Below are positions 1 through 64,000 of a stretch of DNA of 64,000 nt, piece after piece. A program made the position numbers and the translations under genes. The DNA is from Ailanthus altissimus (Eukaryota > Streptophyta > Magnoliopsida > Sapindales > Simaroubaceae). Location: positions 12,062,501 through 12,126,500 of the forward strand of contig OX327690.1 in the NCBI GenBank assembly GCA_946807835.1, read 5' to 3'. Under the pieces are notes generated by a model. That model saw only the letters and a program-made list of their open reading frames with translations. It was not told the DNA's origin and ran no database searches. Within the stretch, counting starts at the first letter, position 1. Each line of letters begins with the position of its first letter.

Positions 1-2585
1 TCTTGTGGGTAAATTAGGAAATTTAATTTAATATTCATCATAATTAATCATACAAATGTAATAACAATTCCTGTAGAATAAAATCTATTACACTTAATAT
101 GATTAATCACAATTAATGTCATTTTTTATATGTGATCAAAATATATAATTTTGTATAATTAAGGATGTTGTGGTTATTCTCTAATTAATTAAAATTATAT
201 GGATCACTAGACATTTAATTTTATTCACAATTGTTCATATAAAATAAATGCAAAAATAAGCATTATTTATAAATAGGAACATAATTTCAATTTATGTACT
301 ACTCAAATTATATGTATAATGAAACAAAAAATTATACATACAAAAATTAACATAATTTAAGCACATAAATATCTAAAATTTTAATTCATAAATTGATTTT
401 TACAAAATATCAAATTTATGAATTATTCATACAAAATTTGCATATATTAATACATAACTAAAATGATACTTACAAAATTAACTATGAAAGTAATACATAA
501 AGACACTAAAATTGAGTAATATAGGGAGTTATTTACACATTTTATAAAACTTTATAGTTAAACTGTAATTATACATAAAATTTAGAGTTTGACCTAAAAT
601 ATTCAAGTTTATTTGGTCTATATGTAAAACTATCAAAGTATTATGGCCAAAATATAATTACCAAAATATTTGAGAACTAATTACAATTAACCAAATTTAT
701 AGGGGTATATTAAAAAATACTGTATACTGTAGGGGTCAAATTAAAATTAATAAATTTTATAGGGGCCAAACTAAAATTGTATAATACGTTAAGGGTTAAA
801 TTATAAATATTTATAAGTTTTTAGGTCAAAATATAATTTACAAAAGATGGAGGGGCTGATGAAGTTAACCAATCATCTTCAACCTCCCACGGGTCTTTTT
901 GACCCAGTTGTAGACCTGTGACCCGTATTTGACTCGTTTCAGTATTTTGACCATATCTCCATAAGTTATGTGCAAACAACAATTTGTTAGACTAGCTTAA
1001 GGTGATCTAAATATGCTTGGAGTAACTTTAAAAGCATATAGATCAATACAGAATTTTAAAAATGGATGAAGCATACCTCCTGCCATTGAAGTCATTTTTT
1101 AACAATCTGGAGAGATGATTAAGCTCTTCTAAATCTTCCCAATCTCCATTGATGGCATAGGTGTGTCTTAAATAAGATTTTATGATTTAAGGACCTAACC
1201 AAGTGTTCTATTTATAGACATTTTTCCATCAAAAATGTCATTCCATGTTCATGAATATGGGTTAATTGTTTTACACCTAATGAGCATTATCTTTGAATAA
1301 TGAAGGATAATGAAGTTAGTAGGAATGATAAAAGATATTGACCATAATGTGTTTATACCTAATATTAGGTATTGCACCTAATAAACTTATCACACTTATC
1401 ATATATGAGTAAGAATATCATTAGAATTATTGAACTATAGACACAAGACGATACCATTGGATTAAGCTTAAAACTTGGAGCTTAGATGCTAGGTGGTTTT
1501 GTCACTTAAAAATGGCCTTAGGCCGATAGGTGAGATGCACTATATGACTCACACATTGCCGTTCTAGATTTAAATTAGATTCCAGGATTTGTGACGATTG
1601 AATCATAATTTTATTTTATTCAAATTATAATTAATTTTTTGAAATAATAAAATTTTCATTTTATATTATTATTAATAAATCATAAAACAATTAAAATTAA
1701 ATACTATTGGACTATAAGAATCTTAGAAAAATATCTCTTAAAATATTCTAAGATGTACTTAGGGATGTTGTAGTCTAATGGAAGAAAAATTAATATATTA
1801 GATATTTGCATTCCTATGCCAATGTTTTTCTTTATTGTTTTATTCAAATAAATAGTTGAAGCAATAAAGAATTTTTAGAAATTAGAACAGACAACTGTCG
1901 TCTATATAGGATGCCAAGTTTGCATTCATGTACTTCTATACCTAAAACGAATAAAAGTTCAAGTGGACATTTTTCGAGGTTTTAGAGAAAGGTAGTTCTT
2001 GCTCTTAAATTAACATTTTTTTAACACAATGTTCATGTTTTAAATTGATGGTAAAATTAGATATTATATAACCACAAAACTCTCAAAATATTTCTCACAA
2101 AAATTTGAACAAAATGAAAGAGGTAATTTAAATACAAATAATTTAAATTCCCAAATGATTAAATATGAAGGTTTAAGCACTCTTAACTATATATAATTCA
2201 AAGTATAAGGACAATGAAGCCTAAAGATGTTGAAATATGATAACCTATGGCCTTTAGCTGTCTTGAAGAACATATTTATATAGAAATGAGAGAATTACCA
2301 TTATAGAGCTTTTTCATATTTAAACCAATTAACCATTTTGATAAACTGCCAAATCACTCTAAGAAAGCTAGTAGTTGACTCAAACCAATTTTGAAATTGG
2401 TTGGAAAATCAAATTAGCACTCAAACTGCTAAATCATTTTGACCAAACCTGCTAACCACTTTGCACTGTTAATACTATGTATATTTGAATAATTTGATCG
2501 TAACTTATCGTAGAAAACTCTAGCATGACTATAGTAAAATTCTTTGAAAAGTTGAGAACATTATATTTCTATTGATATTATATAT
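1..2585 (-). mobile_element. AT-rich, LTR-like non-coding DNA
   Basis: No coding frame of note. Two promoter-like TATA boxes face the minus strand, CTATAAATAG at 1208-1217 and CTATATAAATAT at 2272-2283. Between about 580 and 850 the text repeats a loose 'aggggYcaaaYtaaaatt' motif, as is common in plant LTRs. The block interrupts the RNase H end of the minus-strand Copia at about 2586, so it is probably one or two LTR-derived insertions in minus orientation. I could not find termini or a TSD, and the left end may lie outside the window. Confidence 0.35.
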
Positions 2586-2746
2586 AATGATGTTTATGTG
2601 GTATCCTTTATACCTTCCAGGTATAACTTGGATACGTTTCATGACTATTCGATGGTCGTTACCTATATCAAACTAATGCCGATTCATAACACTTACAGCC
2701 ACCAAAATCCAAGACTCGTACATAACATGGTATACATCAAGCTACC
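2586..2746 (-). pseudogene. Copia X, RT/RNase H fragment (left part)
   Basis: Read on the minus strand this resembles the Copia RT-RNase H junction. A 'SLMYTMLCT' stretch lies next to 2746, followed by 'GNDHRIVMKR', which matches the usual MVCTRPD...HWxAVKxIL segment. It is the continuation of the pol fragment that ends at 18285: removing Gypsy element A (2747-18284) and one copy of its TSD joins the two halves. A homologous stretch occurs at 59637-59750. It is degenerate, with stops, and its downstream end is lost at about 2586. Confidence 0.7.
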
Positions 2747-4276
2747 TGATGAACATATAAAAATGCATATTTATTAAGAGATTCAGTCACAATTTAATGT
2801 CACTAATTTTAGCATTTTTGTACTTTTAGATTGAAATAAAGTGTTTTCCTTAAATTGTGATTAATGAATGTTATTTGCACAGGTTTATGTAAAATTGATA
2901 TAACTCTCAATGTAAAATTTGAAATAAAGAAATTCTTGAACCTAGAGTAACATAAATCAATTTTTGGCCCAAATCCAACATGTTATGGGCCAAAAATTGA
3001 GATATAGTAGAATCGGGCTACAACTTTCACTCAGCGTGACCCAACTCAAGTATATGGACCGTATCTCACAAAATACATACCCAATTGGTATAATGCTTGA
3101 ATTTATGAATAACGACTTAATTATCAACAACTCTTATGTTGATGGTAAAGTCCAAATTAGCCGTTATCATGGACCAAATTATCTTGCAAGTGGGTAAAAG
3201 GGTTGTTGGCCTAAATCTGACGTATCTTTGACATTTTGCCCATATCTCATTGGATACTCATCTAATTTGTATGAACTTGATGCCTATGGAAAGAAAAGAC
3301 TAAAAATCTACAACTTTCATGTTGGTCATAAAAGCTACATCGGTCATTTACATTATCAAAAATGTGCTTCAAGTGGGTGAACGACTTGTTGGCATAAAAT
3401 TATCGAAGATTGATGTCACACATGACATATTTCCATTCATTGCCTATATAAGGACACTCTTAGGACGTTTTCAACATTAGATAATTCTCTCTTATTTTTT
3501 TCTCATTAACATGTATTGTAATCTAGGCTAGAGTTCTCGGCAAGGCTAAGAGATGAACTTTTATGTGTAATAAATCTACTTATATGCTTTGATTCGTTGT
3601 CAAGTCTACAAATGTTTGTAAGTTTAGTTTTGATTAAACTCTTATCTATTTTATTTTCTATAATACAAAGATAATAATTCTCATGTCTCATATATGTTCA
3701 GTCATGCTTTTCTTATGTGATTCTTGTTGAATTATAATTGTTATTGGTTACATTGTTTTATATGTTAATCTTTTACTGCAATATTGTCGACCTTGGATAA
3801 CATGTAAAGACAATAAATGTTTAATATTCAAGTTGATCTTTTACTGTAATATTGTCAAAATGATATATTGTCAATCTTAGATAACTTGTATAAATGAACA
3901 TGATTTGTGTTAATATTTGTAAAAAAAAGTTTAGTCATATCAAATGCATGTGTCATCAAAAGTTCTATATTTTACATATCTTTCGATTGATTGTTTAGAT
4001 GTAAAATTGTCAATTAAGTTATAAACATTTAATCAAAGTGTATAGTAGATTTATAAAGTATGATTGTGATTCTCAAAGCCTTACTTAAATCATTATAAGA
4101 CATTTTTCTCAATTCATAGACAATTCTATCTCATCCACTTAAAGCAATTAATTAATTTTCTCCTTTGCTACTGCTTTAATATTTTACTATACCAACCTAT
4201 TTTGCCAAAAGCTTCCTCGTGGGATCAACACCTCAATCTATACTGTGATAGCCGCATTATATTTTGAACGTAAATA
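2747..4276 (+). repeat. Element A 5' LTR
   Basis: Begins TGATGAACAT after TSD CTACC and ends GTAAATA, where the sister copies have GTAAACA. It aligns along its whole length with 5581-7134 and 16723-18284. A TATA box, TATATAAG, lies at 3445-3452. Near 3770-3900 a stretch containing 'atcttttactg' and 'ataacwtgta' occurs twice in tandem; this copy has lost about a dozen bases of the first unit relative to the 3' LTR. Confidence 0.93.
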
Positions 4277-4281
4277 AAATT

Positions 4282-4299
4282 TGGCACCGTTACCGGGGA
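4282..4299 (+). other. Primer-binding site, tRNA-Asp type
   Basis: TGGCACCGTTACCGGGGA lies 5 bases after the 5' LTR. It matches the complement of a plant tRNA-Asp 3' end at 16 of 18 positions; both differences are G-to-A. This primer is typical of Athila/Tat-type Gypsy elements. It fixes the orientation of element A. Confidence 0.85.
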
Positions 4300-5267
4300 G
4301 GCACACTAAGTGAAAGTCGATTGCGTTTATCAATACTAAAGCGGTAACTTTGTACATTTTCTTTTCTTTGTAAAATCTTGGTTTTATTTCTTTTGCTGTA
4401 ATTCATTTTATTGTTCATGGTTGATTCTACCACCTAATTTATTTTATTTTCTTCGTTAATTTGTTATATTTTATATTATTTTAATGATTGGTTTTACCGC
4501 TTAATTTAGTTCATTTTGCTTCGCACTTTTTTCTTTTATTTATTTATCGTACTTTATTTTTTTTATTTATTTATTGTACTTATTTATTTAGTTAATTTAT
4601 TGTATTTTCATTTTAATGGCTGGTTCTACCGCCTAACTTAGTTTATTTATTTATTACACTTTATTTTTTTATTGCACTTTAGTTCATTTATTGTACTTTA
4701 TTTATTTATAGTACTTTATTTTTTTATTTATTTATTGTACTTTTCTGTATTTATTATTTTAGTTTTTTATTTAATTATTGTACTTAGTTTCTTTAGTTAA
4801 TATGTTAAAATTTTATTTTATTTTAATGGCCGGTTCTACCACCTAACTTTTTATTTATTTACTTATTGTACTTTATTTTATTTATTTATTGTACTTTACA
4901 TTTTATTTTCCTTTATTTATTACACTTTCTTTTCTTTTATTTACTTATTGTATTTTTTTAATTTATTTATTGTACTTTTTTTTATCATACTTTACAGTTT
5001 ATTATCTTTTGTATTGTATTTATATTTCATGGTTGGTCTTACCACCTAATTCATTTCTATTTCTTGTTGTGTTTTATTTCACTTCTTAATTTTTCTTGAG
5101 CATTTCTTTCATAAAAAAATAAGAGTAAAAAAAAAAAATTATTAGGATGTATGCATCAACTTAGAGACAAACGAGGGAAATTTGTGAGAGAAGTAGAACT
5201 AGAATCACCACCATAATTTGTAAAGAAAGAGAATTCACCATCTAATTCATCTTGTAATTCCAACACA
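4300..5267 (+). repeat. Element A leader with five repeated motifs in a TTTATTTATTG tract
   Basis: Untranslated leader between the primer site and gag. It is a T-rich tract built of TTTATTTATTGTACTT-like words, and it is punctuated by five diverged copies of TGGTTCTACCGCCTAA at about 4422, 4489, 4617, 4827 and 5031. No coding frame is supported; the short frame at 4889-5089 is low-complexity Tyr/Phe/Leu. The motif could be a packaging or translation signal, but that is a guess. Confidence 0.7.
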
Positions 5268-8200
5268 ATGAGCCAACACGAAGATAACCCCATTAGGACT
5301 CTAAAAGATTACTTGCATCCTACTTGCACAGCCACACCATCATGCATTATATTTTCACCTAACACACCACATTTAGATTTTAAACCTGGAATGATATAAC
5401 TTCTGCTCACTTTTCATGATCTAGATAATGAAAATTCTTATGTACACGTTAGGGAATTTGAAGAGGTAATTTCCACCTTCTATAGCCAATCTGAAGCCAT
5501 AGACACTGTTAGGCTTAAAGTTTTCCCTTTTTTCTTTGAAAGACAAAGCAAAGAGTTGGCTATACTCTTTGAGGCCAAGGTGATGAACACATGAAAATGC
5601 ATGTTGTTAAAAGATTCAATCACCATTTAATGTCACTAATTTTAGTATTTTCTGTATTTTTAGCTTGAAATAAAGTGTTCTCCTTAAATTGTGATTAATG
5701 AATGTTATTTGGACAGGTTTAGGTAAATTGGACATAACTCTCAATGTAGAAATCGAAATGAAGAAATTATTGAACCTGGTGCAACATGACTCAATCTTAC
5801 ACAAATTTGAAGAATAGTGGAAAAGCCAAATCCAACATGTTATGGGCCAAAAATTGAGATACAACAGAATCGGACTACAACTCTTACCCAGCTTGACCCA
5901 ACTCACGTATTTGGACCGTATCTCTCAAAATACGTACTCAATTGGTATAATTCTTGAAGCTGTGAATTGCGGACTTAACTATCAACAACTCGTATGTTTA
6001 TGGTAAAGTCCAAATCAGCCGTTATCATGGACCAAATCGCATTGCAAGTGGGTAAAATGGTTGTTGGCCGAATTCTGATGTATCTTTGGAATTTTGCTCA
6101 TATCTCATTGGATACTCATCCAATTTGCATGAAATCAGTGCCTATGGAAAGAAGAGTCAAAATTCTACAACTTTTATGTCGGCTACAGAAGCTGAATTGA
6201 TCATTTACATTATCAAAAACATGCTATAAGTGGATACACGAGTTATTGGCTTAAAATTATTGAAGATTGATGTCATCCATGACATATGTCCATTCATTGC
6301 CTATATAAGGAGACCCTTAGGACGTTTTTATGAGATAATCGTCTCTTCTTTTATTCTCATTAACATGTATTGTAATTTAGGCTAGAGTTCCTAGTAAGGC
6401 TAAGAGATGAACTTTTATGTGTAGTAAATCTACTTCCATGCTTTGATTCGGTGTCAAGAGCTATAAATGTTGTAAGTTTGGTTTTGATTAAACTCTTATC
6501 TATTTTATTTTCTATAATTCAAAGGTTATAATTCTCATGTCTCATATATGTTCAGTCATGTTTTTCTTATGTGATTCATGTTGATTTATAATTGTTACTG
6601 GTTACATTGTTTTATATGTTAATCTTTTACTGCAGTATTGTCAATTTGATATATTGTCGATCTTGGATAACATGTAAGGGCAATAAATGTTTGATATTCA
6701 AGTTAATCTTTTACTGTAATATTGTCAAAATGATATATTGTCGATCTTAGATAACTTGTATAAATAACATGATGTGTGTTAATGCTTGCAAAGAGTTTAA
6801 CTAAATCAAATACATGTGTTATCAAATGTGCTATATATTACATACCTTCCGATTGATTGTTTGGGATGTGAAACTTTCAGTTGAGTTATAAATATCGAAT
6901 CAAAGTATAGAGTAGATTTATAAAGCATAATTGTGATTCTCAAAGCCTTGCTTAAATCATCATAAGACATTTTCCTCAATTCATAGTCAATTCTATCTCA
7001 TCCGTTTAAATCAATTAACCCTTTGCTACTGCTTTAATATTTTACTTCACTAACCTATTTTGCCAAGAGCTTCCTCGTGGGATCGACACCTCAATCTATA
7101 CTGCAATAGCTGCGTTATATTTTGAGCGTAAACACAAGGTCTATAGGAACTTGGGCAGAAATAACCCAAGCATCTTTCAATAAATACTTCCCACAACACA
7201 AAACTAATGACCTAAAAAGACAAATTTCTTCCTTCTCCCCAAAAGACAGTAAAACCTAATATCAAGCATGGAAAAGGTTTAAATAGTTGGTAAATCTGTG
7301 CCCTCACCATGGGTATCAAAATTGGCGCTTGGTTAGCTATTTTTATGAGGGACACATAATTAGAGAGCGCCAATTTATTAAGATGATGTGTATTGGAGAG
7401 TTCCTTAACAAAGATCCAGAGGAAGCCATAGAATTCCTTAATGACTTAGCTAAAAAAGCCCATACATAGACTGGACCTAACATGACTGAAAGCATAAATA
7501 GGTCATGACCCAGTGGAGTTTTCCATCTTAGGGAAGAGGATAACCTCAAAGCCTAATTAGAGGTCTTAACTGGGGAGTTAGAGGCCTTGAAAGCCAAAGA
7601 TAGAATGGTCACCCACACGGTTGCTAAGGTTGAGTCACACGATATCTATTTTGTTTGTGGAGGAGTGGAACACTTAGCTCAGGATTGCCTCACTTATAGT
7701 GAGATGAGAGGGATATATGACGAATAATGTAATGCCCCGGGGATGTACAAGAAGCCTTATTCACCCTACTCTGAAACCTATAATCCTAACTAGAGAAACC
7801 ACCTAAACTTTAGTTGCAAATCTGACCAACAAACCAACAACCATTGGAAATAAGAACAACAAGCACCCAAGTCTTATGTTACACCTCAATATAATGGACG
7901 ACCAGCCATGAGTAATTTAGAGGATACATTACAAGCATTTATGGAGGCACAAAGTAAGACTAATCAAAAGTTTGAAACAGTTCTTGCACAGATGATAGAC
8001 AAAAACAAAGAAATCAAGAGTCAAATCACAAAGTTGACCAGTGCCTTAACTGTACAAGAGCGAGGTAAGTTTCCATCAACCTCAATCCAATCCAAAAGGA
8101 TAATTCATGGCACAAGCTTCTACTTCTAATGCACAAAATCTCAAAGAAGTCAATGCTATTACTACTCGAAGTGGTAAGATTGTGAGTGAGCCTACTTATC

Positions 8201-8510
8201 CAACTAACACATCGATAAGTAATAAAGACGCCCCCATTGAAAAAGAGGCCATAGTGGAAAAAGAGCCTGAAAATAAGTTTTCAACCCCAGTGCCTTTTCC
8301 TCAAGCTCTTCGATCGATTGGGAAAAATTCAGAAATTCAAGGTGAGATTTTAGAATATTTGAAACAAGTTAAGATTAATCTTCCCTTGTTGCATTTGATT
8401 AAGCAGGTTCCAACTTATGCCAAAGTCATCAAGGATCTATGCACTATAAAAAAAACACAATGTAAAGAAAATTGCATTTTTGGCAGAACAGGTAAGTGCA
8501 GTGATTGAAC
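5268..8510 (+). pseudogene. Element A gag (split by a solo LTR, with stops)
   Basis: Structural capsid protein. ATG at 5268 opens MSQHEDNPIRTLKDYL. The first exon-like part runs to 5580 and resumes at 7140, the frame reading through 'LRPR|SIGTW' once the nested solo LTR and one TSD copy are removed. Further on come 'CPHHGYQNWRLVSYFYEG' and 'GEFLNKDPEEA', typical of plant Gypsy gag. A zinc knuckle follows (about 7650-7690, CGGVEHLAQDC, with the first Cys replaced). Then a helical tail (7908-8090) and a basic linker with ITTRSGKIV (8158-8190). Several stops and frame changes break it. Confidence 0.9.
5581..7134 (+). repeat. Solo LTR of the element A family nested in gag
   Basis: Starts TGATGAACAC and ends GTAAACA, flanked by the exact 5-bp duplication CAAGG (5576-5580, 7135-7139). 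It is 1554 bp and homologous to both LTRs of element A, with TATATAAG at 6302-6309. No internal sequence is attached, so it arose by LTR-LTR recombination after insertion. It is the same family as its host element and in the same orientation, so it came from a different copy. Confidence 0.95.
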
Positions 8511-8539
8511 AAAAGACACCACGAAAGTATAAAGACCCA

Positions 8540-9195
8540 GGATGTCCCAAATCTCCTACCAAATTGAGACACATGAGTTTGGTCAAGCTTTATTGGACTT
8601 AGGAGCAAGTGTAAATTTAATGCCTTATTCTATTTACTTGCAATTGGGACTTGGTGAGATTAAACCTATATCTGTAGTCCTACAAGTAGCTGACTGATCA
8701 ATCAAGAAACCACAGGGAATAGTAGAAGATTTTTGTTACAAATTGATAAATTTTACTACCCTATTGATATTTTTGTTTTAGATACTCATTCTATTGTTAA
8801 CATGGAGTCAAAAATCCCTCTTATTTTGCGGAGACATTTTCTTACTACTACTAACGCTCTTATTAATTGTAGAAATGGTCTAAGGAAATTATCTTTTGGA
8901 AATATGACTCTTGAGGTGAACATTTTTAATATTGGCAAACAACCACGAGAAGAAGACAAATTTATCATTCATATATGATAGACACACTTGTAGTGGAGGA
9001 AGCTTATAAAAATCATGGCTCTGATTCTTTGAAAAACCTTCTCAATTTTAACTTTGAAGAATTGTGTTATCTTGATGAAACAACTGATGTGTTTAGTATT
9101 TTTGACTCACAGGATAAAGGGACTCAATTTTTGGAAGCTAGGCATTGAAGAGTTTCCACGAGAGAGGGAGAAATCAAAGCCATCAAACCTTGAGA
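8540..9195 (+). pseudogene. Element A protease and protease-RT linker
   Basis: Retropepsin-like aspartic protease that would cut the Gag-Pol precursor. The catalytic motif DLGASVNLMPYS is readable, with its Asp codon at 8596-8598. It is followed by LQLGLGEIKP, by 'GIVEDFLLQIDKFYYPIDIFVLD' with a frame change near 8730, and by the C-terminal 'ALINCRNGLRKLSFG' (8853-8900). The linker 'REREKSKPSNLETP' runs into integrase sequence at about 9190-9230, so reverse transcriptase, RNase H and the first part of integrase are deleted. Stops are present. Confidence 0.85.
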
Positions 9196-9199
9196 CACC

Positions 9200-9850
9200 A
9201 CGTGCCATCAAATCTTGAGACACCAAGGAACACATTTCTGTAACCGTTCTTTTAAAGCTTTGATGCGTAGGTATGGTGTTCGTCATTAAATTTCCACTGC
9301 ATACCATCTACAGGCAAATATACAAGCCGAGCTAACAAATAAAGAGGTTAAACAGATTTTGAAAAAGACGGTTAACCTAAATTGCAAAGATTGGTCTTTA
9401 CGCCTTTCTGATGCATTATGGGCATATCGCACTACACACAAAACCATCTTAGGAATGTCTCCATACCGGCTTGTTTATGGGAAAGCTTGCCATTTACCTG
9501 TTAAGCTAGAGCATAAAGCTTATTGGGCTATCAAAGCCCTTAACTTTGATTTGAGTACTGCAGGCCTTCAGAGAAAGTTACAATTGTCAGAAATAGAAGA
9601 GCTACGAAATGACGCATATAACAACTCCAGAATTTACAAAGCTCATGACAAACAGATTTCAAGGAAACACTTCAAGCCAAATCAATGGGTCTATCTTTAT
9701 GATTCTTGATTACATTTACACCCTGAAAAAGTTGAGATCTCGATGGACTAATCCATTTAGGGTAAGGCACATTTTTCCTAATGGTGCTGTCGAAATCGAA
9801 GACCCCACTGATGAGAAAGCTTTTAAAGTGAATGGACAGCCGCTTTAAAG
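9200..9850 (+). pseudogene. Element A integrase, C-terminal half
   Basis: Enzyme that inserts the cDNA. It opens in the core domain just before a GTHFCNRSF-like segment (9224-9252, frame shifted). Then come '[18 protein letters not shown]' (9295-9350) and an uninterrupted frame at 9359-9709 with [13 protein letters not shown] and [16 protein letters not shown]. The C-terminal 'RSRWTNPFRVRHIFPNGAVE' (9740-9800) matches the GPF/Y-type module. The zinc-binding and first catalytic regions are lost with the upstream deletion. Start and frame are fragmentary, so no initiation codon can be chosen. Confidence 0.88.
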
Positions 9851-10191
9851 CTATATGGAAAAGGTAGACCACTCTATGTACCTAGACGAGATCCCTCTTG
9901 TGGATCTTGTATATCATGCTTGATCAGGTTCAATCTATCTGTACCATATTTTATATTTTGTCTATATTTTATCTTTTGACTTTTTATTTTTATTTTTTTG
10001 CTTTTATTTTCTTTCACATTTTCTTTTACTTTATTTTCTTCTTTTTCTTTTTTTTTTCTTCAATGTGATTTTATTTCTCGATCAAGTGGTGGATACGGTA
10101 CTCCGTGACTATTAAAGTCGATTTTTCAATTCCCTAAAAACTGTCCCCCAAACTGTGCATTCATCTCTTTTCTTTTTCACTTTCTTTCAAA
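9851..10191 (+). other. Spacer after integrase, pyrimidine-rich
   Basis: Carries the tail of pol to about 9920, then a tract rich in TTTTATTTT and TTTCTTTT (9950-10075). The frame leading into the next ORF is closed by a TAA at 10135-10137. Nothing else was recognised. Confidence 0.5.
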
Positions 10192-10809
10192 ATAGATCGC
10201 ATTCTTGCCAACCTTAAAAAATGCTTTCCTTCATTGCCTCAAAATGCTCTACTTAAGATTTACAAAGCATGGTGTGAAAGACTAAGGCTATTGAGGTTGA
10301 GTAATATCCCTGTGGATATTCGTTGGTTAATTGAAGCCAATGTTTGATTATCTGGTGAGTCTGCAAATGATTTTGTTTCTTTTATGTCTGGTCTTGGAAA
10401 AAACTCTTATGCCAAAAGGCGACGAGCAAAGAGGTTACAAGTTTGTCATAAATATTCTCGATGGAATTGTAACCGAAGTTGTCGCTCTTTAGGATTTGTA
10501 TCTAGAAATTGAGAAGGCAAAATTCAGTTCATTAAGGATGGACTGAGTAAGGAGTCTTTGGATGATATCCTATTGACTCTTAAGACGCATCCCTGTGGGC
10601 TCGTGCAACGTGAACTTCTTGATTTATAAAATAAATTCAAAAAAGAACATCAACGGTATAGTCTCGGGAATCTGACTCTAAAAGACCATGTTTACCAATT
10701 TATAAGAAAATTGGATGGGAAGCCTATCCCTGACCCATAGAGGGTGTTTAAGCCGTTACTGGACATAAAACCAGAGGAAGATGTGAGCCACAATCACAAC
10801 TACCTGTAA
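10192..10809 (+). pseudogene. Non-standard 3' ORF with a basic, cysteine-rich segment
   Basis: A single frame of 205 codons (from GAT at 10195) holds from 10192 to a TAA at 10807-10809 with no frameshift, but with four in-frame stops (10345 TGA, 10510 TGA, 10627 TAA, 10738 TAG). ATA at 10192 sits where a start could have been (ATG to ATA, inferred). Residues 74-80 are KRRRAKR, followed by Cys-84, Tyr-87, Cys-92 and Cys-96, then 'GKIQFIKDG'. A basic cluster just ahead of a cysteine cluster resembles the small nucleic-acid-binding, silencing-suppressor type proteins at the 3' end of carlavirus-like plant RNA viruses; this is a weak, pattern-level match. It is not a known gag, pol or standard env. 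It lies after integrase and before a LOG-like gene in the same element. Confidence 0.55.
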
Positions 10810-10968
10810 ATACATGTGTTTTAATTTCAAAACTTTATTTTTATGAATAGTAGGGCTACTCATATAGAAGTCTTAAATTTAAATCTTTTGGTTAAATAAT
10901 GCATGTAGGTCATTATCTTTAAATTTTTATGTTTTATTTTTAAATCTCTTCTGACAAACGGTCGGGTT

Positions 10969-13140
10969 TGTAGACGTATTTTAGGGTGTATGCATGTCAT
11001 TGTGTACATATTGAAAAATTAAAATTATGCATCATATATATAAATTTGGCAGCGGAATTTATCAAGTAATCAACATATACACATGTTGTTCAATTCTTAA
11101 CAACTTAAGAATACAGAAAACATACCTTTGAAGACCTCCGATAAAGATTTCGAATTCCGAATATCTTTGCTCCAATTTTGAGCTCACCTTGAAGTGTACT
11201 TTTGTCCAATTCTAGTTCACAACAATCCGGTGGGATTGTGAAGCTAGAATAGCAGCAGTATAATCTCCAACAACAAGGTTTTGATTCTAGAAAGAAAAAT
11301 ATGAAGGATTTATTTTCTTTCTCCTTTGGTTTTTCTCACAAGTCTTTGTTCTTTGAAAAACTCTCTCAAAACCAACTCTTCTTTTTCCTCTCAACCCTTG
11401 CACGAATTTTTATTCACTCTCTTGTTAACACACTTGAAACTCAACCATTTTTAGTGGTTACAACAACTTCACAAATGCTCTACCAAAATTAGATTAAGTG
11501 GCCAACTACCAAAACAATTTTTAGTGGCCATTTTAATGGTCTCATAAATTTAACCATTAATCATTAAATAGTGCTCCACTAAATTTAGTTTATGTTTCTC
11601 AAATTAGGTATGTCTTCCATTTAGAAAAAAATAATAAATAAATAAAATCATATTTTATTTATTTAAATAACATTTATTTAATTAGTCAAACACTATTTGA
11701 ATAATTAATATTTACCTTATTTGATTTTACTAATATGGTAAATGGTTGAATTCATGGTAAAACAGTTCATACAATAAAATTGTGCCACTTGTTAATATCT
11801 AATTAGTTAATAACTCTTGTCAACTAATTAAATAATATACTTAACATTTAAGTTTAAACAAGTGCACAACCCGAGGAACCCCAAAACATATTTTCGGTTT
11901 GTTAGAATTTCTAGGATGGAACTGTTCAATCATTATACTGCCCCAGTGCACAACGAGTACACTTCATATTGTGAGACTCTCTAGGTCCACGCCCGAATTG
12001 TCATATAGTACTCCTCCATACTTCCATGAACGATGCCCCACACACACGTTACGGATATTACAAAGCAGCGTGTTAGACCATACAAGTTGAGGTTATAACA
12101 TATTCATATAATCCCTACATCATTTATATTCGAGTAGAGTAGAGATACAGATCAACACCGTCAAATCTCCATATGCCCGACTGAAAACTTATCTCTTGAA
12201 TTGTATTTCAATAAATAATATTCCCAAACACTTTTGTAATATTATTTATCCCTAGGGTTAAACTCTTTTCCCATGAATTATTGCTTATGGCCATAAGACT
12301 TTCTGAAATACAATTTATAGAGTATTACGATATAATACTCACCCAAATGAGTTGATGGATCCCATATCTATGCACACTGGACTCCATGAGCATCGAACCA
12401 TACCCAGCGACACCCAGCGGTCAGACCATGAAAGGTTTCTAACATGTGTGGAACCAAAGTATGGTGGATCACTCACAAGCCCACTGTGGCACTCAAGTCA
12501 AAGGACCACGATTACTACTCAACTCGAAAGATCCTCCATTGACGGCTTTATGGGATGTCTATTGGAGATCTTTGTGAGTCTGTTCAGTATTCAGTCCTTA
12601 CTGAATACCTGTATCTCTATACGAGCTTCCACTAAACTCATGGTTTGCTAAGAATAACCATCTGGACCATCCAGATATAGACATACACTAATCTATATAT
12701 TTGTTAAGGTATTCATTGATAGACCTGCATTAGTAAAGATATATCAGGAACATAATATTTGAGAACATATTTGCATAATGACATTTCCTAACACTATTTG
12801 CAACTCTTTATAATTATGTCATTACTAATATATTCTTAGGTCTTTGTCCCATTTCAGACAAGACTCTAACTCTTTAGATATTACTGACTCTTATAGCCTG
12901 ATAACTCTTATCAGTGCCAACTTTTAGCATTTATAACTCTCAGCGTTGCTAATTCTTAGCACTGATCTAAACTCATTTAGACCAGATCTGAACTCTTTCA
13001 GATCGTATAATGTCTGAAACGTTACAAGCATCTTACCATATATAAATATAATTAGCGATTTATTGAAATAATAACACTAGTATAAATATTAAACAAATAT
13101 TTATACATAATGGGATGGCACGTAAGCATAAACCCCAACA
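10969..13140 (-). repeat. Solo LTR of the Copia X family (minus), inside element A
   Basis: On the minus strand it starts TGTTGGGGTTTATGC and ends ACGTCTACA at 10969. The exact duplication GGGTT flanks it (10964-10968, 13141-13145). Length 2172 bp, same subfamily as 46169-48344. It separates the two 3' genes of element A and is younger than that element. A frame at 12352-12651, antisense to the LTR, recurs in other copies. Confidence 0.95.
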
Positions 13141-13174
13141 GGGTTACCACAATTATTGTTATCATTTAGTACTC

Positions 13175-13182
13175 TATAAATA
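13175..13182 (+). promoter_or_regulatory. TATA box ahead of the LOG-like gene
   Basis: TATAAATA lies 53 bases before the presumed ATG at 13235, in the context CTCTATAAATACAAC. It belongs to element A proper, just to the right of the solo LTR. It suggests that the LOG-like gene had its own promoter. Function is inferred from sequence and position only. Confidence 0.5.
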
Positions 13183-13234
13183 CAACACCTCATTTTCTTT
13201 ATTTTCATATATTGAGATAAAAGTTAGTGTAGAT

Positions 13235-13881
13235 ATGGAGGAAACCTCAATTCAACCATTCCAAAATATATGTGTATTTTTGGATCTAGTCCTAGGGGAA
13301 ATAAAGTGTTTGTAGAAGCAGCAAACAATCTAGGAAAAACATTAGCTGTAAGAAAATTTTATTTGATTTATGGAGAGGGTAGCCTTAGGTTAATGGGGTG
13401 TGTGTCAACAGCTGCACATTTAGGAGGAAGTCAACTTTTAGGTATTATTCCTACAGCTTTAGCCGTGGGAAACCTGACTGGGAAAACAATAGAAGAAGAA
13501 TTACGAGTCTCATCCATGTATGAACGTATAGTTAGAATGCTTTACAATGCAGACGCTTTTATTACTTTACCAAGTGGCTTTGGTACCTTAGAAGAAAATT
13601 TTCAAATTGCCTCTTGGGCCCAGCTGAATATCCACTGAAAACTCATAGGTTTGTTGAATGTTAATAACTATTTTGATTTCTTACTTTGTTTTCTTGATCA
13701 AGCTGTGGAACAAAATTTTATTTCATATTCGGCGCGATAGATCTTCATTTCTGCCACCAATGCAGATGAATTAATTGACAAATTATAGGTAGTTACCTAC
13801 GAACCTGACCCAGCAATAACTCAAATCGATTGGTCAGTGGGCCTTAACAAGCGAAAATTGGATCTGACACTTTGTTTGTAA
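13235..13881 (+). pseudogene. LOG: LOG-like cytokinin riboside 5'-monophosphate phosphoribohydrolase, intronless, inside a Gypsy element
   Basis: LOG enzymes release active cytokinin bases from their ribotides in the cytosol. ATG at 13235 opens MEETSIQPFQNICVF. One extra T near 13276-13281 shifts the frame, after which GSSPRGNKVFVEAANNLGK continues. Family landmarks in order: 'LIYGEGSLRLMG' (usual GGGSxGLMG), 'GIIPTAL', 'DAFITLPSGFGTLEE' (usual PGGxGTxxE), 'WAQLNIH', 'IGLLNVNNYFD', 'FLDQAVEQNFIS'. The stop is TAA at 13879-13881, about 215 codons, the usual size for the family. Three in-frame stops (13636 TGA, then TAGs near 13738 and 13786) kill it. Plant LOG genes normally have several introns; none is seen here, so a captured cDNA or retrocopy is likely. 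It lies within the 3' part of element A. Confidence 0.85.
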
Positions 13882-16722
13882 ATTTTTCTTTATTTTATTT
13901 ATTTATCAGCATCATCATTTTAGTTTATATTTTCTTAAGTGTCTCTCAGGTTTGTTTATTTCGAATAATTGGCATTTTAGGTAATGTCTCCTATACTTTA
14001 TCTCTTTCTATTTAAACATCGAGGACAATGTTTCATCTGGTTTGGAGGAAGATAGTAGACATAAGTTGCATTTTGCATTAAAAAAAACAAAAATTTTGTG
14101 GTCTGACATTTGATTAAAATGGCAGAGTAAAGAGTTCATTTTTGAACTCTTGAGACACATTCTAGGTCAAATTAGAATGGCAGAGTAAGGAGTTTTAGTT
14201 CTAACTTTTGAAACGTATTTTAACTAACTTTTTATTGTTTTGTTTTATATTTCATATATTATTGTTTATTTCTTGTAGTCTTGGTAATTCCTGTATAAAG
14301 GAATTTATTTTTCTACCTAAGTATGATTGCAAAATTGTTTAGGTTGAGTCACTGTTTCTATTTAAGTTATTAAAGAATGACTTCCAAAATATTTTTGAGC
14401 ACAATGCTAAGCCTTGGGGTAAGACGAATGATGCGATATTTCTATATCATAAAATTAAGTGCAAGTATACACTATCGTATGCAAGTAATAAAGAGACTAA
14501 ATAAGTCGGATGTCGAACCCACAGGGATAATTTTTTCTTTTTAACCAATTACTAAAATTATATCTTCCTAATAATTATTCAGATAAATAAAAACCTAAGA
14601 ATGAATGTAGAAAATATAAAAGTAAAAACACAATGCAAAGAGAATGAGAAGATAGCAATGTAGAGAAAACCTAGGATTAATATTATCCCTCAATATGCTT
14701 TTTTAATGATTAATCTTCTAATATTTAATTCAATTAGTCTTTATTATTGATCAAGACACTAATGTATTCACAAGTCTCTTCCAAGGTCATGCAAGTATAT
14801 CTTAGTTTACCAAATACCTATATTCCTATGGTACTTGTAATAAATTAAGATTCATTAAGATTAGGTCTTATTGATCATACATGCCAATTAGGTATATTCC
14901 TATCCTAAATTGAAACTTGCATATGCAACATTGAATGTTACTCTACAATCATGCATCAAATTACATAGGTCTAAATATATTTATTCCTCTTCCGAGTTTA
15001 TCAATAATATTACCAACTCATTCACCATATATTGGCCAGATATATTGATGCATTAAACACAAGTAATTTAAATAATAAATGACTAAGTTTATTAAATACT
15101 AAAAGATATGGCAATTTAAGCGTACATATTGAGTTCAAATATTAACCCTAGAAAATAAATTAGTTTATAGCGACAAGAGAACAGCAGTAAAAATAATTAT
15201 AAATCATGATACAATTATTAGCAAACCGAAATAGACGTCAAATTGCTCTTAATTGCGCTGTCTAGGAACTCTTGATGTCGAAGAACGTCTTGTATCTCTC
15301 TCTAAAGTTGCTTCAATTAAACTTCTATTACTCTCCAAGACTTGTGCTCTGTATTCGTGGTGCTCTTAGGTCGTCTTGGATTCCTCCTTGAAGGCTGGGA
15401 ACGAGTGGCTTTATATAGGGATTGATATGAGCTTGAAAATCTCAATTCTCGTCGGACTAGGACTCGCACTACTGCTGGCGCGCTATGCAGTTGTCGCTGG
15501 GGCGACGCGTGAAAAAGCTATTACCGCTGGAGCGGTGGGATCTTGGCGCTGGGGTGCTGTATGAAAACGGCTTCACCGCTGGCGCGGTATGTTGATAGAG
15601 CTGGGGCGATGAACCGTGGCTGGCGCGGTGACTCTTTGGCGCTGAGGCGCTAGACGCGACTTAAGTAGGTCGTTTTTCTTATTTCGATCACTATTCTAGC
15701 GCTGGGGCGACAATAGTTTTGGCGCGGGGGCGCTGGACACATACTTTAAAAACTTTGCATTTTAGTCCCTATTTTTGCTCCTTTTGCATTCTTTCTTTAA
15801 ATTTCGTTCAAGTCCCTATAAATAACAATAATGCACATAAATAGCCATCTATTCTCATAAAATCATAAAATATCAATAATAAAAACATGAGAAAATATAT
15901 GACAAATTTGCCCTTATCAACGGATGATTCAATTTATATAGCTAAGAGAATTCCTATGTTTAAGTATATATTTTTCTAATCTCACATATCTTTTGTGAGT
16001 AAGTGAAAAGGTTGAGAAAACAGCTTATAAACCTTCATTGATCCTTTGAATTGGTTCATTTTTGTTTAGATTGATATTATTTGAATTACGGAATAAGTTG
16101 GTTGCATTTGTATATAATATAATTTGGTGAGAAACCTTTGTAATGCTTCCTTGTATTCTTCACAAAAAAAATTCAAAAAAAAAGAAAGCAAAATACCAAA
16201 AAGAATCAATTCAGTTTAATAAAGTCTTCATTCAATTTAAGAAGACAAATATTTTGTAAAGCAGTTTTCTTACCAAGTTATATTTGTATTATTCTCACAA
16301 GCCAATTGAAGTTCTAAAGCTGGCGTATGTTAAGAATAATTGATTTTTAAACAATTAATTTTTCTATCTTTGGATCAATGTTAATTTGTATGTCTGTCCT
16401 TAAAATTGACTTTTTCTTAAGTGCTTAACTGTTTTCCAACTCCATGAGAGAAATCATAACCTTTTAAACAGTCATATATTTGTGAGGATATAGAGTTGAG
16501 GCTTTTACTTGGAGAAATTCTCAATGCTATATCTGTTGTGGTTTGTGATAAAATGGTTATGATTTAGTTCACACATACACAATTTTTAGAAGTTATAATT
16601 GAAAAAACTATAATAGCAACAATGATCATTAACTGACTTTTTGTTTGAAATGCTTAGGTAGTTTTGCATATTCTATTTACGCTTGAATTACTAGAGACTA
16701 GCAATAAGCTGGTTGGGGGCTG
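13882..16722 (+). other. Element A 3' untranslated part and polypurine tract
   Basis: Non-coding, interrupted by the solo LTR at 14429-15919. 'cgaggacaatgtttcatctg' then GGTTTGGAGGA (about 14021-14051) is a motif often found downstream of pol in plant Gypsy elements, and its presence after the LOG-like gene shows that the gene lies inside the element. A partial direct repeat, 'aatggcagagtaaRgagtt', occurs at about 14119 and 14176. The run GGTTGGGGGCTG at 16711-16722 is the polypurine tract beside the 3' LTR. Confidence 0.75.
14429..15919 (-). repeat. Solo LTR, family C (minus), inside element A
   Basis: On the minus strand it starts TGATAAGGGCA and ends ATCGCATCA. The flanks ACGAA (14424-14428) and ACGGA (15920-15924) are a TSD with one mismatch. 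Homologous end to end with 57149-58608. The minus-strand TATA box CTATATAAAG is at 15409-15418. Just upstream of it (15430-15730 in plus coordinates) is a GC-rich run of CGCTGGGGCG-like motifs. The LTR style suggests Gypsy, but no internal region is present to confirm. Confidence 0.92.
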
Positions 16723-18284
16723 TGATGAACACATGAAAATGTATATTTAAGAGATTCAGTCACCATTTAATGTCACTAATTTTAATATTTTTGTACTTTT
16801 AACTTGAAATAAAGTGTTCTCCTTAAATTGAGATTAATGAATGTTATTTGCACAGGTTTAGGTAAAATAGACATAACACTCAATGTAAAATTCAAAATAA
16901 AGAAATTATTGAACCCAGAGTAACATTACTCAATCTTACATAAACTTGAAGAATGGTTGAAAAGCCAAATCCAACATGTTATGGGCTAAAACTTGAGATA
17001 CAATAGAATCAAGCTACAACTTTTATTCGACTTGACTCAACTATAGTATTTGGACCGTATCCCACAAAATACATACCCAATTGCTATAATTCTTAAAGCT
17101 GTGAAATACTGACTTAATTATCAACAACTCGTATGTTGATTATAAAATCCAAATCAGCCGTTATCATGGATCAAATTGTCTTGCAAGTGGGTAAAAGGGT
17201 TGTTGGCCTAAATCTGATGTATCTTTAGAATTTTGCCCATATCTCATTGGATACGCATCCAATTGTCACACACTTAGTGCCTATGGAAATAAGATACACA
17301 TTTCTACAACTTTTATGTTGGCCATAAAAGCTACATCGGTCATTTACATTATCAAAAAGGTACTTTAAGTGGGTGAACGAGTTATTGGCCTAAATTTATT
17401 GAAGATTGATGTCACACATGACATATTTCCATTCATTGCCTATATAAGGACACTCTCAAAACGTTTTCAACATTAGATAATTCTCTCTTTTTTTTTTCAT
17501 TAACATGTATTGTAATCTAGGCTAGAGGTCTTGGCAAGGTTAGGAGATAAACTTTTATGTGTAATAAATCTACTTATATGCTTTGATTCATTGTCAAGAG
17601 CTATAAATATTTGTAAGTTTGGTTTTGATTAAACTCTTATCTATTTTATTTTCTATAATCCAGAGGTTATAGTTCTCATGTCTCATATATGTTCAGTCAT
17701 GCTTTTCTTATGTGATTCTTGTTGAATTATAGTTGTTATTGGTTATATTGTTTTATATGTTAATCTTTTACTGCAATATTGTCAACTGATATATTGTCGA
17801 TCTTGGATAACATGTAAAGATAATAAATATTTGATATTCAAGTTGATCTTTTACTGTAATATTGTCAAAATGATATATTGTCGATCTTAGATAACTTGTA
17901 TAAATAAACATGATTTGTGTTAATGTTTGCAAAAGAGTTTAGTCATATCAAATGCATGTGTTATCAAAAGTGCTATATTTTACATATCTTTCGATTGATT
18001 GTTTAGATGTAAAACTGTCAATTGAGTTATAAACATTGAATCAAAGTGTAGAGTAGATTTATAAAGTATGATTGTGATTCTCAAAGTCTTACTTAAATCA
18101 TCATAAGACATTTTTCTCAATTTATAGACAATTCTATCTCATCCACTTAAAGCAATTAATTAATTTTCTCTTTTGCTACTGGTTTAATATTTTACTTCAC
18201 CAACCTATTTTGCCAAAAGCTTCCTCGTGGGATCGACACCTCAATCTATACTGCAATAGCCACATTACATTTTGAGCGTAAACA
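16723..18284 (+). repeat. Element A 3' LTR
   Basis: Starts TGATGAACAC directly after the polypurine tract and ends GTAAACA, followed by TSD CTACC. Length 1562 bp. TATA box TATATAAG at 17441-17448. Between about 17760 and 17905 an 80-odd-bp unit with 'atcttttactg' and 'ataacwtgta' is tandemly doubled. Confidence 0.94.
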
Positions 18285-18289
18285 CTACC

Positions 18290-20600
18290 TCTAGCTGATG
18301 TATATTATATGTTAGACACTCTAACTATTTCATTTTTTACTTGAGGATACTTCCTCTTAGAAAGATGAATACCATGTCCAAAAGATACATTAATTATCTC
18401 ATAGTTATTAAAATTGCACTTTTTTTCAGGACTTAGTCTATGTACAAAGATTTAGAGAGTCCTATCTACTTCCTAACTTTATCTGTATAAAGCTTTATAT
18501 CCAATATGTAGGAAGCCTCTGCCAAATCTTTCATGAAGAAGTTCTTACTCAGTTAACTCTTAACTGACTGACTTGTAACATACCTTTGTCATTTTTTAGG
18601 ATGAGTATGTTATATATGTATAGAGAATTAGAAAGATAATTTATGCTCCCACTACCCTTTCTAAACATACATGCTTTCTCTTAGTTCTTAATGAAACCAG
18701 ACTTTCTGATTATTTCATCAAAACAAAGAGTTTAGCATACTACAATATCCAACAAAATTTAAATTAACTTTAGCATGTTTATTAGTGAAAGGTTTCCTCA
18801 TAATCGATCCCAAATCGTTGAGGGTAACCTTTAAAACCAATTGGGCTGTTAAAGGTTTTTACCTCCTTTTGAGCCCACGCTTTCATGCGTAAACTCTGAT
18901 TAAAACCAATAAGAACAATTCCTATAGGAAGCATAACCAAGTTTTCTAGAAAGAACAACTTATGATGGAACTTTATTCAATAAGTGTGTAGTAATTTCTT
19001 GAGCATAACTCATTAGTTACATTAGAAGATCATTAAAGCTTAATATTGATCAGATGATATCTAATAAAGTTTGATTTCTCCACTTCAAAACATATTTATG
19101 TTAAGGAGTATCTGGAGAACTATATTGAGCTATAATCTCATTCTTCTTTAAATAATTTGGGAATTTATTGCTTATTTATAAACAGCCTCTATCTAATCAA
19201 AGGTGTTCAACATACATATAGGTTTATTTCATTTACTTCTAGTCGAAATTCTTTGAACACTTCAAAAATTTGTCGCCTATGTTTTTCTAGAAACACATGT
19301 CTGTATCGTGACAAACTACGACAGAGATATCGAAGTAATAAATTTACCAATGGCAGTATGATTCATTAAATCATATACATCAATATATATTAGCTCTATT
19401 AAATCAATCGCCCAGTGTCCAACACCAACAAAAGAATTTAGTCAACTTCCCTTGAATACAAGATTCATAAACTGGACAAGATTCTATAGTCAGATCAAGT
19501 ATTTGACCATCCTTAACTAGACGGAATAGTCATCTCATGGCTACTTGACTTAATAACTTATGCCTTAATTCGTTATTATTCAAAGTTTTGAAACCACTAT
19601 ATGTTCTATTCACCTAGACATTTTATGCATTTGTTGTTGTATGTCATATGTAATGGCTATTTAATTGACTGATATTTAGTTAGAAAAATATTATCGTTAT
19701 CATATAACATGAAGAACTATTCTTAATGTATGTATGATAACCTCCTCTGTCTAACTTAGAGAGCGATATATTTTGCCTAAGTATTTTTTGGCACAAAATA
19801 ACAACAATACAACATAAAGCTTTTTACTAGAATGGAGAAGTGACTTAAAAGTCCTAACAACTACTATGTCTAGGTAATCTTCATTTCCTACGTGCAGTTG
19901 TACTTCTCATTTCATTATTTTCTAGTATTACTTAAATTATGCAACATCTTGCAGATGTGAGAAGGGCGGGCAATATCTCATATCCCTATACTTGTTCACA
20001 TCACTTGTATATGAAATGTCAATTATCGGTAAACAAATATCTAAGAGGTTTATCTTTACTAAGTAAAGTTTATTCAAATAGTAACTCTTACTATTTTAAA
20101 CCTTATTAATAATGGAAACACTTTCATTGTGAATTATTCTCTATATACATTTCAAATATATATAATAAATTTCAAATGAAGCATTACATAACTTGTACAT
20201 CTCATGTATATATGCTCTTACTGTAGATCATTAGATAGGTCAGGATATATAATTTGACTTTCAAATTATTCTTAATCATTTTTCTAATATCTATCATCTC
20301 TTCTCAAAAGACATTATTAGAAACACCTTATATATTATCTATTGATCTATTATATATCTGAGTATTTTTATTAATTAAGAACAATTCTTAGATTTATAAG
20401 CAAGTCTTAAATATCAAGTGTACAAAATCTCTATAAGTTATTTATCTTATCACTATAAGATAAATTGGAGATATAGCAGAACATTTCTAATCGTTAATAA
20501 ATAACGCTTTAAATCATGGATATAACTTTTATACATTTTTAATCTAAAGATGCCCTCTCACTGCTTTACATAATTCCCTAAATCTCTCAAAAGAAAAAAC
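18290..20600 (-). pseudogene. Copia X pol remnant: integrase and reverse transcriptase (right part)
   Basis: Minus-strand, heavily decayed. From right to left: a region around 19370-19640 compatible with pre-integrase/integrase; 'SRYRHVFLEKHRRQIFEVFK', an integrase core segment, at about 19240-19310; 'GYPQRFGIDYEETFH' of RT near 18790-18830; and 'ASYILD'-type and 'HGIHLSKRKYPQ' RT-end text near 18330-18540, which then joins 2746. The active-site YVDD is not intact ('YIYNILIL' sits in its place near 18600). Gag was not recognised. 19640-20600 is AT-rich and gave no secure domain. Confidence 0.7.
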
Positions 20601-20660
20601 AACAGTTTAATCTTTTAAACTGTATAGCAGAAAGTAGACCCTATTTTCATTTACTCCAGC

Positions 20661-20940
20661 CGCACACTGTAGCGATCCAGGCCTTTGTAAACCCAAAAGA
20701 TAGACAACTCTTGTCAATTATATCTCATACAACTCTTACTACTAAACTTAAATACACATTATTCGCACACTGTAGCGATCTAGGATGATTGTATTTCAGA
20801 TCAACTTGTCAATCATCAAATATATGCTACTGATATTACCGCAAACTGTAGCGATCTAGGATAGTATTTTTGCATATATTTGCCTCATCTTATATTTAAT
20901 TGGCATAGCCAGAATCCTTTACACTGTAGCTATCTTAAGA
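20661..20940. repeat. Four copies of a CACTGTAGCGATCTAGGA motif
   Basis: CGCACACTGTAGCGATCCAGG starts at 20661, with further copies at 20764, 20840 (CGCAAACTG...) and 20921 (ACACTGTAGCTATCT). Spacing is about 103, 76 and 81 bases. The text between is unrelated and AT-rich. It lies in the stretch of Copia X where gag or leader is expected. Function unknown. Confidence 0.75.
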
Positions 20941-21314
20941 GTGATCGAATGACCCGTCTAATACTGTATTGACAAGGCGGATCATCTTATAATATTATCT
21001 TATAATATCACACTATTCAATCTGATTAAAAGAGATTTAAAATTTTAATTATTATTAAATAAATAATAATAATAATAAATTTTCGCATCTCATATGAATC
21101 TAATTCATAATTAGAATATTTATTTATGTAAGCATAATTAATCCTCACCAATAGGGTTCCCATTGTCGTTAACAACGTAAACAAATGATTTTTGATTTAA
21201 TACAATAATATAACGATTATAATTGTATTAAATATACTTTACTTGCAAAAATTGCAAATAAAAGTGTCATGTTTGGAATGATCAGCATTAAAAAACTGAA
21301 GGTTTAGAATCGCA

Positions 21315-21610
21315 TTTTTTTTTACAGTGATGAACACCGCAGCGCTCAATATTTAGTGCTGCAGCGCTAGGGCCTGGAGGACCCTCAGTGCTGTAGCGCT
21401 CCGTGCCTGTGCTACGGACGCGAAATCCAAAATCGGTGCTTTAAGTGCCTATGACCTAGCACTGGGGCTCCTAGCATCTAGCGCTACAGCGCTAGGGCTT
21501 GGAAGCCCTAGTGCCGCAGCGCCACTACACAACGCTAGGGCGCTGCAACAAAAGTTTTCATTACCTTGGCGCTGACCACGTATGGCCGCGGCGCTCTGGT
21601 GCTCCCTACC
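21315..21610. repeat. GC-rich block of palindromic AGCGCT motifs
   Basis: An island of high GC in AT-rich DNA, made of GCAGCGCTAGGGC-like units, with AGCGCT cores near 21333, 21353, 21384, 21490 and 21516 and related forms between. It lies downstream of the Copia X primer site on the minus strand. Similar islands occur in the family C LTRs and at 29690-29830. No coding frame is supported. Confidence 0.7.
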
Positions 21611-21881
21611 TTCAGTATACCCATTTCAACAACTTGAAATGAACCGTTTGAGCACCGAAACTTCACCAACAATAATTTTATCTAGGGTATCATATCCAAA
21701 CATCATTATGCTTCAATTCTAAATACTAACATGTTCAAAAATATCACAATATGTTCATCATTATGTTTAAACATCAAACATCACCATGTTGAAATTTAAA
21801 CATTTTTAAGTTGTTCAAATATACAATATCACCATGTAAACATATTGAACAACAAGAATTATCACATACTAAATTTAACAT

Positions 21882-21893
21882 GCTCTAATACTA
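21882..21893 (-). other. Copia X primer-binding site, initiator tRNA-Met type
   Basis: GCTCTAATACTA on the plus strand is the complement of TGGTATCAGAGC with two transitions. It lies two bases beyond the LTR end at 21896. It identifies 21896-24218 as the 5' LTR of a minus-strand Copia. Confidence 0.8.
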
Positions 21894-21895
21894 TT

Positions 21896-24218
21896 TGTTA
21901 GAAATCGAGTGTGTGACATACGAGTGTATACATAATTTTAAAATTACTACACGCAACAGAAGCATGTTAACAAATACTCTCAATTTAACAAATTTAACCA
22001 CATATATCACATATATGCCCAAGTATAACTATTATACAACAAAAATATATGATGAAAAATTGTATACATAAAATTAAAATGTAAGAACACTTACCAAAAG
22101 AAGGTAGCTTTACAAAATCTTCAAGTCATCCAACAATCCAATTGAAGATCTCACCTTGAAGTGAATTGTTAACAATTTTAGTCCATAACGATTTGGTGGG
22201 ATTATGGAGCTAGAATGGTAGCTTAGTTTTTTAAAATTTCCAGCAACATGTATTTAAACTCTTTGAATACAATTTTTGTTTCTTAAATAGAGATGATAAA
22301 TATTTTACATACAACTCTTATATCAATTATTAGAAACAATTTTCATAGGATAATTATTTTGAACAACTCTTGTCCAAAATAATTATCTTTTCATTCATTT
22401 TTAGCCATCATTAAGAGAAGAAGAAGAGAGTTGTTTCATATTTTTCAACACTTGAAAGAACAAAAACTAATTTTCTCTTACTTCTCCCTTCAATCATCGA
22501 ATTTTTTCTTCAATTGAATTAAAATGAATCAATTCAATTGTTAGCTTAATCTCTTTTATTTTTGTTATTCAACACCTTTTGGTAAAACAAAAATAAGTGC
22601 TCCATCAATTTAGTTGTTGGTCTCCCATTTAAGATTAATTTAATAAGCACTTGAATAATGGCCACCTAACTAATTCATTACCTAACAAATATAATTATAT
22701 TAATCATATTAAATAAATAAATGGCCAACATTTAGGCCCCTTATTGTATTAAAATAAAATAGCCATAATTAATATATATTATCATATTATCTAATAATAT
22801 CCAATTTAATTATTCAAAACAATTTTGAATAATTACTTTTTACCTTACTAGTTTTTTACTACCAAGGTTAAATGGTAAAACTAAGGTAAATTTAAATCAT
22901 GGATCAAATTGTGCCACTTGTCAATCATCCTATTAATTAACAACTCTTGTTAATTAATTCAGTGATATACTTAGAAAATTAAGTCTTGACAAATGCACAT
23001 CCCGAGGGATCCCGAAATAATTATTCTATTTTGTTGGAATTTATTGGATCGAATTATTCAATCCAGTCTGCTACCCCAGTGCTCAATAAGTACACTTCAT
23101 ATTATGAGACTCCCTAGGTCCACACCTAATTTGTCATATGGAGCTCCTCCATAAATCAGTGAACGATGCCCCACACACACGTTACGGATATTACAAATCA
23201 GCGCGTTAGACCATGCAAGTTGAGGTTATTGCATATTTGTATACTCCCTCAATCATTTATATCTTAGAAGAGTAGAGATATAGTTCATCACCATCAAATC
23301 TCTATTTGCTCAACCATCAACTTATTTTCAGATTTATATTTTCTTAAATAATATCCACAAACACGTTTATGATATTGTTTATTCCTTCGGAATATATTTT
23401 CCAAGGTTTATGCTTGTAGTCACAAGACTTTTTGAAATACAATCTCAGAGCATTAAGATATATAATCCACTCATATGAGCTGATGGATCTCATATCTAAG
23501 CACACCGAACTCTATAAACATCGAACCATACCTAACGATACATAACGGCCAGACCATGAAAGGTCTCTGACATGTATGGAACCAAAGTATAGTGGATCAC
23601 TCACAAGCCCACCGTGGCGCTCAACTCAAAGGATCACAAATACTACTAAACTCGGAAGACCTTCAATTGATAGTTTTATAAGATGTCTATTGAAGGTCTT
23701 TATGAGTCTATTCAATATCCAGTCCTCACTGAACACTTATATGTCTATACGAGCTTCCACTAAGCTTATAGTTTGCTAAGACTAACCATCTGGACCATCC
23801 AGATATATACATACACTAATCTATATTAATGGGTTCCATCGATAGACCCGCATTGATGAAATTAGATCAGAAACATCATGTTTGAGAACATATTTGCATA
23901 ATGACATTTCTTAGTACCATCTGCAACTCTTTGTAACTATGCCATTATAAATATATTCTCAGGTTATTGTCTTATTTCAGATAAGCCTCTAACTATTTAA
24001 ATTTCACTAACTCTATTAATGTGCTAACTCATAGCACTGATCTAAACTCCTTTAGACCATATCTGAACTCCTTCAGATCATACAATGTCTGAAACGTTAC
24101 AAGCAACTTACTATTTATTATAAATAAAATTAACAATTTTATTAGAAATGATAATTGTATAAATACTATCATTAAATATTTATACATAATGGATGACACG
24201 TAAGCACAAATCCCAACA
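21896..24218 (-). repeat. Copia X 5' LTR (minus)
   Basis: Starts TGTTGGGATTTGTGC at 24218 reading left and ends TCTAACA at 21896. 2323 bp. Same family as the LTRs at 10969, 27104, 40579, 46169, 56040 and 60860. The right flank CATTT (24219-24223) would be the TSD; its partner should lie left of the window. A primer site follows, so this is not a solo LTR. Confidence 0.88.
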
Positions 24219-24224
24219 CATTTA

Positions 24225-25085
24225 ACGTAATTGAAATTGAAATCGAAATCAAATTTACAATTATAATATTTAACATTTTAACGTAACTAAAATTGAAATT
24301 GGATTTAGAATTATAATATTTAATGTAATTGAAATCAAATTGAATTTATAATTATAATATTTAATATAATTGAAATAGTAATTGTAATAATAACATTTAA
24401 CGTAATTCAAATCAATATAGGATTTGAAATTATAATATTTAATGTATTTGAACTCGAAATTGCAAATTGGATTTGAAATTATAACATTTAACAAAATTGA
24501 AATCGAAATTAGATTTAGAACGATAACATTTAACGTAATTAAAATCAAGATATGATTTGGAATTATAATATTTAACGTAATGGAACCCGAAATTAGATTT
24601 GAAATTACAATAATTAACACAATTGAAATCAAAATAAGATTTGGAATAATAACATTTAACACAATTGAAGTAAAAATAGGATTTGGAATTATAATATTTA
24701 ACGTATTTAACCTCGAAATAGGATATAGAATTATAATATTTAACATAATTAAACTTGAAATTGGATTCCGAATTATAATATTTAACATAATTAAAATCGA
24801 AATTAGATTTGAAATAATAACATTTAATGTAATTAAAATCAAAATAGGATTTGAAATTATAATATTTAACATATTTGAACTCGAAATTGGATTTGAAATT
24901 ATAATCTTTAACATAATTAAAATTAACCGTGAAATTGATTTTAGAATTATAACATTTAACGTAATTAGATTTGGAATTGAATTCAAAATTAATGAAATTG
25001 TAACATTTAGCATAATTGAAATTAAATTTGGAATAATAACATTTAATGTAATTGAAATTGAATTTAAATTTAGAATTTTTTTCAT
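24225..25085. repeat. Minisatellite, about 42-bp units
   Basis: About 20 diverged units resembling ggatttggaattataatatt then taacgtaattgaaatcgaaa. The unit is 14 codons long and lacks stops, so long open frames arise by chance on both strands (minus 24270-25085, plus 24580-25089), each with a 14-residue period such as RFGIITFNTIEVKI. I do not regard these frames as genes. The array adjoins a hAT-like end and is cut on the left by Copia X. Confidence 0.9.
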
Positions 25086-25089
25086 TTAA

Positions 25090-25326
25090 AAAAAATAATT
25101 TGGGAATTCCTAACCTGACCCAATCTAACCTGACCTGTCCTAAGCCGAAATTACGTTGTTTTAATGTAAAAAAGTAATTGCAAATTCCTGACCTGACCCG
25201 TCCTGACCCAAAGTCAGGTCAGAAATTGTCTCGACTCGAAAAGTGTTTCGATCAGGATACTTTTCTCAGTTTGGTCGGATTTAAGAATTTCAGAACCCGA
25301 CCCAAACCCGAAGTTGCCCACCCCTA
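25090..25326. mobile_element. hAT-like terminal region, right end
   Basis: Ends TTGCCCACCCCTA, the inverse of the TAGGGGTGGGCAA end common to plant hAT-type elements, preceded by the usual 'acccgacccaaacccg' and several CCTGACCC words. The left end is not visible because Copia X interrupts the element. It has no transposase and looks like a non-autonomous element that carries the minisatellite. It interrupts Copia fragment G. Confidence 0.6.
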
Positions 25327-25327
25327 G

Positions 25328-26870
25328 TTGGTACTAGTTCTTTTATTGATAACCTTTATAAGTTGGATGCTCTTGCTCTTTTAATGAATCATGTTAATAA
25401 ATGTGGTACAAACTTAAAAGTTAACTAAAGAGAATTCTACTATGTTGTGGTATAAGCATTTAGGACATATCTCAAAATAAAGAATTGAAATACTTGTGTC
25501 AAATAAGATTCTTAAAAATCTTCACTTAATAGATTTTAAAGTCAATGTTGTGGACCATTCTCTATAGCTTCTTAAAATGACCCACAATATTTTTATTACT
25601 TTCATTGACAACTATTCTCGTTATAGGTACCTTTACTTAATTCATGAGAAGTTGCAATCTCTAAATATATTTAAGGTTTTCAAAGGTAAAGTTGAAATTA
25701 AAATTTGGTAAGAAAATTAAAACTATCAAATCAGATCATGATGTGAATACTACGGTAGATATAATAGATCAAGTGAACAATGTCTAGGAACTTTTTTGAA
25801 ATTCCTAATGTTGCATCGTCCCACAATAAACAATGCCTAGGAAATCAAGCATAAATGGTGTTGCTAAGAGATGAAATGAACACTCAAAGACGTGGTGAGA
25901 AGTATGATTATTCCTTCTTATTTATTTGAATCATTTTGGGGAGAAGCATTAAAGACTGCAATTTATATCCTTAATAGAGTTTTAGGTTAGTTTTAAGTAA
26001 AGTGGTATCTAAAACTCTATACAAGCTGTCGACTAGCACAAAACCTAGTATTACATGCTTGGATATTTAAGGTCGTCTAGTTGAAGCTAGGCCATATAGA
26101 CCCGATGAAAAGAAATTAAACTCAAGAATAGTTGGCTACTATTTTTTAAATATTATTAAAGGGATTTCAAGTTTTATAATCCCTCAAGTAGATTCTTTTT
26201 CGAGATGGAAAATGCTAGGTTTCTTGGAGGGGGGAGGAGAAGATAAGGTTAGGGTTATTAGGGATGTTCTTTGAGGAGGAATTAATTTCTCTTCCTACAA
26301 TTGTTATTTAAAATGACCCTTTTTATGACATTATTCAAGAAAAAAAATCTAGAAATACAAGAAAATATATAGGAGTCCCGAATTAAAATGAAGAATTTGC
26401 TCCTATTCATAAAGACCAACTTCAAGAACAAGTGTCATTGAAAAGATCTACTAGAGAAAAGAGAAGTGATATTTTGGATGATTATATCATCTGTCTCCAA
26501 GAACATGAGTTCAATGTGGGATTGAAAAATGATTCAATCAATCTCAATCAAGTTAAACAAAGTTTAAATTCTCATAAGTGGATTAAGGTAAAAAAGGATG
26601 AGATGAAATTCATGAAAGACAATGAGGTTTGAGATCTTGTCAAATTGCCTAAAGATGTGAAACACATTGGTTACAAATGGATATTTAAGATCAAAATGGA
26701 TTCAAAGGACAATATCGAGAGAAATTATCAAAAGACTTTTTTAAAATCATAGTGGTACTTATAGCTCGTTTTGATTTAAAGTTATATCAAATGAATGTAA
26801 AGACTGCATTTCTCAATGGTGATATTTAGGAAATGCTATACTTGGTTAATAATTAAAGACATCATGAATA
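25328..26870 (+). pseudogene. Copia fragment G: pre-integrase, integrase, start of RT
   Basis: Plus-strand Copia pol with many stops and frameshifts. Readable parts in order: 'FIDNLYKLDALALLMNHV' and LWYKHLGHISK-like pre-integrase text (25440-25480), integrase core remnants (25540-25740), 'WGEALKTAIYILNRV'-like text in broken frames (25935-25985), 'VEARPYRPDEKKLNSRIVGY' (26080-26140), the linker 'VSLKRSTREKRSDILDDYI' (26432-26490) and RT start 'KWIKVKKDEMKFMKDNEV' (26578-26631) to 'MNVKTAFLNGDI' (about 26790-26828). It stops abruptly at about 26870 before the RT active site. No LTRs were assigned. Confidence 0.8.
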
Positions 26871-26913
26871 AGATCATAATGATAAGAGAAAATAAAAAAA
26901 CTAAACAAGAGCA

Positions 26914-29900
26914 TGCCCTGGATTACTTCTCTCTCTCTCTCTTAATTGATGCGTAAGTCTTGATCTTTAATATCCAATTCTCTGCTTTGATCTTTTATTT
27001 TTGTGATGTGTTTTTTGTTTGCCCTATTTTTTCTTTGATATTCTATGTCTTTAAGTGTGAAAATATGTGTTTTTATAGGCCTTCGTAATCCTAGGGATGT
27101 GGGTGTTGAGATTTGTGCTTACGTGCCATCCCATAATGTATAAATATATAGTGATTGTATTTATACAATTATTATTTCTAATAAAATCATTAATATTATT
27201 TTTATTAAATGGTAAGATGCTTGTAACGTTTTAGACATTGTATGATCTGAAGGAGTTCAGATTTGGTCTAAAAGAGTTTAAACCAGGGCTAAGAGTTAGC
27301 AACGCTAATAGTTATAAACACTAAGAGTTAGTGGTACTAAGAGTTAGCAAAATCTAATAAGTTAGAGCCTTGTCTGAAATGGGACAATGACCTGAGAATA
27401 TATTAGTAATGATATAGCTACAATGAGTTGTAGATGGTGCTAAGAAATGTTATTATGCAAGTATGTTCTCAAACATAATGTTCCTGATCTAATTTCATCG
27501 ATGCGGGTCTATTGGTGAAACCCATTAATATAGATTAGTGTATGTCTATATCTGGATGGTCCAGATGGTTAGTCTTAGCAAACCATGAGCATAGTAGGAA
27601 GCTCGTATGGAGATGCAGGTATTCAGTAAGGACTGGATATTGAACAGACTCACGAAGACATCTCATAAAGCCGTCAATAGAAGGTCTTCCGAGTTGAGTA
27701 GTATTTGTGGTCCTTTGACCTGAGCGCCACGGTGGGCTTATAAGTGATCCACCACGCTTTGGTTCCACACATGTCAGAAACCTTTCATGGTCTGACCGCT
27801 GGGTGTCGCTGGGTATGGTCCGATGCTCATGGAGTTCGGTGTGCATAGATATGGGATCCATCAGCTCATATGAGTGGGTTGTATATCCTAATGCTCTGAG
27901 ATTGTATTTCAGAAAGTCTTGTGGCCGCAAGCATAAACCTCGGAAAAGATATTTCGGAGTAATAAACAATATCACAAAAGTATTTGTGGATATTGTTTTA
28001 TGAAATATAAATCTGGAGATAAGTTCATGGTTGAGCAAATAGAGATTTGACGGTGATGATCTATATCTCTGCTCTTCAAGGATATAAATGATGGAAGGAT
28101 TATACGAATATGTAATAACCTCAACTTGTATGGTCTAACATGCTAATTTGTAATATCCGTAACGTGTGTGTGGGACATTGTTCACGGACATATGGAGGAG
28201 CTCTATATGACAAATTAGGTGTGGACCTAGAGAGTCTCACAATATGAAGTGTACTCGTTGCGCATTGAGGTAGCGGATTGGATTGAATAGTTCGATCCAA
28301 TAAATTTTAGCAAAAGAGAACAATTATTTAGGGATCCCTCGGATTGTACATTTGTCAAGACTTAATTGTTAAGTACATCACTTAATTAATTAACAAGGAT
28401 TGTTAATTAATAGAATATTGACAAATGACAAAATTTGTTCCATGATTTGATTTTATCTTTTTACCATTTAACCATGGTAGTAAAAATTAGTAAGGTTTTT
28501 TTTTTTTTTTTTTTTTTGAATGTTGTAAAAATTAGTAAGGTAAAAAGTAATTATTCAAAATTATTTTGAATAATTAAATCATATATTATTAGATAATATT
28601 ATAATATATATAGATCATGGCATTATATTTTAATACAATAAGGGGCCTAGATGTTGGCCATTTAATTACCCATTATAATTAAAGTAATTATAATTGTTAG
28701 GTAAAGATTAATTTAGGTGGCCATTATTCTAGTGCTTGGTTTAATTAATTCTAAGTGGGAGACCAACAATAAAATTGGTGGAGCACTTTATTTTGTTTAT
28801 CTTTTTTTAATCAAAGTGTTGAATAAACAAAATAAATTTTTGGCAAAACAAATGAATTGAATTCATTCTTGCAAGAAGTAGAATTCGGTCGAGCAATGGG
28901 AGGAAGAGAGGTAAGAGAGAGTTCTTTGAGTTTTATTCTTTCAAGTGTTGAAAAATAAACAAACTTCTCTTCATCTCCTTCTTTAATGGATGGCCAAAAA
29001 TGAATGATATGTAAATGGAAAAAAAGATAATTATTTTGCAAAGAGTTGTTCAAAATAATTATCATGTAGAAATTGTTTCTAAGATTAATATACAAGAGTT
29101 ATATGTTAAAGATTTTTAATTAATACAAGAGTTGTATGTTAAAGATTTTTAATTAATACAAGAGTTGTATAGAAAATATTTACCATCTCCATTTAGGAAA
29201 CAAAAATTGTATTCAAAGAAGTTGAATACAAGTTGTTGAAAAATTCTAAACACTAAGCTACCATTCTAGCTCCTTAATCCCACCAAAAGTTATGGACTAA
29301 AATTGTTCAACATATATTTCAAGGTGAGCTCTTCACATGGATTATTGAAGAACTTGAATAATTTATAAAGCTACCTTCATTAGGTGAGTATTTTACATTA
29401 TATTTTTAGTACAATATTGTTCATCATATATATTTTGTATAATTGTTATACTTGTTAATATATGTGATATATGTTGTTCATCATGTTTTTATAATTGTAT
29501 AATTGTTATACTTATGCATATATATGATATATGTTGAATTTGTTAAAATGGGTGTATTTTGTAACATGTTTCCGCTGCGCATATAGTAATTTTTTGAAAT
29601 TACGTATACACTCGGATTATCACATACTCTATAATACAACACCCAACAGTGGGCTTCGAATACAAGTCGAATTAGGACTCAAGAGATAAGGTGTCATTAG
29701 CCGCATATGGGCCGCAGCACTGGGGGTTGGGTGTCGCGATGCTGAGACCTAGAAAAGGTCTAGGTGCTGTATCTGGTTAGGCGCTGCGGCACCCGATTTC
29801 TTCAATATCTTTTTACCGCGGGTGAAAAACCCATATGTGATAAAAAAAAAATCTCAAATAAATAGTCAAATACTCTTGATTTAGAGCAAGATCTAAATCC
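26914..29900 (-). repeat. LTR-like segment K (minus), split by a solo LTR
   Basis: Two flanks (26914-27103 and 29654-about 29900) become contiguous when the solo LTR at 27104-29648 is removed. The minus-strand TATA box CCTATAAAAAC is at about 27071-27081. About 60 bases upstream of it, once the insertion is removed, is a GC-rich block (29690-29830) with GCGCTGCGGCAC and related motifs. A CT microsatellite lies at 26930-26942. Outer limits are approximate and no TSD was verified. Confidence 0.45.
27104..29648 (+). repeat. Solo LTR, Copia X family (plus)
   Basis: Starts TGTTGAGATTTGTGC, ends ACACCCAACA, flanked by the exact duplication GTGGG (27099-27103, 29649-29653). 2545 bp, longer than the 10969 and 46169 copies. 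Contributing to the length are a poly-T run at about 28497-28517 and a 33-bp tandem duplication (29092-29157, plus a partial third unit). An antisense frame at 27535-28038 recurs in other copies. Confidence 0.94.
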
Positions 29901-30037
29901 GAGATGATAGAAATAATAGTCTATATATAACCCCTATCAATTATATCCCTTTGTTCTTGCTTTAATTCAAACTAGGCTCTCATAAAAAAGGTAAAATGTG
30001 GACAAATTAGAGCTGAATTATATCTTATAGATATATT

Positions 30038-30133
30038 TCTCCTTCTCTGCTTTGAGTAGCAAAGCTGAAAGGGCTTTAACACACATCTCCTTCTCTGCTT
30101 TGAGCAGCAAAGCTGAAAGGGCTTTAACACACA
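30038..30133. repeat. Perfect-period 48-bp tandem duplication
   Basis: Two units (30038-30085, 30086-30133) containing tctccttctctgctttgag, differing at only one position that I see (gtagc/gcagc). They lie in the RT part of the LINE, where the text reads 'SALLL' on the minus strand, so 16 codons were duplicated in frame. Confidence 0.9.
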
Positions 30134-32000
30134 TAACAAACAAATAAGGGAGATGGGTTATCCTTATCTAAGACGCCTAAAAGTCTTAAACTGCTCCTTT
30201 ACTTCTCCATTAAGAAGAATTGAAAATGTGGTTGATGTAGTACATCTTTTAATTAAATTAATCTAACTTTTAGAGAAGCCAAAAAATTTCATAGCATGCT
30301 AAAATTTTCACTAGGTCCTATCATAAGCTTTGCTTATATCTAGCTTAAGAGCTGTATAGCCTTGTTTACCCTTTTTTTGTTTCTAATTTTATGTAAACAT
30401 TCGTACCCTATAATTAAATTATTACTAATCAACCAGTTGGGTATGAATACACTTTGATTAAGGGATATAATAAGATCCATAGTTATTTTTAACGTATTAT
30501 TAATTATTTTGATAATAAATTTGTAAATTATATCGTAGAGATTAATGGGCCTGCATTCTGATGATTGTTTTAGGATTTTTTTTTTGTCTTAGGGATCAAA
30601 GCTATAAGAGTGTGATTGATAGCCTTTACTTTACCCCTATGGTTAAGGATATGAGAACAAACCCGCAGTGTGCTTTCCTAACTGCTCCTAGTGTCTATGA
30701 TAGAAAATTGCTAGCAGCCCATCTAGACCAAGGGTCTTAAAGGGGAAAACCTTTTATATTTCTTTGGTAATAGGTCTCTCAAGATCATCCTTTACTTCTC
30801 CATCTTAAATTGCCTTCTCTATTTAGTCATCTAGGGATCTGATAACTCAAATAATTTCTTAAAGTAGTTAAATTATTCTCCATATCTTTATCCTCTTTTA
30901 CCCAATTTCTATCTTCATCCAAGAGCCCTCGAATCTTATTAACCTTTCTTCAACTACTTGCTTTTGCATGAAAAAATCTAGTATTCCTATCATAATGCTA
31001 ATTAGCTTTCTTTATTTGATTAAACTCTTCTAGTAGGGTCTTCAATTCCTTCTTCCTTCCCCCTATATCAGTACTACTCTACGTCTTTAACTCTGCTTTT
31101 ATTCTTTCCATCTTTGCTAGAAAATAATCCATGGCCACACCTTCATTATCTTATTGTGAGCTTTAATTTTCTTGGACCATTTCTCTACATCTCTCATAAA
31201 GGCTTTAGGAATTCTCAAAATGGAATCCTGGATAAACTCTTTTCTTCCTCCGATTCCTTATAAACCTTTTCCATGTTTGTAGCATGATTGGGCTATGATT
31301 AGAACCCATAGCTGCTATGTACTGAACTCTAAACCTGTTAAATCAGTTAGTCTATCTGTCATTACAATAAAACCAATCAATTTCTTTCTTTAATCAACTT
31401 CGTACCTACCCGATCATTGGACCAGGTATATGGGAAACCACTCCAACCCATATCTTCTAACTTGCTGGTCTTGATTGCTTATCTAAATTCTGCGATGGTA
31501 GAAACACTTTTTGGGTTTCCCCTATTCTTCTCCCCTGGTTCCAGAATTTCATTGAAATCCCCTCCACATCCAAGGGAGTTCTGACATTTTTGCTAACCTG
31601 CCCAGCAGCTGACAAGTGTGTTTTTTATGACCAATTTCTAGTACTTCGTCTATTCTCGTGAACCTCCATGGTCTTCCTATTTCATTTTTAGTTACTGCAT
31701 CTATATGATTCCTATTATAGGATAGTATATGGAGATCAATTTCATCGTTCCACATGAGGCCACTCCACCTTTCATTCCTTCTCTATTTCTAGCAAAATAA
31801 TTCTCGAATCTTAGTCTTCCACCTATATTCCTCATTTAATTCTCGTGCATCTTTGTTTCACATAGGAACACAATGTTGGGCGCAATTGGAGAACTTTATT
31901 TAGTGATAACAAGTTCTGGAGGCTCCTCATACCTCGAACGTTCTAGCTTAAGATTTTCTTGGTTGTCGGTGGGGTTGGGATTCAGCCTCCGCCTATATAC
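30040..32000 (-). pseudogene. LINE ORF2 remnant: endonuclease and reverse transcriptase
   Basis: Non-LTR retrotransposon, minus strand. Endonuclease at 31755-31440: 'MWNDEIDLHILSYNRNHIDA', 'GRPWRFTRI' and 'LPWMWRGF' then NEI, as in plant L1-type EN domains. RT follows: 'LIPKTKKKNPKTI', 'PNQSVFIPNWLIS', 'IIGYECLHKIRNKK', 'LDISKAYDR'-like text, and 'GDPLSP'-like text near 30170-30190. Many stops. The sequence ends near 30040 in the RT thumb region; the FADD box, RNase H, 3' UTR and poly-A were not seen, so the 3' end is lost. Confidence 0.82.
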
Positions 32001-32859
32001 AATAGTCTTCATTTTCTGCATTTCAAATTAACACTTCCACCTTATTTAAGTTTTCAATTGTTTTAACTACCTCCATATACCTACACTTTAGAAGCGGGGG
32101 CAGTGTTAAAACATCAGCCTCTCTTTCCTTTCTTTTACCAATCATAGGCCCATCTTCTTTTGAGTTTATAAAAGGCCCTTTTGCTTTAAACTTCCATTTC
32201 CTCATAACCTAAGTTCTATCTTTGAGCCCTTCATCCCTTTGCTTTTCTTTATGGGCTTGCCGACCTGGCTCCTGATAGCAAATTAATTCCATATTTTTCC
32301 CCATTTTGTCGCCAACGCGTCTTCTCTATTTTATTTCTCCCTTCAGTTCCCGCCTTCTTCTTCTTTTCTTTCTCTAATGTGCCATTAATGCTCTGCTAAA
32401 TTTCAATTGTCATGTCATAGCTTTCCCTTATGTCCAGGTCTATCATTCCATTTTCTCTAGCCTTATAGCCATAATTTCGGATCCCAATCAGGTTAGGCAT
32501 TCTCCCCCTAATTGGTAGTACTTCCTCGCCTATTAGTAGTTATGGGCCTTAGGTCGGGTCAACTTCTTCTTCTTCCCTTCTTTCTTCCTAGGTTCTATGA
32601 GATGATTCTTGGTCTTTTTCCCCATTGTTTCTATTAATCCTTCCACTACTTTTCCCATCTAAGGTTTTCCTATCTGCTATTTCTTCATTGTTGAAATATT
32701 CATTCTCTCTATTTCCCCTCTTCACTTTCTCCTTCTCTCATCTTTTTTTAGTTCTCTCATAGCCCCTACTTTATCCATAATCCAAACATAAACTCTGTCA
32801 TCCCCATTTCTTTCTCATGGTCCTTCCCCATTTTCCTTATCCCTCTGCATTTTCATTTA
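32001..32859 (-). other. LINE linker between ORF1 and endonuclease, degenerate
   Basis: Minus-strand continuation between the knuckle and the endonuclease. It is purine-rich on that strand, as expected for the basic, low-complexity C-terminal part of LINE ORF1. A short frame at 32205-32023 (KGPFINSKEDGPM...) belongs here. No distinct domain was recognised. Confidence 0.5.
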
Positions 32860-33532
32860 GTAATCCTCGCACTCCCTGTACATATGTCGCACCTTGTCAT
32901 ATGGTAGCAAAATTCAGGCAGCTTTTCATATAGTGCTAGAAGTATTGCTTCTTCATTCATCTCTTTTATGCCTACCTTGACATATATCCTAAGAGGCTTT
33001 TTGATCTATCTTTACTTTAACTCGGATAAATTTTCCCAAGCAGCTATCTTTCCTATTTAATTCGAAATCTCAACAGACTAATTTTGCTTCCAATCATCCA
33101 TTCCATTTCTTTTTGCATACACATTATAGGAACATTGTGTATCTAAACCCAAAATAAGGTATGTTGAAATGAAACTTGGTAATTTCGCCTATTCCTTTAG
33201 TCTCTGTAAGCACTTTGAGCGATTTATCAAAAATGCCAAGGTTCCCCTGCAACTACCTTCAGTTCGTCCTCCTTTGCTGTAAATAAGAACAGAAACTTGT
33301 TTCCTCTCAGGCTTTCAATCTTTAATCCTCCTATTGGTTTCCAAATTTTCCTTATGATAGCCCGAAGGGCTTCCCTGTTTACTGCCCTATTGGATAACAC
33401 TTTCCTTACTAAGCACCCTTCACTCATCTTCTTGCCAGCCTTCTTAATCTTCCCTGTTACCTCTAGCACTTCCCCTTCCTCTGCTGAGATATTTAAGGAG
33501 CTACATAGCTTTATTAGTCCTTCGGTTTCCAT
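32860..33532 (-). pseudogene. LINE ORF1-type protein with DUF4283 and zinc knuckle
   Basis: ATG at 33532 opens METEGLIKLCSSLNIS, and the frame is clear to 33227. 'CLVRKVLSNRAVNREALRAI', 'IWKPIGGLKIESL', 'NKFLFLFTAKEDE' and 'VVAGEPWHF' match the DUF4283 domain of plant LINE ORF1 proteins, thought to bind RNA. Downstream, in broken frames, come 'GIGEITKFHFN', 'VKVGIKEMNEEA' and 'YEKLPEFCYH', the approach to a CCHC knuckle at about 32900. It lies just upstream of the LINE ORF2 remnant on the same strand. Confidence 0.85.
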
Positions 33533-33639
33533 TATTTCCTATTAAATCAACTACCTCTTACCCACTGTCTTAACTACCCATGTTATCGGATTGAGAAGGA
33601 ATCTTACTGTTTAATCTCCACTCAGTACGAGTGAATTCC

Positions 33640-36240
33640 TTAAGCCATAATGATGACCATCATCTAAAGAAGTAGCAAGTTTGGTATATCGCTAATAGAC
33701 TAGTTGAAGGAGTAAAACACTCTCTATCTAAAATAGCTTAGGTGTATTTTTATAATTTAATAATGTATGATATTTCTTTTATGCTGCCAGATTGAGAAAA
33801 AATTGGACCAAAATTGTGACCATATTGATAGGTGGTTGCACGTTTAGTGTGCAAGAACGATTTTAATTTTTTTTTGTCTATTTTAATTTAGCAATAAGAT
33901 GGTATAAAAAAAATACTTCAATTGCGAATTTTCACTGATGTTTTCTGTCAACACTGGCAAATTTTTCACGCTGTATCTCCTACTAATGGACTTATCGTGT
34001 GGGCGAGTTGATAATTGCAGAAAATCTAATTTTTTGTTTTTAATTTTTCTCTCTAGAAAAATTTAGCTCAAAAGAAGCACTAATTAAGAATACGTAAAAA
34101 TATTTCTAAAACCCCTTTTATAGTACAAGAATCCTTATGTTATCTAAACTCTTAATTCTAATAAGATTATGATAAAATAATATCTTTATATTATTTTAAT
34201 TTAGATAATTAAAAGGATAAATATAATATCTAATATTATCTTTAATTAAAAATTTAGATAATAATCTAATTATTTATTTAATTCCATAATTATTATGGAT
34301 TAGACCAGTAATTGATTGAGCCCAATAAGTTTAATCAAATTAAACATGGGCTAATAATTGGTTCTAATAAGTTTAATCAAATTAAACTTGAGCCAATTAA
34401 TATTTTAGATCTAACAATTAATTCAATAGTCTATTTAAGTGTTTATGGAGCCAACATAGGGACCTGACGGACCTACAAAATTAAGTTCTAATAAATTAAA
34501 TCATTTGATTAAACTCTTTATGAACATGATTTTATTTATTAATTTTACATTACTCCACTAAAAATATAAAGCTGAACTCTTAATTTTGCAGATAAATTAT
34601 AAAACAGAAAACTGTATTCGTCCATTTAATAATCATTTCATATAGATCAATCATCCACAAGTGTTCATAATTAAAGTTAGGTCGAGTGTCTGTTAACCTC
34701 TTTAATTATATATTTATCCTTGATCCACATTGATCCTCTTTTGAATATTTAATTTGTAAAATGCATAAATTTATTATTATTTTTAACTCTTAAAGAAAGC
34801 TGAGCGCTTATAATGTCAAAGACCAAAATCAATTATTAAGGGAACAACTTATCTAATTTTCTTTTAGAATTAGTGAATTTCATATCTGTGAGCAATGTTC
34901 TCAACCATCTATTTTATTACAATTATAAAATACTTAGTAATTAACTGAAAATCTTTTACAATCTTTCCCTTATAAATTAATAAATATAACTCAATGAATA
35001 AGAGTTCATTAATCACGCAGGATTAAAATTTATTTATATATGATTATATTGTGATAAAATAAATTCTCTTTACTAATGGAGATTAATAGAGAATTAATTT
35101 TATTGTGGTCAAGTCTTATATAATCAACATTATACATAGTACCTCAATTTTCTATGTCAATATATAGAATGATCCGGATAAAACCATTATATACAATATA
35201 AATGAATCACTTTTATAGTCTATTAAAATGAAGTTTCCGTCTTCATTTAAATTAAGGACAAATTTACATTATTATGTTTAAATTTAATCCTTTCATATAT
35301 AACTATTATAAACTAAGTTTAAGATTACATATAATAATTAAAGAATTTTATGATATTTAAATAAAAATAATCATAATTTTTAAATATAATATTAAATGAA
35401 TAACTTCTATTAATTTTTTTCAACAATATCTGATTATATTAACCATGCTATTAAGACACACTTCCAACATAATAACCATACAAATGCACGAGCTGAAAAT
35501 GCAAAAGAAAAATGGGAACAAGCATGATGTACTTTTGTAATTTTTTGCAAATTTTGGAACTTTTCAACGTTGTTGAATAAAGATGAAACTTCACCAGTAT
35601 GGTGACCATCACATAGAGAAGAAAAGCGTTAAGTGGCATCAATAACGAGCGAGGTCATGGCGTACAACATACACTTCGAAATGGACGAGGGATATTTTTG
35701 TAGTTTTCACAAAATATGTGAGATTTTTTATGTTGTCAAATCGAGACAAACATTGAACAAATTTGTGACGATCATACAAGGAAGTAGCAAATCCGATGCA
35801 TCAAGATCAAACTACCCAAAAGTGCAAAGCGGCAGACACTGAAACATTGTTGTAAAGTTTTCAAAATGCGTGAAACTTTGACGTTGCAAAATTCAAATGA
35901 AATTGGATCAGAATATGTAACATCATCGTAGGGTAATTGCGTGCAAGTTTTGTTTTTTTTGCAAAATAACAAACAAAGGCGCAAAATGAGAATGCTTAGA
36001 CCCAGCAAGGGGGAGGGAATTGGACAAATTTATGATATCATCGAATTGAGATTACAGTCCATCAATATGGTAATCATGTAAGGAAGTAGAATACAAACAA
36101 CAAATAGAAAACATCAAAATAGAAAGGGCTATTTTCTAATTTTTTTCAAAGCAAAATTTTGAACGCATTGGATCAAAATGAAATTCAACCAAAATGGTAA
36201 CCATCATCTAAGAAAGTAGCACATTCAGAAAATATTTTTT
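33640..36240. repeat. Diverged satellite array, period about 155 bp, split by an LTR
   Basis: The anchor 'atggtaaccatcatctaaga' and variants recur at about 33649, 33813, 35438, 35601, 35764, 35915, 36067 and 36194. Spacings are 164, then (after the embedded segment) 163, 163, 151, 152 and 127. The anchor is often followed by 'agaagtagca' and preceded by 'caaaat'. Between anchors the text is only loosely similar, so the array is old. Copia D is inserted beyond its right end at 36338. Confidence 0.65.
34010..35423 (-). repeat. LTR-like insertion in the satellite (minus)
   Basis: Minus-strand ends read TGTTGAAAAAAATT (from 35423) and ...TTATCA (at about 34010). The minus-strand TATA box CTATAAAAGGGG is at about 34115-34127. 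No coding frame. Two related 'tctaataagtttaatcaaat' units (about 34322 and 34363) stand in tandem. The satellite anchors are in register outside it. I could not verify a TSD, so the left end is approximate. Confidence 0.5.
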
Positions 36241-38180
36241 GCTCACTTGAAAAGGTCATGCAAGTTTATCCATATGCAAAGAGGTCTTTCTATTTAACCT
36301 AAACTTATATTCTAACTCCGTATAGGATTAGAAATAGTGCCTTAAAAATATGTACTTATACTATTTTTATGAAATAAATAAAGTTATAATTTTATACTTG
36401 AAAAGCATTAATAATATTATAACATAAATATCAAAATTTTGGGTTTATTTATGTGACCATAACCTTAGCATTTAATTATTATATACAAGAAATTTAAGGT
36501 TAAGGATAATAAATAGAAAAAATTCTTAATAAATTAATTAAAGTTCAAGATCTTTAATTAAACATTACTCGTGCGATCAATAGACATTGAAAAAATAGTG
36601 ATTTTATTCAGATCACTAATATATGGACATTATGGTAGAGGCACTTTTGATATATAAGACAGACCCAGACATAATTTGAATTCTTATGTATAATACTGTT
36701 ATTAATTAAGAATTCAAATAATGTCAATTAATGATCATCTATAGATAAATCGTAATCCTGAGTGATCATAAATTCCTGTTTGAGTCACTATATTATTTGA
36801 AATACTCATTACGATTTGTTTGAAGAACATGCTAAAATCTTGTACTTCGGTGGCACAGTGAGATATATAGCAGGAGTGTGATTTACAGATATGAAATCCA
36901 TTTCTTTTTTATAGAAGTTAGAAAGAATGTTCCCCTTAAGTATTAATTCTAGAACTAAATAGTTAGAGTGCTCAATTTATAATAAATTTATAAATTAACT
37001 GTCAATTAGTGAATTAATTGTACTTAAAGATAAAGAAGTAATTAAACGGATAAAATGATAATTGACCTAACTCTAATTATGAACAATCTATGGAGGGTTG
37101 AATTGCATATTGTGATTAAATTAATGGTCTGCTCTAAATTTTTTGAGTAAATTATATTTGCAGCTTCAAGAATGTAATTTCGAGTTTTTAGTGGAATAAC
37201 ACTAAGATTAATAAATTGGATTCATTAATTAAAGAGTGTAATTAATTGTTCAAAATTTATTGAAGCTGAAAATTGTAGGTCTATAGATCCCAATATGACC
37301 TCTTTAGTTTTATAGTGAACAATTAAAAAGGTATTGTGTTGTTACACAAATTATTTTTGTCCAGATTATAATTAATTAATTATTAAGATAAAATATTTTA
37401 TCCAATAATATTTCATTTAAGAAATTAAATAAATAAAGCTCTAGGATAATTTTTTGAAACTTATCAAAGAATTATTTTGGATAAAATTTTAAAGAATTTT
37501 TTTTAAATTATCAAAAAGTTTCTCTCTCTTCTAGGGAACACTTTTACCACAGAGGGATTTCTTCTGTGTTAAATGTGTATCTCTTCTCAAAAAAGAAAAG
37601 ATTTTATCATCTAATTTTTCTTTTATGAAAATTATTTTTGGAAAGCTAATTTGATAAGATTTTTAAAAGTCCAAATTGGAAGTGTTATACGTAAACCAAA
37701 GAGAGTGGGACTTTTGGCTCTCATGTTATCTCCTAATTTTAGGGAGATACTTTTTTAAATAAATAATTCAATTCAATTAAAAGAGTTTTAATTTAATTGA
37801 AGTATTATAAAAGGAAGAGATAAGAAAATATAAGAGGTACATGACATAACACATTCACGCTTGTTAGAGAAACAAACCTTGAAGATACAAGTCAAGAAGT
37901 TTCAGACAAGTAGCAACAGAAGATAAGAACACAAGATCAGGAAGATAAGTTACAGGATCAAGAAGTATTAGCTCATTCTAATAAGAACAAAGTTAACTTA
38001 ATCTGATAAGGTGTAATTGATCATATTGATAAGCTTAGCAATATATAATGTAACTTATCCAATTAAAAAAAATGTATATAAAGAGATCATATGTACACGA
38101 AATAAAATTAATAGAAAATCAACTCTTTACTACAGTATTATTTCTTAATTTGGTATCAGAGCTGCAATCGATTCACCATC

Positions 38181-39130
38181 ATGGCAACTACAGATGTTAC
38201 CTCATCTAGCACACCCTTTGATTTGAATACGAATAATCAAAACTAAAACACGTCAGCTAGTGTTATCACTCTATCAAATAACTTATCCACACTTAAAGTT
38301 GATTGACAGAACTATCTCATCTAGAAGTCCCAGGTGTTACCAGCAATTCGAGGCTATGGTCTTGAGATCTTTGTTAATAGATTTAAAAAGAAACCTGGTT
38401 CTGTCATTGTGACTGTTGAAAAAGATGATAATATAGTAACCACCCCAAATTCATAGTACAATATTTAGATGAAGTAGGATCAGTTATTATTGAGCTGGTT
38501 TCTATTCACTATGACAAAAAGTATCCTTGGAACATTGGTAAACTACAACACTTCACATGAACTCTGGACGATAATTGAAAACCTCTTTTCATCTCAATCG
38601 AAGGCAAGAGTTCTATAACTCAAGATGCAACTTCAAATCACCAAGAAAGGAGGATCATTTGTGGGTAACTATTTTGCCAAGATGAAGACTATTGCAGACT
38701 ATCTAGCTGCTACAGGTAACCCAGTTGATGATGAAGATCTGATCCTATATTTTCTGGCACGTTTTGGTTCTAATTTTGATTTAATTATGGCAAACATAAC
38801 TTCTAGAAATGAATTTCCACCATTATAAGAAATATATGCTATGTTACTTAACCATGAAAGCAGGATTGATCAATTGTCTGCTCATTCATCCATTAATGTT
38901 TAAGCAAATTTTGCTCAAAGTAAGACCACTTCTCAATTCACTCAAGCACCTGGATAAAAGAGAAATAATACAGGTAGAAACAATTTCAATAGAGGCAGAG
39001 ACAGAGGAAGAGGAAGATCAACAACATACATAAACCACAATAATGACAATAATAGAAACAATAATGCCCCAAAACTTATGTGTCAGATATGTGGTAAGAC
39101 AGGCCATACAACTGCTATCTACTGGCATAG
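38181..39130 (+). pseudogene. Copia Y gag
   Basis: ATG at 38181 opens MATTDVTSSSTPFDLN. Later come 'QVLPAIRGYGLE', 'LLSWFLFTMTKSILGTLVN', 'KMQLQITKKGGSFVGNYFAK' and 'DDEDLILYFLARFGSNFD', a typical Copia gag (UBN2/retrotran_gag) series. It ends with a basic RGRDRGRGR stretch and a knuckle at 39080-39124 (CQICGKTGHTTAIY), whose last Cys is replaced by Tyr. Stops occur at several sites, and the frame changes once near 38830. The 'SSSTNHITNNLNIL' remnant of protease follows at 39222-39266. Confidence 0.85.
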
Positions 39131-39269
39131 ATATGATGACAACTATGTTGGCTCTTAACTTGGAAATCAAAATGCACTAGCACACTGTTGTAGCTGATGA
39201 GTATGAAGATCAAAAGGTACATTGATAGTAGTTCCACCAACCACATAACAAATAACTTAAACATTCTAT

Positions 39270-42200
39270 TAAGATCATTCAATCTGACTAGGGGGAGAAA
39301 ATGGGCCACTCCAAAATTATCTTGAACAGCAAAGCATCCTATTCATACATTCATGCCCTCATACCCATCATCAAAATGGAAAAATAAAAAGAAAGCATAG
39401 ACATCTACTAGAATTAGAGCTGATTTTGCTGTCATATGCTAGAATGGAAACCAAATATTAGTGGGAAGCAATAGAAACAACTGAATACCAAGATAAATAG
39501 ACTACCAACAGTGCTCTTAAATCACTTATCATCATTTCAGAAACTATTTTATATCAAATTTGACTATACATTTTTAAGGGTTTTTGGCTGCACATGCTAC
39601 CCTTTCTTAAGACCTTTTAATAACAACAAACTACAATTTAGAACAAGCAAATGTGTCTTTATTAGCTATAGCAACAACCATAAATGTTATAAATGCTTAA
39701 GTGAGTCAAGTAGAATATAAATAACCAGAAATGTAAGATTTAATGAACTAGATTTTCCCTTTAAATCTGATCATAAGTTTGGGAAAAGAAACATAACTAA
39801 CTATATTACAGCATAAATATTTCAAACACTATTTCCCTATCTGGTGCATCTTGAAGAAAACTTCATGCCTGATAGCTGCATACAAAGTTCTGACTCAACA
39901 AGTCTAATAAAGCCATGCATTGACTCTGAGACACTTGATGATAAGCAGATACTGAATTCATCACCATTATCAAACACAACAGACAGACACAGGTTAGAAA
40001 TCTCATCAACCTCAAAATCGTTTTTACCTCATTTAGTTTCACCATCCTCAAATTCAGAATTTACACATACATAGAACACAGTGATACCATCACACCCATG
40101 ATAACTAGAGCCAAAGTAAGAATTTTAAACCTAAATACTATCTCTTCCAGTCCTACTATTACTAAGAACTCATAACTTGATACTCATTCTGTGAGGGAAG
40201 CAATTTTAGATAAGAACTGGTTTGAAGCCATGTAGGTTGAGTACAAAGTTCTTATTACCACTCATACTTGGGACTTAGTTCCATTTTCTAAAAACTACAA
40301 ACTAATTAGAAACAAATGGTATTTAAGGTCAAATACTTACCTAATGGCTCTATTGAAAGACACAAAGCAAGGCTAGTAGTCAAGGGTGTCCATCAAGTTG
40401 CAGGAATAGATTATTTCAAAACCTATAGCCTAATAGCAAAGACTTTAACTGTCAGGGTCATCTTATGCTTAACAGTGATGCAAAAATGAGAAGTAAGACA
40501 AATGGATGTAACCAATGCATTTCAGTATTGGAGAACTTCAAGAAAATATTTTCATGCCTCAACCTGAAGGTTTCATAGTGTTAGGGTATGTGCTTACGTG
40601 CCATCCCAGTTTGTATGAATATTTAGTTTGTAATATTTATACAATGCATATTTTATTAAATCGCTAATATCTTTTAATGAATGGTAATTAAGCTTGTAAC
40701 ATTATAGACATGATATGATCTGAGTAAGTTCATATTTGGTTTGAAGAAGTTTAGACCAGTGCTAAGAGTTAGCAGGTTATAATAGCCAGCGAGTTCTAAT
40801 TAATTAGAACTTAATCAATAATGTCACAAAGACCTGAGAATCTACTAGTAATGACATAATTGCAAAGAGTTGCAATAGAGACTAAGAAATGTCATTATGG
40901 AAGTATCTTCTAAAATAAAGAGTTCCTGATCTACGTTCACCAATGAGGGTCTATCGGTGATACACATAGATTAGTGTATGTCTATATCTGTATTGTACAG
41001 ATGGTTATTCTTAGTTAACCATGAGCTTGGTTGAAGTTCATATAGACATACAGGTATTCAGTTAGGACTGGATACTGAACAGACTCCGGAGGACCCCAAT
41101 AGACATCCTATGAAACCGTCAAAGGAAGTTCCTCTCGAGTTGAGTAGTATTCGTGGTCCTTCGACCTGAGCGCCACGGTGAACTTGTGGGAGATCCATCA
41201 TACTTTGGTTCCACGTATGTTAGAGACCTTTCATGGTCTGACCGCTACGTGTCGCTGGGTATGGTCCGATGCTCATGGAGTTCGGTGTGCGTAGATATGG
41301 GATCCGTCAGCTCACATAGATGGGTAGTATATCCGAACTTCGAGATTGTATCTTGTAAAGTCTTATGGCCGTAAGCAATCCACCTGGGAAAGGAGTTTTC
41401 TACAGGTTCGAACATTATAGCAAAAGTGTTTGCATAAATTGTTCATAAAGATACGAATCTGAAGATAATAAAGTAATGGATGAAATTATCGGGATTTGAC
41501 GGTAATGATCTATATCCCATTCATCCTGGATATAATGACGGAAGGATTATACGAATATGGAGTAACCTCAACACGTATGGTCTGACGCGCTAATTTATAA
41601 TATCCATAACGTGTGCGTGGGGCATAGTTCACGGACTTATGAAATAGTTTCATTTGACGAATCGGGCGTGGACCTAGGGAGTCCCAATATGAAATGTACT
41701 CTTTGAGCACTTGGGCAGCGTACCGTATTGAATAGTTCAATACAGTAAAATCCAGCAATTTACTAAGGTTACGTTAACTAAAGTATATGGTCAGATGGTG
41801 GGACCCATTTTAGGTTAACTTGGTAATCGAGTAAGGACATAATTGTAATTTCACTTGATAATTATTTAATTATTAAATAATTCAAATAAATATTTATTTA
41901 TTTAATTGTTGAATAAATAATTAAAGTTTAACTAAGGTTAAGAGTTAACCATTTAGTTAAGTTAGATTAACTATACTTAATGGTTAAGTAAAAGTTAACC
42001 TAACCATGGTTAAGTTAGTTAACTATGGTTAAAATATTTAAATATTCTTTTAATAAACTAGAGTTAAATGTTAACTATAGTTAGAATATTTAAATGTTAA
42101 TTTAACCTAACTAAAGTTAAGAGTTAACTATGATTAGGTTAGATTAAATTCAAATTGAAATTAAGTGAAATTAAGTGTTATGAAATGAAATTAAATTCAT

Positions 42201-43245
42201 TTGTATAAATAAAACAAATGTAAATTAAATTCATAAGGTTTTTGTGAATTTGATTTTGCAAAATTAGGTAAGCCATTTTACAAAGAGAGAAAAGAGAAAT
42301 TGTTTTCTAATTAATGGATTCAAGAGTTGAATTCATTATTTTCTTTTAAGGCTTAAAACTAATTTAGCTAAATAGGTTTTTGATTAATTGATTAAGTGTT
42401 AATCAAAAGAAAAAATCAAGAACACAAGTTTAAGTAGTTAAACAAGTGCTGGATCAAAAGCTGTCATTCTAGATAATCAAACCCACCATTGTTGATTACT
42501 AGAATTGATCAAAGACTACATTTTGGTGGACTTCAAAAATCTCCAACCAAAGGCTTCAAGGGTTATTTCTCAATTTCGTTTCTGATTAATATATTATGAT
42601 TGTGTTTACTGCAATGTTTTAAGCTTCCGCTGCTTCATTATATGTATGAGATATGTATAAATTGTGATTAAACACAAAACCCACATGCAAACACCCATGA
42701 ATGTACAAAACCCAACACATAGATCCTAAGAGACCTTCATATAAGTGAATAAAGCCCTTTATAGGCTGAAACAAGCTCCTAGAGTTTAGTTTGATAAACT
42801 CAAATGGACCAAAGATCATGGTTTATTACTATCTAGTTCTGGTCAGATAACTTTGAAAGCATATAATGATGCTGACTGGGGCTGTGATACATCTAACAGA
42901 AAATCCATAGGAAGTTATTGTGTTTTCCTTGGCAACAACCTAATATCATGGTCTTCTAAAATGTAGACTGTGGTAGCCAGATCAAGTTATGAATTTGAGT
43001 ACAACTCCCTAACTAATGCAATAGCAGAAATCTACTGGCTTCACTCTTTATTCATTGTATTGTAGGTTAAACTAATTGATAATATAACTATTTTCTGTGA
43101 TAACTCAAGTGAAATTGCTGGCTACAAATACTATTCATCATGGAAGGACTAAATATGCATCTAGCAGCTGCCTTCTACACAATAAATAGCTGATGTTTTC
43201 ACAAAATCCCTGTCAAGTCTTAAGTTTCATTATTTCAAAAATAAG
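39270..43245 (+). pseudogene. Copia Y pol: integrase, RT and RNase H remnants
   Basis: Integrase C-terminal 'CPHTHHQNGKIKRKHRHLLE' near 39352-39410, then 'FLRVFGCTCYPFLRPFNNNK' (39568-39630) and 'KCVFISYSNNHKCYKCLS'. RT begins at 40150-40330 ('WFEAM', 'WDLVPFSKN', 'NKWYL') and continues to 'MDVTNAF' and 'MPQPEGFI' at 40578, where the solo LTR interrupts. It resumes at 42723 with 'NKALYRLKQAP', then skips the YVDD region to RNase H: 'AYNDADWGCDTSNRKSIGSY' (42850-42910), 'EFEYNSLTNAIAEI' and 'ADVFTKSL' (43190-43215). Many stops. Confidence 0.82.
40579..42717 (+). repeat. Solo LTR, Copia X family (plus), inside Copia Y
   Basis: Starts TGTTAGGGTATGTGC, ends AAACCCAACA, flanked by the exact duplication CATAG (40574-40578, 42718-42722). 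2139 bp. It splits the RT of Copia Y. 41780-42180 is a low-complexity stretch of 'taaccatggttaagttagtt'-like words. Confidence 0.94.
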
Positions 43246-43868
43246 CTAAATGTGCAAAAATCACATTCTAGCTTGATAAGGGATGTTAGAGAAATAAACA
43301 TTGAAGACACAAGTCAAGAAGTTTCAAACAAGTAGCAACAGAAGATAAGAACACAAGATCAGGAAGATAAGCTATAGGATCAGGAAGTATTATCTCATTC
43401 TGATAAAAATAAAGTTAACTTAATCTGATAAGGTGTAATTGAGCATATTGAAAAGCTTAGCAATAGATAATGTAACTTATCCTATCAAAAATCAAATGTA
43501 TATAAAGAGATCATATGTACACGAAATGTAATTAATAGAAAATCAACTCTTTGCTATAGTATTATTTCTTAACTACGCCAAACACAAAGAAAAATACATG
43601 ATATTGTTTTTAATTGTATTTAGAAGCCCATATATTTTTAATTTTATTTAGAAGCCCACCTTTTATTTATTGTGATACAAGATGCTTGGTTTGGATTCGT
43701 TTGGTAAAGAGAAAACTAAGCGTGAATTCAAGGTATATTCTTAATTCTTGTTTTTAATTTTGCACCTAAACTATATATTCATAAAGATTCAATGAATGAT
43801 AATAAGTTTTATATTAGTTTTTTTTAGTTCTATTCCACTGTGTTAAAGAATGACAATAATATAACAAT

Positions 43869-43880
43869 TGGTATCAGAAT
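43869..43880 (+). other. Copia D primer-binding site
   Basis: TGGTATCAGAAT, ten matches to the initiator tRNA-Met complement TGGTATCAGAGC, two bases after the D LTR end. Supports plus orientation of D. Confidence 0.7.
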
Positions 43881-45600
43881 TAATATTTTTATAAAAATAT
43901 AGTTTTGGGTGTTATTATTTATTTTATTTAAATCATGATTTATGAGTATTTATGTAAGAGTGGGTACTTGTATTTTTATTTTATTCATATTATGAATTGA
44001 AGTTTTGTATATGAATCTTTTAATCGTTAATTATACGGTTCTCTAAAATTAGGTTTAATAGCTCTTATTTTTTTATTAGATTAAAATTGTGTAAACCAAT
44101 AAAAGGTATAATTTTTTTTGTAATGTTTTATATTTCTTTGGTGGCTTCATATAGAAGAATAAGATTTTAACTACGAAAAAAAAGGAAACGACATGAAGAA
44201 GACGAAGAGGCAGTAGGTAAAAGTACCCATTGCCACCATGTAAGGAATGGCCATGCAAATTAATTGGTATCAATTAGTATCAAATAGTATCAATTGATTA
44301 TGCAGTTGATCATGCAAATAAAGGCAAGGGCCTGCTAAATTATGTCCCGCCTACAATTGCGAGTGGGGATTGACTATGGCCACCGCTTTTTGGCAGCTGG
44401 CACCATAGGTAATAGCTTTCATGCTGCTACCTTAGGTGCAGCTAGGGCAACAAAAAGGCCTTTTTAAATTTAGGAGATCTAAATTTTAATTTTTTGGCAT
44501 CTAGATCTTACATGAGAAATGTTTTTTGAAAAACAATGTCTCAATGTTGGACTACCTTACAAAGATATACAATAGGCTCAAGAAATGTTCTTAAGCTCAT
44601 TTGTATAAAATTACAAAGAATATAGAATGGATTCGTTTTGAACTTGAAAAGACCATACGCAATTAGGCCTATGTGCCTTAACCTATTATGTAATTTATTT
44701 ATTGGATTATTTTTATGGGTGCCCTTGAAGTATGCTTTAAAATCAGGGGTGCCCCTGAGGTATGAAAAATAGTCTCCAATGCTACTATTGTGAGATGTCA
44801 TGGAATATTTCAAAATTATTATAAAATAATTATTATACCCTTATTCATACTATTCTTAATTTATTTGGGTTATTTTGGTGCTCTCTCTCTCTTTTTTTTT
44901 TTAAACTTAAGTACTAAAATAAAAATATTCTTACAAAATATTTATTATTTTCATTTTTATCATTTATTTAAATTTTTGTTTTTCAATTTTGGTACTCTAT
45001 TGTTTCTTTTTTACTTGAGTACTAAAATAAAATTTTAACAAAATATTTGTTATTTTTATTTTTTTTAACATTTGTTTACAATTTTAAATATTTTTTAATC
45101 TTAATAAAAGTTTACAATAAAAATAAAAATTTAAATAAGTTTTAAGAATTAGAAACAATAAATAGTTTGTAAATTTTTTTTTTGTTTTAGTAGTCAAGTG
45201 AAAAAAGAAATAAAAACAACCGATTCTCTTTAATTTTTGGGTATAAGCTATGTAAGAATTGTCTAATGATTTGATCATTTATATCATGTAAATGTATAAT
45301 TAATTTGGGTAGTCAAGTAACAAAATGAAATAAAATAAAATTTTATAGATGTGCTTAATAGATAATAGAATCTATTAATTTGGATACTTAAAAGGATAAT
45401 TTTATGCATTTATTCATAAAAATCACTTTCCACAATATAGTTAATTGTACTTATTTCAAAATTTAACTTATAATTATACATTTACATGAGATGGATGATC
45501 AAATTATTGAATGATTTTTACATAGCTTATGCCCTGAAATTTGAAATTGAAGAGGATGGGTTATTTTTATTTCTTTTTTCACTTGACTTCAAAGAATCAC
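43881..45600. repeat. Copia D leader replaced by a fold-back region
   Basis: No gag of D was found. 44870-44975 and 44985-45085 are diverged direct repeats (ttttggtrctct...agtactaaaataaaa). 45080-45190 is partly their inverse. 45188-45302 is an inverted copy of 45472-45592, both with the arm 'agtcaagtgaaaaaagaaat'. This looks like one or two MITE-like inverted-repeat elements. Upstream, 'ggggtgcccctgaggtatg' at 44744-44762 resembles a DNA-transposon end and has a weaker copy at 44715. 43881-44690 holds nothing else I recognise. Confidence 0.6.
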
Positions 45601-46163
45601 TTGCTGGAGCATGGTATTTTATCCTAACTTACAACACCTAAAACACCACAACAGAATGGTGTGCAGAAAGGAGAAACATAACTTTGCTAGACATAGCTAG
45701 ATCTTTAATGAGTTACTCTTGTTGTCGATCTCATTTTGGGGATATGTATTACAAACCGCGGTTTATATTTTGAATGAAGTACCTTTCAAATCTGTCCAGA
45801 GTACACATTTAGAAATATGGAATGATAATAAACCTAGTTTATGCCATTTTATATAGGGGTATTTAGCACATGTGCTAACAAAAAACTAGAAAGTTAAAAT
45901 CACAAACAGAAGTATGCCTTTTTGTAAGTTATCTTAAAATCACAATAGGAGGTCTATTTTATAGTCCTCAAGAAAAAAGGTGATTGTATTGACAAATGCC
46001 ACTTTCTTTGAGAATGACTATATAACAAACTTCAAATCTCGCAATAAGATTGTACTAGAGGAAATGCTTTCTGATTAGATCAGACCTTTGCAGTCGACAG
46101 TTGGTGAACAACAAGTTCAAGAAACCACTGTTCCTAATTAGAACACTGAGGCAACTTGACATA
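45601..46163 (+). pseudogene. Copia D integrase, C-terminal part
   Basis: Reads as a frameshifted integrase: 'QQNGV..RRNITLLDIARSLMSYS' (45650-45735), 'FGDMYYKP' and 'FILNEVPFKSVQSTHLEIWN', 'AHVLTKKPRKL', then 'IGGLFYSPQEK' and 'NATFFENDYITNFKSRNKIVLEEMLSD' in pieces up to about 46080. It is truncated on the left by the fold-back region and interrupted on the right by the solo LTR 46169-48344. Confidence 0.8.
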
Positions 46164-46168
46164 ATAGG

Positions 46169-48344
46169 TGTTGGGATTTGTGCTTACGTGTCATCCCATT
46201 ATGTATGAATATTTGTTTAATATTTATACTAGTGTTATTATTTCAATAAATCGCTAATTATATTTATATATGGTAAGATGCTTGTAATGTTTCAGACATT
46301 ATACGATCTGAAAGAGTTCAGATCTGGTCTAAATGAGTTTAGATCAGTGCTAAGAATTAGCAACGTTGAGAGTTATAAATGCTAAGAGTTGGCACTGATA
46401 AGAGTTACCAGGTTATAAGAGTCAGTAATATCTAAAGAGTTAGAGCCTTGTCTGAAATGGGACAAAGACCTAAGAATATATTAGTAATGACATAATTGTA
46501 AAGATTTGTAAATAGTACTAGAAAATGTCATTATGCAAATATGTTCTCAAATATTATGTTCCTGATCTATCTTCACTGATGCAGGTCTGTCAGTGAATAC
46601 CTTAACAAGTATATAAATTAGTGTATGTCTATATCTGGATGGTCCAGATGGTTATTCTTTTCAAATCATGAGTTTAGTGGAAGCTCGTATAGAGATACAG
46701 ATATTCAGTAAGGACTGAATACTGAACAGACTCACAAAGATCTCTAATAGACATCCCATAAAGCCATCAATAGAGGATCTTTCGAGTTGAGTAGTATTCG
46801 TGGTCCTTTGACCTGAGTGCCACGGTGGGCTTGTGAGTGATCTACCATACTTTGGTTCCACACATGGCAGAATCCATTCATGGTCTGATCGTTGGGTGTC
46901 GCTGGGTATGGTCCGATGCTCATAGAGTTCAGTGTGCATAGATATGGGATCCATCAGCTCATTTGGGTGAGTATTATATCCTAATACTCTATAGATTGTA
47001 TTTCAGAAAGTCTTATGGCCATAAGCAATAATTCCCGGGAAAATAGTTTAACCCTAGGGATAAATAATATTACAAAAGTGTTTGAGAATATTATTTATTA
47101 AAATACAATTCAAGAGATAAGCTTTCAGTCAGGCATATGGAGATTTGACGGTGTTGATCTATATCTCTGCTCTACTCGGATATAAATGATGGAGGGATTA
47201 TATGAATATGTTATAACTTCAACTTGTATGGTCTAACGCGCCGCTTTGTAATATCCGTAACGTGTGTGTGGGGCATCGTTCACGGACGTATGGAGGAGTT
47301 CTATATGACAATTTGGGCGTGGACTTAGAGTGTCTCACAATATGAAGTGTACACATTGTACACTGGGGCAGCATAATGGATTGAACAGTTCCATCCTAGA
47401 AATTCCAGCAAACCGAAAATATATTTCGGGGTTCCTCAAGTTGTGCACTTGTTTAAACTTAAATGTTAAGTATATTATTTAATTAATTGACAATAGTTAT
47501 TAACTAATTAGATATTAACAAGTGGCACAATTTTATTGTATGAATTGTTTTACCATGAATTCAACCATTTACCATGTTAGTAAAATCAAATAAGGTAAAT
47601 ATTAATTATTCAAATAATTTTTGAATAATTAAATAAATGTTATTTAAATAAATAAAATATGATTTTATTTATTTATTATTTTATTCCTAAATGGAAGACA
47701 TACCTAATTTGAGAAACATAAACTAAATTTAGTGGAGCACCATTTTATGATTAATGGTTAAATTTATTAGACCATTAAAATGGCCACCAAAAATTGTTTT
47801 GGTAGTTGGCCACTTAATCTAATTTTGGTGGAACACTTGTGAAGTTGTTGTAACCACTAAAAATGGTTGAGTTTCAAGTGTGTTAACAAGAGAGTGAATG
47901 AAAATTCATGCAAGGGTTGAGAGGAAAAAGAAGAGTTGGTTTTGAGAGAGTTTTTCAAAGAACAAAGACTTGTGAGAAAAACCAAAGGAGAAAGAAAAAT
48001 AAATCCTTTATATTTTTCTTTCTAGTAATGAAAACCTTGTTGCTGGAGATCATACTGCTGTTATTCTAGCTTCACAATCCTACCGGATTGTTGTGAACTA
48101 GAATTGGACAAGAGTGCACTTCAAGGTGAGCTCAAAGTTGGAGCAAGGATATCCAGAATTGGAAATCTTCATCGGAGGTCTTCAAAAGTATGTTTTCTGT
48201 ATTTTTAAGTTGTTAAGAATTGAACTATATATGTATATGTTGATTACTTGATAAATTCCGCTGCCAAATTCATGTATATGATGCATATTTTTTATTTTTT
48301 AATATGTACACAATCACATGCATACACCCTAAAATACGTTAACA
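46169..48344 (+). repeat. Solo LTR, Copia X family (plus), inside Copia D
   Basis: Starts TGTTGGGATTTGTGC, ends ACGTTAACA, flanked by the exact duplication ATAGG (46164-46168, 48345-48349). 2176 bp, closest to 10969-13140 by length and end sequence. Antisense frame at 46661-46954. Confidence 0.95.
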
Positions 48345-48349
48345 ATAGG

Positions 48350-48755
48350 AGGGTACCTACTCATTACAGAGAGAATGGAGAGATATAATTAGTTGTGTCT
48401 AATACAAGACAAGATGATCCATTAACATACAGACATATAATAAAGGATTCAGAGAAGGAGAAATGACAAGAAACTATGAACTAAGAAATAGAGTCCATGT
48501 ATTCTAATTAAGTTTAAGAAGTTGTAGATTCTCCTAAAGATGTTAGGCCAATTAGGTGCAAATGAATCTTCAAAAGGAAAAGAGGCGCGGATGAAAAAGT
48601 AGAGACTTTTAAATCAAGACGGGTGGCAAAGGGTTATTATACCTAGAAAGAATGAGTCAACTATAAAGAGAATTTCTCGCCAGTAGACATGCTAAAATCC
48701 ATTTGCATCCTCTTATCCATTGCAGAGTGTTTTAACTATGAGATATGGCAGATAG
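48350..48755 (+). pseudogene. Copia D integrase-RT linker and RT start
   Basis: Continues D after the solo LTR. The region reads in shifted frames as a linker, then the RT opening: 'KRKRGADEKVETFKSRRVAKG' (48575-48630), 'DYKENFSPVDMLKSICILLSIA' and 'NYEIWQ' at 48735-48751, where element F interrupts. The next RT words are at 53329. Confidence 0.78.
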
Positions 48756-49770
48756 TGATGTGAACCTTACAAAGAAAAGTGAGACCTGATGCTTAATGAG
48801 ATTCTTTTGTTAAGGATCATTCTAATTTAGATTTTTAGATAAACAATACAAGGACCTTGACTTGTTATCTATAAGAGATAAGAATCAGAGGTATAAGAAA
48901 ATTATAGATGTCGCATTCAAGATAAATTATAAGTTTTATGAGTGATAAGTCTAAAAAAATATCACAAGATGAAATCTTGATAAGTTCTAAACAAAAGTTC
49001 TCTTAAGAACTTTAGAGAAAACTCTTACAAATATTATTTCATGAATTTTTATATCTGGCTCAACCCTATGGTATTTATATAGACCACATGGAATGTCAAG
49101 TTACACCTTTCAAACTTATAGCTACCAAACCCAAAGCCTAAAAATACAGTTGACAAAATATTTCTATATAAGTTGCTGGAATCAAAGTCTTAAATTTGTA
49201 GCTAGACTAAAGTCTAAGATTGCTTCTAAAAAAATACGACTAGAATTGTTGGATAAATTACGGCTGGAATTACTACTATAATTTTGGCTGAAGCTACTAT
49301 TAGAATTACGGCTGAAATTTCTATTTGAATTATGGCTGAAACTACTATTAACATTATGGTTGGAACTTCTTAATCTCTTGAATTGAAAGAGGTCTTTTAA
49401 TTTATGCAAATATGTCAAATTCTGTTGCTAGCTACTTGAATTTGCAGGAAATCAAAGTTCTAGAGTGGTGCCAACTTTCCTTTTTAACTTTCTCTAGACA
49501 GCTTAGAATCATGTACTGTAAAATTAAGAATTCCAAAGTTGTCCTTGAAATTGATTTTCTTACTTTCAATTTTTCACTCCTTTATAAATGCACCAGATTT
49601 TCTTGAATAATCAAATTTGGAAGATTAATGACTTGAATAAAGCATGAAATTGTGATGTGTTCATTTAACCTATTTAATGCTTCATTCATTTTCTTGGTTC
49701 TTGCCCTTGTCTTTGGACCCCCATGAATTCTCAATAGACCTTTTAAAGTTTTGCAGTCCGGTTCATATCA
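48756..49770 (-). repeat. Element F 3' LTR
   Basis: 1015 bp, running from TGATATGAACCGG (at 49770, minus) to ...GGTTCACATCA (48756). Minus-strand TATA box CTATATAAATA at about 49072-49082. It contains four 24-bp units of 'ggctgaaactactattaaca' type (49262-49357) plus a partial fifth. Confidence 0.85.
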
Positions 49771-50037
49771 TTCCCCCTCTCTTAAAAAGGATTTATCCTC
49801 AAATCGTTACCTATATCAAGAGGAATCAAATTAGCAAATTAAAGCTTGCACTTACGTTATACTCTCTTGCAAGGTCTAACTTATAGGCATTGTCATTAAT
49901 CCTTTCTATCATTTAAAATAGACCATCCCCCTTGGATGTAACTTAGAACACCTTTGGGTTGGAAATATTTCTTTTCACATAACTCTCTAGAACTTCACAA
50001 TGATATTGTTGATGACACGACAATCAACACACATATT

Positions 50038-50358
50038 TCATAACCAATCCTTCTTAGGCATAAGCAATACTAGAACTACACAAGAACTAATGTTCTTATG
50101 TATATACCTCTTCTCCAAGAGTTCAATAACTGGCATTTGAAGTTCCTTTGTCTCCTCAGGATTTCTTCTATAGGCTGGCCTATTTGAAATTAATGCTCTT
50201 GGTATAAAGTTGATTTGATGCTTAACTACCCTTATTAGTGGTAAAACATTAGGTATATCTTCAGAAAACACATCATCAAATTCCTGTAAAAGAGAAACAA
50301 CAACACCAGGCAAAGAAGAGTTGTTTATTAGTTCTAAAAACTCTACTTTCTTTTGCAT
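50038..50358 (-). pseudogene. Element F reverse transcriptase, N-terminal fragment
   Basis: Begins 'MQKKVEFLELINNSSLPGVV', then 'LLQEFDDVFSEDIPNVLPLI', 'HQINFIPRALISNRPAYRRN', 'PEETKELQMPV' and 'LLMPKKD'. This is the standard approach to a Ty3/Gypsy RT (fingers), ending at the VPKKDG box. The MCVDCR box follows at 49990-50040 in another frame, then the text breaks into the purine tract. The catalytic YxDD, RNase H and integrase are absent. Confidence 0.9.
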
Positions 50359-50700
50359 ATATGCTAGCTTGTTTTCTTTTGTTTTTTCTCAATTAAACCT
50401 TCATTGACTTTCATCTTTTTCACTTGTTCTCTCTTTCTTTTTGCTCCTAGCCTCTTTAAGCTCTTTACTTTCATTTTCATGTTTGGCCAGTTTTTTTTTT
50501 CTAACTCACTTTTCTTTTTGTATCTCTCACTATTTTTGTTCTTGTTTGATCCTCGTAAACTTACCTAGGGGTTAGAGGTGCATGAGTGATTTGATTTTTA
50601 TCCATTATAAACATGTATTTATTTTTGACACCATAATGCATTACACATCTATTGTATTACCTTAGTTGTCCCAACAAAATTTGCTCAGTATGCATAGGTA
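50359..50700 (-). other. Element F protease-RT linker, Lys/Glu-rich
   Basis: Minus-strand purine-rich stretch with stops, consistent with the low-complexity linker before RT. No domain recognised. Confidence 0.4.
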
Positions 50701-51000
50701 CTAAATCACATATTCATCTTTGTACCTACCAATAGAAAACAAAACTAGCATTTGTTTATTTACCATGACTTCTCCATATTTATTCAACCATTGAAGCTCA
50801 TATGGCTTTGGATGCTTCGTAGTAGGTAAATCTAGGTTTTCAAACAAAAATGTGCTAGCTACATTAGTACAACTTCCTCCAACAATTATCTTACTGCATA
50901 CCTTATTATTGATATGGCATATAGTATGAAAGATGTTGTCAAGTTGTACATTCTCTTCTTCTTTAGTTTGCAAGCTTAATACATGCCTAATTACCATCAA
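50701..51000 (-). pseudogene. Element F protease
   Basis: Aspartic protease of the Gag-Pol precursor. 'IFHTICHINNKVCSKIIVGG' leads to GGSCTNVAS, the retropepsin active-site region. The catalytic Asp expected before GGS is Val here, so it would be inactive even if translated. 'LPTTKHPKPYELQWLN' and 'FSIGRYKDE' follow, as in chromovirus proteases. The frame is otherwise open for 99 codons. Confidence 0.88.
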
Positions 51001-51323
51001 CTCACCATCTATTGGATGCTATACGCTATCATTGGCATCTTCCAAAGGTAGCATAAGCTTGGCATTCGACTGGCTTTTAGTTTTAATGACACAATTATCT
51101 TTTAGAATCATTGCACTCTAATTTGGACATTGAGATACAATATGTCCTGTTTCCAAACATATAAAAATTTAATATCTTTATCACTTGGTTGGGAATCAAA
51201 TTTACCCTTATCTTAGCTGCCTCTTACGTTTTGGCCCTTAGGTGCTTCGGCCTTGGAATTAGAATTAGCTTGCTCATCTATTTTACTCTAATCTAGTTTC
51301 AAAGAGGATGTGGAACTCAAGTT

Positions 51324-51590
51324 CTAGCCATATCTTATAGAACTCTTCCTATTTTGTTGTCTTTCTTCCTTCTTTGTGATATGCAAGAATCTATACCAAG
51401 CATCTCTATCAATGTCATCATCATTCATGGTAGCATATCTATAATGTTTTTGCACATTAAGAACTCTAGGTGGTTGTTCTCTTTGCGAACCAGATTTTAC
51501 TCTATCTATTCTCTCATTAACCTCATCAAACCTCAATTCCATTCTATTAAATTGTGGTTCTAAAGACTTACAGAAAAGTTTGAAATCCAT
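51324..51590 (-). pseudogene. Element F gag, N-terminal part
   Basis: 88-codon open frame, MDFKLFCKSLEPQFNRMELR then 'FDEVNERIDRVKSG', a coiled-coil-like start followed by a linker rich in Arg/Gln. The order gag, protease, RT on the minus strand and position beyond the primer site support gag. The CCHC knuckle and the bulk of capsid were not secured; 51001-51323 is degenerate gag-protease text. Confidence 0.65.
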
Positions 51591-52345
51591 CTTTTTCTCG
51601 AGACATGTCTAAAACCTGTAAATAAATTGTTAGAAAATCTCATAAACACTCTCTTATGTGTTTACTCTCTAGATTAATAGCACCTACACTCGTGTTTACT
51701 CAACTCAACTTTTGCCCTCTTATGAGCTTACACACTCTAGCCTTTTTTCACTCTTTTGTCTCCTCTTTAGTTCTTTATTGAACTAAAATGAACTCAATCA
51801 AAATTATCTTGTGACGATTCAAAACTTAACAAACAAGTTCAGTAAGGATGAGAATATATTAAACGCAAAGGATAAAGAACAAGTAGAATTTAAGAAATAA
51901 AGAAAATAAGATTATAATGGAACAATGAAATAAGAAAACAAAGACAAAGTGAAATATGAATTTTGATGCAATTAGGATTGTGATTTTGTTTTAGGCTGAA
52001 TTACACAAAATAGATAGAATACACACTTAATGCAACAAAACTTAAATAACACATTAACTAATTCAAAATTTATTATACTTTATTTTTTATTTTCAGAATA
52101 ACAACTTGTAATAAATTGAATCTGATTTTTTTTCTACTTTTTTTTTTGAATTTTTTTTTTGTTTTTGTACTTAACAGAACTTGAACGAATTTAGATGAAG
52201 AAAAAGTTATAGAAAAAAAGAAAAAAAGATGATAGGTTGCAGATTGTAAGGAATAAAACAATGATGTGGAATTAAAAGAAATAACAAATATTGAAAAATA
52301 ATGGATAGTTCAAACTTGATTTAGAGCCTAAGCTCTGATACCAAA

Positions 52346-53323
52346 TGATGTGAACCTCACAAAGAAAAGTGAAACCCGACGCTTAATGAGGTTCTTTTGC
52401 CAATGATCATTATAATTCTGATTTTTAGATAAACAATACAAGGACCTTAACCCGTTATCTATAAGAAATAAGAACTAGAGGTATAAAAAATTGTAGACGC
52501 CACACTCAGGATAGATTGAAGTTTTGTGAATGATAAGTCTGGAAGAACGCCACAAGAAAAAATTTTAATAAGTTCTGAATGAAAGTTCTTTTAAGAACTT
52601 AAGAGAAAACTATTACAAATATTATTTCATGAATTCTATATTCTGTCTCAACCCTCATGATATTTATATAGACCACATGGGATGTTAAGTTACAACCTTC
52701 AAACTTAAAGTTCAAACTTATAGCTACCAAACCCAAAGTCTAAAATTACAGCTGACAAAATAATTCTAAATTAGTTGCTAGAATCAAAGTCTTAAAATTA
52801 CAACTAGACTAACGTCTAAGATTACGCATAAAAAACTATAGTTATAATTAATGCTATAATTTTGGCTGGAGCTACTATTAGATTTACGGTTGAAACTACT
52901 ATTAAAATTATAGCTGGAACTTCTCAATCTCTTGAATTGAAAGAAGTCTTTAATTTCTACAAATATGTCAAATTTTGCTGTTAACTACTTGAATTTGCAG
53001 GAAATCAAAGTTCTAAAGTGGTGTTGACTTTTCTTTTTAACATTGTCTAGACTACTTAGAATCATGTACTATAAAATTAAGAATTCCAAAGTTGTCCTTG
53101 AAATTGATTTTCTTGCTTTCAATCTTTCACTTTTTTGTAAATGCACCATATTTTCTTAAATAATGAGTTATGGAAGATTAATGACTTGAATAAAGCAAGA
53201 AATTGTGATGTGCTCATTTATCCTATTTAATGCTTCATTAATTTTCTTGGTTCTTACCCTTGTCTTTGGACCCCATGAATGCTAAATGGACCTTGTGAAG
53301 TTTTGGCAGTCTGGTTAGTATTA
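52346..53323 (-). repeat. Element F 5' LTR
   Basis: 978 bp, homologous to 48756-49770, starting TAATACTAACCAG (minus, at 53323; the sister has TGATATGAACC) and ending GGTTCACATCA at 52346. Minus-strand TATA CTATATAAATA at 52661-52671. It has only two full 24-bp units (52864-52911) where the 3' LTR has four. 51600-52330, between LTR and gag, is non-coding leader. Confidence 0.85.
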
Positions 53324-53328
53324 TATTG

Positions 53329-54702
53329 ACATCAAGACAGCCTTCCTGAATAGCTATCTTGAAGAAAGCATCTATATAATACAACCAAATGGGTTCATGG
53401 TAGAAGGCTAGAAGTAGAAATTCTACAAGTTGCTCAAGTCCATTTATCGACTTAAGCAAGCTTTGAGGTTAAAACTTATAGTTTCGAGTAGAATGTTGAT
53501 GAACCTTATGTATACAAGTACATCAAGAGCAAAATGGTGATTTTTCTAGTACTTTATGTATATGACATTTTACTCATTAAAAAGATTTAAAAATACTATC
53601 CAACTTAAAGAAGTAGTTGGTCGAACAATTCCAAATGAAAAATTTATAAGAGGTGAGTATCTCATTAGGATTCAAATTATTTAGGATCAGAGGGATAGAC
53701 TTTTGGCACTGTTTCATGCATCGTATATTGACAAGGTGCTTATGTAGATGACATTCTACTCATTAAAAAGATTTAAAAATGCTATCCAACTTAAAGAAGT
53801 AGTTGGCCGAACAATTCCAAATGAAAAATTTATGAGAGGCGAGTTATGTCATTAGGATTCAAATTATTTGGGATCAGAGGGATAGACTTTTGGCATTATC
53901 TCATGCATCGTATATTGACAAGGTACTTATGCAATTTTTGACACAAAATTTCAAGAAGGGTCAATTACAAACTTGACATGGAATTGTTATTTCAAAAGAG
54001 CAGTATTCTAAGACACCTCAAGAAAAAGAAGATATGAGATGGGTTTTTTATGCATCAATAATTAGCAAACTTGTGTATGCGATGTTGTGCACAAGACTTG
54101 ATATTTGCTACATAGTGGGAATAGTCAATTGTTAGCAATCCAACCTTGTATTAGCTCATTAGATTGAGGTAAAGTACATTCTCAAGTATCTTTGGAGAAC
54201 AAGAAACTATATGCTTATGTATTCAGTTGGAGACCTAAACCCTACTGGTTACACTGATTCTAATTTTCAGTCAGATAAAGACAGTCAAAAGTCGATGTCT
54301 AAGTCAGTGTTTACTCTTAATAGTGGAGCCATAGTTTAAAGAAGTGTAAAATAATCTAACACTGTTAATTCAACTATAGAAGTTGAATACATAACAGATT
54401 GCAAAGCAACTATAGAAGTAATATGGCTTAAGAAATTTTTTACTGATCTAAAAGTTATTCCAGACATGGATAAACTATTGACCCTTTATTGTGACAACCA
54501 TATGACAGTGGTGAATTCAAAGGAACCCTTGAACCATAAGAGAGCAAAACATATAGAGAGGATGTATCACCTGATTAGGAAAATTGTGCATAGAGGTGAT
54601 GTAACAGTCATAAAGATAGCATCTAAGAACAATATTATAGACTCGCTCACTAAGACATCACCAACTAAGATGGGTTTAAGAGACAAGTTTCATCTGCTTT
54701 AA
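53329..54702 (+). pseudogene. Copia D reverse transcriptase and RNase H
   Basis: Resumes after F with 'DIKTAFLNSYLEESIYIIQP' (53329-53390), 'YKLLKSIYRLKQA', 'KMVIFLVLYVYDILLIKK' (YVDD-type box with Asp to Tyr), then a 186-bp tandem duplication, 'MRWVFYASIISKLVYAMLCT' (54035-54095) and RNase H: 'GYTDSNFQSDKDSQKSMS' (54247-54300), 'EVEYI' and a clear frame at 54466-54702 with 'YCDNHMTVVNSKEP', 'KRAKHIERMYH' and 'NIIDSLTKTSP'. Multiple stops elsewhere. The end of the gene is 44 bases from the 3' LTR. Confidence 0.88.
53555..53927 (+). repeat. Tandem duplication of 186 bp in the RT active-site region
   Basis: Unit 1 53555-53740 and unit 2 53741-53927, about 93-95% alike by eye. Each starts 'tatgtaKatgacattYtact', so the YVDD box is doubled. 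The period is 62 codons; unit 2 has one extra base, which shifts the frame. Not expected in a working element. Confidence 0.9.
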
Positions 54703-54745
54703 GACAAGCGAGATATTTTTAAGGATAGTATCCTAAAAGTATGTA

Positions 54746-55005
54746 TGTTAAGGATAAAAACATGTACTTGTACTATTTTTATGAAATAAATAAAGTTTTA
54801 ATTTTATACTTAAAGAATGTTTATAATATTATGATATAAATATAAAAAATCTCGGGTTTCTTTATATGATCATAACCTTAGTATATAATTGTTGTATATA
54901 AGATGATTAAGATTATGAATAATAATAAAAAGTTCATAATAAATTAATTAAACTTTGAGAACTTTAATTAAATATTACTAGTGCTATCCGTAGACATTGA
55001 GTGAT
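54746..55005 (+). repeat. Copia D 3' LTR, truncated
   Basis: Begins TGTTAAGGATAAAAAC and aligns with the start of the 5' LTR (36338 onward) as far as 'gtagacattgag'. After about 55005 the two diverge completely, so the other 1.5 kb or so is missing. No terminal CA or TSD. Confidence 0.8.
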
Positions 55006-56039
55006 GGAAGAAGATTTTAATGGTGTGATGTTTTTAGGTTTATAATTTGTATAGTGTTATATTGAGTAATCAAGTATGTTTGGAAGTGTTGGTTGTTCGA
55101 ACTTTATTGTTTGATGAATATTTGCTCTTTCACAATTAGTTTTTATTGTAAATTATGAAGTATTGTTGTTATGAGTTTTATTGGTATTGTATGTTTGGAC
55201 CCTTTGTTTGCTTTATTATGAAAAGCATTTTAGTATTTGTTGTCTTCATTTGGATGGATATATGAACTTTTATTTAGTGGGAATGAATTTATTCATGATG
55301 TTTTTAACGTTTAAAAGAAATGAATTAATTTTTCTTTTCACTTTTTTTTAGTGAAATTCAGTAAAAAGTTAGCAATGAACGATCTTCCTGTGGGTGTCCA
55401 TAAGAGTCTTCCTGATGCTTCTGTCGGTTACTCGAGGGGTGGGGGTTTATAAAATGAGAAAATTTTGATGTTCGAAAAGCAGTTATCTACTACTACTTTT
55501 CCTTTGCACCCCCTTGACTTGATCCATTACTTTTTTTTTTTTGTCTATGGCATTCCTTTAACATGGCTCCTCTTGCTTAGCTCTATCTTTCACTAATCTA
55601 AGCATAGTTCCTTCCTTTAAGGAAATCGTTACTTTGTTCATTTAAAAATACTGGTTATAGTTCTTTGGCTTTGCCCCTCGTATTACTAGTTTGAATATAA
55701 TTGTTGACATCCTTGGTTCAGGTACTAGTTGACGAGATAAACCAATTATCTGTACGGTAATTACTATTATTGTCTGTGAGAGTTTGTGTGGTTAGTTATG
55801 CGTGTTACACATGTCTTGCAACAAAAAGGAAAAATTTAAGCATTTTAACAATTACATATTTTAAATTAAATTTTTTTATAATAATAGAAAATATATTTTT
55901 AAAGACCGTTGGTATAGTTGGACAATTTTAAACACGCAAAATCTCACCCTGAAATGCTTTCACAAATAATTCTAAGTTTTGACTTTGATAGAATCAAAAC
56001 ACTTAAATAATATAACCTGATAAATACAGGATGCGTAAA
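55006..56039. other. Unassigned DNA, possibly a host-gene fragment
   Basis: Not recognised as a repeat family seen elsewhere in the window. A pyrimidine tract ending 'ttttttttag' at about 55349-55352 is followed by a short frame 'VKFSKKLAMNDLPVGVHKS' and so on to 55450, as if an intron ended there. The rest is AT-rich with poly-T at 55531-55543. No product can be named. Confidence 0.3.
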
Positions 56040-59000
56040 GCTAAACCGTTAAAACTTTTTATCTCTCGGCTTTTCTTACTTTTAAAGAATAAGAATCAAA
56101 ACAAATTTTTTCTTCTTTTCTCTCTTAAAGTTGCCGAACCATATCTTTTCATCTCATGAACAATAAAATGGCCAAAATCTTCTTATTTCCAATTTCCAAA
56201 CTAAGCTATCAAAAAATGCAAAACTAATTTTATATGCATGGTTGACTGCCCATTTAATGGACAATTGTCTATTAAACTTGGCAATTGTTGTCAAGTGTAT
56301 AACACTTGTTAAATGGTTGAGGAAACTTAACAATTAAGTCTCAATTTAATCAAAATATTTAAATGGCCAATTGTATCAAATGGTGGCTTATAGTTTTGAC
56401 ATGTGTTGAATTTCAACACTTCGAATTCGTCACATGTCCTTTTTGAAAGTTTTGAAATCAAATCCTATTTATCTGAATTTTTTTTTTAATCAAACTCTTT
56501 AACTTAGTTCATTATTCTAGTTCTCAATGAGTATACTTCATATTTGAGACTTTCTAAGTTCACACCCGTTTATCTTATAGAACTTTTTTGTAAGCTCATG
56601 AACATTATCTCATATACATGTTACGAATACAATAAAATAACGTGTTGAATCATATAAGTTGAGATTAAAATATATTCGTATAATTCATCTATCACCTATA
56701 TATCGAAAGAACAGAGACATAGATCTTCACCGTTAAATCTCTATTTAATTTGCTTGATTATGAACTTATCTCCCAAATTTGTATTTTGATAGAAAATTCG
56801 CAAACACTTTTATGATATTGTTTACCTTACGGAAGCTCTTTCTTGGGGTTAATACTTGTGGCCACAAAATTTTCTAAAATAAATTCTCAGAGCATTAGAA
56901 AATACAACATACCCATATAAGCTTACGAATCCCATATCTATGAACACCAAACTCTATGAGTATCGGATCATACCAAAAATACTTAGAGGTTAGACCATGA
57001 AAGGTCTCTGATATTTGTGGAATCAAAATATAGTGGATCACTCATAAGCCCACTATAGCACTCAGATCAAAGGACCAAAAATACTACTTAACTCAAGAAG
57101 ACCATTAATTTATGACTTTATAGGATGTCTATTGGAGGTTCTCGTGAGTGATAAGGGCAAAATTGTCATATATTTTCTCATGTTTTTATTATTGATATTT
57201 TATAATTTTATGAGAATAGATGACTATCTATGTGCTTTATTGTTAATTGTAGGGACTTGAACAAAATTTAAAGAAAGAATGCAAAAGGAGCAAAAATAGG
57301 GACTAAAATGCAAAGTTTCCAAAATTTGAGTCCAGCGCCCCAACGCCAAGAATACTATCGCCCCAGCGCTGGAATAGTGATCAAAATAAGAAAAAAGACC
57401 TGTTTAAGTCGCGTCTGGCGCTCCAGCGCCGAGGAGTCACCGCGCCAGCGACGCTCCAGAGCCCCAGCGCTATTAATATACCACTCCAGCGATGAAGTCG
57501 TTTTCATGCAGCGCCCCAGCACCAAGATCACACCGCTCCAGCGGTGATAGCTTTTTCACACGTTGCTCCAGCGACAACTGCATAGCGTACTAGCGGTAGT
57601 GCGAGTCCTAGTCCGACGAGAATTGAGATTTTCAAGCTCATATCAATCCCTATAAAAAGTCACTTGTTCCCGGCCTTCAAAGAAAAAACCAAGACGATCC
57701 AAAGAGACCAGAGAAGAACCTAGAGCAAGAAAAAGAGAACTTAGAGCAGTTCAAGAGCACCAAGAATCCAGAGCAACATCAATTAAGAGAAATTCGACGT
57801 CTACATCAGTTTGCGATTGATTGTATCATGTTTTATTTTTATTTTTATTGCTGTGATTCTCTTGTAGCTATGAACTAAACTTATTTTCTAGGGTTAATAT
57901 TTGAACTCAATATGTGCGCTTAAATTGCCATATCTTTTAGTATTTAATAAACTTAGTCATTTATTATTTAAATTACTTATGTTTAATGCTTCAATATATC
58001 TGGCCAATATATGGTGAATGAGTTGGTAATATTATTGATAAACTTGGAAGAGGAATCATAATATTTAGACCTAGGTAATTTGATGCATGATTGTAGAGTA
58101 ACATTCAATGTTGTATATGCAAGTTTCAATTTAGGATAGGAATATACCTAATTGGCATGTATGATCAATAAGACCTAATCTTAATGAATCTTAATTTATT
58201 ACAAGTACCATAGGAATATAGGTATTTGATAAATTATGGTATACTTGCATGACCTTGGAAGAGGCTTGTGAATACATTAGCGTCTTGATCAATAATAAAG
58301 ACTAAGTGAGTTAAATATTAGAAGATTAATCATTAAAAAGCATATTGAAGGATAATATTAATCCTAGGTTCTCTCTACGTTGCTATCTCCCTATTCTCTT
58401 TGCATTGTGTTTTTATTTTTATATTTCTTATATTCATTCTTAGATTTTTATTTATCTGAATAGTTATTAGAAAGACATAATTTTAGTAATTGGTTAAAAC
58501 GAAAACATTATCCCTGTAGGTTCGACATCCGACTTTATAAGTCCCTTTATTACTTGTTACGATAGTGTATACTTGCACTTAATTTTATGATGTAGAAATA
58601 TCGCATCAGTGAGTCTATTCAATACCAAGTCCTTATTGAATACTTGTATGCCTATACGAACTTTCACTAAGTTCAGGTCTAGTAAGATTAACCATCTAGA
58701 CAATACAGATATAAACATATACTTATTTGAAAGGTTTACTAATCTATCTATTGCAAACATTGATCAAGAACAATGTTTTTTAGAATATATTGCAAAATGA
58801 CATTTCTTTATCATCATTTGTAGCTCCTTCCAACTATATCATTACTATAAATCTTCCCAATTCTTTGTCTCGATACAAACAAGGTTTTAACTCTTAGAAT
58901 TACTAATTCTTGGTACTAATCTAATCACATTTAGATCATATCTAAACTCCTTTAGATCTACAATGTCTAAAAAGTAAAAAGATAATTACCATTTAGTAAG

Positions 59001-59076
59001 TTAACGATTTATTGAAATTCATACTGTTAAATATCAAATAAATATTCATACAAACAATGAAATGGCACGTAAGTAC
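56040..59076 (-). repeat. Copia X-family LTR (minus), probably the 3' LTR of Copia X2
   Basis: From about 59076 leftwards, GTACTTACGTGCCATTTCAT matches the LTR head after its first ten or so bases, and the body aligns with 12000-13100 and 23000-24200. It is interrupted by the family C solo LTR 57149-58608. The left end, around 56040, is indistinct and lacks the usual U5 text. It directly follows the RNase H end of X2. Confidence 0.75.
57149..58608 (+). repeat. Solo LTR, family C (plus)
   Basis: Starts TGATAAGGGCA, ends ATCGCATCA, flanked by the exact duplication GTGAG (57144-57148, 58609-58613). 1460 bp. TATA box CTATAAAAAG at 57650-57659; upstream (57335-57600) lies a GC-rich array of GCGCCCCAGCGCTGG-like motifs. 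The short frame at 57308-57547 is produced by this array and is not a gene. Confidence 0.95.
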
Positions 59077-60859
59077 CATCTTTAATATCTTTTACTTGCT
59101 CTAGTGCCATTAACCATGGTATCTAATACCTATTAACTCTAAAGGCCTAAAATATACATCAAGAGTTAGGCCTTAATGAGTGAGTCTGCTATATTATCAC
59201 TAGAATCTACTCTAAAATATTATAACATCTCATCAAGCCAAGATATATCTAATTATGTGGTACTTCCGCTAATTTATAGTTGGGCTCATTGGCTTGAGCA
59301 ATTACCAGTTGTTATCATAATATAATGAGATATGATCCATTATACTTGGGACTACTCCTAGTTTTGTAACAAATTTATGTATCCACACTGCTTCGTTTAC
59401 AGCTTTCGAAGTCGCAATGTATTCTTCCTCTATGGTAGAATAAGCTTGAATTCTTGTTTTGCACTCTTTCAACTAGTAGCGGCACCATTGAGAAAAAATA
59501 CAAAATTAGATGTAGATTTTTTTATCATCTAGATTAAATTGGAAGTCTGAATCAGTGTATTCTCTTACCTGTAAGTCACTCTTTCCATAAATCAGAAATG
59601 TATCATTTGTACCCTTAAAGAATTTCATGATATATTTCACGACCATTCAATAGTCGTTACTTGGATCAGACTAATACCGACTTGTCACACTTAAACCATA
59701 TTGATGTCAGGTCTCGTAAATAACATGTTATATATCAAGCTACCTACAGTTGATGCTTAAGGTATTTTAGATATTCTGACCCTTTAATATTCCTTTTGAG
59801 GACACATCCTCTAAGAAAAATGAATGTCATGTCTAAAAGTTAAATTAATTATCTTACAATTAGTGAAGTTGTACCTTTTCAGAACACTGTCTATATACGA
59901 GGCCTGGGAGAGTTCTATTATCCTCATAACTATATCTTTATAGAAATTTATACCTAGTATAAAAGATGCCTCTCCTAAATCCTTTATAGAGAAGTTCTTA
60001 CTAAGATAACTCTTGATTGACTGTAACACACGAATATCTATCCAATAATGAATATGTCATCCACATAAAGTACTAGAAAGATAATAATGCTTCTACTAAC
60101 CTTTTTATGCACACACATTCTTCCTCTTTTTATGCACACACACACTCTTCATCAACAAAATAAAGGTTCTATACATAAACTTCTTAAGTCTACACACAAG
60201 AATAAAATTTATACTAAACATAAAATCTCTAGATTGGTCTATGTATATCTCTTCCTTAAGATATATATTTAGAAAAGCTATCTTTACATCCATCTATTAG
60301 ATTTTATTATCATAATATATAGCAATAGCCAATAAAATTTGAATTGACTTTAATATAGCTACTGTTGAAAAGTTCTCCTCATAATCTATACCAAATTTTT
60401 CAGTATAACCTTTTGCCATAAGTCAAGTTTTGAAGTCTTTACCTTCCCATCAAACCCACGCTTCCATTTGTAAACTCATTTACAACCAATAGGAATAATT
60501 CCTTTCGAAAGCTCTATCAAGTCCTAGAGTTGGTTGTCATGCATAGAGTCAATCTCGAATTCATGGTGTCTTACTATTTTCTCAAATTGATGTCTAACAT
60601 CGCCTCTCTATAAGTTAAAAGATCATTTTCTTCAACTAATAAAACATCAAACACAACTTGAGGCATTATACCATACCTAACAGTTGGCCTTGAGATCCTT
60701 TCTGCCATACAAAGAGGGTGTGTCAAAGATAACTTACTTGGTCGAACTTGAGATTCCATCACCGGTTCATCAATATGTTTATTGACTTCAATCTTTCTAC
60801 AATCCCCACGATTCATTAGAAATTCACTTTTTAGGAAGGTGGCATTACGAGCTATTTCG
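59077..60859 (-). pseudogene. Copia X2 pol: linker, RT and RNase H
   Basis: Minus strand, reading leftwards. Integrase-RT linker at 60850-60574 ('ISRPTVRYG', 'ENDLLTYREAMLDI'). RT at 60293-60105 ('MDVKIAFLNIYLKEEIYIDQ'), then 60029-59811 ('LSKNFSIKDLGEASFILGIN', 'ELSQASYIDSVLKRYNF'). 'YVDD'-region text lies between, broken. RNase H text continues at 59750-59400, and the C-terminal 'DSSDNIADSLIKA' is near 59170-59220, shortly before the 3' LTR. Same family as Copia X at 18290 and 2586. Cut on the right by the LTR starting at 60860. Confidence 0.82.
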
Positions 60860-62662
60860 TGTTGAGGTTTACGCTTATGTGTCATATCTTTTTGTATGAA
60901 TATTTATTTAATATTATACTAATATTATCATTTCATTAAATTGCTAATTAAATTTTATATATGGTAAGATGCTTGTAACGTTACAGACATTATATGATCT
61001 GAAAGAGTTCAGATCTGGTCTAAAGGAGTTCATATCAGTGCTAAGAATTAGCAATGCTAAGAGTTATATATGTTAAGAGTTAGCATTGATAAGAGTTAGT
61101 AGGTTATAAGAGTCAATAAAATCTAAGGAGTTAGAGCCTTGTCTGAAATGAGACAAAGACCTAAGAATATATTAGTAATGATATAGTTGCAAATAGTTAC
61201 AAATTATGCTAAGAAAATGTTATTATGCAATATGTTACCAAATACTATGTTCCTGATCTATCCTTACTGATGTGAGTTTGTCAGTGAAGTTCTTATAATA
61301 TATAGATCAGTGTATATCTATATCTAAATAGTCCAGATGGTTAGTCTTAGCAAATCATGAGTTTAATGAAAACTCGTATAGAGATACAGATATTCAGTAA
61401 GAACTGGGTACTGAACAGACTCACAAAGACCTCCAATAGACTCCCATAAAGCCATCAATTGAGGGTCTTTTGAGTTGAGTAGTATTCATAGTCCTTTGAC
61501 TTGAGTGCCACGGTAAGCTTGTGAGTGATCCACCATATTTTGGTCCTACACATATCGAAAACCTTTCATAGTCTGACCGTTGGGTGTCGCTGAATATGAT
61601 CTGATACTCATAGAGTCCGGTGTGCATAGATATAAGATCCATCAGCTCATTTGGGTGAGTAATATATCCTAATGCGCTAAGATTATGTTTTAGAAAATCT
61701 TATGACCATAAGTAATAATTCTCGAAAAAAGAGTTTTACCATAAGGATAAATAAGATCATAACGTATTTGAGAATATTATTTATTGAATACAATGTTAGA
61801 GATAAGCTTACGATCGGGCATATGGAGATTTGACAATATTGATCTATATCTCTGTTCTACTCAGATATAAATGATGGAGAGATTAAACGAATATGTTATA
61901 ACCTCAACTTGTATAGTATAACGCGCTGCTTTATAATATTCGTAACGTGTGTGTAGGGCATCATTCACAAATATATGGAAGAGTTCTATATGAAATATTT
62001 GGTGTAGACCTAGAGGTCTTACAATATGAAGTGTACTCATTGTACACTCGGGTAGCATTATGGATTGAACAATTCCATCCTAGAAATTTTAGCAAATTGA
62101 AAATATATTTCAGGGTTCCTCGGATTGTGCATTTGTCTAAATTTAAATGTTAAGTACTTCACTTAATTAGTTACAAGATTTTTTAACAATTAGATGTTGA
62201 TAAGTGGTACAATTTGTATCCATGAATTATTTTATCCTAAATTCACCCATTAACCATGTTAGTAAAATCAAATAAGGTAAAAATAATTATTTAAAAAGTT
62301 TTGAATAATATAATTAATATTAATTTATTAATAGGAGACATACCTAATGAAGGAGGTCATGTCATGTTTTTTCCATTTGGTGAAAACATATCTAATTTGG
62401 TGGAGCATCATTCATTAAATAATAATGCATTAATTTGATCATTTTAGGTAGCCACCATAACATGTTTTTTAGATGTTGGCCACTTAGTGATGTTTTGGAT
62501 GGAGCACATGTGAAGTGTTGTAACAACCACTAAAAAACATTTATCATTTCATTCTAAGGGTGTGAAAAAATGGATGAAGAAAAAAGAGAGATTTTGAGTG
62601 AGAGAGTTATTTTCTAAACAAAGGGTTGTAAGAAAAACAAAAGGAAAACAAGAATTATGCTT
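60860..62662 (+). repeat. Copia X-family LTR (plus), 3'-truncated
   Basis: Starts TGTTGAGGTTTACGC inside the X2 linker and aligns with 46169-48000. It diverges abruptly after 'aggaaaacaagaattat', losing the last 350 bases or so together with any primer site. It is followed directly by gag of the same orientation, so it is probably the 5' LTR of an internally deleted Copia Z. Antisense frame at 61421-61642. Confidence 0.8.
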
Positions 62663-62689
62663 GATGCGCACTAACTAAAAAGTGTAAAA

Positions 62690-63678
62690 AAATTCTGTGG
62701 CTTATGAATTTCAAAATAGTTCTGGATTCTTAGAAGTTTGGATATGTTATTGATCAACACCTGCCCCGAGCCATTTCTGATGACGCTTCTTCGAAATAAA
62801 AGGAGACAAATCGAAAATGGTTGGATACCGATTTAAAAGTCAAATTGTACATCCTCGGTTTAATGTCTACGGAGCTCTAAATGGAGCATGTCTACATGAA
62901 CAGTGCTGAGAGTGTAATGCTCTATTTGAAAGAGTTATTTGATGACTAGCCTTAAGTTGAAATATACAGGGTTGCCAAATCTCTCTTTCAAGCTAGACTA
63001 CCCGAGGGCAGTTCAATGAGTCCCTATGTCCTCAAGATTATATCTCATATTGAAATGCTAAAAATCATGGATACCTCAATGATCAATACATTGGGGAACA
63101 ATTTGATTCTATAATTACTTCCAGGTTCATTTGCACAGTTAATTATGAACTTTAACATGCAAGGATTGACCCTTACTTATGTTGATCTATATAACATGTT
63201 AAAAATGGCTCAAGAGGACATGAACAAAGGGGGCACAACCCTCTATTTCAAGGTGTTTAATCTTCTGCCTCAAAGACTTCTAAGAAGTTCAAAGTAAAGA
63301 ATAAAAAGAAGTAAAGCATGCAGCAAAAATGGGTCCTTAAAAGCAACACATGTCAAAACCCCAATATAAGAACAAAGTAAAAGAAAAATGTTTCCATTGC
63401 AGTATGGATGGGCATTGGGCACGAAACTGCCTAAAATACCTTACCACAATTAAGAAGAACCCTTCAAGTATGCACTTGCCTATCATTGATATTTCTTTAG
63501 CATTTGATGCTAGTACTAGCTGGGTATCAGATATTGCTTGTCATTCTCATATCTATAATGTGTTGTAGGGTCTGAAGGAAGTTAGACTGTTACAGCTTGA
63601 AAAAGTACAACTTTATGTTGAAAATGGAGATTTCTTGAAGGTCAAGGCTATTGGATGCTTAATTTTACTTCTTCCATC
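62690..63678 (+). pseudogene. Copia Z gag and protease start
   Basis: Gag of an X/Angela-like Copia. 'KFGYVIDQHLPRAISDDASS' (62735-62790), 'KLYILGLMSTEL', 'AKSLFQARLPEGSSMSPYVL' (62965-63025), 'FAQLIMNFNMQGLTLTYVDL' and 'NMLKMAQEDMNKGGT'. The CCHC knuckle CFHCSMDGHWARNC is intact at about 63389-63430. Protease text 'WVSDIACHSHIYNVL' (63520-63565) follows, with the usual D-T-G/D-S-G box altered to D-I-A. Stops at about 62878, 62945 and 63105. It breaks off at 63678 at a rearranged LTR. Confidence 0.85.
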
Positions 63679-64000
63679 ATACATAAAAGGATGACACGTA
63701 AGCATAAATCTCAACAGTATTGGCATATGGGTATCCAGTTAGGACTAGATATGGAAGAGACTCATGAAGTCCTTCGATAAACATCCTATGTAAGTTGTCA
63801 AATGAGGGTTTTCTTGAGTTAAATAGTATACGTGGTCCTTTAACCTGAGTGCCACAGTGGACTTGTAACTGATCCACCATACTTTGGTTCCACGCATGTC
63901 ATAGACTTTTCATAGTGTAACCGTTGGGTAGGTGCGATGCTTATAATGTCCAGTGTGTACAGATATGGAATCCGTCAACTCGCATAGGGAGTTAGATATC
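63679..64000 (+). repeat. Rearranged Copia X-family LTR fragment
   Basis: 63679-63716 is the LTR head in minus orientation (ending ATCTCAACA). 63717-64000 is LTR interior in plus orientation, corresponding to about 520 bases into the 46169 copy. The two pieces abut in opposite directions. It continues beyond the window. Confidence 0.75.

What the first reader, a model, noticed from the sequence alone, without database searches (positions are those of the whole stretch)
13235..13881. An intronless LOG cytokinin-activation gene carried inside a Gypsy retrotransposon
The sequence shows LOG-family landmarks over about 215 codons without introns, placed between integrase and the 3' purine tract of element A. 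The 'cgaggacaatg' motif and the purine tract lie after it and both element LTRs share TSD CTACC, so it is cargo and not flanking DNA. Plant LOG genes usually have several introns, so capture through an RNA copy is the likely route. A mobile element that can raise active cytokinin would be a novel host-manipulation strategy. This copy is dead (one frameshift, three stops).
Basis: partly seen in the sequence, partly recalled or inferred. Interest (0 to 1): 0.88.

Follow-up and report, generated by a model that had tools for sequence, protein, structure and literature searches.

The report
Retrotransposon carrying a remodelled hormone-enzyme gene
A plant jumping-gene family that has copied itself very recently carries, at one fixed place beside a plant-virus-type RNA-binding gene, its own version of the LOG cytokinin-activating enzyme, and this version has a changed hormone pocket and a new tail predicted to bind the host's TOPLESS gene-silencing machinery, so it likely serves the element's own survival.

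Summary
13235-13881 is a broken LOG gene (one frameshift, three stops) inside a Gypsy element with TSD CTACC and a paralogous empty site. The window copy is not alone: in the host genome 150 of 150 scored places match, 134 without internal stop (best of 6317 loose candidates); all 31 other fetched loci, chosen by LOG likeness, keep integrase-NABP-LOG at fixed spacing. Two of three dated copies have identical 1557-bp LTR pairs. A relative of the upstream gene passes Pfam cut-offs for viral nucleic-acid-binding proteins; another element has that gene without LOG in the slot. Element-type LOGs form one clade (100/99) and keep both catalytic residues (105 of 111), but 106 of 111 lack the conserved pocket lysine, and 90 of 111 end in LxLxL against 0 of 120 cellular LOG1/3-type proteins. 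Cytokinin activation is therefore doubtful; a nuclear, TOPLESS-recruiting nucleotide hydrolase is the best reading. LOG in Gypsy elements is known from Citrus and Populus (PMC9289625); the tail, pocket change, viral-type partner and recent burst were not found in my searches.

The parts
2747..4276 (+). 5' LTR of element A (TSD CTACC just before it)
   Evidence: K2P to the 3' LTR 0.096 over 1522 columns
4282..4299 (+). primer-binding-site-like stretch TGGCACCGTTACCGGGGA
   Evidence: read directly; likeness to an Athila/tRNA-Asp site is recalled, not tested
5581..7134 (+). nested solo LTR of the same family, TSD CAAGG
8107..8508 (+). gag-protease-like fragment of element A
   Evidence: open frame; no Pfam match; the likeness is recalled
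9323..9706 (+). integrase C-terminal remnant
   Evidence: colinear with the integrase frame of L001; no Pfam match of its own
10192..10737 (+). remnant of a viral-type nucleic-acid-binding protein gene (NABP), start lost, three internal stops
   Evidence: PF05515 E 1.9e-4, below cut-off; relative P0121 above cut-off; tblastn 87% over 182 aa; stops seen
10741..10806 (+). 22-codon in-frame stretch after the NABP stop codon, conserved in L001 and in the host loci
10969..13140 (+). solo LTR of another family inserted between NABP and LOG, TSD GGGTT
   Evidence: absent from the 31 other loci by spacing
13175..13182 (+). TATAAATA, 60 bp before the LOG start codon
   Evidence: sequence; present within 100 bp upstream in 30 of 31 other loci; promoter role predicted
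13235..13881 (+). LOG-family gene remnant, one frameshift and three stops, C-terminal tail KRKLDLTLCL retained
14020..14030 (+). CGAGGACAATG motif followed by a purine-rich stretch; marks the 3' side of the LOG slot
   Evidence: GAGGACAATG 787-788 bases after the LOG start in 30 of 31 loci and in L001 without LOG
14429..15919 (+). further nested insertion (88% to 58608-57149)
16711..16722 (+). G-rich stretch GGTTGGGGGCTG adjoining the 3' LTR, presumed polypurine tract
16723..18284 (+). 3' LTR of element A (TSD CTACC just after it)

Best explanation
The sequence at 13235-13881 is a decayed copy of a LOG-family gene carried at a fixed place by a recently active Gypsy family, and its intact relatives likely make a nuclear nucleotide-cleaving enzyme whose tail is predicted to recruit the host co-repressor TOPLESS. 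Shown: position behind integrase and a viral-type nucleic-acid-binding gene; many uninterrupted copies; recent transposition; constraint on LOG between the window copy and a host copy; in relatives, catalytic arginine and glutamate kept, pocket lysine and glutamate lost, and a conserved basic-plus-LxLxL tail behind a variable linker. Predicted by model: the LOG fold with a disordered tail. Inferred: membership in the Athila lineage; expression from a TATA box 60 bp upstream; phosphoribohydrolase activity on a 5'-mononucleotide with changed base specificity; nuclear entry through the basic stretch; TOPLESS binding; benefit to the element by changing host transcription or development in the cells where it replicates, together with an RNA-binding partner that may counter RNA silencing.
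For: Own genome: 150 of 150 scored places match, 134 without internal stop, 34 at 100% (rounded) to P0001, on all of C1-C32 (the best-scoring of 6317 loose candidates, so biased to intact). 31 of 31 other loci (chosen by LOG likeness): integrase end, NABP, LOG in order, start-to-start 864 nt in 30 and 865 in 1; LOG uninterrupted in 27, NABP in 26 of 31. LTR pairs: 0 of 1557 differences in two copies, 2 of 540 in a third, all with 5-bp duplications. dN/dS of window LOG against a host copy 0.41 (bootstrap 0.24-0.74) although the window copy has decayed; NABP of L001 against a host copy, both intact, 0.18 (0.10-0.28). R98 and E121 both kept in 105 of 111. Model of P0001: pLDDT 86.8, residues 203-215 under 50; Foldseek best match 2a33 (At2g37210), rmsd 1.1-1.5. 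Tail: LxLxL in the last 12 residues in 90 of 111 element-type against 0 of 120 cellular LOG1/LOG3-type; L211 94 of 96, L213 89 of 94, L215 93 of 94, K206 103 of 105 rows with a residue, against 30-64 of 105-111 at 9 of the 11 columns 194-204 (W200 and S201 are conserved); P0081 ends in DLNLTP, the other EAR form (recalled). LxLxL proteins bind TOPLESS (PMC10942257, passages).
Against: No transcript, protein, enzyme or binding data. LxLxL is a short motif; binding is untested. The element-type set was gathered by likeness to the window protein, tail included, and only LOG1/LOG3-type cellular proteins were counted as contrast. Being inside an element is shown by DNA only for the host genome; for other species it rests on copy number, scatter over chromosomes and PMC9289625. 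The fixed NABP-LOG order was seen in loci chosen for their LOG; the search from NABP (P0121) did not complete, so the share of family members without LOG is unknown. Xanthoceras proteins (4 of 4 among the 111) keep the pocket lysine and glutamate and lack LxLxL, so the changes are not universal. Window NABP against a host copy gives dN/dS 0.52 (0.26-1.30), not distinct from neutral. 'Athila-like' was not tested by a reverse-transcriptase tree. The window copy itself is dead.
Confidence: 0.5

Rival explanations
1. The element's LOG is an ordinary cytokinin-activating enzyme, which would raise active cytokinin in meristem cells and so promote division of the cells in which the element replicates.
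For: Predicted LOG fold; catalytic pair kept in 105 of 111, with G114, G115, G117 and T118 in 92 of 111.
Against: Pocket lysine (CgLOG Lys100) replaced by M, I or L in 106 of 111 and pocket glutamate (CgLOG Glu125) replaced in 106 of 111; both are kept in 120 of 120 cellular LOG1/3-type proteins, LOG8 and two bacterial ones. The CgLOG paper reports almost complete loss of activity on alanine replacement of the AMP-binding and catalytic residues, Lys100 among those it names, S19A excepted (PMC4979012, passages). It does not explain the LxLxL tail.
Confidence: 0.22
2. The LOG fold no longer catalyses; it is a nucleotide-binding scaffold that presents the LxLxL tail, a decoy or repressor subunit.
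For: Changed base pocket; tail conserved behind a variable linker.
Against: Catalytic residues and the phosphate loop would be expected to drift; they are kept in 105 and 92 of 111.
Confidence: 0.2
3. Passive cargo: a LOG transcript was captured once and is merely carried along.
For: Capture of host genes by LTR elements is described in plants (PMC7264820, part 1 of 3 read).
Against: dN/dS 0.41 with a dead copy on one side; 86 of 112 relatives of 190 aa or more are 215-217 aa long, 53-76% identical to P0001 in a sample of 30, though protein databases favour open frames; same slot in 31 of 31 loci.
Confidence: 0.06
4. Chance retrocopy of a host LOG that landed in this one element.
For: Intronless frame.
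Against: 31 of 31 other loci hold it at the same place; element-type LOGs form one clade apart from the sampled plant cellular LOGs, 100/99. The host's own cellular LOG genes could not be searched (and later unanswered).
Confidence: 0.01

Closest known systems
LOG (YgdH) domain in Gypsy consensi of Citrus sinensis, C. clementina and Populus trichocarpa (PMC9289625, section 12 read; cites Steinbauerova et al. 2011, not held, whose abstract I recall as naming two Athila-like elements with LOGL4 likeness)
   Same: LOG-family domain as an extra gene of plant Gypsy elements
   Different: That section gives no catalytic, tail, partner-gene, selection or dating analysis of LOG; here fixed order with NABP, pocket change, LxLxL tail, constraint and very recent copies are added
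Phalaenopsis Gypsy elements with an AlkB m6A demethylase gene (PMC9289625, abstract, section 12 and passages read)
   Same: Gypsy lineage that took up and kept an enzyme gene
   Different: Different enzyme; activity there was shown in vitro, here it is predicted
Extra ORFs of sunflower Athila and Tekay elements (PMC11728184, abstract and passages)
   Same: Extra genes of plant LTR elements, for one of which (Tekay) a role in RNA-silencing modulation is already suggested
   Different: No LOG and no nucleic-acid-binding protein is named there (0 occurrences of 'lonely' and of 'nucleic acid binding')
Cellular plant LOG enzymes (At2g37210, 2a33; At5g11950, 1ydh)
   Same: Predicted fold (rmsd 1.1-1.6), catalytic Arg and Glu
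   Different: Pocket Lys and Glu, C-terminal tail, intronless and multicopy in elements
Carlavirus cysteine-rich proteins / Viral_NABP family (PF05515, PF01623)
   Same: Basic RRRAKR stretch followed by a four-cysteine cluster; P0121 above both Pfam cut-offs; the carlavirus PVH protein suppresses local silencing (PMC3689765, abstract and passages), while the same passages note that CVB p12 did not
   Different: Encoded by an LTR retrotransposon, 182 aa with longer conserved flanks; suppression untested
EAR-motif repressors such as RBE (PMC10942257, passages)
   Same: LxLxL motif
   Different: Here on a nucleotide-enzyme fold; no other domain was found by Pfam

Membership tests
LOG phosphoribohydrolase | Pfam PF03641 above cut-off and LOG fold | tested here: met
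   P0001 133.7 bits against 27; predicted model to 2a33 rmsd 1.1-1.5
LOG phosphoribohydrolase | PGGxGTxxE loop and catalytic Arg/Glu | tested here: met
   R98 and E121 both in 105 of 111, with G114, G115, G117, T118 in 92 of 111; the window copy has a loop glycine replaced
LOG phosphoribohydrolase | Adenine/prenyl pocket Met, His, Lys, Glu, Trp of cytokinin-type LOGs | tested here: not met
   Lys in 5 of 111, Glu in 5 of 111, His in 58 of 111; Met 100 and Trp 109 of 111
LOG phosphoribohydrolase | Hydrolysis of cytokinin riboside 5'-monophosphates | not testable with these tools
   needs an assay
LTR retrotransposon (Gypsy) | Paired LTRs, 5-bp target duplication, integrase of Gypsy type | tested here: met
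   integrase by likeness to L001, which has rve and H2C2
Athila lineage | Place in a reverse-transcriptase tree | not tested
   most of pol is missing in the window copy; likeness of integrase, primer site and motif is recalled only
Viral_NABP (PF05515) / Carla_C4 (PF01623) | Scores above Pfam cut-offs | tested here: met
   P0121 33.8 (23) and 28.5 (20.9) bits; of the three NABP proteins scanned, 3 of 3 pass PF05515 and 2 of 3 PF01623; the window remnant itself is below both cut-offs
EAR-motif protein | LxLxL or DLNxxP motif | tested here: met
   90 of 111 LxLxL, P0081 DLNLTP; 0 of 120 cellular; motif definitions partly recalled
EAR-motif protein | Binding to TOPLESS through the motif | not testable with these tools
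   needs two-hybrid or pull-down

The most novel reading that the evidence does not exclude
A plant retrotransposon lineage runs a two-gene host-manipulation cassette: a plant-virus-type silencing suppressor and a LOG enzyme re-armed with a TOPLESS-recruiting tail and a new substrate pocket, so that a hormone enzyme has become a nuclear effector acting on a non-cytokinin nucleotide (for example an N6-modified AMP or an immune-signal nucleotide), and the lineage is spreading now in its host.
Probability: 0.25. Interest if true: 0.93.

Novelty: new variant of a known kind. Interest (0 to 1): 0.77.

Why it matters
Whether accessory genes of plant LTR retrotransposons do anything for the element is an open question. 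Here a family with very recent copies keeps an enzyme gene under constraint, with a pocket change and a co-repressor-type tail not found in the 120 cellular LOGs counted, beside a gene of a family that includes viral silencing suppressors. Both genes are small and directly assayable, so host manipulation by a plant transposon becomes a testable claim. It also warns gene-family surveys: many annotated 'LOG' genes in some plant genomes are probably element genes.

Tried and rejected
Chance retrocopy and passive cargo: rejected or held unlikely. Idea that LOG belongs to the repeat ending at 13140: rejected, that repeat is a solo LTR with TSD GGGTT, and the 31 other loci lack it. Bacterial origin of the LOG: rejected, element plus plant LOGs stand against five bacterial ones with 100/99; grouping element LOGs with LOG1/3 to the exclusion of LOG8 is weakly disfavoured (p-AU 0.035), long branches in play. 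NABP structure: model too poor to search (pLDDT 53.3). Three viral-contig scans gave no relative. Polymorphism among the 31 loci (LOG 26 S, 25 N; NABP 27 S, 57 N) was not used as a test because the loci were chosen by LOG protein likeness. A first dN/dS for LOG (1.19) was out of register by one codon and is withdrawn; one search replaces it. Rfam on 2700-18400: one hit, not related. Literature: ten searches; some looked for LOG in retrotransposons, 25, 39, 40 and 78 for viral-type nucleic-acid-binding genes or suppressors in them, 59 for EAR motifs; one search found no paper with two or more of its terms.

Full report
1. What is in the window. Element A runs from 2747 to 18284 with LTRs of about 1.5 kb, target duplication CTACC, and a related sequence at 59600-60512 that lacks the element. 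K2P between its LTRs is 0.096 over 1522 columns, so this insertion is old. Three later insertions sit in it: a solo LTR of its own family at 5581-7134 (TSD CAAGG), a solo LTR of another family at 10969-13140 (TSD GGGTT), and a 1.5-kb insertion at 14429-15919 that has a copy at 57149-58608. Most of pol is missing, judged by the room left between the gag-like fragment and integrase; an integrase C-terminal stretch remains at 9323-9706.

2. The LOG remnant. 13235-13881 translates colinearly over about 215 codons with one frameshift and three stops. The open part scores 65 bits for PF03641 (cut-off 27). The nearest protein, P0001, is 82% identical and intact. A TATAAATA box lies 60 bp before the start codon.

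3. A second accessory gene. 10192-10737 is the remnant of a 182-aa protein. Its relative P0121 passes the Pfam cut-offs for Viral_NABP (33.8 against 23) and Carla_C4 (28.5 against 20.9); the remnant itself stays below both (21.9 and 16.5). P0121 has a basic RRRAKR stretch and a cluster of cysteines, of which C85, C93 and C97 are invariant and C88 is nearly so in 15 aligned relatives. 386 proteins match at E 0.001; named plants among the 120 listed are Populus, Rhamnella, Xanthoceras and Acer. P0001 and P0121 both come from contigs of 8723 bases, very likely one contig. The carlavirus PVH protein of this type suppresses local RNA silencing; the same passages note that CVB p12 did not (PMC3689765, abstract and passages).

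4. The slot. L001, plant DNA filed in a bacterial bin (3330 bases), holds an integrase frame (rve, H2C2), an intact NABP frame at 1787-2347 and the GAGGACAATG motif about 230 bases later; P0001 finds no match on the contig. DNA likeness is strong just after NABP and again just before the motif. So LOG is a module between NABP and the motif, gained in one line or lost in the other.

5. The host genome. (P0001 against G000, 939,062,666 bases): 6317 loose candidates, 150 scored, 150 match, 134 without an internal stop (16 with, my count of the listing), 34 at 100% (rounded; tblastn gives 99.5% for those fetched), on all of C1 to C32. The scored ones are the best, so the open share is biased upward. 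with the window LOG: 6203 candidates, 150 scored. Of 32 fetched loci one (L025) is the window's own; in the other 31 integrase end, NABP and LOG lie in order, start-to-start 864 nt in 30 and 865 in one; the motif follows 787-788 bases after the LOG start in 30 of 31 and the TATA box precedes in 30 of 31; LOG is uninterrupted in 27 and NABP in 26 of 31. These loci were chosen by LOG likeness. Three copies were dated from LTR pairs read apart: 0 of 1557, 0 of 1557 and 2 of 540 (part of the LTR) differences, each with a 5-bp duplication. The family has moved very recently.

6. Selection. Window LOG against a host copy: dN 0.067, dS 0.165, ratio 0.41, bootstrap 0.24-0.74 over 195 codons, although the window copy has decayed. 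NABP, both intact, L001 against a host copy: 0.18 (0.10-0.28); window NABP against a host copy 0.52 (0.26-1.30), not distinguishable from neutral; window NABP against L001 0.22.

7. One element clade. Of 120 listed LOG relatives 111 have 195 aa or more; 55 of these after removal of near-copies, with 24 cellular LOG1/3-type proteins, LOG8 and two bacterial LOGs, give one element-type clade, 100/99 (quick tree). A smaller set (13 element-type with the window, 7 plant, 5 bacterial) puts element and plant LOGs together, 100/99. Other cellular LOG subfamilies were not sampled. By my count, 37 of 120 listed are from Reevesia (16 chromosome labels) and 14 from Diplodiscus (10 labels); one Pterospermum cluster stands for 327 sequences. 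Diplodiscus also has a separate cellular LOG (P0319). That these are in elements is inferred for species other than the host.

8. What changed in the enzyme. Against CgLOG (PMC4979012, passages) both catalytic residues are kept in 105 of 111, with the loop glycines and threonine in 92; but the pocket lysine is M, I or L in 106 of 111, and the pocket glutamate is Q in 66, H in 37, E in 5 of 111; all 120 cellular proteins, LOG8 and two bacterial ones keep both. The four Xanthoceras proteins among the 111 keep both, lack LxLxL, and the one stands outside the other element-type rows, which suggests that the cellular state was lost after capture. The tail is a basic stretch plus LxLxL: 90 of 111 against 0 of 120 cellular, behind a mostly variable linker. 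P0081 ends in DLNLTP, the other EAR form (recalled). The model of P0001 has pLDDT 86.8 with a disordered tail and matches 2a33. LxLxL motifs bind TOPLESS (PMC10942257, passages).

9. Reading. The LOG is a kept accessory gene. Enzymatic or nucleotide-binding function is likely under selection because the catalytic set is kept; cytokinin as substrate is doubtful because the base pocket changed; the tail predicts nuclear co-repressor recruitment. How this helps the element is inference.

10. What is known. LOG domains in Gypsy consensi of Citrus and Populus are in print (PMC9289625, section 12). A role in RNA-silencing modulation has been suggested for a Tekay extra ORF (PMC11728184, abstract and passages). 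The review of extra ORFs (PMC7264820, part 1 of 3), the sunflower study and the lineage survey (PMC6317226, passages) do not mention LOG or NABP in what I saw. My ten searches found no report of the tail, the pocket change or the viral-type gene in such elements; the library lacks most subscription journals.

Noticed in passing
window 10738-10809; L001 2345-2416: The NABP frame ends in TAG in 31 of 31 host loci, L001 and the window, and is followed in frame by a conserved 22-codon stretch ending in TAA: possible stop-codon readthrough or an RNA element.
   Followed up: partly
window 7209-7315 (-): Plant C/D snoRNA R71 match (RF00097, 48.2 bits, cut-off 40) inside element A just after the nested solo LTR.
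   Followed up: no
L001 (DAIEQH010000041.1, 3330 bp): A contig filed in a Candidatus Nomurabacteria genome bin looks like plant retrotransposon DNA, a contaminant.
   Followed up: partly
window 24218-25108: Tandem array of diverged A/T-rich repeats next to another copy of the 13140-type LTR.
   Followed up: no
window 5581-7134, 10969-13140, 57149-58608: Three solo-LTR-like insertions, each flanked by a 5-bp duplication (CAAGG, GGGTT, CTCAC).
   Followed up: partly
P0123: One NABP relative reads through at the place of the stop and ends in LSLSL, an EAR-like tail on the second accessory protein; 1 of 120 listed.
   Followed up: no
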